Virus record (IMG/VR): IMGVR_UViG_3300027969_000473
Location: 1 to 21,272 of that record
DNA length: 21,272 nt
Source of the DNA: a virus
Direction: 5' to 3' (one strand)
A model generated the notes under the pieces. That model was not told where the DNA came from, searched no databases, and saw only the letters and a list, made by a program, of their open reading frames with translations. The translations under genes and the position numbers were made by a program. How positions within the stretch are numbered: the stretch's first letter is position 1; the number at the start of each line of letters is the position of its first letter. Below are positions 1 to 21,272 of this stretch, one piece after another.

Positions 1-1488
1 GGTAGCGCAGGTTCACCTTACGTTCTAACTCGTTCAGCAGACTTTAATGTGGGTGTTGAAATGCCCGGTGCATTTATATTTGTAGAAATGGGTAGTGTGA
101 ATGATAACACTGGTTGGGTATGTACATCAAATAATCCAATTACAGTTGGAACTACAGATATTACATTTACTCAATTCTCTGGTGCAGGAACATATACCGC
201 AGGTACTGGATTAACATTAACTGGTTCACAGTTTAGTATTTCTAATACAGCAGTAACTGCCGCATCATACGGCGGAAGTGATTCAGTAGCATCATTTACA
301 GTTAATCAACAAGGTCAACTAACAGCAGCATCTAACGTTTCTATTACTGCTAATGCAGCAAACTTGACCGGCACAACATTAAATGCAAGTGTTATAACTT
401 CAAGTTTAACTAGTGTAGGTACTCTTGGTACTCTAACCGTAACCTCAACTATAACTGCTGGAGATGTGTATGCAAATTCAGGTACAATTGGTGCTAGTAA
501 TTTAACTGGTACATTGACAACAGCATCACAACCAAATGTTACATCAGTAGGTACACTATCTAACTTAGCTGCAACTGGTAATGTAAACTTGACTGGTGCA
601 AGTAATGTGTCACTGGGTGCAATTGGTAATGTAAAAGTAACCGGCGGTAGTAATACTCAAGTTATTCAAACAGACGGTAATGGTAATCTAAGTTTTGTAA
701 CTATCAGTACATCAAGTTTAACCAATGGAACTAGTAATTTACAAGTTCTAGCAAGTAGTAATATTACAATGAGTGTTGCAGGCAATGCTAACGTAGTAGT
801 TGTTTCTGGTACTGGTGCTAATATAACCGGTACAGCAAATATTTCAGGTAATCTATCAGCAGGCAACATAGATGCCGGTAACTTGCTAAATGCTAATTAC
901 GTTACGGGCACCTTAACAACTAACGCTCAACCTAATATTACATCAGTAGGTACATTAACATCACTTTCTGTCACAGGTAACATAACAAATGGTAATATTA
1001 CTGGTGGCAATTTAGTTAGTGCTAACTATTTTACCGGTACATTAACAACGAATGCTCAGCCAAACATCACTAGTATTGGTACATTAAGTAATCTATCAGT
1101 TACTGGGAATGTCAGTGCAAACAATGTTACTGCAAATTATGTAGCGTTTAACGGCGGTGCAGTATCAAATCGTAGTAATGTAGGAGTCACTACTAGTGCG
1201 ACTGTTATTGATGAATTTTCTACTGCAACATTTAGAACAGCAAAATATGTGATTAGCGCAGCTAGTGCCAATGGGTATCAATCAATAGAAACATTATTAG
1301 TCCAAGACGGAGCAAACGCATATATAACAATATACGGATCAATATGCACTAATAATGCAGCAGACTTAATTGATATTACTGCTAACATTAATGGTGTTAG
1401 TGGTAATGTAACTGTGTACGCAACAGCAAATTCTACTGTTAGCAGTACAGCAAATGTAAATGTGGTGGTACAATATATATTAACATAA
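1..1488 (+). CDS. Tail-fibre-like structural protein, 5'-truncated by window edge
   Basis: The frame is open from base 1, so at least 495 residues are present and the true start lies outside the window. An internal GTG at 49 is not a credible start, because the first ~75 residues align with an internal domain of the 1515-aa fibre encoded at 2148-6695 (shared motifs QFSGAGTY and GTGLTLTGS). The body is low-complexity and rich in Gly, Asn, Thr, Ser and Val. It carries repeated beta-strand-like units (TSVGTLTSLSVTGN, ANYFTGTLTTNAQPNITS) typical of fibrous phage proteins. A module LGAIGNVKVTGG with QTDGNGNLSF is shared with the next gene. The C-terminal ~110 residues are different in character (TFRTAKYVISA, ETLLVQDGANAYI) and resemble a globular terminal domain common in cyanophage-type structural proteins (from memory). 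It is followed by an AT-rich 42-nt gap. Role in adsorption or as a virion fibre is inferred. Confidence 0.85.
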   Translation, partial: GSAGSPYVLTRSADFNVGVEMPGAFIFVEMGSVNDNTGWVCTSNNPITVGTTDITFTQFSGAGTYTAGTGLTLTGSQFSISNTAVTAASYGGSDSVASFTVNQQGQLTAASNVSITANAANLTGTTLNASVITSSLTSVGTLGTLTVTSTITAGDVYANSGTIGASNLTGTLTTASQPNVTSVGTLSNLAATGNVNLTGASNVSLGAIGNVKVTGGSNTQVIQTDGNGNLSFVTISTSSLTNGTSNLQVLASSNITMSVAGNANVVVVSGTGANITGTANISGNLSAGNIDAGNLLNANYVTGTLTTNAQPNITSVGTLTSLSVTGNITNGNITGGNLVSANYFTGTLTTNAQPNITSIGTLSNLSVTGNVSANNVTANYVAFNGGAVSNRSNVGVTTSATVIDEFSTATFRTAKYVISAASANGYQSIETLLVQDGANAYITIYGSICTNNAADLIDITANINGVSGNVTVYATANSTVSSTANVNVVVQYILT

Positions 1489-1530
1489 TTTAATTAAAAT
1501 TTAATTAAGTTTAACAGGGAAAATGGAACT

Positions 1531-2127
1531 GTGACAACAAAGTACTTTAACGTAAAAAATGGCCTTTCGGCTGGAAATATAACCCTAGACGCAAGTTCTG
1601 GAAATATATCTACCACAAACATATCAGTAACCGATATATCTAATTTAGGTAATGTAGGTAATGTAAAAATTACCGGCGGAACAAACGGGTATGTATTACA
1701 GACTGACGGTTCTGGAAATCTATCTTGGGCGGTGCAGGGAGGCGGAGGCGGTGGTACACCCGGTGGCTCAAATACACAAGTTCAATATAACAATATAGGA
1801 GCATTTGGTGGCTCAGTGGGTTTCACCTATGATAATACTTCTAATACATTATCTGTACCAAATATTCAAGTCAATAGCTTATCCAATTTAGGAAATATTA
1901 GTAATGTGATAATCACCGGCGGAACAAGCGGTTATGTATTACAAACTAATGGCTCAGGCAATTTGTCTTGGACAGCACCAGGTGGGGGCACTGACACTGG
2001 TCAGATGCCGTACTACATCCCTTCAGGAACAACTTATACAGTTCAAGAAAATAGACAAGGTCTGTTTTCAATCCCAATCACAGTCGACGGTGATTTGGTT
2101 GTAAATGGTATTTTAGTACAAGTATGA
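1531..2127 (+). CDS. Short fibre-like structural protein, 198 aa
   Basis: Start is a GTG; no in-frame ATG fits, and the nearby ATG at 1523 is in another frame and stops after three codons, its TGA overlapping this GTG. An AGGGA element at 1515-1519 is the only Shine-Dalgarno candidate. The protein has two tandem copies of a ~30-residue unit (residues ~37-66 and ~118-147, both with SNLGN, ITGG, GYVLQT and SGNLSW), separated by a six-glycine linker and a QVQYNN segment. The C-terminal ~40 residues (MPYYIPSGTTYTV, ENRQGLFSIPI, VDGDLVVNG) form a conserved terminal domain seen in other phage structural proteins. It shares modules with both neighbouring fibre genes, so the three probably form one fibre or adhesin set. 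Exact position in the virion cannot be told. Confidence 0.8.
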   Translation: MTTKYFNVKNGLSAGNITLDASSGNISTTNISVTDISNLGNVGNVKITGGTNGYVLQTDGSGNLSWAVQGGGGGGTPGGSNTQVQYNNIGAFGGSVGFTYDNTSNTLSVPNIQVNSLSNLGNISNVIITGGTSGYVLQTNGSGNLSWTAPGGGTDTGQMPYYIPSGTTYTVQENRQGLFSIPITVDGDLVVNGILVQV

Positions 2128-2130
2128 AAG

Positions 2131-2138
2131 AATAAATA
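2131..2138 (+). promoter_or_regulatory. T4-late-like promoter box (AATAAATA)
   Basis: AATAAATA differs by one base from the T4 late promoter core TATAAATA and lies 9 nt before the ATG of the giant fibre gene. Similar boxes precede 7586 and 19033. In AT-rich DNA such matches also occur by chance, and no late sigma factor is visible in the window, so this is tentative. Confidence 0.3.
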
Positions 2139-2147
2139 GGATTTAAA

Positions 2148-5100
2148 ATGGCATTAATACTCAAACAAGAATCAAACGTAGCAGTAACTACCCCTCCGGC
2201 CGGAAGCGGGTCAATATTTCTTAACGGATCTAACCAAGTATCGGTTAAAGATTCTACTGGAAACGTATCATCTATCCCAACATTTACTGCTACGGGCAAT
2301 ACTCAAGTATTCTATAATGATGCAGGAGGACTTGGTCTATCTGCAAACATGACTTTTGATGAGACTACTAACACTTTTAGTGTTACAACTGCTAATGTAA
2401 ATAGTTTAAATTTTGGATCAGGATCAATCACTGGTACTGGTAATATCACCACAGGAAATATAATTGGTACTATTGCGGCGGGTAGTAATACAATAATAAC
2501 TACAGGAAATGCTAATGTAGGTAATTTAGGATTTGGCTCAGGGGTAATCACTGGTACAGGTAATATCACCGGTGGAAATATAATAGGTATTATTGCAGCT
2601 GGTAGCAATTCTATTACAACATCAGGTAATCTAACAACAGGTAATGCTAATCTTGGTAATCTTGCTTCTGCTAATTATGTAAATGTAAATAATATTTTAA
2701 CTGTAACAGGTAATGCTAATACCGGTAACTTGGGTACTACTACTGCCGTCATAACTACTGGTAATATAACAACAATCAATAGTGGCTTGATGAAAAACGG
2801 ATTATCAAACTTAACCATAGCCGCCGGTGGAAACATATCTACATTTATTAATGGAAACACTACCCCTCAACTTCAAGTTAATAGTGGCGGTGCAAATATT
2901 GCAGGCAATCTAACAACTGGAAATGCTAATCTTGGTAATCTTGCTTCTGCTAATTATTTTACCGGCACATTAACAACTGCTAGTCAACCAAACATTACTT
3001 CAGTTGGTACATTAACATCACTTGATGTAGGTAGCACAGTAACCGCAGTTGCATTTACTGCAAATACAGGTGTATTTACTGGTAATGGAAATGGGTTGAG
3101 TTCTATTGTTGGTGCAAATGTAACCGGAGCAGTAGCATACGCAACTACCGCTAATGCAGTAGCAGGCGCTAATGTCACCGGTGATGTAAGTGGGGCAAAT
3201 CATGCTAATATTGCAGATTCAGCAAACAGTGTAGCGGGTGGCAATGTAACTGGAACGGTAGCAAATGCAACATATTCAGTAAGTGCAGGTACTGCTGGCA
3301 CAGTTACAACTAATGCACAACCTAATATTACATCAGTTGGAACACTAACTAGTTTATCAGTTACTGGTAATATTACTAATGGAAATGTAACCGGTGGTAA
3401 TTTAGTATCTGCTAGTTACTTAGCCGGCACATTAACAACAGCAGCACAGCCCAATATCACTAGTGTTGGAACATTAACATCACTTGGTGTAAGTGGTACA
3501 ATAACCGCCGCAAATATCACGGCAAATACAGGGGTGTTCACTGGTAACGGCAATGGCTTAAGTTCATTAGTAGGCGCTAATGTTACTGGTCAAGTAGGAA
3601 ATGCACTAGTAGCAGGTACTATATATACAAATGCTCAACCAAACATCACTAGTGTAGGCACATTAAGTTCACTTGCCGTAACTGCTAATGCTAACGTAGG
3701 TAACTTATTCTCGGCAGCAGCAGTTCAAGGAACAACTTTAACTTCTAATATTGCCACCGGTACTGCCCCATTAACAGTAACAAGTACAACACGAGTTTCT
3801 AACTTAAACGTTGCTTATGCTAATGTTGCAGATTTCATTAATGTTACAACACAATCAAGTGGTAATGCTTATTTGATGTTTGCAAATGCGTTAACTGGAA
3901 ATGTTACCGAGACTGCAAATGCAACTTTCATAGCAAACACAAGTAACGGCGCACTTTACGCAACAACATTTGTTGGTGCATTATCAGGTGCGGCAACAAG
4001 TGCTACTACTGCAGGTACTGTAACAACAGCAGCACAACCCAATATTACATCAGTGGGTACACTAACATCATTGGGTGTGAACGGCACTGTAACAGCAGTA
4101 GCATTCACTGCTAATACAGGTGTATTTACAGGTAATGGTAACGGGTTGAGTTCATTAGTTGGTGCTAATGTAACTGGTCAAGTAACATACGCCGGCACAG
4201 CTAACTCAGTAGCGGGTGCTAATGTTAGTGGGGCGGTGGCATTTGCGACAACAGCTAACTCAGTAGCGGGTGCTAATGTAAGTGGACAAGTAGGAAACGC
4301 ATTAGTAGCAGGTACAGTATACACCGCTGCACAATCAAATATTACTAGTGTTGGTACATTAACATCATTGGGTGTTAGTGGTACAGTGACAGCAGCAAAC
4401 ATCACAGCTAACACTGGTGTATTCACTGGCAACGGAAATGGATTAAGTTCGTTAGTTGGTGCTAATGTAACCGGTCAAGTGGGTAATGCATTAGTTGCAG
4501 GTACAGTATATACAAATGCACAACCAAATATTACTAGTGTTGGTACATTAACTGGATTAACATTAAGTGGCAATGTTAATATGGGCACCAAGAACATAAC
4601 AAGTCTTGCTGAACCGGTGGCATCTACTGATGCTGCTACAAAGAATTATGTTGATACCGTTGCTCAAGGATTGCACGTACACCAAGCTGCTTACGTAGCA
4701 ACAACTGGTACTTTAGCTACTGCAACAGGTGGAACAGTTACTTATAATAACGGTACAAGTGGAGTAGGTGCTACATTAACTACAACAGGCACTTACTTGT
4801 TAATTGACGGTGGTAATGTACAAACGGTAGGAACACGTATTCTTGTTAAGAATGAAGCAAATGCTGCGTGGAACGGAGTATACACCTATACAAGTACTAC
4901 TGTCATAACCCGTGCAACTGATTTTGATAACTCAATAGAAGTAGCAGGCGGTGACTTCTTATTTGTTACATCAGGTACTACTCAAGCAGATACTAGTTGG
5001 GTGCAAACAACTGATGCACCTATTACCATAGGAACAAGTTTACTTGTATTTGCACAGTTCTCTGGTGCAGGTACTTATCAAGCTGGCACCGGTTTAACAT

Positions 5101-6695
5101 TAACTGGTTCTGTATTCAGTGTTAATGCAAGTCAAACACAGGTTACTTCAGTTGGCACATTAACATCTCTTGGTGTGAGCGGCACCGTAACTGCTGTAGC
5201 ATTTACTGCTAATACAGGTGTATTTACTGGTAATGGTAATGGATTAAGTTCATTAGTTGGTGCTAACGTAACCGGCACTGTAAGTAGTGCAACTACAGCA
5301 GGTACAGTAACCACAGCAGCACAAGGTAATATTACTTCCGTTGGTACACTAACATCGTTGAATGTAAGTGGTACAATCACAGCGCCAAACTTTACTGCAA
5401 ACACAGGTGTATTTACTGGTAATGGAAATGGATTAAGTTCACTAGTCGGTGCTAATGTAACCGGTACAGTGCCGTTCGCAAACGTTGCAACATATGATAG
5501 TATTACACAATTGCTTGCTGGTAATGCTTATTTGCAGTTTGCAAATGCACTTACCGGTACTGCTATTGCATATGCAAACGCAGCATTTGTGGCAAACACA
5601 AGTAATGGTGCATTATATGCAACAACGTTCATTGGTGCTTTGTCAGGTGCAGCAACAAGTGCTACAACAGCAGGTACTGTAACAACTAATGCACAACCTA
5701 ATATTACAAGTACAGGTACATTAACAGGCTTGACAATTGGCAATGCAACTGCTAATGCGGTATTTGGTAATGGCACAATTGTATTAAACAGTGGTCTAAT
5801 AACGGGTAACGGTAATGGCTTAAGTTCATTAGTTGGTGCTAACGTAACCGGTGCTGTATCATTCGCAACAACAGCAAATGCAGTTGCAGGTGCTAATGTA
5901 AGTGGTACTGTGGCCAGTGCTACAACAGCAGGTACAGTAACAACTAATGCACAACCAAATATCACAAGTACAGGTACATTGACAAGTTTATCTGTAACTG
6001 GTAATATCACAGCAGGTAACATCAATGCTGGTAATTTATTAACAGCAAATTATTCAACTGCGGTTATAACAACTAATGCACAACCAAATATCACTTCAGT
6101 TGGTACATTAACATCATTGAGCGTAAACGGCACCGCTACAGCGGTAGCGTTTACTGCAAACACAGGTGTATTTACTGGTAATGGATTTGGGTTAAGTACT
6201 ATTGTTGGTGGTAATGTAACCGGCGCCGTAGCTAGCGCAACTAGTGCAACTACAGCAGGTACTGTAACAACTGCGGCTCAACCAAATATCACTTCAGTGG
6301 GTACATTAACAAGTTTAAGTGTTACTGGTAACATTTCTGGTTCTAATATTATAGCTACTACAAATCATATATTCAGTGTGGCAACAGGTATCTCGGCTGC
6401 CGGAACAGTACAAGCTAATGCTACTGCTGTTACAAAAGACTTCAACGTTGTATCTACTGTAGCATCAGGATCAGGTATAACATTGCCAACCGCAGTTGCC
6501 GGTATGAGAATTACAGTTGTTAACACTAGTGCTAACGCATTAGCGGTCTATCCGTTAGGTAACGGTATTATTAATACACAAGCAGCAAACGTTGCTTACT
6601 CACAACTAGCCGGTGCTAGACTTGACTTTATATGTACCGCAGCAGCAACTGCTCCTGGCGGACAATGGTATACTCTAAATGCTACTTATGCATAA
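2148..6695 (+). CDS. Giant repetitive tail-fibre-like protein, 1515 aa
   Basis: ATG start 12 nt after an AATAAATA box, with AGGA at 2138-2141 as Shine-Dalgarno. The N-terminus (MALILKQESNVAVTTPPAGS) is a cap typical of phage fibre proteins of this kind. The body is dozens of degenerate units such as NITSVGTLTSLGVSGT, AFTANTGVFTGNGNGLSS and VGANVTGAV, predicted to form a long beta-rich trimeric shaft (inference). Residues ~825-988 hold a non-repeat domain (DAATKNYVDTVAQGLHVH, RILVKNEANAAWNGVYTY, TSWVQTTDAPITIGT), a widespread phage fibre module that also begins the gene at position 1. The last ~110 residues (AVTKDFNVV, LPTAVAGMRITVVN, YPLGNGII) form a distinct C-terminal domain. There is no visible peptidase or carbohydrate-active site. 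The stop is 5 nt before the C1A peptidase start, suggesting translational coupling. Confidence 0.88.
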   Translation: MALILKQESNVAVTTPPAGSGSIFLNGSNQVSVKDSTGNVSSIPTFTATGNTQVFYNDAGGLGLSANMTFDETTNTFSVTTANVNSLNFGSGSITGTGNITTGNIIGTIAAGSNTIITTGNANVGNLGFGSGVITGTGNITGGNIIGIIAAGSNSITTSGNLTTGNANLGNLASANYVNVNNILTVTGNANTGNLGTTTAVITTGNITTINSGLMKNGLSNLTIAAGGNISTFINGNTTPQLQVNSGGANIAGNLTTGNANLGNLASANYFTGTLTTASQPNITSVGTLTSLDVGSTVTAVAFTANTGVFTGNGNGLSSIVGANVTGAVAYATTANAVAGANVTGDVSGANHANIADSANSVAGGNVTGTVANATYSVSAGTAGTVTTNAQPNITSVGTLTSLSVTGNITNGNVTGGNLVSASYLAGTLTTAAQPNITSVGTLTSLGVSGTITAANITANTGVFTGNGNGLSSLVGANVTGQVGNALVAGTIYTNAQPNITSVGTLSSLAVTANANVGNLFSAAAVQGTTLTSNIATGTAPLTVTSTTRVSNLNVAYANVADFINVTTQSSGNAYLMFANALTGNVTETANATFIANTSNGALYATTFVGALSGAATSATTAGTVTTAAQPNITSVGTLTSLGVNGTVTAVAFTANTGVFTGNGNGLSSLVGANVTGQVTYAGTANSVAGANVSGAVAFATTANSVAGANVSGQVGNALVAGTVYTAAQSNITSVGTLTSLGVSGTVTAANITANTGVFTGNGNGLSSLVGANVTGQVGNALVAGTVYTNAQPNITSVGTLTGLTLSGNVNMGTKNITSLAEPVASTDAATKNYVDTVAQGLHVHQAAYVATTGTLATATGGTVTYNNGTSGVGATLTTTGTYLLIDGGNVQTVGTRILVKNEANAAWNGVYTYTSTTVITRATDFDNSIEVAGGDFLFVTSGTTQADTSWVQTTDAPITIGTSLLVFAQFSGAGTYQAGTGLTLTGSVFSVNASQTQVTSVGTLTSLGVSGTVTAVAFTANTGVFTGNGNGLSSLVGANVTGTVSSATTAGTVTTAAQGNITSVGTLTSLNVSGTITAPNFTANTGVFTGNGNGLSSLVGANVTGTVPFANVATYDSITQLLAGNAYLQFANALTGTAIAYANAAFVANTSNGALYATTFIGALSGAATSATTAGTVTTNAQPNITSTGTLTGLTIGNATANAVFGNGTIVLNSGLITGNGNGLSSLVGANVTGAVSFATTANAVAGANVSGTVASATTAGTVTTNAQPNITSTGTLTSLSVTGNITAGNINAGNLLTANYSTAVITTNAQPNITSVGTLTSLSVNGTATAVAFTANTGVFTGNGFGLSTIVGGNVTGAVASATSATTAGTVTTAAQPNITSVGTLTSLSVTGNISGSNIIATTNHIFSVATGISAAGTVQANATAVTKDFNVVSTVASGSGITLPTAVAGMRITVVNTSANALAVYPLGNGIINTQAANVAYSQLAGARLDFICTAAATAPGGQWYTLNATYA
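2996..6325 (+). repeat. Degenerate direct-repeat array inside fibre gene
   Basis: The coding DNA carries many imperfect direct repeats. The unit encoding GVFTGNGNGLSS recurs at about 3070, 3532, 4119, 4418, 5217 and 5407, with variants at about 5800 (LITGNGNGLSS) and 6165 (GVFTGNGFGLST). The unit encoding AQPNITSVGTLTSL recurs between them. A longer block (about 3850-4026, encoding GNAYLMFANALTG through GAATSATTAGTV) is repeated at about 5518-5691. Most differences are silent or conservative, which suggests expansion by duplication followed by drift. The boundaries given are approximate. Confidence 0.85.
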
Positions 6696-6700
6696 TCATT

Positions 6701-7546
6701 ATGAAACAAGATCCAAGTACAATAATTGACATAGAACAGGATCCAGGATTACATCGTAAACCTATTCTTCAAAAAATTAAAAAGATTGAACCAGAATTTG
6801 ATATACCTAAATATCATTGGGTACGTGATAAAGTAGATACAAGAGATCATCCATATCAATTAACAAATAAGACACAATCTAATGTAGTTGATTTAAGACA
6901 GTACTGTTCATTAATTGAGAACCAAGGTAACTTGGGCAGTTGTACTGGCAACGCAATAGCAGGGGCAATAGAATTACTATACAAAAGACAAAAGAGGACC
7001 CTTGACATAAGCCGTCTTTTTATCTATTACTATGAAAGAGTGTTAATTGGTACAGTAAATTATGATAGTGGTGCATATATAAGAGATGGTATCAAAGTAT
7101 GTTATAAGTATGGTGCACCAATTGAAAACTTATGGCCATACAATATCAGTAAGTTTAGAAGTGTTCCATCAAAAGAAGCATTGATTGATGCAGCAAAAAG
7201 AAAAGTTACATCATATCAACGTGCAGCAGACTTTAATGCTGTAATAGATGCTATCGCTAGTGGATATCCAGTTACAATTGGATTTAGTGTATATTCAAGT
7301 TTTGACACTAATATAGTAGCAAGAACCGGTATCATGCCGTATCCTGACACTAAGAAAGAGAAATTATTAGGTGGACATGCTGTATTATTAGTTGGGTACA
7401 ATAAAAATGATAACACATTCATAGCTAGAAATAGTTGGGGAACAAATTGGGGTGACCGTGGTTACTTCTACATGCCGTTTCAAGTGATACAAAACACTAG
7501 TATGAGTAGTGATTTCTGGGTTATAAAATCGATATCTAATCCTTAA
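6701..7546 (+). CDS. Papain-like (C1A family) cysteine peptidase, 281 aa
   Basis: The catalytic features of family C1A are all present: oxyanion-hole Gln75 in IENQGNLGSC, nucleophile Cys81 in GSCTGNAIAG, His226 in GGHAVLLVGY, and Asn244 in ARNSWGTNWGDRGYFYMP, which is the classic NSWG signature. A ~65-residue N-terminal extension precedes the core (KYHWVRDKVDTRDHPYQL), as in the propeptide-less C1A-like proteins known from bacteria and large viruses. No signal peptide is visible, so it probably acts in the host cytoplasm or as a virion component. I chose the ATG at 6701 because it lies 5 nt after the fibre stop; upstream in-frame starts would overlap the fibre gene and are not needed. Sitting between fibre genes and glycan enzymes suggests processing of fibre or assembly proteins, or an attack on a host surface protein; neither is proven. 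Confidence 0.9.
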   Translation: MKQDPSTIIDIEQDPGLHRKPILQKIKKIEPEFDIPKYHWVRDKVDTRDHPYQLTNKTQSNVVDLRQYCSLIENQGNLGSCTGNAIAGAIELLYKRQKRTLDISRLFIYYYERVLIGTVNYDSGAYIRDGIKVCYKYGAPIENLWPYNISKFRSVPSKEALIDAAKRKVTSYQRAADFNAVIDAIASGYPVTIGFSVYSSFDTNIVARTGIMPYPDTKKEKLLGGHAVLLVGYNKNDNTFIARNSWGTNWGDRGYFYMPFQVIQNTSMSSDFWVIKSISNP

Positions 7547-7566
7547 TTTTTTTTTGGCAACACTGG

Positions 7567-7606
7567 GCCTAGGATAAATATCTCTATGAGATTTCATATC
7601 CTAGGC
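7567..7606 (+). promoter_or_regulatory. Long hairpin enclosing the start codon of the glycosyltransferase gene
   Basis: Perfect 10-bp inverted repeat GCCTAGGATA (7567-7576) and TATCCTAGGC (7597-7606), with an inner 5-bp stem ATCTC (7580-7584) and GAGAT (7588-7592) closing a 3-nt loop at 7585-7587. The ATG (7586-7588) lies in the loop and inner stem. It is not an intrinsic terminator, since no T-run follows the 3' arm. A translational control role is inferred. Confidence 0.6.
7573..7580 (+). promoter_or_regulatory. T4-late-like promoter box (GATAAATA)
   Basis: GATAAATA matches the T4 late core TATAAATA at seven of eight bases and ends 5 nt before the ATG at 7586. If used as a late -10 element, transcription would begin at or close to the start codon. 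It overlaps the 5' arm of the start-codon hairpin, so the sequence could serve either purpose. Confidence 0.3.
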
Positions 7607-9244
7607 TTACCTCACACGGTAACAAGTAAAGAATACAACGCTTGCGCCTATACACAAAAGGTTGTAAAATTCGGCAAGATGATGAAAGCCCGCGGGCATA
7701 CAATCATTCACTATGGACATGAAGATAGCGATTTAATTTGCGATGAACATGTCACCGTAATCACAAATGAAGATTGGAAAATAGCTTACGGCGATTATGA
7801 TTGGCGTAAAAACTTTTTCAAATTCGATAGAGGTGATCACGCTTATCAAACATTCTTTGCTAATGCTATCAGAGAAGTTGGCAAAAGAAAACAAAAGAAC
7901 GACTTCATATTACCTTTCTGGGGTTCAGGTGTCAGACCAGTATGTGATGCACATCCTGATATGATAGTTGTAGAACCAGGCATTGGTTATGCAGGTGGAC
8001 ATTGGGCACGATGGAAGATATTTGAATCATACTCAATCTATCACGCTTACTATGGCCTTACTGCTGTTGGTACATGTAAACAAGATTGGTATGATGCTGT
8101 CATTCCAAATTACTTTGATATAGATGATTTTGAATTCAAAGAAAAAAAAGAAAATTATTTCTTATACTTAGGTAGAGTTTACGATGGTAAAGGTGTTAAT
8201 GTAGCAATACAAGCAACAGAAGCAGCGGGCGAGAAACTAATTATCGCAGGACAAAAGCCAGATGATATGAAATTTCCTCCTCATGTAGAGTTTGTCGGAT
8301 ATGCTGATATACCCACACGCAAGAAACTAATGAGTAATGCTAAAGGTGCATTCGTTCCAAGTATGTACATAGAACCATTTGGTGGCGTACAGATTGAAAT
8401 GTTAATGAGTGGTACTCCTACAATCACAACTGATTGGGGTAGCTTTACTGAAAACAATTTACATGGTTATACAGGTTATCGTTGTCGTACATTTGATCAC
8501 TTTGTATGGGCAGCAAAGAACATAGATAGAATTGATCCAAAGAATTGCAGAGAGTGGGCAGAGAACTTTACATTAGATAAAGTAGCACCCATGTATGAAG
8601 AATACTTTCAAAATGTATTAAATGTACATGTAGGCAAAGGTTGGTATGAGCGTAAGAATAATCGTGCTGAACTTGATTGGTTAAAGAAAGAATATCCCAA
8701 GCACCCTGAACGATTAAACTATAATCATATGCAAGCAGAGGAAAAGCCTTTTGCTAATAGATTAGCAGCATGGATCAAACAAGAATTGAATCCAGCAACA
8801 TTATTAGACATAGGATGCGGCCCTGGACACTTTGTAGATAGCTTTAGAGATTGTGGAATTGATGCTAAAGGCATAGATGTAGATGACAGAGTACATGGCA
8901 AAGAACATCTTACCTATCAAAGTCTATTTGATATCACAAACGAAAGTGCCGATGTTGTTGTATGCATGGAAGTAGCAGAACACATTGAACAAGCATTGGA
9001 AGATGAAGTAGTTACTAAAGTAGTATCAACTGTTGGCAAGACATTAATATGGACAGCAGCCGCAATAGGTCAAGGTGGCATTGGGCATATCAATTGCAAA
9101 AACAAAAGTGACTGGGCCAAAAAACTTACTAATGCAGGATTAGTAAGAAACACAACCAAAGAACAACAACTAATAACCGATATGAAAAAAGGTGTTCATA
9201 TGGGTTGGTTCACAAACAATTTATTATATTATGAGCGAACATGA
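7586..9244 (+). CDS. Bifunctional GT4-type glycosyltransferase fused to SAM methyltransferase, 552 aa
   Basis: Residues 1-~350 form a GT-B glycosyltransferase. The C-terminal Rossmann half has the GT4 signature: [12 protein letters not shown] (193-204), KLIIAGQKP (217-225), and the EX7E pair Glu263/Glu271 in [10 protein letters not shown], which in GT4 enzymes contacts the nucleotide-sugar donor. Residues ~385-552 are a class I methyltransferase with SAM motif [12 protein letters not shown] (406-416), acidic KGIDVDDR (428-435) and motif [13 protein letters not shown] (457-469). The fusion suggests that one sugar is added and methylated by the same polypeptide. The substrate is unknown; virion fibres rich in Asn, Ser and Thr lie directly upstream, and host surface polysaccharide is the alternative. 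No signal peptide or membrane segment is visible. The 3' end overlaps the next methyltransferase by 14 nt, implying coupled translation. Confidence 0.88.
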
Positions 9245-9788
9245 TTTTGAAATAGAGTATTGGGGCAACTGCGCTAATACATTTGATGAGGATCAAAAGC
9301 ATTATGTCTATGCTAAGTTTATGGAAATACCACAACGGCATTATTCGTTTGATGTTGGTGGTAAACGCATACTTGATATAGGTGGCGGACCAAGTTCCAT
9401 GCTTCTTAAGTGCAAGAATCTAAAAGAGGGTAAAGTCTGTGACCCTATTAATTACCCTGAATGGACTAAACTACGTTATGCTGGACATAACATTAGTGTC
9501 AATGTTCAACCCGGTGAAGAAGTAGATGAAGAAGGGTGGGATGAAGTTTGGATTTATAATTGTCTACAGCATGTTGAAAGTGTAGAACGAATCATTAACA
9601 ATGCTAAACGAGCAGCACCAGTGCTTAGACTGTTTGAATGGATAGATATTCCACCGCATGATGGACACCCATTTGAGTTAACTAAAGATATGTTAGACGG
9701 GTTGATAGCATTGCCAGGATCGGGAACTGCAAAATTAAATGAATCTGGTTGTTACGGTAAAGCATACTACGGAGTATTCAAGCAATAA
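9231..9788 (+). CDS. Class I SAM-dependent methyltransferase-like protein, 185 aa
   Basis: Contains a SAM-binding glycine motif [16 protein letters not shown] (about residues 46-61), followed by [10 protein letters not shown] and a motif resembling post-motif segments of class I methyltransferases, [14 protein letters not shown], which parallels [12 protein letters not shown] in the preceding protein. I chose the ATG at 9231 because it gives a 14-nt overlap with the upstream gene and starts just before the conserved region; an upstream in-frame ATG at 9192 would add 13 residues coded inside the neighbour. It is probably a partner of the glycosyltransferase-methyltransferase fusion, modifying the same glycan or a protein. 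The gene ends directly at a strong terminator. Confidence 0.78.
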
Positions 9789-9811
9789 AAAAGCCCCTTT
9801 CGGGGCTTTTT
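9788..9811. terminator. Bidirectional intrinsic terminator between convergent gene blocks
   Basis: Ten-bp stem AAAAAGCCCC / GGGGCTTTTT with a TTTC loop (GAAA on the other strand) and T-runs on both strands. It closes the plus-strand block right at the stop codon ending at 9788, and the minus-strand gene ending at 9810 places its stop inside the stem. Confidence 0.93.
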
Positions 9812-10022
9812 ATGTTTTCAGTTTCATAAGCATATAGTCAGTATACTTTGACATACACATTGCAGGAATCTCTAAGAACGGATCCTCTAGATTAAACGGA
9901 CAAGCTATTTTCCATTTCATGTGTTCTTTAAAAAATTTCAATTCTTTAAGGTCTTTGACATTAGAGGGATCAAAGTTTCTACGTGGATTGAATTTTTGAG
10001 CGAATGTGGTTAGTACTGGCAT
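9810..10022 (-). CDS. Phage hypothetical protein, 70 aa
   Basis: Function not recognised. It is a basic, Phe/Lys-rich soluble protein (NPRRNFDPSNVKDLKELKFF, then CPFNLEDPFLEIPAMCMSKY) that resembles a short conserved protein found repeatedly in aquatic phage genomes (from memory). It is the last gene of the leftward block: the start lies 10 nt after the stop of the upstream gene, with only a weak Shine-Dalgarno (AAAGA), and the stop lies in the bidirectional terminator. Confidence 0.72.
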   Translation of the reverse strand: MPVLTTFAQKFNPRRNFDPSNVKDLKELKFFKEHMKWKIACPFNLEDPFLEIPAMCMSKYTDYMLMKLKT

Positions 10023-10032
10023 ATATTAATCT

Positions 10033-10221
10033 TTAATTACGTTCCATTGCACTGGCTTCAGCGATTACAGCATAGACTTCTTCCAATGTTTGGCACATAA
10101 TCTTTGCAGATTTCCAATCACTGTTTGAGTCATTGCCAGACACTTCAACCATATAGCCATTGTCATACATATTGACAGTTAGGTTGTCATTGCATTTTGA
10201 AATTTTATCAGAGAGTTTCAT
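10033..10221 (-). CDS. Phage hypothetical protein, 62 aa
   Basis: Small acidic soluble protein starting MKLSDKISKCNDNLTVN. Central residues alternate as for beta strands (NMYDNGYMVEVSGND), followed by a helix (CQTLEEVYAVIAEASAM). The ATG at 10221 is preferred over one at 10248 because it has a good Shine-Dalgarno (AAGGAAA), while the upstream ATG lies in the loop of a hairpin. Function unknown. Confidence 0.72.
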   Translation of the reverse strand: MKLSDKISKCNDNLTVNMYDNGYMVEVSGNDSNSDWKSAKIMCQTLEEVYAVIAEASAMERN

Positions 10222-10240
10222 ATTTTCCTTTGTTGGGTTT

Positions 10241-10257
10241 AGGGGCATATAGCCCCT
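10241..10257. other. Hairpin between two minus-strand genes
   Basis: Six-bp stem AGGGGC / GCCCCT with loop ATATA. On the plus strand it is followed by TTTT, so it could weakly stop rightward transcription. On the minus strand, where the genes run, there is no T-tail, so a processing or stability role for the leftward mRNA is as likely as termination. Confidence 0.5.
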
Positions 10258-10262
10258 TTTGA

Positions 10263-10649
10263 TTACTTAGTAGTAACGCCAGCTTCGGCAAGCACTTGCT
10301 CAACCGAAACGTTCTTCTTAGCACGTGCCTTGATAGCATCAATGCTAGGCTTAGCCTTAGTCTTTGCGACCTTAACCTTTACAGTGCCTTTGCTTGCTTC
10401 CTTCATTTTGTCAGCAAGTGTATCGGCAATAGTTGCCTGATCACCGGGAGATGCAAACATCTCCAATGTAGCGATGTGTTGTAGGGCCTCGACCTTAGTC
10501 ATTTCACTAGGCAACTCGACCAAGTCAATACGACTTGCTCCGCCCTTAGTGAACTGCTTGATACGGCGAACCATGTCATCAGTGAAACGAACTTTAGTGT
10601 TACCGTTGTGAGTAGTAATACCAGCGACTTTGAAAGTTTGATTAGCCAT
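10263..10649 (-). CDS. Phage hypothetical protein with Lys/Ala-rich C-terminus, 128 aa
   Basis: The N-terminal ~60 residues look like a small globular domain (FKVAGITTHNGNTKVRFTDD, then RRIKQFTKGGASRIDLVELP). A helical stretch follows (KVEALQHIATLEMF, ATIADTLADKMKEA), then a basic linker rich in KVKVAK and KAKPS and a short C-terminal helix (VEQVLAEAG). A close family is common in aquatic phages, from memory, but no function is known to me. Binding to nucleic acid is suggested only by the basic linker. The ATG has an AAGGAAA Shine-Dalgarno. It is transcribed from the promoter at 10709-10737 through a ~50-nt leader. Confidence 0.8.
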   Translation of the reverse strand: MANQTFKVAGITTHNGNTKVRFTDDMVRRIKQFTKGGASRIDLVELPSEMTKVEALQHIATLEMFASPGDQATIADTLADKMKEASKGTVKVKVAKTKAKPSIDAIKARAKKNVSVEQVLAEAGVTTK

Positions 10650-10708
10650 TTTGTTTCCTTTAAGATAAGCTAAGTTTAAAAATGTACTGATTACTCAGCA
10701 CTGTTATA

Positions 10709-10737
10709 ATGATAACACAGATTGGCATTATTGTCAA
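10709..10737 (-). promoter_or_regulatory. Sigma70-type promoter, leadered
   Basis: TTGACA at 10737-10732, a 17-nt spacer and TATCAT at 10714-10709. It is one of two members of the promoter set lacking the WTAAATGG spacer motif. The gene served starts at 10649, after a leader of ~50 nt with a Shine-Dalgarno. Confidence 0.78.
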
Positions 10738-10755
10738 CCATTATTATTACCAAAA

Positions 10756-10995
10756 TCATTTTGTTTTACCCGAAAGAGTAAAACCATCAAGGACATTTCC
10801 TGCAATAGCAAGGTCCTCAACCTCATCATGTAATTCGGCAATTGCCATATTCAATTGTGTTCCGACATTACGCACGACACGGCGAACGTATTCTGATTCT
10901 TCTGGACCAAGCATAGCAAAATACTTTTTCAATTGATCCTCAGACAATGAGGACAAGAATTCAAAAAATAATAGTTGTTCAGCATCAATATTCAT
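10756..10995 (-). CDS. Small acidic helical phage protein, 79 aa
   Basis: Begins MNIDAEQLLFFEFLSSLSED and appears almost entirely alpha-helical and acidic (QLKKYFAMLGPEESEYV, AIAELHDEVEDLAIAG). The start at 10995 is 1 nt after the stop of the upstream 141-aa gene, with GAGG inside the end of that gene as Shine-Dalgarno, so the two are translationally coupled. No domain is recognised. Confidence 0.75.
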   Translation of the reverse strand: MNIDAEQLLFFEFLSSLSEDQLKKYFAMLGPEESEYVRRVVRNVGTQLNMAIAELHDEVEDLAIAGNVLDGFTLSGKTK

Positions 10996-10996
10996 A

Positions 10997-11422
10997 TTAA
11001 GCCTCAACAGTATAAGGCTTGTCCCACTTACCAACGTTCACATCAACATACCAGCCTACGTTAAAGTAGTCGGATTGAATGTCACTTTTGTCCCAGTTGC
11101 CATCGTTCATTGCAACAAAAATTTCTTTCAGGAAGTCCAACGACTTACCACTGAAATGTTCTTTGAACCAGTAGGGATTCACATCCATAGACTTTTTGCT
11201 ACGGATATAGTCAATTTGGTCCTGCGACATTTTATTACCGTGAAAGGTTTTGCTATCGGTTTCGATATAGTTTTCAATCAGGTCGATAGAACCCGACTTG
11301 AGATTCAGAACTAAGGACGAATGATTGCGTACAGCCAACGAACCTTTGACCTTGTACTTAGCAAGAATAGCCTTGACTTTAGGGGCAATTTTTGCTTTCT
11401 TTTCCTGAGACATATAAGCCAT
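10997..11422 (-). CDS. Conserved phage/plasmid-type hypothetical protein, 141 aa
   Basis: Sequence pattern IAPKVKAILAKYKVKGSLAV, then HSSLVLNLKSGSIDLIENY, and late motifs DVNPYWFKEHFSGKSLDFL and YFNVGWYVDVNVGKWDKPY belong to a conserved protein I recall from phage and plasmid genomes without assigned function. It is soluble with no signal peptide. The ATG at 11422 has a strong CAGGAG Shine-Dalgarno 7 nt upstream and lies ~35 nt after the -10 box of its own promoter. It forms a two-gene unit with the 79-aa gene downstream. Confidence 0.85.
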   Translation of the reverse strand: MAYMSQEKKAKIAPKVKAILAKYKVKGSLAVRNHSSLVLNLKSGSIDLIENYIETDSKTFHGNKMSQDQIDYIRSKKSMDVNPYWFKEHFSGKSLDFLKEIFVAMNDGNWDKSDIQSDYFNVGWYVDVNVGKWDKPYTVEA

Positions 11423-11456
11423 TTGTAAACTCCTGTAATTAACTGATTAAGACTCT

Positions 11457-11485
11457 ATTATATACCCAAAACCATTTAATGTCAA
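11457..11485 (-). promoter_or_regulatory. Sigma70-type promoter of the repeat family, leadered
   Basis: Perfect TTGACA (11485-11480), 17-nt spacer beginning TTAAATGG, perfect TATAAT (11462-11457). The leader contains GAGTCTTAATCAGTTAA and a Shine-Dalgarno. About 49 bp including the leader are nearly identical to the promoter at 12494-12522 (two mismatches by eye). Confidence 0.92.
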
Positions 11486-11486
11486 C

Positions 11487-11717
11487 CTAAACTTCCACTT
11501 TCTTATTACGATAATTAACAAAGGACACATACTCTACTACACCCAGTACGTCCCTTATTTTCTCGCCTAGCTCAGACTCCACATACCCTAGGTCGTCACA
11601 GTACCACTTTCCGTTACCATTCTCTACGCACTTTAGCACGTCCTCTACCGATCCGAATACACCCACTAGATCCGATCCCTCGTAATCTACAAATTCTATT
11701 AACGAATACACTTTCAT
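11487..11717 (-). CDS. Small acidic hypothetical protein, 76 aa
   Basis: Start chosen at ATG 11717, with AGGTG ~9 nt upstream; an in-frame GTG at 11726 overlaps that Shine-Dalgarno and is less likely. The protein is Val-rich and acidic (MKVYSLIEFVDYEGSDLVGV, GSVEDVLKCVENGNG, WYCDDLGYVE), probably a small alpha/beta domain. No family recognised. It forms a one-gene cassette: own promoter upstream, and the stop TAG lies 1 nt before the -35 box of the next promoter. Confidence 0.72.
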   Translation of the reverse strand: MKVYSLIEFVDYEGSDLVGVFGSVEDVLKCVENGNGKWYCDDLGYVESELGEKIRDVLGVVEYVSFVNYRNKKVEV

Positions 11718-11751
11718 TTTCTTCACCTGTTGTTTAACTGTTTAAGTCTCT

Positions 11752-11780
11752 ATTATAGACCCAAATCCATTTAATGTCAA
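11752..11780 (-). promoter_or_regulatory. Sigma70-type promoter of the repeat family, leadered
   Basis: TTGACA (11780-11775), 17-nt spacer starting TTAAATGGATTTGGG, TATAAT (11757-11752). The leader (AGAGACTTAAACAGTTAAA) is a diverged copy of the leaders at 11457 and 12494. It drives the 76-aa gene. Confidence 0.92.
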
Positions 11781-11789
11781 CCGTCAGGA

Positions 11790-11960
11790 TCAAGAATTTA
11801 CTGTATTGAACGGGCTAAAATCCTCATATTCCTGATCATATTCTAGTACATCATAGACAAAGTGTACTGGAATTCCCAGTCGCACAGAGATAGAAACCGG
11901 GTTATAACCCTCGTCCAGCATGTCACGGATGCTTAGATCCAGGTCAGCCATTTTGCTCAT
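11790..11960 (-). CDS. Small putative helix-turn-helix protein, 56 aa
   Basis: This small gene starts at an ATG that overlaps the stop of the upstream membrane protein in an ATGA (11960-11957), and ends at TGA 11792-11790. The sequence begins MSKMADLDLSIRDMLDEGYN and continues PVSISVRLGIPVHFVYDVLE. The segment GYNPVSISVRLGIPVHFVYD has the spacing and hydrophobic pattern of a minimal helix-turn-helix, with LGIP at the turn. An acidic tail (YDQEYEDF) follows. It may be a small DNA-binding regulator, but an acidic tail and small size leave protein-protein interaction possible. An alternative start is the Met at codon 4. Confidence 0.75.
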   Translation of the reverse strand: MSKMADLDLSIRDMLDEGYNPVSISVRLGIPVHFVYDVLEYDQEYEDFSPFNTVNS

Positions 11961-12172
11961 TTTGAATTACTCACACTAGTTTTAAACAAGATTCCAGACA
12001 ATGTAGAAATACCCCAAGCCTGAACCCAAGACACTTCGTTGATACCGACAACGGCTCCAACCAGTGCGTTATTCCAAAGCCACATCACGGGCCAACTTAA
12101 TAGAAAACTAAGAAATACAATACCAGCAATACCTACGATTGCGGCACCAATAACAACAAAAACTTTATCCAT
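11957..12172 (-). CDS. Small two-helix membrane protein, 71 aa
   Basis: A hydrophobic N-terminal segment (VFVVIGAAIVGIAGIVFLSF) runs into a second hydrophobic stretch around LLSWPVMWLWNNALVGAVVG, and a weaker one around WVQAWGISTLSGILF. It lacks a cleavable signal and should be an inner-membrane protein. ATG 12172 has a GGAGT Shine-Dalgarno. It lies between the 92-aa gene and the 56-aa HTH-like gene in one transcription unit. Function unknown; such proteins are frequent in early regions of large phages. Confidence 0.78.
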   Translation of the reverse strand: MDKVFVVIGAAIVGIAGIVFLSFLLSWPVMWLWNNALVGAVVGINEVSWVQAWGISTLSGILFKTSVSNSK

Positions 12173-12182
12173 GATTTACTCC

Positions 12183-12461
12183 TTAAGCGGCAGACAACAT
12201 ATTAGCCGGAACACGCCATGTATTCAACGGACCAGTCTTAACGATAACAAATTTACGATTGATTTTTTGTACATCGCCTGTGATTTCCATACCAGTGCGG
12301 CTGTTAGTGAATTTCACTTTAGTACCCACTGTCAGGGTATACTTGTTTTTCTGTGCGATCTGGGCACGAGCAAACTTGACGGCATCATTGATGCTAGTCA
12401 GTTGGTCATTGGTAAAATTACCAGAGATAATAGCACGGTTGATTTCAGAAATGTCAGTCAT
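12183..12461 (-). CDS. Phage protein with SH3/KOW-like C-terminal domain, 92 aa
   Basis: The N-terminal ~38 residues form a helical segment (ISGNFTNDQLTSINDAVKFA, then RAQIAQKN). The C-terminal half has the pattern of a small SH3-like barrel (YTLTVGTKVKFTNSRTGMEI, GDVQKINRKFVIVKT, WRVPANML), with the glycine-bounded strand-loop-strand reminiscent of KOW-type folds. The family recurs in aquatic phages (from memory); nucleic-acid or protein binding is possible but not shown. Shine-Dalgarno AAGGAG precedes ATG 12461. First gene after the promoter at 12494-12522. Confidence 0.8.
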   Translation of the reverse strand: MTDISEINRAIISGNFTNDQLTSINDAVKFARAQIAQKNKYTLTVGTKVKFTNSRTGMEITGDVQKINRKFVIVKTGPLNTWRVPANMLSAA

Positions 12462-12493
12462 AAAAACTCCTTTAGTTAACTGATTAAGACTCT

Positions 12494-12522
12494 ATTATAT
12501 ACCCAAATCCATTTAATGTCAA
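12494..12522 (-). promoter_or_regulatory. Sigma70-type promoter of the repeat family, leadered
   Basis: TTGACA (12522-12517), spacer of 17 nt starting TTAAATGGATTTGGG, TATAAT (12499-12494). The leader GAGTCTTAATCAGTTAA is the same as at 11457. Serves a three-gene unit (92 aa, 71 aa membrane, 56 aa HTH-like). Confidence 0.92.
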
Positions 12523-12523
12523 A

Positions 12524-12754
12524 TTATTTTTTGAGGTCTTGCTGAATCTTGTCCAGAGTTTCCTGAGATTCCAAACGGGATAACAAGAGGGTATAGCCTA
12601 AATACAACATACCGCCTAGTAGTCCAAAGCCAACAGCATCCACAAGGGTCTCTCTGGACACGTAGGTTACGACCGAATCAACCAATAGTATTGATGCTAT
12701 GCTAGCTATAACTAGGGCTATCAATTGGAGAAGTGCTTTAATTTTAAGAGACAT
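12524..12754 (-). CDS. Small membrane protein with two hydrophobic segments, 76 aa
   Basis: Hydrophobic segments at residues ~8-28 (LQLIALVIASIASILLVDSV) and ~41-58 (VGFGLLGGMLYLGYTLLL), followed by a charged helical tail (RLESQETLDKIQQDLKK), suggest a hairpin in the inner membrane with a cytoplasmic tail. ATG 12754 with GGAAA upstream. One-gene cassette between two repeat-family promoters; its stop TAA is 1 nt from the next -35 box. Function unknown; holin-like size alone is not evidence, since no lysis genes are nearby. Confidence 0.78.
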   Translation of the reverse strand: MSLKIKALLQLIALVIASIASILLVDSVVTYVSRETLVDAVGFGLLGGMLYLGYTLLLSRLESQETLDKIQQDLKK

Positions 12755-12783
12755 TTTGATTTCCTTTTTACGTTAATATACGA

Positions 12784-12812
12784 ATTATACACCCAAGACC
12801 ATTTAACGTCAA
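12784..12812 (-). promoter_or_regulatory. Sigma70-type promoter of the repeat family, leadered
   Basis: TTGACG (12812-12807), 17-nt spacer starting TTAAATGG, TATAAT (12789-12784). The TGA stop of the upstream gene (12811-12809) is inside the -35 box. The leader of ~23 nt holds AAAGGAAA before the ATG at 12754. Confidence 0.88.
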
Positions 12813-13012
12813 GTTTTGGGTGCGTATTTTTGTGTCAATTCTTGGACTTCCTCTACTGTGACCAGTCCATTACTAATCAATCTTTTCTGTTCCTGATTGA
12901 TTGCTTGCCATTCAGCCATGCCCCTTTTCCAAACGGAATAGTCATCACTATAGTCAAAAGACCAATCATGGGACTTTAATAGTTTTTCCAAAATCACGAG
13001 GGTTTCGTTCAT
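12809..13012 (-). CDS. Phage hypothetical protein, 67 aa
   Basis: Begins MNETLVILEKLLKSHDWSFD and continues with YSDDYSVWKRGMAEW and NGLVTVEEVQELTQKYAP. It looks like a small helical soluble protein; the pairing of an acidic DYSDDYSVW stretch with a C-terminal helix is common among short phage proteins I have seen without function. The start at 13012 has AGGAG 8 nt upstream, located in the 3' end of the 50-aa gene whose stop is 1 nt away, so the pair is translationally coupled. Confidence 0.78.
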   Translation of the reverse strand: MNETLVILEKLLKSHDWSFDYSDDYSVWKRGMAEWQAINQEQKRLISNGLVTVEEVQELTQKYAPKT

Positions 13013-13013
13013 A

Positions 13014-13166
13014 TCAAAACTCCTGTTTGGAATGCTTGGGTTTACGTTTGAACAGTACTTTAGACTGCACAATTTTTGGCTTGAACGGAGTGTTGTTTTT
13101 AAACAACACAAGGTGAGCCCGATGTTTGGGCTGTTCAATTGTGAAAGATAGAATTTGCTTTTTCAT
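13014..13166 (-). CDS. Small basic protein, 50 aa, possibly ArfA-like
   Basis: Start taken as ATG 13166, 7 nt after the -10 box, with no Shine-Dalgarno, so the message should be leaderless. The protein is strongly basic (MKKQILSFTIEQPKHRAHLV, then TPFKPKIVQSKVLFKRKPKH). The tail pattern PFxxxIVxxKxxxxRKxKH recalls the core of the ribosome-rescue factor ArfA ([20 protein letters not shown] in the host protein), but the N-terminus differs and the match is short. It may equally be an unrelated basic phage protein binding RNA or the ribosome. Confidence 0.68.
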   Translation of the reverse strand: MKKQILSFTIEQPKHRAHLVLFKNNTPFKPKIVQSKVLFKRKPKHSKQEF

Positions 13167-13173
13167 AACCCGT

Positions 13174-13202
13174 AGTATAGCACACCATCCATTTATTGTC
13201 AA
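13174..13202 (-). promoter_or_regulatory. Sigma70-type promoter of the repeat family, leaderless
   Basis: TTGACA (13202-13197), 17-nt spacer starting ATAAATGG, TATACT (13179-13174). Only 7 nt separate the -10 box from the ATG at 13166. The TGA stop of the HNH gene (13201-13199) is inside the -35 box. Confidence 0.88.
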
Positions 13203-13588
13203 CCCCAATCAAATAATTCAGTATCTGCTAATTTAGTTCTTCTATCTGGTCTAGGTTGCAAATGATGTCCGTTTGTAATTGTAGCATGAGTATGGCACAT
13301 TTTACAAAGAACTTCAATGTTTGATTCATCTCTATTACCATTATTGCCATCAATATGATTAATGTCTAATGTTGCTGGATGCAATATTGTCCCGCAAACA
13401 CACGGGAATCCATAGTGACCATCACTATTTGCACATCCTTTATTCATTTTCCATTTATCAACTTCACCTTTTCTATGTGTTCGGTGAGCCGAACACACTT
13501 GTTTACTGGTATTTTTTGTTTTACTATGTTGCCCGACTGTATTATTACAGTTAGGGTAAGAGCATTTTAAGAAAGTTAATGTTGCCAT
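13199..13588 (-). CDS. HNH endonuclease with zinc-binding cysteines, 129 aa
   Basis: An HNH core is clear: Asn77-His78 in LDINHIDGNNGNRD, the central Asn90 in ESNIEVLC, and the C-terminal CxxCHTH at 95-101 (LCKMCHTHATITNGHH). Additional Cys pairs at C9/C14, C32 and C63/C65 (CVCG) suggest a structural zinc ribbon at the N-terminus. Free-standing HNH nucleases in phages act as homing endonucleases or in recombination and packaging; with no terminase nearby, a homing type is favoured. ATG 13588 has an AAGGTAA Shine-Dalgarno. It lies 11 nt after the stop of the WYL_2-like gene; base composition looks more AT-rich than its neighbours, consistent with mobility. Confidence 0.88.
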   Translation of the reverse strand: MATLTFLKCSYPNCNNTVGQHSKTKNTSKQVCSAHRTHRKGEVDKWKMNKGCANSDGHYGFPCVCGTILHPATLDINHIDGNNGNRDESNIEVLCKMCHTHATITNGHHLQPRPDRRTKLADTELFDWG

Positions 13589-13599
13589 TTAATTTACCT

Positions 13600-13929
13600 T
13601 TATATACTAAATTCCACCTTAGTGACATTTTTTGTCGTAAAACTACGCCATTCTTTTTTTTCTAAATCAAATACTCGAATACTAGTGGTTGACTCCTTCC
13701 TAAGAAGTTTACCTTCTGCTAAGGGTTTTACTTCAACTACAGGTAAGAGTTCTGGTTTCAATGTGCAATTCATTACACGCACAGACCCGTCTACCTTAGT
13801 GAAAGTTACTGTAACACTCTCATTAATCTTGAGCATTCCAGTCAACCAATTTGTAAACTTATTCCATTCCTTATCTCCCCAATCTTTTGTTGGACTATAA
13901 GGTTTCTCTAGTACATCAATCGTTTCCAT
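13600..13929 (-). CDS. WYL_2 / Sm-like SH3 beta-barrel protein (DUF2693-like), 109 aa
   Basis: After a helical N-terminus (DWGDKEWNKFTNWLTGML) comes a beta-rich domain with motifs TVTFTKVDGSVRVMNCTL, PELLP and SIRVFDLEKKEWRSF followed by TKNVTKVEF. This is the pattern of the phage WYL_2 (formerly DUF2693) Sm-like SH3-barrel family. Members are small and widespread in T4-like phages; the biochemical role is not established, though nucleic-acid binding is often supposed. The start overlaps the stop of the AbrB-like gene by 14 nt, suggesting coupled expression. Confidence 0.82.
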   Translation of the reverse strand: METIDVLEKPYSPTKDWGDKEWNKFTNWLTGMLKINESVTVTFTKVDGSVRVMNCTLKPELLPVVEVKPLAEGKLLRKESTTSIRVFDLEKKEWRSFTTKNVTKVEFSI

Positions 13930-14458
13930 TTTGTTCTTCCCATGTAGTAAAAAAGTTTTTCATTTTAAGTTCTTTTTCCCACTCATCGGCGTAATCATTG
14001 TCTGCATCACACAAAGCAAGTGCTTCTTTCTTAGTCACTACACGATGGCTAACAATCTGTTCACCAAGATGTTCCTGACTAAACTCTTTTGCTTCACCCA
14101 TCGTTACAGTATCCAATGCCCATTTAACCTTATTGTTACCGTAGTTATCAATACCAACTGGTACTTCAACCATGTAACGAGTACGGAATGTACTGACAGC
14201 TTCAACTAACACCCATTGCTTCTCCTCGGATGCTTTCTTACTAATACTGTAAGATCCGTCTTTATTATCTTTCCATTTCAACACATCACCAATTTCAAAT
14301 CCTTGTGATTTCATTAAATCATCCGGCAATGGTAGAATCATATCACCTGTCTCTGGATCCTCTTGTAATGTTGCAATCCAAGAGTTATCACCTGTCTTGG
14401 CCCACAGGGGTTCAAGTTTACTTGGTTCAATTGCACTTTGAAGTTTTTTCTTTCTCAT
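13916..14458 (-). CDS. AbrB-like swapped-hairpin domain fused to a conserved phage domain, 180 aa
   Basis: Residues ~38-75 (GDMILPLPDDLMKSQGFEIG, then DVLKWKDNKDGSYSISK) match the AbrB/MazE/SpoVT pattern, with I-L-P-L-P in the first strand and GFEIGDVL in the connecting turn. Residues ~82-165 (WVLVEAVSTFRTRYMVEVP, AKEFSQEHLGEQIVSHRV, CDADNDYADEWEKE) form a second domain recalled from other phage proteins but without known function. AbrB-type folds usually bind DNA as dimers, so a transcription regulator is plausible; the unusual fusion means that is an inference. AAGGAAA Shine-Dalgarno precedes ATG 14458, 9 nt after the membrane-protein stop. Confidence 0.8.
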   Translation of the reverse strand: MRKKKLQSAIEPSKLEPLWAKTGDNSWIATLQEDPETGDMILPLPDDLMKSQGFEIGDVLKWKDNKDGSYSISKKASEEKQWVLVEAVSTFRTRYMVEVPVGIDNYGNNKVKWALDTVTMGEAKEFSQEHLGEQIVSHRVVTKKEALALCDADNDYADEWEKELKMKNFFTTWEEQNGND

Positions 14459-14467
14459 AATATTTCC

Positions 14468-14752
14468 TTAATTAATTAACATACGAACGAGACCAACACA
14501 ATCAATAGTTACTAGCAATGCATAGTTAGCAATCATGCCAACAGATCGGCGGCTATAACTAGCCCACCCATACATAATGCATTGAGTAATAAAAATAGGA
14601 TACAAAATAAGTAGAGGCGGGTTCGGTACTGTAAGCGCCATTGTGACCGCACATCCGATACTAAGCATCCAAGCCGTAACTTCCACGACAAAACGAATAG
14701 GGTTTGCTGAATAGTCATTTTTAACGTAGTTGGCTATTTGTAAAAAATTCAT
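14468..14752 (-). CDS. Multi-span membrane protein, 94 aa
   Basis: Start chosen at ATG 14752, which lies 5 nt after the -10 box and has no Shine-Dalgarno, so initiation is probably leaderless. Three hydrophobic segments are visible: residues ~24-43 (FVVEVTAWMLSIGCAVTMAL), ~45-62 (PPLLILYPIFITQCIMYGW) and ~73-90 (MIANYALLVTIDCVGLVRML). A similar small integral membrane protein occurs in several marine phages (from memory). Function unknown. Heads an operon with the AbrB-like, WYL_2-like and HNH genes. Confidence 0.8.
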   Translation of the reverse strand: MNFLQIANYVKNDYSANPIRFVVEVTAWMLSIGCAVTMALTVPNPPLLILYPIFITQCIMYGWASYSRRSVGMIANYALLVTIDCVGLVRMLIN

Positions 14753-14757
14753 TACGT

Positions 14758-14786
14758 ATGATAACACACATTCGAAAGAATGTCAA
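14758..14786 (-). promoter_or_regulatory. Sigma70-type promoter, leaderless, with hairpin in spacer
   Basis: TTGACA (14786-14781), 17-nt spacer, TATCAT (14763-14758); the ATG at 14752 is 5 nt downstream of the -10 box. It lacks the WTAAATGG motif; instead a 6-bp inverted repeat (ACATTC / GAATGT, 14768-14783) spans the -35 edge and spacer and could be an operator. The upstream gene's stop TAA abuts the -35 box. Confidence 0.78.
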
Positions 14787-15143
14787 TTAGTTTGGAACTA
14801 ATGCTTGTTTATAGCAATTACAGTATGGATCAAGTATATATTGAAAATGATATCCTATAGGAGGATAAACTTGCTGTTGAACATACACCGGCTGTTGTTG
14901 TACTACAACAGGTTCCGGTTGTCTATTTTGATTTGCAATAATTATTCCAGCAATACCACCAATAACTAATGGTGCTACCCAATTGTTGTTATCACGATAA
15001 ACTACAGTTGGTCCTTGATGTGAATGATGTCCTCGAGGTCCGCATGCTGGATGACGATGATCAATTCCCCAACGACAATCTATATCAGCAAATGCCACTG
15101 TGCTAACTGCTAATAGTGCTATAATCAAAGTAAACTTTTTCAT
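14787..15143 (-). CDS. Exported protein with signal peptide, 118 aa
   Basis: A textbook Sec signal peptide is present: MKKF, hydrophobic core TLIIALLAVSTV, and cleavage site AFA|D after residue 19. The mature part is rich in His, Gln and Val (CRWGIDHRHPACGPRGHHSH), with a Gly/Ile hydrophobic segment (WVAPLVIGGIAGIIIANQN) and a Gln/Pro/Val-rich stretch before a C-terminal CNCYK region. No lipobox is seen. It should reach the periplasm or envelope, possibly spanning the membrane once more. A role in superinfection exclusion or envelope modification is conceivable but not supported by motif. Strong AGGAG Shine-Dalgarno 8 nt before ATG 15143. Last gene of the long operon. Confidence 0.85.
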   Translation of the reverse strand: MKKFTLIIALLAVSTVAFADIDCRWGIDHRHPACGPRGHHSHQGPTVVYRDNNNWVAPLVIGGIAGIIIANQNRQPEPVVVQQQPVYVQQQVYPPIGYHFQYILDPYCNCYKQALVPN

Positions 15144-15172
15144 ACAATAATCTCCTGTATATATATAACGTG

Positions 15173-15697
15173 TTAGGCTACTGTTTTGTTGACAATCAAT
15201 TCACGCAAAATTTCTTCAATCATTTTATTCAATGTGATATCACGATTATGTGCTTCCATTGCTAATTTTAGCATAGTATCACTATCTAAATCAACGGGCA
15301 CTACTACACGAGTATCAAAAATTTGACCATCAAACATCTTAGATGCCTTATCAATAAAATCTTCTTCTGTTTCCAAATCAACCCACTTTACATCATCCCA
15401 TGCTTGGTCAGCATCAACAAGCCGATCTTTTGCCTCTGTATCATGTGACACACGATAGTCAGGGTCAATGTAACGATAGGGCTTTGGTTCAGGTTCATCT
15501 GTATCCCTAACACGAAACGCCGGGCTTACATTGACTTCATACACCTTTTGAGTTACTGTATCAAAGATTACATAGCCGTGTGCATAGTTGCTAGTATAGT
15601 CAATAGACCATGTATTAGAGCCATAGCAGTCCCAACCATAATCACTTCCACCAGTTATTCGGTGTTGAAATGTGTTGTTAATTTCACTTAGTTGCAT
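15173..15697 (-). CDS. Phage protein with ribbon-helix-helix-like C-terminus, 174 aa
   Basis: Residues 1-~110 are a Tyr/Asp-rich beta-looking region (GGSDYGWDCYGSNTWSIDY, YVIFDTVTQKVYEVNV). The C-terminal ~45 residues match a ribbon-helix-helix layout: strand TRVVVPVDLD, helix SDTMLKLAMEAHNRD, turn, helix TLNKMIEEILRELI. In the Arc/MetJ/CopG class such a fold binds DNA as a dimer through the strand. If so, this would be a regulator encoded inside the operon; the pattern is convincing but the strand lacks several of the usual basic residues. Start overlaps the upstream stop by 14 nt and has an AAGGAAAAG Shine-Dalgarno. Confidence 0.75.
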   Translation of the reverse strand: MQLSEINNTFQHRITGGSDYGWDCYGSNTWSIDYTSNYAHGYVIFDTVTQKVYEVNVSPAFRVRDTDEPEPKPYRYIDPDYRVSHDTEAKDRLVDADQAWDDVKWVDLETEEDFIDKASKMFDGQIFDTRVVVPVDLDSDTMLKLAMEAHNRDITLNKMIEEILRELIVNKTVA

Positions 15698-15893
15698 TTT
15701 CTTTTCCTTTGTAATGTTCTAGAATAGGTTCAATATCGTTATTATATATCTGTTCCATCGTTTTGTAAAGCATTTCGGCATCCTTCTTTGTCATGCCACT
15801 TGTCCAAGATGGTTCATTGTCTAGTTTGAGTAACCCAAAATCATGTCTATAAGTATAGCACATGCTGGTAATAATTTCTTCTTTTGTTTTCAT
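15684..15893 (-). CDS. Small phage hypothetical protein, 69 aa
   Basis: Start chosen at ATG 15893, whose ATGA overlaps the stop of the WGR-like gene; an in-frame GTG 18 nt upstream is inside that gene. Small helical protein (MKTKEEIITSMCYTYRHDFG, then MTKKDAEMLYKTMEQIYNND), charged and soluble. Function unknown. Member of the tightly overlapped operon read from the promoter at 17991. Confidence 0.75.
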   Translation of the reverse strand: MKTKEEIITSMCYTYRHDFGLLKLDNEPSWTSGMTKKDAEMLYKTMEQIYNNDIEPILEHYKGKENATK

Positions 15894-16186
15894 AGTTTTA
15901 ATAGTGCCCACATTGTGGTCTTTTCTAAATCACTTAGAAATTCTGGATAAACTTGTTTCAGTTCATAATCCATAAGTGTTTTATACCCTTTTTCTTTTTT
16001 TGATGTAACCAATTTATCTAAGTCCCAACCTTCACGATCCATTTTGGTTTGAAGTTTATGTCCACGGCGTCCCCAGAAGATTAATACTTTAGGACGCATC
16101 TTGGTTCTATCTTCCATATAGATAGCACCCCAAACTTTGTCTGAACCATCTTTATTGTTCCAACCAATAAATTTATAGTCAATCAT
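15890..16186 (-). CDS. WGR-domain-like protein, 98 aa
   Basis: The sequence follows the WGR domain layout: GSDKVWGAIYMED (residues 14-26), the diagnostic Trp-Gly-Arg at 38-40 in IFWGRRGHKLQTKMD, then a spacer and TSKKEKGYKT (61-70), which matches the usual KxKKGY ending. WGR domains are known from PARP-type ADP-ribosyltransferases, where they contact DNA ends, and from small bacterial proteins of unknown role. Here the domain stands alone, with only a short C-terminal helix (YPEFLSDLEKTTMWALLK). It may bind nucleic acid. Starts on an ATGA overlap with the 121-aa gene upstream. Confidence 0.78.
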   Translation of the reverse strand: MIDYKFIGWNNKDGSDKVWGAIYMEDRTKMRPKVLIFWGRRGHKLQTKMDREGWDLDKLVTSKKEKGYKTLMDYELKQVYPEFLSDLEKTTMWALLKL

Positions 16187-16548
16187 TCTTCTACCTCTAC
16201 TGGTTGATCAGGAATGTTTTCTGTATCACCATCTTTAGCAAAAACAAATCCCAAATCTAACATCTTTTTTTCTTCAGCATGAGTACAGCGAGGACGGTAT
16301 ATAAACAGTCGCAAAGTAAGGTTATCTTTGCTATAGTAAACCCTATACCTAACTTGTTCCTCATTCAGGATCTTAGCAAGTTCCTGAAATGTAAAACTTT
16401 CAGGCCAATCTTCTTTTACACTAGACCTAGTCTTTTCATAATAGAAATCTTGCATACGATGTATGTTGGAACTTTTGCCCCAAAATAAGTTTTGCTCACA
16501 CCATGCAATCTTTCGGTCAAGCATTTCAATAGTGATTTCGTTACTCAT
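16183..16548 (-). CDS. Phage hypothetical protein, 121 aa
   Basis: Contains an N-terminal helix (ITIEMLDRKIAWCEQNLFWG), a central region with alternating hydrophobics (FTFQELAKILNEEQVRYRVY, then NLTLRLFIYRPRC) and an acidic tail (DGDTENIPDQPVEVEE). No family recognised. The start overlaps the previous stop in ATGA, preceded by GGAG within the upstream gene's last codons. The tail VEVEE resembles the GVEE ends of its operon neighbours. Confidence 0.75.
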   Translation of the reverse strand: MSNEITIEMLDRKIAWCEQNLFWGKSSNIHRMQDFYYEKTRSSVKEDWPESFTFQELAKILNEEQVRYRVYYSKDNLTLRLFIYRPRCTHAEEKKMLDLGFVFAKDGDTENIPDQPVEVEE

Positions 16549-16811
16549 TCTTCAACTCCGAAATGTTCTTTAATCAGTGTGCCGCAGTCATCAGCAATAT
16601 TGTGCCCTGACATACCATGCTCTAGCATTCCCCATCCATGTGTGTGGCAAACACCAGCACATTCTTTCACAATCAACTCGGCGAACTTTTCTATTTGCTC
16701 TAATCCTTCTTGTTCGGTGTCGGTTAGGGCATGGATAGTACGATAGTAATGTAACAATAGTGCTGGCCCAAGTTTAGCCTCGACAGCAAGTTCTTTAATT
16801 CGTTCGTTCAT
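16545..16811 (-). CDS. NER[I/M]KEL-type phage protein, paralog 3, 88 aa
   Basis: Starts MNERIKELAVEAKLG at ATG 16811, which overlaps the upstream stop in ATGA. It shares MNERIKELA, EKFAELIVKECAGV, and IKEHFGVEE with the 80-aa protein at 17283 and more weakly with the 87-aa protein at 16808. This modular small protein (MNERIKEL-variable loop-FAELIVRECA-variable-IKEHFGVE) is widespread in phages; function unknown. The variable middle here is GPALLLHYYRTIHALTDTEQ. The conserved helical ends suggest a common fold, with the middle as the specific part. Confidence 0.82.
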   Translation of the reverse strand: MNERIKELAVEAKLGPALLLHYYRTIHALTDTEQEGLEQIEKFAELIVKECAGVCHTHGWGMLEHGMSGHNIADDCGTLIKEHFGVEE

Positions 16812-17071
16812 TCCGTTTTTCCTCTTCTTCTGATTGCTCTTTGCAATGCACAAAAATCGTCATGTGCTTTACGGGTTGTCTCCGCGTGTTTGTTGCTATG
16901 GCAATGAATAGACCACCACTTTCGTGCAAATTCTTCAACCTCCCTAGCACACTCCTCTATAATCATCTCGGCGAACTTTTCTTGGTCAAACCCAAACTCT
17001 AGTAACTCACCATTTACCCCGTAAGTTTCAATTCGGCACTGTTCAGCAAGTTTTTCAATTTGTTCGTTCAT
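16808..17071 (-). CDS. NER[I/M]KEL-type phage protein, paralog 2, 87 aa
   Basis: Begins MNEQIEKLAEQCRIETYGVN and keeps the central FDQEKFAEMIIEECAREVEEF motif. Unlike its paralogs it lacks the IKEHFGVEE end and instead has a basic C-terminus (CALQRAIRRRGKTE), so it may have diverged or recombined at the 3' end. Both ends overlap neighbouring genes in ATGA. The presence of several Cys and His (HCHSNKH) in the second half is notable but no metal-site pattern is certain. Confidence 0.8.
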   Translation of the reverse strand: MNEQIEKLAEQCRIETYGVNGELLEFGFDQEKFAEMIIEECAREVEEFARKWWSIHCHSNKHAETTRKAHDDFCALQRAIRRRGKTE

Positions 17072-17286
17072 TCTTCAACTCCATATTCTGCCTGAAGGTC
17101 ATACAATGCTTTACGGACCTTTACTGCAACTAGTTTATACTTGTCAGGATGTATAGGATGATAGGTATATTCTTGACCATTCCAAGTTTTACTACCCATC
17201 AACAATTTGTCAACCTCTGCTAGAATTTGAAAGCGAGGATCAGCCCACATCTTGATTAGACTGTCAGGTACGATTGGTGTATTCAT
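17068..17286 (-). CDS. Phage hypothetical protein, 72 aa
   Basis: Sequence begins MNTPIVPDSLIKMWADPRFQ and continues ILAEVDKLLMGSKTWNGQEY, HPIHPDKYKLVAVKVRKALY, ending in YGVEE. It is a soluble, mostly helical protein; no family recognised. It is wedged between two of the NER[I/M]KEL paralogs with ATGA overlaps at both ends and shares their GVEE ending, which also holds the GGAG Shine-Dalgarno for the next gene. Confidence 0.75.
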   Translation of the reverse strand: MNTPIVPDSLIKMWADPRFQILAEVDKLLMGSKTWNGQEYTYHPIHPDKYKLVAVKVRKALYDLQAEYGVEE

Positions 17287-17525
17287 TCTTCAACTCCGAA
17301 ATGTTTCAGGATATTCTGCTCACAATGAACAGGAATATATGTTACTGAATCTTGAACCCAATGTCTTTCTGGAGTATGCGGTAGAGTTTTAGCAACCAAC
17401 GCACATTCTCGAACAATCAGTTCGGCGAAAGTTTCCATCAAGTATTCTTGATATCTACTTTTATCTTCAAACGTGTTGGCCCAATATTCAGCAACCTTGG
17501 CAAGTTCTTTAATTCGTTCGTTCAT
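17283..17525 (-). CDS. NER[I/M]KEL-type phage protein, paralog 1, 80 aa
   Basis: Starts MNERIKELAKVAEYWANTFE; contains ETFAELIVRECALVAKTLPH and ends QNILKHFGVEE. It is the paralog most similar to the 88-aa protein at 16545 at both ends. The family is common in tailed phages without known role. ATG 17525 overlaps the stop of the 41-aa gene in ATGA; its Shine-Dalgarno (AAGGA) lies in that gene. Confidence 0.82.
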   Translation of the reverse strand: MNERIKELAKVAEYWANTFEDKSRYQEYLMETFAELIVRECALVAKTLPHTPERHWVQDSVTYIPVHCEQNILKHFGVEE

Positions 17526-17647
17526 TTTTTTTCTTCCTTCTTAGGCGCAGGCTTTGCAGGCTGTGCGTTCTTACGCTCACGCTTCAATTCCTTTGCTAGC
17601 CTATTAAAGCCGCGCTTTTCTGATAAGGGCTTCCATGCTTTAGTCAT
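17522..17647 (-). CDS. Very small Lys-rich protein, 41 aa
   Basis: A short gene: ATG 17647-17645, stop TGA 17524-17522. The product begins MTKAWKPLSEKRGFNRLAKE, continues LKRERKNAQPAKP and ends APKKEEKK, so it is strongly basic with a Pro/Ala/Lys tail. Support comes from organisation: its start overlaps the GIY-YIG stop by 8 nt and its stop overlaps the next ATG in ATGA. GGAG lies 5 nt before the start. Function unknown; nucleic-acid binding is possible from charge alone. Confidence 0.75.
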   Translation of the reverse strand: MTKAWKPLSEKRGFNRLAKELKRERKNAQPAKPAPKKEEKK

Positions 17648-17984
17648 TACTAACTCCAAATGTGTTCAATGCTGGACGCAATGTGTTAATCAACTCTGTC
17701 TCACGCTCATGTGCAGGACGCTTGCCACGAACAACTTCAATAACACCGAATATAAAACGCTCGGCACCACGTTCACGCAATGCACAACTCAAACCCCAAT
17801 TCTTACGTTCAGTCAAGGCCCGTTGCATATGCTTTTGCATACGACGGCGTAGTGTGCGAAACACATTACCCTTGAATGACAACGCAGTAAGACCGATATA
17901 AGTTTCCTGTGTAACTACATCTTGAATGTAGTACAGGACCTGATTACGATCTGTTCTGCGCTTGCGGACGTTTTCTGAGTTCAT
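17640..17984 (-). CDS. GIY-YIG family nuclease, 114 aa
   Basis: Core elements of a GIY-YIG domain are visible: a first strand VLYYIQD (residues 16-22, with YYI in place of GIY), the YIG triplet at 29-31 in ETYIGLT, a basic helix FRTLRRRMQKHMQRAL (42-56) bearing the catalytic Arg/His region, the metal-binding Glu in HERETELINT (92-101) and the terminal Asn107 in RPALN. No extra DNA-binding domain follows, so it is a minimal free-standing nuclease, as in phage homing or repair enzymes. ATG 17984 is 6 nt after the -10 box with no Shine-Dalgarno, implying a leaderless mRNA. It leads an operon of at least eleven genes. Confidence 0.85.
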   Translation of the reverse strand: MNSENVRKRRTDRNQVLYYIQDVVTQETYIGLTALSFKGNVFRTLRRRMQKHMQRALTERKNWGLSCALRERGAERFIFGVIEVVRGKRPAHERETELINTLRPALNTFGVSND

Positions 17985-17990
17985 AAGTGT

Positions 17991-18019
17991 ATTATATACC
18001 CTAACCCATTTAATGTCAA
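17991..18019 (-). promoter_or_regulatory. Sigma70-type promoter of the repeat family, leaderless
   Basis: TTGACA (18019-18014), 17-nt spacer starting TTAAATGG, TATAAT (17996-17991). The ATG of the GIY-YIG gene is 6 nt past the -10 box. The Toprim gene's TGA stop (18018-18016) is part of the -35 box. It should drive the whole operon down to 14787. Confidence 0.92.
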
Positions 18020-18531
18020 CCGTGGGTTTCTAGCAAGGCCGAGACGAATTCCGTGTCGCTATCCCCGAGGTCCTTATCTGTTGTAAAAACGCAACAGTCC
18101 CCGAATTCGGCCAGTCTCAGGCCAGCACTATCATTGTCACAAACTGCGACAACCCGACGATTCAGACAGGTTAACCAGTTACGCAGGTCGCTATTGGGGT
18201 TGTTAGATAGCACGGCCAACGCACTAAATCCACGCTCAGTCAACCGGGCCGCATCAAACACCCCTTCACATACAAACACAACTCCGGGGCTTAAAAAGAG
18301 ACTTTCCACGCCCCAGACAGTCTGCGTGGGCTGATTTCGGTATGTGAAATACTTACCCTCTTTGGGATTATTCTGTGGTTTTTTCTCGCCCAAGGGACGA
18401 TATTGCTGATACCCGACTAGTTGGCCGCTTAGATTCCACAGGTAGAATGTAGCAACACCCTCAACTTCATCAAGCACGGGCCTGTGAAGTTCCAAGTCTA
18501 AGTGACGAGATTTTAGGTGTTCTTTCAGCAT
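18016..18531 (-). CDS. Stand-alone Toprim-domain protein, 171 aa
   Basis: A Toprim domain fills residues ~80-150: Glu89 in VVFVCEGVFDAARL, then FSALAVLSNNPN and the Asp132/Asp134 pair in VVAVCDNDSAGLRLAEFGD. The first ~75 residues (ATFYLWNLSGQLVGYQQYRP, GKYFTYR) resemble the segment just before Toprim in phage primases. There is no zinc finger, RNA-polymerase core or helicase part, and the length is far below a full primase (300+ aa), so it may be a reduced primase module, a nuclease-type Toprim or a remnant. ATG 18531 is 6 nt past the -10 box and lacks a Shine-Dalgarno, hence leaderless. Confidence 0.83.
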   Translation of the reverse strand: MLKEHLKSRHLDLELHRPVLDEVEGVATFYLWNLSGQLVGYQQYRPLGEKKPQNNPKEGKYFTYRNQPTQTVWGVESLFLSPGVVFVCEGVFDAARLTERGFSALAVLSNNPNSDLRNWLTCLNRRVVAVCDNDSAGLRLAEFGDCCVFTTDKDLGDSDTEFVSALLETHG

Positions 18532-18537
18532 ACCTGT

Positions 18538-18566
18538 AGTATACACCCAAAACCATTTATTGTCAA
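18538..18566 (-). promoter_or_regulatory. Sigma70-type promoter of the repeat family, leaderless
   Basis: TTGACA (18566-18561), 17-nt spacer starting ATAAATGG, TATACT (18543-18538), then 6 nt to the ATG at 18531. The stop TGA of the GNAT-like gene (18565-18563) lies inside the -35 box. Confidence 0.9.
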
Positions 18567-19033
18567 CTGTTATTTTCGGGAATTTCTTTAGGAGTTTCTG
18601 TAAGATACTCATAGTTTGTGGTATCTATGTTTTCTCTGAAAACGATAGCCCCGTTTTTAAGATGGAACCTGCGGGCTAAGTTAGTCTTAGGGCTTAATGT
18701 TACAAATCTTGTAACGCTAGGATATTGTATTTGAATTCCTTTTACCGCTTGCATAAGTAACTCTGCACCTTTACCGCTTTTGTAACTCCATATAGTATAG
18801 AATATTGCGGTAGTGGGCACTTGACTAGTTTTCTTCAATCCCTCTATATCTTCAGGAACAAAGTCATGGAAGCTAACACAAACCATTGCTTCGGGTTGTT
18901 GTTCTTCATTGGTTAATGCTGCGACAACCCTGCCATCACTAACTCTAAAATCTTTAGAGATTTCAGGGCGTACAGGATCGTCTTTTATAAAACTTAATAA
19001 TGTGTGTGATAGGTCTGTGATAAATTGAAACAT
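18563..19033 (-). CDS. GNAT-like acyltransferase-fold protein, 156 aa
   Basis: The central and C-terminal parts follow a GNAT layout: strand TTAIFYTIWSY (74-84), the acetyl-CoA loop and helix KSGKGAELLMQAVKGIQ (85-101, compare QxxGxG/A), strand VTRFVTLSP, then NLARRFHLKNGAIVF (118-132), typical of the last helix and strand. The N-terminal FITDLSHTLLSFI is an extra helix. Substrate unknown; phage GNAT proteins may acetylate proteins or small molecules. No Shine-Dalgarno precedes ATG 19033; a CATAAATA box and a TATAAT lie upstream. Homology is by pattern only, and a non-catalytic member is possible. Confidence 0.68.
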   Translation of the reverse strand: MFQFITDLSHTLLSFIKDDPVRPEISKDFRVSDGRVVAALTNEEQQPEAMVCVSFHDFVPEDIEGLKKTSQVPTTAIFYTIWSYKSGKGAELLMQAVKGIQIQYPSVTRFVTLSPKTNLARRFHLKNGAIVFRENIDTTNYEYLTETPKEIPENNS

Positions 19034-19041
19034 GATAATGT

Positions 19042-19049
19042 TATTTATG
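19042..19049 (-). promoter_or_regulatory. T4-late-like promoter box (CATAAATA) with nearby TATAAT
   Basis: CATAAATA (19049-19042) ends 8 nt before the ATG of the GNAT-like gene; a TATAAT at 19060-19055 has no good -35 partner. This gene follows a terminator, so some promoter must lie in 19034-19081, and these are the only candidates I see. Confidence 0.35.
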
Positions 19050-19081
19050 CGTATATTATAAAAACATAAATTTTAGCCATA

Positions 19082-19107
19082 AAAATAGGACCCTGAGGTC
19101 CTATTTT
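19082..19107 (-). terminator. Intrinsic terminator after the phosphoesterase gene
   Basis: Perfect 11-bp stem AAAATAGGACC / GGTCCTATTTT with a 4-nt loop, followed on the minus strand by a T-run (19085-19081). It closes the transcription unit that begins at 20437; the A/T-flanked stem could also act on the plus strand. Confidence 0.9.
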
Positions 19108-19120
19108 CTTTTAGCGACTC

Positions 19121-19723
19121 TTACATCGTTGGGCCGTTACCACTTTTAAATCCAATTGACCCGCCCTCTGCCTCGATTCGTTTAATTACATTTTCAAATA
19201 AGATAGGCTTAAAGTCAGTTTGCTCAACACAAACACAATGATAACGTAAATCATTTTCATCACTGTACTTTACTTCTCCGGTTTTGGCATCAACACCATA
19301 TGCTTTCTTCACACGATTAGAATGTAAGTGACCGTGAATGTTAACTCCAAAGCGACCCAAGCTATCACTATGTAACGGGATATGACTTAAGATCATTCCG
19401 TTCATAACATGATATGCTCTTAATTCACGGAAGTACTTACTATATTCCACATCAGGGAAGATATCGTGATTGCCACGAATTAAAACCTTATCACCGTTTA
19501 AGCGAGCCATCGTTGGTAATGCTTTACGATTGATAACCACATCACCCAAGTGATATACTTTGTCTGTTGGACGAACTGTATCGTTCCAACGTTTAATCAT
19601 TTCCTCATCCATTTCATGTGGATCAGTCCATGGTCGAATCTTGGTTACTCCGTCTTTCTCTGTAAACCTACACACTCCAGCATGACCAAAGTGTGTGTCA
19701 CTAACTAAAAATACTGCTGGCAT
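19121..19723 (-). CDS. Calcineurin-like metallophosphoesterase, 200 aa
   Basis: All metal-binding motifs of the family are in order: Asp9 and His11 in LVSDTHFGH, Asp61 in VYHLGDVV, GNHD at 84-87 in LIRGNHDIF, His114 in ILSHIPLH, and GHLH at 131-134 in INIHGHLHSN-like sequence (here VNIHGHLHSN). The length is normal for small phage and bacterial phosphoesterases of this class, which cleave phosphodi- or monoesters such as cyclic nucleotides; the substrate here is unknown. I chose ATG 19723 because it has AAGGA upstream and directly precedes the first strand; longer in-frame extension would run into the 44-aa gene. The stop of that gene is 1 nt away. Confidence 0.9.
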   Translation of the reverse strand: MPAVFLVSDTHFGHAGVCRFTEKDGVTKIRPWTDPHEMDEEMIKRWNDTVRPTDKVYHLGDVVINRKALPTMARLNGDKVLIRGNHDIFPDVEYSKYFRELRAYHVMNGMILSHIPLHSDSLGRFGVNIHGHLHSNRVKKAYGVDAKTGEVKYSDENDLRYHCVCVEQTDFKPILFENVIKRIEAEGGSIGFKSGNGPTM

Positions 19724-19724
19724 A

Positions 19725-19859
19725 TTATTCCTTTTCTCTTTTAGAGATATCTCTCTTTTGTGCTTGTCTTTCAGATTTCCAAAAGACACGCTTCCAATCT
19801 TTCAAGTGCTTCCACCATTGAGGAGGACCTGTCAGATTACCTTGTTTTTTATTAGCCAT
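19725..19859 (-). CDS. Very small basic Trp-rich protein, 44 aa
   Basis: Short gene from ATG 19859 to TAA 19725. It begins MANKKQGNLTGPPQWWKHLK, continues DWKRVFWKSERQAQ and ends KRDISKREKE. It contains four Trp and is highly basic, forming one amphipathic helix. The pattern NLTGPPQWWKHL with DWKRVFWK matches a small conserved protein that I recall from many aquatic phage genomes, always near other early genes. AAGGA upstream lies at the stop of the 76-aa gene. Function unknown. Confidence 0.82.
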   Translation of the reverse strand: MANKKQGNLTGPPQWWKHLKDWKRVFWKSERQAQKRDISKREKE

Positions 19860-19863
19860 AATG

Positions 19864-20094
19864 CTAGTTCCTTTTTACTCGACCGATTCTGCTTGCCTTG
19901 TTCCAAGTGTATGCTACTCCATCAGGAGTCTTTCCGTCAACTACACTATCAACACCAAATCGTCCTACAAATTCCATTCCGTCTGAGCCACGAATAGTTA
20001 CAAACTGTCCGTACGCCTTTGCTGTTTCCATTGCACTGTTCAATGACAAACAGGTAGCGAGTGGAAACCCTTCTTTTGTTATTACTTTATACAC
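19864..20094 (-). CDS. Phage hypothetical protein, 76 aa
   Basis: Start set at GTG 20094, which shares a base with the TAG stop of the upstream gene (TAGTG); a TTG 15 nt further upstream (20109) is the alternative. The core reads YKVITKEGFPLATCLSLNSA, QFVTIRGSDGMEFVGRFGVD and PDGVAYTWNKASRIGR. This conserved pattern (FVTI, GxFGVD, PDGVxYxWxK) recurs in phage proteins I know only as hypotheticals; it looks like a compact beta-rich domain. Second gene of the unit read from 20409. Confidence 0.78.
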   Translation of the reverse strand: MYKVITKEGFPLATCLSLNSAMETAKAYGQFVTIRGSDGMEFVGRFGVDSVVDGKTPDGVAYTWNKASRIGRVKRN

Positions 20095-20402
20095 TATGCT
20101 ATCATCCAATCTATGTCATCTTCTACTTGTATACTTTCATCACCGTCGTATTCTACTACACGGAATTTTTTACCTTCTTCTATCCATTCTACTTGTAAAT
20201 TACTCATACTACCTGTATATATGCCGGGGTACTTCAATTCTACATAAGTAGCCAATTCATCATACTGTCCCTTCTCTACAAGTTTTACCATTGCAGGATC
20301 GAACAATATCTCTGGATGGTCTTGATTCCATGAGTACCATCCAGCACCAAAGCCAGGGCTGTATAGTACTGCTACTTTTCCGTTCTCACTTAATTTACGC
20401 AT
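20094..20402 (-). CDS. Conserved phage hypothetical protein, 102 aa
   Basis: Motifs VAVLYSPGFGAGWYSWNQDH, PEILFDPAMVKLVEKG and, near the end, FRVVEYDGDESI and DDIDWMIA define a very common small phage protein without known function. Two in-frame ATGs exist, at 20408 and 20402. The first abuts the -10 box and would be upstream of the transcript start, whereas the second lies 6 nt after it, exactly as in the other leaderless genes, so I use 20402. Confidence 0.85.
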   Translation of the reverse strand: MRKLSENGKVAVLYSPGFGAGWYSWNQDHPEILFDPAMVKLVEKGQYDELATYVELKYPGIYTGSMSNLQVEWIEEGKKFRVVEYDGDESIQVEDDIDWMIA

Positions 20403-20408
20403 AGACAT

Positions 20409-20437
20409 AGTATATCACCTTCTCCATTTAATGTCAA
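20409..20437 (-). promoter_or_regulatory. Sigma70-type promoter of the repeat family, leaderless
   Basis: TTGACA (20437-20432), 17-nt spacer starting TTAAATGG, TATACT (20414-20409). Drives the four-gene unit ending at the terminator 19082-19107. The spacer also holds AAGGTG, which would be a Shine-Dalgarno for the first ATG if read-through transcription occurred. Confidence 0.9.
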
Positions 20438-20445
20438 GATATGGT

Positions 20446-20467
20446 AATACCCGGCGAACCGGGTATT
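20446..20467. terminator. Hairpin terminator downstream of the vWA gene
   Basis: Nine-bp perfect stem AATACCCGG / CCGGGTATT. On the minus-strand RNA the loop is UUCG closed by a G-C region, an unusually stable tetraloop. The minus side has only a short, interrupted T-tail (ATTACC), while on the plus strand TTTTT follows. It probably ends the vWA transcript and may block antisense reading. Confidence 0.75.
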
Positions 20468-20483
20468 TTTGTTTCATCGACTG

Positions 20484-21272
20484 TTACGCCAAATCGTAGC
20501 GACTGTTCATCACAGCCTTAAGCATGATAGCTTCTGGGCTAAATGCATCTGGGTCTGCACCCAATACACTAGCAGCGATTGCTGGGCTGAATCCTGACAC
20601 AAGAGCGGTACCACCCTTGTCGAACTTAACTGGAGCGTTTCCGCTACTGTTCAAGTTCCAAAAAACTACCTTAGGCAAATCGTAACCTGCTTCGGCATAC
20701 TTACGTGCGATCATTTCCATTGCACTGTCATCATACTTAACGCAGGCGTTAAATTGCATGTCGCTGAAAATCATCAGTGTCTCAGGCATTTCTGCTTGTG
20801 ATACCTTGTTCTTAACAGCAGTGTCAAGGATTTGACTGAACGCACCATGTAGGTTTGTACTCATACCCCAATCAGAACTGACCATTTGGTCAATCTTTTC
20901 GTTGATGGAACCCTTAAGGTTCAACAACTTTGGCTTGTCGCTGAAAGTCAAAAAGCAGTCCTTGAACTTACCCTTGTTCTTATCAGCAAAATACAATCCC
21001 AAACTAACTGCGATTTCTAGGCAAGTAGTAGAACCCTTCTTCCCTGCAATGCAGGTCATAGAGCCACTAACGTCAACTAGAGGCAACACACTTGAGTCAC
21101 CAACATAGTTAGGCAATGCATTCCATTGTGCTTCAATAGCATCCAACTCGGTCTTAGACCAACTTAATGCTGAACCGTATCCAGTGATACGACCCTTCAA
21201 CACATCGTGTGGGAAGATTGCGTTAGCATTGATCTTCACACCTGCTTCACCCTTAACCAACTTAGTGATGTA
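20484..21272 (-). CDS. DUF2828 / von Willebrand A domain protein, N-terminus cut by window edge
   Basis: The frame is open to the last base (262 residues present), so the N-terminal part lies outside. The visible part is a vWA domain with MIDAS residues: DVSGS in LPLVDVSGSMTCI, Thr in DWGMSTNLHGAF and Asp in LMIFSDMQFN. The surrounding sequence (LTFSDKPKLLNL, MPETLMIFSDMQF, EAGYDLPKVVFWNLNSSG, GTALVSGFSP) matches the DUF2828 family, known from plants, fungi, giant viruses and phages; its N-terminal half resembles the RNA-binding TROVE fold of Ro60. The role in phages is unknown; metal-dependent protein or RNA scaffolding is likely. Family members usually exceed 400 aa, so about half is missing here. 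TAA stop, then a hairpin terminator. Confidence 0.9.
   Translation of the reverse strand, partial: YITKLVKGEAGVKINANAIFPHDVLKGRITGYGSALSWSKTELDAIEAQWNALPNYVGDSSVLPLVDVSGSMTCIAGKKGSTTCLEIAVSLGLYFADKNKGKFKDCFLTFSDKPKLLNLKGSINEKIDQMVSSDWGMSTNLHGAFSQILDTAVKNKVSQAEMPETLMIFSDMQFNACVKYDDSAMEMIARKYAEAGYDLPKVVFWNLNSSGNAPVKFDKGGTALVSGFSPAIAASVLGADPDAFSPEAIMLKAVMNSRYDLA

What the first reader, a model, noticed from the sequence alone, without database searches (positions are those of the whole stretch)
7586..9788. Glycosyltransferase-methyltransferase fusion plus second methyltransferase next to fibre genes
A GT4-type enzyme with EX7E is fused to a SAM methyltransferase and overlaps a second methyltransferase-like gene. 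Adjacent are three Asn/Ser/Thr-rich fibre genes and a C1A peptidase on the same strand up to one terminator. The set could be a virion decoration system: a sugar attached to fibres, then methylated, with the peptidase maturing the product. Phage fibre glycosylation is little described. The alternative is modification of host glycans.
Basis: partly seen in the sequence, partly recalled or inferred. Interest (0 to 1): 0.62.

Follow-up and report, generated by a model that had tools for sequence, protein, structure and literature searches.

The report
Phage enzymes that may sugar-coat fibres
A freshwater virus of bacteria carries, at the end of its fibre gene set, a fused sugar-attaching and methyl-adding enzyme plus a second methyl-adding enzyme; the same enzyme family recurs in many aquatic phages beside collagen-like fibre genes, which suggests (but does not prove) that these phages put methylated sugars on their own fibres.

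Summary
Window 7586-9244 encodes a GT4-type glycosyltransferase (PHROG 3408, EX7E intact) fused to an intact class I SAM methyltransferase. It overlaps by 14 nt a second class I methyltransferase (PHROG 3603, real start 9231). Both close a + strand unit of three fibre genes and a C1A peptidase, ending at a hairpin at 9788-9811. Of 43 non-redundant loci, 23 have a fibre or collagen-like gene within three genes of the GT. Collagen-like genes are about six times commoner near the GT than farther out (p=5e-6). Phages with the GT carry collagen-like genes more often than comparison phages without it (7/9 versus 3/42). The collagen tracts are 61% Thr at position Y. The GT also occurs fused to a FkbM methyltransferase or to a second GT. 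DNA glycosylation is disfavoured. Limits: no virion chemistry exists; the window's own fibres lack collagen repeats and turn over while the GT is kept; in some lineages the GT-methyltransferase pair lies among nucleotide-metabolism genes; the peptidase is seldom linked. Host-glycan modification remains the main rival. I call it a new variant of phage virion glycosylation, about 58% likely.

The parts
1..1488 (+). fibre gene 1 (cut by the window's left end), Asn/Ser/Thr/Gly-rich, SVGTL-type repeats
   Evidence: ORF list; PHROG 30390 and 27782 of unknown function; no PF01391 collagen match
1531..2127 (+). fibre gene 2 (198 aa), same composition
   Evidence: a 41-49 aa stretch resembles fibre proteins of L005, L030 and L032
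2148..6695 (+). fibre gene 3 (1515 aa), 14 SVGTL-type repeats, 284 Thr
   Evidence: weak PHROG tail fibre match 1.5e-4
6701..7546 (+). C1A (papain-type) cysteine peptidase, 281 aa, catalytic motifs present; co-transcribed neighbour, link to the enzymes not established
   Evidence: Pfam Peptidase_C1 3.8e-17; PDB 3ois 3e-49; relatives align from residue 24 of the long ORF, which is this ATG
7586..8701 (+). GT4-type retaining glycosyltransferase domain (about residues 1-372 of the fusion)
   Evidence: PHROG 3408 2e-197; stand-alone relatives end at about residue 372; model pLDDT 89.5 with best PDB matches tll1591 and biopterin glucosyltransferases
8711..9244 (+). fused class I SAM methyltransferase domain (about residues 376-552)
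   Evidence: Pfam Methyltransf_23 1.8e-11; profile matches UbiG-type O-methyltransferases 3e-9; conserved motifs
9231..9788 (+). second class I methyltransferase, PHROG 3603, 185 aa, overlaps the fusion by 14 nt
   Evidence: alignments; fold; GT within 4 genes in 33 of 37 relatives' loci
9788..9811 (.). terminator-like hairpin closing the + strand unit and, read the other way, the opposing - strand unit
   Evidence: 10 pairs, 5 GC, 4-nt loop, found on both strands

Best explanation
The gene pair is the end of a late fibre operon and makes an enzyme set that decorates the phage's own Thr/Ser-rich fibres. The GT4 domain transfers a sugar, probably from UDP-glucose or a related UDP-sugar, with retention, onto Thr/Ser hydroxyls of the fibre (in most relatives the Thr of Gly-X-Thr collagen repeats) or onto a first sugar there. 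The fused and the separate methyltransferases then O-methylate the glycan, which caps or varies it. Shown: domains, intact active-site motifs, the operon, recurrent fusion and overlap of GT with methyltransferases, and statistical linkage of the GT with collagen-like fibre genes. Inferred: the donor, the acceptor, the methylated position, and that the product is on the virion.
For: Gene order and terminator. The same GT family borders collagen-like or fibre genes in cyanophages S-CAM7, ACG-2014f and S-CBWM1 and in 23 of 43 non-redundant loci. Near versus far collagen density is 23/208 against 8/402 genes, p=5e-6. GT-bearing IMG/VR records carry PF01391 collagen in 28 of 35 cases. Controls: records fetched through an unrelated gene, 4/6 with GT versus 2/32 without; reference cyanophages, 3/3 versus 1/10; pooled p=3e-5. 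Gly-X-Thr makes up 61% of 7063 triplets, against a published bacterial mean of 31.6% Thr at Y (PMC8968730). A GT-methyltransferase fusion at 35-37% identity in a Rubrivivax MAG contig also has a Gly-X-Thr collagen gene next door. The GT is fused to MTd (46 genes), to FkbM (3), to both (1) or to a second GT (2). Loci without a fibre next door can still sit at portal, neck, tail or terminase genes. Precedents: BclA of B. anthracis, a glycosylated collagen-like protein carrying the O-methylated sugar anthrose, and mimivirus L230 (PMC9614988; PMC8968730); mycobacteriophage capsid and tail-tube glycosylation (as cited in PMC12619734 and PMC12363180).
Against: No chemistry on any virion. The three fibres in the window have no collagen match. 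Among close relatives the fibres are replaced while the GT stays 84-90% identical, so no specific enzyme-fibre match is visible. In one phage group (L168, L193, L160, L182, L163, L159) the GT-MT2 pair lies among helicase, MazG-like and dCMP-deaminase-like genes; 4 of the 6 corresponding records do carry collagen elsewhere and L168 and L163 do not, but these are fragments. The nearest solved structures are small-molecule or saccharide GTs, not protein GTs. Fibre regions of aquatic phages are also cargo hot spots (PMC7029224).
Confidence: 0.58

Rival explanations
1. The enzymes modify a host surface glycan (LPS or exopolysaccharide) during infection, to block superinfection by competing phages. 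They sit by the fibre genes because both belong to the host-recognition hypervariable region.
For: Authors of the pelagimyophage survey read glycosyltransferases in the same type of region this way (PMC7029224). The family's nearest structures act on small molecules or saccharides. The enzymes persist while fibres are swapped. Some loci hold sugar-biosynthesis genes: an epimerase and FkbM (L016) and a sugar C-methyltransferase (L082).
Against: It does not predict the specific association with collagen-like genes against controls, nor their presence elsewhere in the record in several phages where the pair is remote. No membrane or O-antigen machinery was seen beside the window genes.
Confidence: 0.27
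2. The GT glycosylates phage DNA bases, as T4 glucosyltransferases do, and the methyltransferases act on DNA or on the base sugar.
For: In one phage group the pair lies beside MazG-like and dCMP-deaminase-like genes. Phage DNA glycosyltransferases are diverse (Pyle 2024, as cited in PMC12619734).
Against: The usual makers of a hydroxymethylated base are missing: Tet/JBP over the cut-off in 1 of 31 GT-bearing records, thymidylate synthase / hydroxymethylase family in 2 of 27. The pair is usually not placed with replication genes.
Confidence: 0.06
3. The genes are unrelated cargo in a variable late region. The GT and methyltransferases make or modify a small molecule or host metabolite, and the link to fibres is positional only.
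For: Best structural neighbours include UDP-glucose:tetrahydrobiopterin glucosyltransferases and BshA. The accessory set after the GT varies between close relatives.
Against: The GT is conserved at 72-74% identity between the window and marine cyanophages and is repeatedly tied to methyltransferases and collagen-like genes, more than random cargo would give.
Confidence: 0.09

Closest known systems
PHROG 3408 / 3603 gene pair of Synechococcus phages ACG-2014f and S-CAM7 (Kyanoviridae)
   Same: Same GT (72-74% identity); in ACG-2014f also the same overlapping second methyltransferase (64%); placed between collagen-like and tail fibre genes
   Different: There the GT stands alone and MT2 precedes it; the cyanophages add a 2OG-Fe(II) oxygenase; the window has the GT-methyltransferase fusion, no oxygenase in the unit, and SVGTL-type fibres
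Virion glycosylation of mycobacteriophages (Che8, Corndog, Myrna; Freeman 2023, known here through PMC12363180 and PMC12619734)
   Same: Phage-encoded glycosyltransferase acting on its own structural proteins
   Different: There capsid and tail tube are modified and chemistry is proven; here fibres are proposed, methyltransferases are fused or overlapping, and no chemistry exists; homology of the enzymes was not tested
BclA-type glycosylated collagen-like proteins of Bacillus exosporium
   Same: Collagen-like, Thr-rich protein with O-methylated sugars (PMC9614988; PMC8968730)
   Different: Bacterial spore surface; its enzymes were not compared here; the window's fibres have no collagen repeats
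Mimivirus L230 lysyl hydroxylase / collagen glucosyltransferase
   Same: A virus glucosylates its own collagen-like protein with a two-domain enzyme (PMC9614988)
   Different: L230 couples hydroxylase with a GT and acts on hydroxylysine; here methyltransferase plus GT4, and only 9 of 31 GT-bearing records have a PF13640 oxygenase

Membership tests
GT4-type retaining glycosyltransferase | GT-B fold | tested here: met
   AlphaFold model pLDDT 89.5; Foldseek best matches are GT4-type enzymes such as tll1591, biopterin glucosyltransferase and BshA, TMt 0.7-0.8
GT4-type retaining glycosyltransferase | EX7E motif | tested here: met
   E263 and E271, invariant in 39 homologues
GT4-type retaining glycosyltransferase | retaining sugar transfer with a defined donor | not testable with these tools
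   needs enzyme assay
class I SAM methyltransferase (fused domain) | motif I GxGxG and Rossmann-type fold | tested here: met
   DIGCGPG conserved; profile hits to UbiG-type O-methyltransferases
class I SAM methyltransferase (second gene) | motif I and fold | tested here: met
   DIGGGP nearly invariant; fold by Foldseek E 2e-7; sequence profiles alone are weak
phage virion glycosylation system | phage-encoded GT linked to structural genes | tested here: met
   23 of 43 non-redundant loci next to fibre or collagen-like genes; others at portal, neck or terminase genes
phage virion glycosylation system | glycan present on a virion protein | not testable with these tools
   needs mass spectrometry of virions
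collagen glycosylation system (BclA / L230 kind) | collagen-like substrate encoded in the same genome | tested here: inconclusive
   met in 28 of 35 GT-bearing records, but the 21-kb window holds none; near relatives L005 and L030 do in the same slot
collagen glycosylation system (L230 kind) | hydroxylase partner | tested here: not met
   no oxygenase among the genes of the window's + strand unit; PF13640 in 9 of 31 GT-bearing records
phage DNA base glycosyltransferase | a hydroxymethyl-pyrimidine supplier in the genome | tested here: not met
   Tet/JBP 1 of 31; thymidylate synthase family 2 of 27; records may be incomplete

The most novel reading that the evidence does not exclude
Aquatic tailed phages carry a portable post-translational modification cassette (GT4 plus exchangeable methyltransferases, further GTs and sometimes a hydroxylase) that coats Thr-rich collagen-like and other repetitive fibres with methylated sugars. 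The cassette is exchanged by fusion and fission to vary the virion surface: a phage counterpart of spore-collagen glycosylation.
Probability: 0.35. Interest if true: 0.78.

Novelty: new variant of a known kind. Interest (0 to 1): 0.5.

Why it matters
Virion glycosylation of tailed phages is proven for only a few mycobacteriophages (as far as the papers read here say). If this cassette acts on fibres, methylated glycans on collagen-like phage fibres would be common in lakes and oceans. They could stiffen fibres, shield them, or change host binding, and host-range predictions that treat fibres as bare protein would need revision. The claim is directly testable on cultured cyanophages (S-CAM7, ACG-2014f) that carry the same GT.

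Tried and rejected
DNA glycosylation: tested by searching for Tet/JBP and thymidylate synthase families; mostly absent. Hydroxylation-dependent collagen glycosylation: the 2OG oxygenase is linked in some cyanophages but is in only 9 of 31 records, so it cannot be required. C1A peptidase as part of the system: 3 of 35 loci, not supported. N-glycosylation sequons in the window fibres: only modestly above composition shuffles (23 vs 17, 8 vs 5, 61 vs 46), and GT4 enzymes are not oligosaccharyltransferases; not pursued. Thr-at-Y comparison with collagens of GT-negative phages: only P-SSM2 (27%) and one aberrant family (41%) available, too few to conclude. Bacterial relatives: only three hits in genome contigs, at least some probably phage contigs binned into MAGs. 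PDB sequence profile for MT2: no useful hit. Human-gut phage relatives H52/H53 (27%): unannotated, context not analysed. Several family searches failed on wrong frames. One seed profile (L3_016) was invalid because a stale file was reused; its labels were ignored throughout. The 2OG count is low because it uses single seeds; one search is the proper test.

Full report
OBSERVATION. The window is a 21-kb fragment of a virus record. Its left half is a + strand unit: three Asn/Ser/Thr-rich fibre genes (1-1488, cut at the left; 1531-2127; 2148-6695), a C1A cysteine peptidase (likely start 6701), the GT-methyltransferase fusion (7586-9244) and a second methyltransferase (likely start 9231, stop 9788), closed by a hairpin at 9788-9811. 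The - strand genes to the right include primase-like, phosphoesterase-like and PHROG 850 genes. The GT half matches PHROG 3408 at E 2e-197 and Pfam Glycos_transf_1 at 1.6e-14. EX7E is E263/E271 and is invariant in 39 homologues. The fused methyltransferase half and the second gene carry motif I and conserved residues. The second gene's membership in the class I methyltransferases rests mainly on its predicted structure, since its Pfam match is weak (0.05).

STRUCTURE. The AlphaFold model of the fusion has pLDDT 89.5. The best solved matches are UDP-glucose GT4-type enzymes: tll1591, tetrahydrobiopterin glucosyltransferases, then BshA. This makes UDP-glucose a reasonable first donor to test, no more. 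The fused methyltransferase profile finds UbiG-type O-methyltransferases.

RELATIVES. In the phage collection the GT occurs, at 72-74% identity, only in S-CAM7 and ACG-2014f, plus S-CBWM1 at 29% and two remote gut fragments. In all three named phages it lies beside collagen-like genes. In S-CAM7 and ACG-2014f it also lies beside a 2OG-Fe(II) oxygenase and a tail fibre gene, and in ACG-2014f it overlaps the same MT2. IMG/VR gave at least 150 close and 582 wider candidate stretches, of which 80 loci per search were kept. Eighty loci anchored on MT2 were also taken. Domain architectures: GT alone, GT+methyltransferase (46 genes), GT+FkbM (3), GT+methyltransferase+FkbM (1), GT+GT (2), and GT followed by a separate methyltransferase. 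Among MT2 loci with enough flank, 33 of 37 have the GT within four genes. The GT and the methyltransferases therefore form one functional unit; which atoms they act on is inference.

LINK TO FIBRES. I clustered GT genes at 92% identity and kept loci with 4 kb on both sides: 23 of 43 have a collagen-like or low-complexity fibre gene within three genes. In the GT-anchored set, collagen-like genes make up 23 of 208 near neighbours and 8 of 402 farther ones, p=5e-6. Fibre adjacency could reflect a cargo hot spot, so I also asked whether the GT predicts collagen-like genes anywhere in the record. Of 35 GT-bearing records, 28 have them above the Pfam cut-off. Records fetched through an unrelated gene of the window: 4/6 with GT versus 2/32 without. 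Named cyanophages: 3/3 versus 1/10. Pooled 7/9 versus 3/42, p=3e-5. These tests ignore phylogeny, record lengths differ, and the GT-negative cyanophages were chosen by me from well-known isolates, so the p-values are guides only. In loci with no fibre next door the GT can still sit at neck and tail-sheath-stabiliser (L090), portal and head (L016), fibre (L096) or terminase (L113, L052) genes.

SUBSTRATE HINT. In GT-bearing loci 61% of 7063 Gly-X-Y triplets have Thr at Y; a review gives 31.6% for bacteria overall and 48.3% for Gram-positives (PMC8968730). BclA, a glycosylated collagen-like spore protein that carries the O-methylated sugar anthrose, is the obvious analogue (PMC9614988; PMC8968730). 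Comparison collagens from GT-negative phages were too few to test this properly.

WHAT SPEAKS AGAINST. The window's own fibres have no collagen repeats. Close relatives keep C1A (79-92%), GT (84-90%) and MT2 (88-90%) but have non-homologous fibres with Gly-Ala-Thr repeats in the same slot. Either the enzyme accepts generic Thr/Ser-rich surfaces, or the acceptor is not the fibre. In one phage group the GT-MT2 pair lies by helicase, MazG-like and dCMP-deaminase-like genes. A published survey interprets glycosyltransferases in comparable regions as modifying the host O-chain (PMC7029224). DNA glycosylation is disfavoured because hydroxymethylating enzymes are mostly absent.

CONCLUSION. Observation confirmed. 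The virion-decoration reading is the best supported but unproven (0.58); host glycan modification is next (0.27). The peptidase is probably a separate fibre-operon gene. Literature searches of the held library found no description of this GT-methyltransferase-collagen association; most subscription papers are not held, so that is weak evidence of novelty. Mycobacteriophage virion glycosylation is known, hence 'new variant of a known kind'.

Noticed in passing
window 1-6695 versus L005, L030, L032: The fibre genes are almost wholly replaced between close relatives while the flanking peptidase, GT, MT2 and - strand genes stay 65-95% identical.
   Followed up: partly
window 6701-7546: A papain-type peptidase close to bacterial xylellain-like enzymes (PDB 3ois) sits directly behind the longest fibre gene; conserved in close relatives but rarely linked to the GT elsewhere.
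   Followed up: partly
L090:4330-5928, L100:11607-13229, L119:8320-9990: A large GT2-type enzyme (in L090 fused to an HtrL_YibB domain) sits directly beside the GT-methyltransferase fusion in several phages; likely a second sugar-transfer step.
   Followed up: no
L082:8023-9261 and L016:12263-13072: Sugar C-methyltransferase and NAD-dependent epimerase genes beside the GT suggest phage-made deoxysugars in some lineages.
   Followed up: no
L168, L193, L160, L182, L113: A separate phage group carries GT plus MT2 or MTd among MazG-like, dCMP-deaminase-like and packaging genes, with Gly-X-Thr collagen genes elsewhere in several of the records.
   Followed up: partly
window 20484-21260, - strand: PHROG 850 / DUF7788 protein (annotated RNA-binding), widespread in large phages of many hosts, 45-48% identical across them.
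   Followed up: no
L037 and L105: In L105 the GT and methyltransferase are separate neighbouring reading frames; met stops when the tblastn span was read as one frame, so fission or frameshift variants of the fusion exist.
   Followed up: no

Follow-up and report, generated by a model that had tools for sequence, protein, structure and literature searches.

To our knowledge, the phage mRNAs that have been mapped as leaderless belong mostly to the repressor genes of temperate phages. The cI and cro mRNAs of phage PY54 are leaderless by RACE, with the RNA starting at the AUG, and lambda cI is named as a leaderless mRNA in the available text of two papers (PMC4488713 for both phages; PMC9031893 for lambda). 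For Cluster O mycobacteriophages, the accessible part of the report describes SigA-like promoters whose predicted +1 is the first codon (PMC4351075). Cellular parallels, taken from similarly partial texts, are the TA-led bacterial genes, with TANNNT ~6 to 7 bp before the ORF (PMC12340547), and Deinococcus-Thermus genes, with a -10 motif some 10 to 12 bp before the start codon (PMC3160421); both arrangements were taken as a sign of leaderless transcription. In phage T4, the accessible portion of the source gives homing endonuclease-specific promoters as middle or late, with none early, and I-Tev genes as having their Shine-Dalgarno (SD) sequence hidden in a hairpin (PMC2988022). Leaderless phage mRNAs are already known, but as repressor genes or as a few predicted promoters. 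Among the literature matches listed, with subscription papers and preprints outside the scope, there was no report of a gene-linked leaderless/leadered system.

Here we analyzed a viral DNA of 21,272 nucleotides (IMG/VR record IMGVR_UViG_3300027969_000473, positions 1 to 21,272; the window). A scan of positions 9000 to 21272 for sigma70-type promoters (TTGACA-17-TATAAT) identified ten near-consensus sites on the minus strand, each scoring 11 or 12 of 12 with a 17-nt spacer. At a loose scan threshold the site total was not above chance (38 versus 36.6 in shuffles); we regard the ten as nonrandom because of their high scores, the TTAAATGG block that they share and their relatives in other contigs, not because of that total. 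The block adjoins the -35 box and gave 15 matches with at most three mismatches, compared with 4.65 expected. An additional 11/12 site with TTTACA lies at 15769 and is not part of the ten-promoter set. Judging by their sigma70-like sequence, these promoters may be early ones. A search of Rfam gave no match within the window. A sequence-only reading had proposed that in five of the promoters the ATG follows the -10 box by 5, 6, 6, 6, and 7 nt, and these distances, measured from the final base of the -10 box, proved exact:

20409..20437, minus strand: promoter TTGACA-17-TATACT, 6 nt to ATG 20402
20094..20402, minus strand: predicted leaderless gene, 102 aa; third-position share of differences, 0.53
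18538..18566, minus strand: promoter TTGACA-17-TATACT, 6 nt to ATG 18531
18016..18531, minus strand: predicted leaderless gene, 171 aa, Toprim-type DNA primase (phrog_849, E 3e-42)
17991..18019, minus strand: promoter TTGACA-17-TATAAT (12/12), 6 nt to ATG 17984
17640..17984, minus strand: predicted leaderless gene, 114 aa, GIY-YIG nuclease (PF01541, E 1.5e-5)
14758..14786, minus strand: promoter TTGACA-17-TATCAT, 5 nt to ATG 14752, immediately preceded by the upstream stop codon
14468..14752, minus strand: predicted leaderless gene (ORF), 94 aa, hydrophobic by eye
13174..13202, minus strand: promoter TTGACA-17-TATACT, 7 nt to ATG 13166
13014..13166, minus strand: predicted leaderless gene, 50 aa, basic; third-position share, 0.51

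These ORFs are coding. The primase alignment covers positions 149 to 326 of the 435 in the phrog_849 profile. For the genes at 20402, 14752, and 13166, neither Pfam nor PHROGs suggested a function; the queries for 20402, 14752, and 11717 carried one to three extra front codons. With the A of the GIY-YIG ATG taken as +1, both boxes occupy canonical sigma70 positions: -12 to -7 for the -10 box and -35 to -30 for the -35 box. The remaining five promoters, for which leaders of 20 to 60 nt with SD sites had been claimed, measured 29 to 59 nt with an SD at each:

12784..12812, minus strand: leadered promoter, 29 nt to ATG 12754, SD
12494..12522, minus strand: leadered promoter, 32 nt to ATG 12461, SD AAAGGAG; leadered in 20 of 21 distinct relatives
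11752..11780, minus strand: leadered promoter, 34 nt to ATG 11717, SD AGGTGA; single relative only
11457..11485, minus strand: leadered promoter, 34 nt to ATG 11422, SD AGGAG; leadered in 17 of 17 distinct relatives
10709..10737, minus strand: leadered promoter, 59 nt to ATG 10649, SD AAAGGA; leadered in 16 of 17 distinct relatives

The leader before ATG 10649 contains a hairpin and a U run. As with lambda cI and PY54 cI and cro, the promoters of the short-distance class stand directly before their genes, here with an RNA start at the AUG that is predicted from geometry. Those earlier examples are genes of the temperate switch, whereas the set described here comprises primase-like, GIY-YIG nuclease, and other genes served by one promoter family in many phage contigs. 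Going by the available texts, the Cluster O case involves few promoters in hosts rich in leaderless genes, unlike the gene-linked two-class system seen here, and the TA-led and Deinococcus-Thermus examples are cellular, with Deinococcus mostly lacking a -35; the promoters in the window have near-perfect -35 and -10 boxes and a conserved TTAAATGG by the -35. In the available T4 account, too, GIY-YIG genes occur and some have promoters of their own; a homing role for the window gene is only putative and, unlike the I-Tev genes, it has a sigma70-type promoter and no SD.

Chance placement of ATGs was ruled out as the source of the short distances. With a chance rate taken from ATGs that open at least 50 codons 8 to 14 nt after the -10 in related contigs, 0.07 ATGs at 5 to 7 nt would be expected per ten promoters, compared with five observed (probability of five or more, ~2e-8). 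In a comparison of shifted distances across 18 contigs, the pattern with 5 to 7 nt gave 77 matches and that with 10 to 12 nt gave 20, with 22 and 9 in the respective reversed-pattern controls; the closely related contigs G001 and G002 have an identical seven pattern matches. ATGs that open 50 codons or more were also counted in pieces of six related contigs: there were 23 at 6 nt versus ~1.1 per position at 8 to 14 nt, and a second peak comprised 102 ATGs at 29 to 34 nt. The same two classes were evident among 202 unique promoters (120 loci) from other viral contigs, collected by a scan without distance selection: 24 were leaderless (ATG at 6 to 7 nt), 169 leadered (20 to 60 nt), and 9 neither. 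When the first ATG was defined by an ORF of at least 40 codons, 23 lay at 6 to 7 nt, 1 at 8 to 20 nt, and 166 at 21 to 36 nt; the other 12 promoters had it at 0 nt (2), beyond 57 nt (4), or not at all (6). The 24 leaderless promoters fall into 7 protein families, of which one is mixed; 58 families are only leadered. The mixed family consists of 1 leaderless and 2 leadered promoters, and its grouping rests on a loose BLAST link.

We then compared the geometry in distinct relatives of each gene, leaving out the window's own copy; these orthologs are related by descent, and their counts are not independent events. The GIY-YIG gene had the leaderless geometry in 46/46 relatives, 45 of them at exactly 6 nt, and the primase-like gene in 35/42; of its other seven relatives, four begin at or across an upstream stop. 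For the 50-aa gene at 13166, 23 of 27 relatives had the ATG at 5 to 9 nt (four at 9 nt) and 4 had it at 28 to 40 nt. The leaderlessness of the other two genes is not universal, since most of their relatives have no scored promoter: for 20402, a promoter was present in 6 of 18 (all six at 6 nt) and absent from 12, and for 14752, 6 of 34 were leaderless (all at 5 nt), 27 had no scored promoter, and 1 was of another kind. The best reading of these patterns is that whether a start is leaderless or leadered follows the gene, not the individual phage, and is probably stable for each gene across the phage family. The comparative data agree with the earlier view that one phage has two start classes, with leaderless transcription as the best explanation of the first.

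Gene finders often misplace phage gene starts, and the five ATGs might be misassigned, with the true starts further down and led by an SD. This is extremely unlikely: the protein similarity of relatives reaches within a few codons of the ATG, the GIY-YIG domain match starts at residue 16, and the first 64 nt of the gene at 17984, the part examined, have no other in-frame ATG, GTG, or TTG. The start codon was ATG in all distinct relatives of the five genes, an invariance partly built in by a script that looked for an ATG and preferred it to GTG or TTG. Among the 202 promoters, a TTG with a long frame 4 to 8 nt after the -10 was found at two, both leadered, and a GTG at none.

The sequence around the starts also separates the classes. 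Among 63 distinct gene-discriminator pairs, across which the discriminator changes in sequence and keeps a constant length, the base before the leaderless ATG was T in 43, C in 18, and A in 2 (T or C in 61/63); before the leadered ATG, in 124 distinct contexts, it was A in 72, T in 36, C in 9, and G in 7. A pyrimidine at -1 fits a start at the A of the ATG, which is then a well-placed purine following a pyrimidine. The mean anti-SD energy was -2.6 kcal/mol for the leaderless class, close to random (-1.95), and -5.85 for the leadered class; energies of -5 or lower occurred in 17, 15, and 85 percent, respectively. The claim that none of the five has a usable SD held, with a caveat: the 20402 gene has a second in-frame ATG at 20408, directly after the -10, and on a read-through RNA this ATG would have AAGGTGA 6 nt upstream. 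This SD-like arrangement is kept in 2 of the 6 promoter-bearing relatives; a normal transcription start would place the 20408 ATG outside the transcript. RNA polymerase can shift its choice of start by a base or two, and the distance ranges from 6 to 9 nt among relatives of the 50-aa gene. Both points suit very short leaders of 1 to 5 nt or mixed starts, translated by 30S or 70S scanning and not truly leaderless. The commonest distance, however, is exactly 6 nt with a pyrimidine at -1 and the A of the ATG as the well-placed purine, and we consider such leaders unlikely.

Our main reading is that the mRNAs of the five genes are truly leaderless and are initiated on a 5'-terminal AUG, in a mode stable for each gene across the family; we give it a probability of roughly 85%. 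The sigma70-type promoters would start RNA at the A of the ATG, or one or two bases off, the resulting mRNAs would have neither leader nor SD, and ribosomes, possibly as 70S particles as the sequence-only reading proposed, would initiate directly on the terminal AUG. Lambda cI and PY54 cI and cro provide the analogy from which we infer both these 5' ends and translation from them.

Gene packing bears on two other accounts. Relatives without a private promoter often have a start codon that touches or overlaps the upstream stop, which suggests that stop-start coupling may operate there instead: this was so in 4/6 such primase relatives, in 12/12 for 20402 (from 2 nt before the start to 4 nt into the gene), and in 16/27 for 14752 (overlaps of 1 to 8 nt). 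Coupling is thus plausible for these genes elsewhere, and the first account has longer RNAs, read through from upstream genes, as the main templates, translated through stop-start coupling or a weak SD, with the near promoter secondary. Consistent with this, 18/46 GIY-YIG and 11/35 leaderless primase relatives have an upstream stop just 31 nt from the ATG. In 11 of the 35 leaderless primase relatives, the anti-SD energy reaches -5 or lower in the upstream DNA, which is predicted to stay outside the transcript; on read-through RNA a weak SD would therefore exist. This account leaves unexplained the strict 6 nt, the -1 pyrimidine, and the missing SD at near-perfect promoters, and at 20402 a strong hairpin separates the upstream gene from the promoter; we judge it very improbable.

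The second account sees leaderlessness as a side effect of genome compaction, in which promoter cassettes sit between genes and the leader is dispensable, without regulatory meaning. It is compatible with leaderless mRNAs, and as the main reason for them it is a serious possibility at slightly under even odds. In 4 of the 10 window promoters the TGA of the -35 TTGACA doubles as the upstream stop: at 18538..18566 that of ORF 18563-19033, at 17991..18019 that of the primase gene, and at 13174..13202 that of ORF 13199-13588 (HNH-like, by eye only). Three further promoters start no more than two bases from an upstream stop, and relatives again show the 31-nt spacing between stop and ATG. The leadered promoter 12812 likewise shares an upstream stop, however, and the GIY-YIG geometry is retained unchanged where the stop is 40 to 75 nt away.

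We also scanned 14 cultivated-phage records with the leaderless pattern, and the same promoter family is shown in none of them. Methylophilales phage Melnitz had 7 matches (reversed control, 0), three at annotated CDS starts (8419, MazG-like; 26014, DNA primase; and 38547), and a further start, at 66627, is separated from its -10 by 8 nt; over all distances the peak in this phage is small, with 7 at 7 nt, of which four are off annotated starts. In the pattern scan alone, Synechococcus phage B23 had 1 match and Sinorhizobium phage phiM12 had 2, and Limnohabitans DC31, Variovorax V45v66, and Agrobacterium Atu_ph04 had zero. Eight others, mostly jumbo phages (RaK2, slurp01, XaC1, Phosso, Atu_ph07, GAP32, Vibrio 2.275, and Synechococcus phage BUCT-ZZ01), had 38 matches versus 14 in the reversed control, and 0 of the 6 compared (three in slurp01, two in GAP32, one in BUCT-ZZ01) fell at annotated starts. 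A scan of genome contigs for the leaderless pattern yielded 26 stretches, many in Clostridia or other firmicutes, with 6/26 opening at least 100 codons; no relative of the five genes was recognized by eye among these stretches, and host-derived promoters were rejected.

The leaderless genes could form a regulatory class (primase-like, GIY-YIG nuclease, and others) with a separate initiation route, favored or spared when the ribosome changes, for example through a phage bS21, or when initiation that depends on an SD is switched off. We consider this quite unlikely. The only hint toward a ribosome change during infection is that 5 of 18 related contigs carry a gene for ribosomal protein bS21, which is absent from the closely related G001 and G002; an IF3 gene was found in 0 of the 18 (these records may be fragments).

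For phages of this kind, the geometry is also a practical guide to the correction of gene starts. One promoter type with leaderless or SD-led starts according to gene, and with some genes leaderless in one phage and in stop-start overlap in another, would constitute a natural experiment on why leaderless initiation persists.

The minus strand of the window carries ten near-perfect sigma70-type promoters with a 17-nt spacer in every case. We name them by the 5' coordinate of the -35 box and the genes behind them by ATG position, here with the predicted class of each gene:

20402 (-): leaderless-class gene
18531 (-): leaderless-class, primase-like gene
17984 (-): leaderless-class, GIY-YIG gene
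14752 (-): leaderless-class gene
13166 (-): leaderless-class, 50-aa gene
12754, 12461, 11717, 11422 and 10649 (-): leadered genes

The exact pattern TTGACA-T/A-TAAATGG is present in seven of the ten promoters; promoter 12812 has the same TAAATGG-type block with one mismatch, while 14786 and 10737 are without it. Five promoters place the ATG 5, 6, 6, 6 and 7 nt past the -10 box, and on remeasurement these distances, from which the sequence-only reading had predicted leaderless mRNAs, proved exact. The other five place it at 29, 32, 34, 34 and 59 nt, with Shine-Dalgarno (SD) sites present. Geometry of the first kind is the criterion for calling leaderless genes in bacteria in the accessible text of two studies (PMC12340547, PMC3160421).

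Counting the A of ATG as +1, the boxes of the GIY-YIG set fall at -35 to -30 (-35 box) and -12 to -7 (-10 box). Across the five genes, window included, 63 distinct gene-discriminator pairs change in sequence and stay nearly constant in length. A pyrimidine (T or C) precedes the ATG in 61 of these 63 pairs, versus a purine (A or G) in 79 of 124 distinct leadered ATG contexts. Bacterial RNA polymerase is known to prefer a purine at +1 preceded by a pyrimidine at -1. Given the canonical box positions, the near-fixed length and the pyrimidine at -1, the transcript is expected to start at the A of ATG. Third-position differences are in excess in all five leaderless-class ORFs (0.48 to 0.60). Mean folding of the first 40 nt of ORFs is -1.7 in the leaderless and -2.5 in the leadered class, versus -5.8 and -5.9 in gene interiors; since both classes are weakly folded here, weak structure is no mark of the leaderless one.

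Loosely scored promoter-like sites over the whole scanned stretch were not in excess (38, versus 36.6 in shuffles), so the case depends on the ten promoters and their relatives. For comparison, we took 467 promoter-like sites scoring at least 10/12 in pieces of six related contigs and counted ATGs opening at least 50 codons. There were 4 such ATGs at 5 nt, 23 at 6 nt and 6 at 7 nt, about 1.1 per position at 8 to 14 nt, and a second peak of 102 at 29 to 34 nt; the reversed sequences (230 sites) gave no ATG at 5 to 7 nt. Per ten promoters, the background rate at 8 to 14 nt predicts 0.07 ATGs at 5 to 7 nt, versus 5 observed. A looser pattern in 18 related contigs gave 77 matches at 5 to 7 nt versus 20 at 10 to 12 nt (22 and 9 in reversed-pattern controls), a count in which contigs G001 and G002 are non-independent because they share the same seven matches.

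The geometry follows the gene. Relatives were counted as distinct upstream regions, the window's own copy excluded, with two primase matches, one GIY-YIG and one 20402 match unplaced. The GIY-YIG gene has leaderless geometry in 46 of 46 relatives (45 at 6 nt, 1 at 7 nt) and the primase gene in 35 of 42 (32 at 6 nt, 3 at 7 nt). Another primase relative, locus L141, has 17 nt to its ATG through a duplicated TATACTATGGGT; in the six without a promoter, the gene adjoins or overlaps an upstream long frame (four), follows a stop by 9 nt (one) or has no frame found upstream (one). The primase-like protein itself (18016-18531) aligns to positions 149-326 of 435 of phrog_849, covering the Toprim part with the N-terminal part absent, and is possibly a split primase. 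The 50-aa gene is leaderless in 23 of 27 relatives (17 at 7 nt, 2 at 6 nt, 4 at 9 nt), the other four lying at 28 to 40 nt.

Two genes keep the geometry less often. Gene 20402 is leaderless in 6 of 18 relatives, each at 6 nt; the remaining 12 lack a promoter, and their upstream stop lies between 2 nt ahead of the start and 4 nt past it, with SD-like energy in six. AAGGTGA upstream of its start is retained in two of six relatives. A strong 9-bp hairpin (20446-20467, z -4.0), its stem letters altered on both sides in some relatives by eye, lies between the promoter of 20402 and the gene at 20484-21272 (-), a relative of a jumbo phage GAP32 protein annotated RNA-binding protein / DUF2828; the gene at the matching place in G002 matches phrog_850, RNA-binding protein. 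Gene 14752 is leaderless in 6 of 34 relatives, each at 5 nt, with one other and 27 without a promoter by the score used. Among these 27, 16 overlap an upstream stop by 1 to 8 nt, seven had none recovered and four have it 22 to 51 nt away; in three of these four, a hexamer resembling a -10 box, as judged by eye, precedes the ATG by 6 nt.

In contrast, leaderless geometry was absent in relatives of 12754, 12461, 11422 and 10649, the leadered genes with enough relatives. Window copies included, these have a promoter at 29 to 64 nt in 61 of 68 cases and an anti-SD energy of -5 kcal/mol or lower in 65 of 68. A similar leader, AGAGTCTTAATCAGTTAA...AGG (12493-12462, 11751-11718 and 11456-11423, all minus), is common to three leadered genes, recurs in relatives, and could be a shared RNA element. 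The 10649 leader contains, between promoter and SD, a hairpin (10684-10701, minus; GUGCUGA-loop-UCAGUAC, z -2.6) followed by AUUUUUAAA; retained with altered letters in many relatives by eye, it looks like a candidate terminator or attenuator.

The promoter motif was matched in no fewer than 120 viral contig stretches. Among the matches listed, 202 unique promoters comprise 169 at 20 to 60 nt, 24 at 6 to 7 nt and 9 others; the 24 fall into seven protein families, of which one appears mixed, and 58 families are exclusively leadered. Adding primase relatives and the window to the listed loci, under a slightly looser pattern, gave 291 unique promoters, with the first ATG at 6 nt (43), 7 nt (7), 0 nt (5; four with an in-frame ATG at 6), 11 nt (1), 21 to 36 nt (217) or beyond (8), and 10 without a qualifying ATG.

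No near match to the window, a 21,272-base virus record that may be incomplete, was found among 50,697 phage records, a comparison from which very near records were possibly excluded. Among phage records, the primase relatives stay below 60 percent in all 391 cases, the nearest being that of Synechococcus phage B23 at 54.7 percent. Because the DNA polymerase of related contig G003 is nearest to those of jumbo phages (Phosso 48, Atu_ph07 46 and RaK2, slightly lower, 44 percent), two related contigs measure 364 and 349 kb, and G002 packs 34 tRNA genes into roughly 14 kb (L221 1452-15867), the window phage is likely a large bacteriophage resembling the T4 superfamily. The window also encodes a 1515-aa protein (2148-6695, plus) with many repeats of the NAQPNITSVGTLTSL and VFTGNGNGLSSLVGANVTG type, perhaps a tail or adhesion protein.

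The TGA within TTGACA is the upstream ORF's stop codon at four of ten promoters (18566, 18019, 13202 and 12812), and 14786, 12522 and 11485 start within 2 bases of a stop codon; a stop-to-ATG distance of 31 nt recurs in 18 of 46 GIY-YIG relatives and, among the 35 leaderless relatives of the primase gene, in 11. Genome compaction accounts for part of the pattern as well as a regulatory role of the leaderless class would.

Leaderless phage RNAs have precedents: in the accessible text of the sources, lambda cI is a known case and PY54 cI and cro were mapped by RACE (PMC4488713), Cluster O mycobacteriophages have predicted ones (PMC4351075), and phage transcripts in general are described as often leaderless in a paper on phage AR9 (PMC5312081). 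Among 14 cultivated phage records scanned, matches on annotated gene starts were found only in Melnitz, a minority of the matches in the others having been compared; for Melnitz, 31 early promoters were predicted by software, and "leaderless" occurs once in the accessible text, within a reference title (PMC9004378). As far as the literature searched shows, a conserved, gene-linked leaderless class within one promoter family of environmental phages, taking in a primase-like and a GIY-YIG gene, is new.

Most likely, a sigma70-type RNA polymerase would begin the RNA with the A of ATG, and the resulting 5'-terminal AUG would be recognized by the ribosome. According to the accessible part of one review, leaderless RNAs can bind 70S ribosomes directly, some are inhibited by high IF3, initiator tRNA favors them, and initiation factors and S1 are phosphorylated in T7-infected cells, in which leaderless translation has not been studied to the authors' knowledge (PMC9031893). 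Among 18 related contigs, IF3 was found in none and bS21 ribosomal protein genes in five (L274 to L277 and G003:C1:50828-50980). A regulatory role for the leaderless class is possible in these phages.
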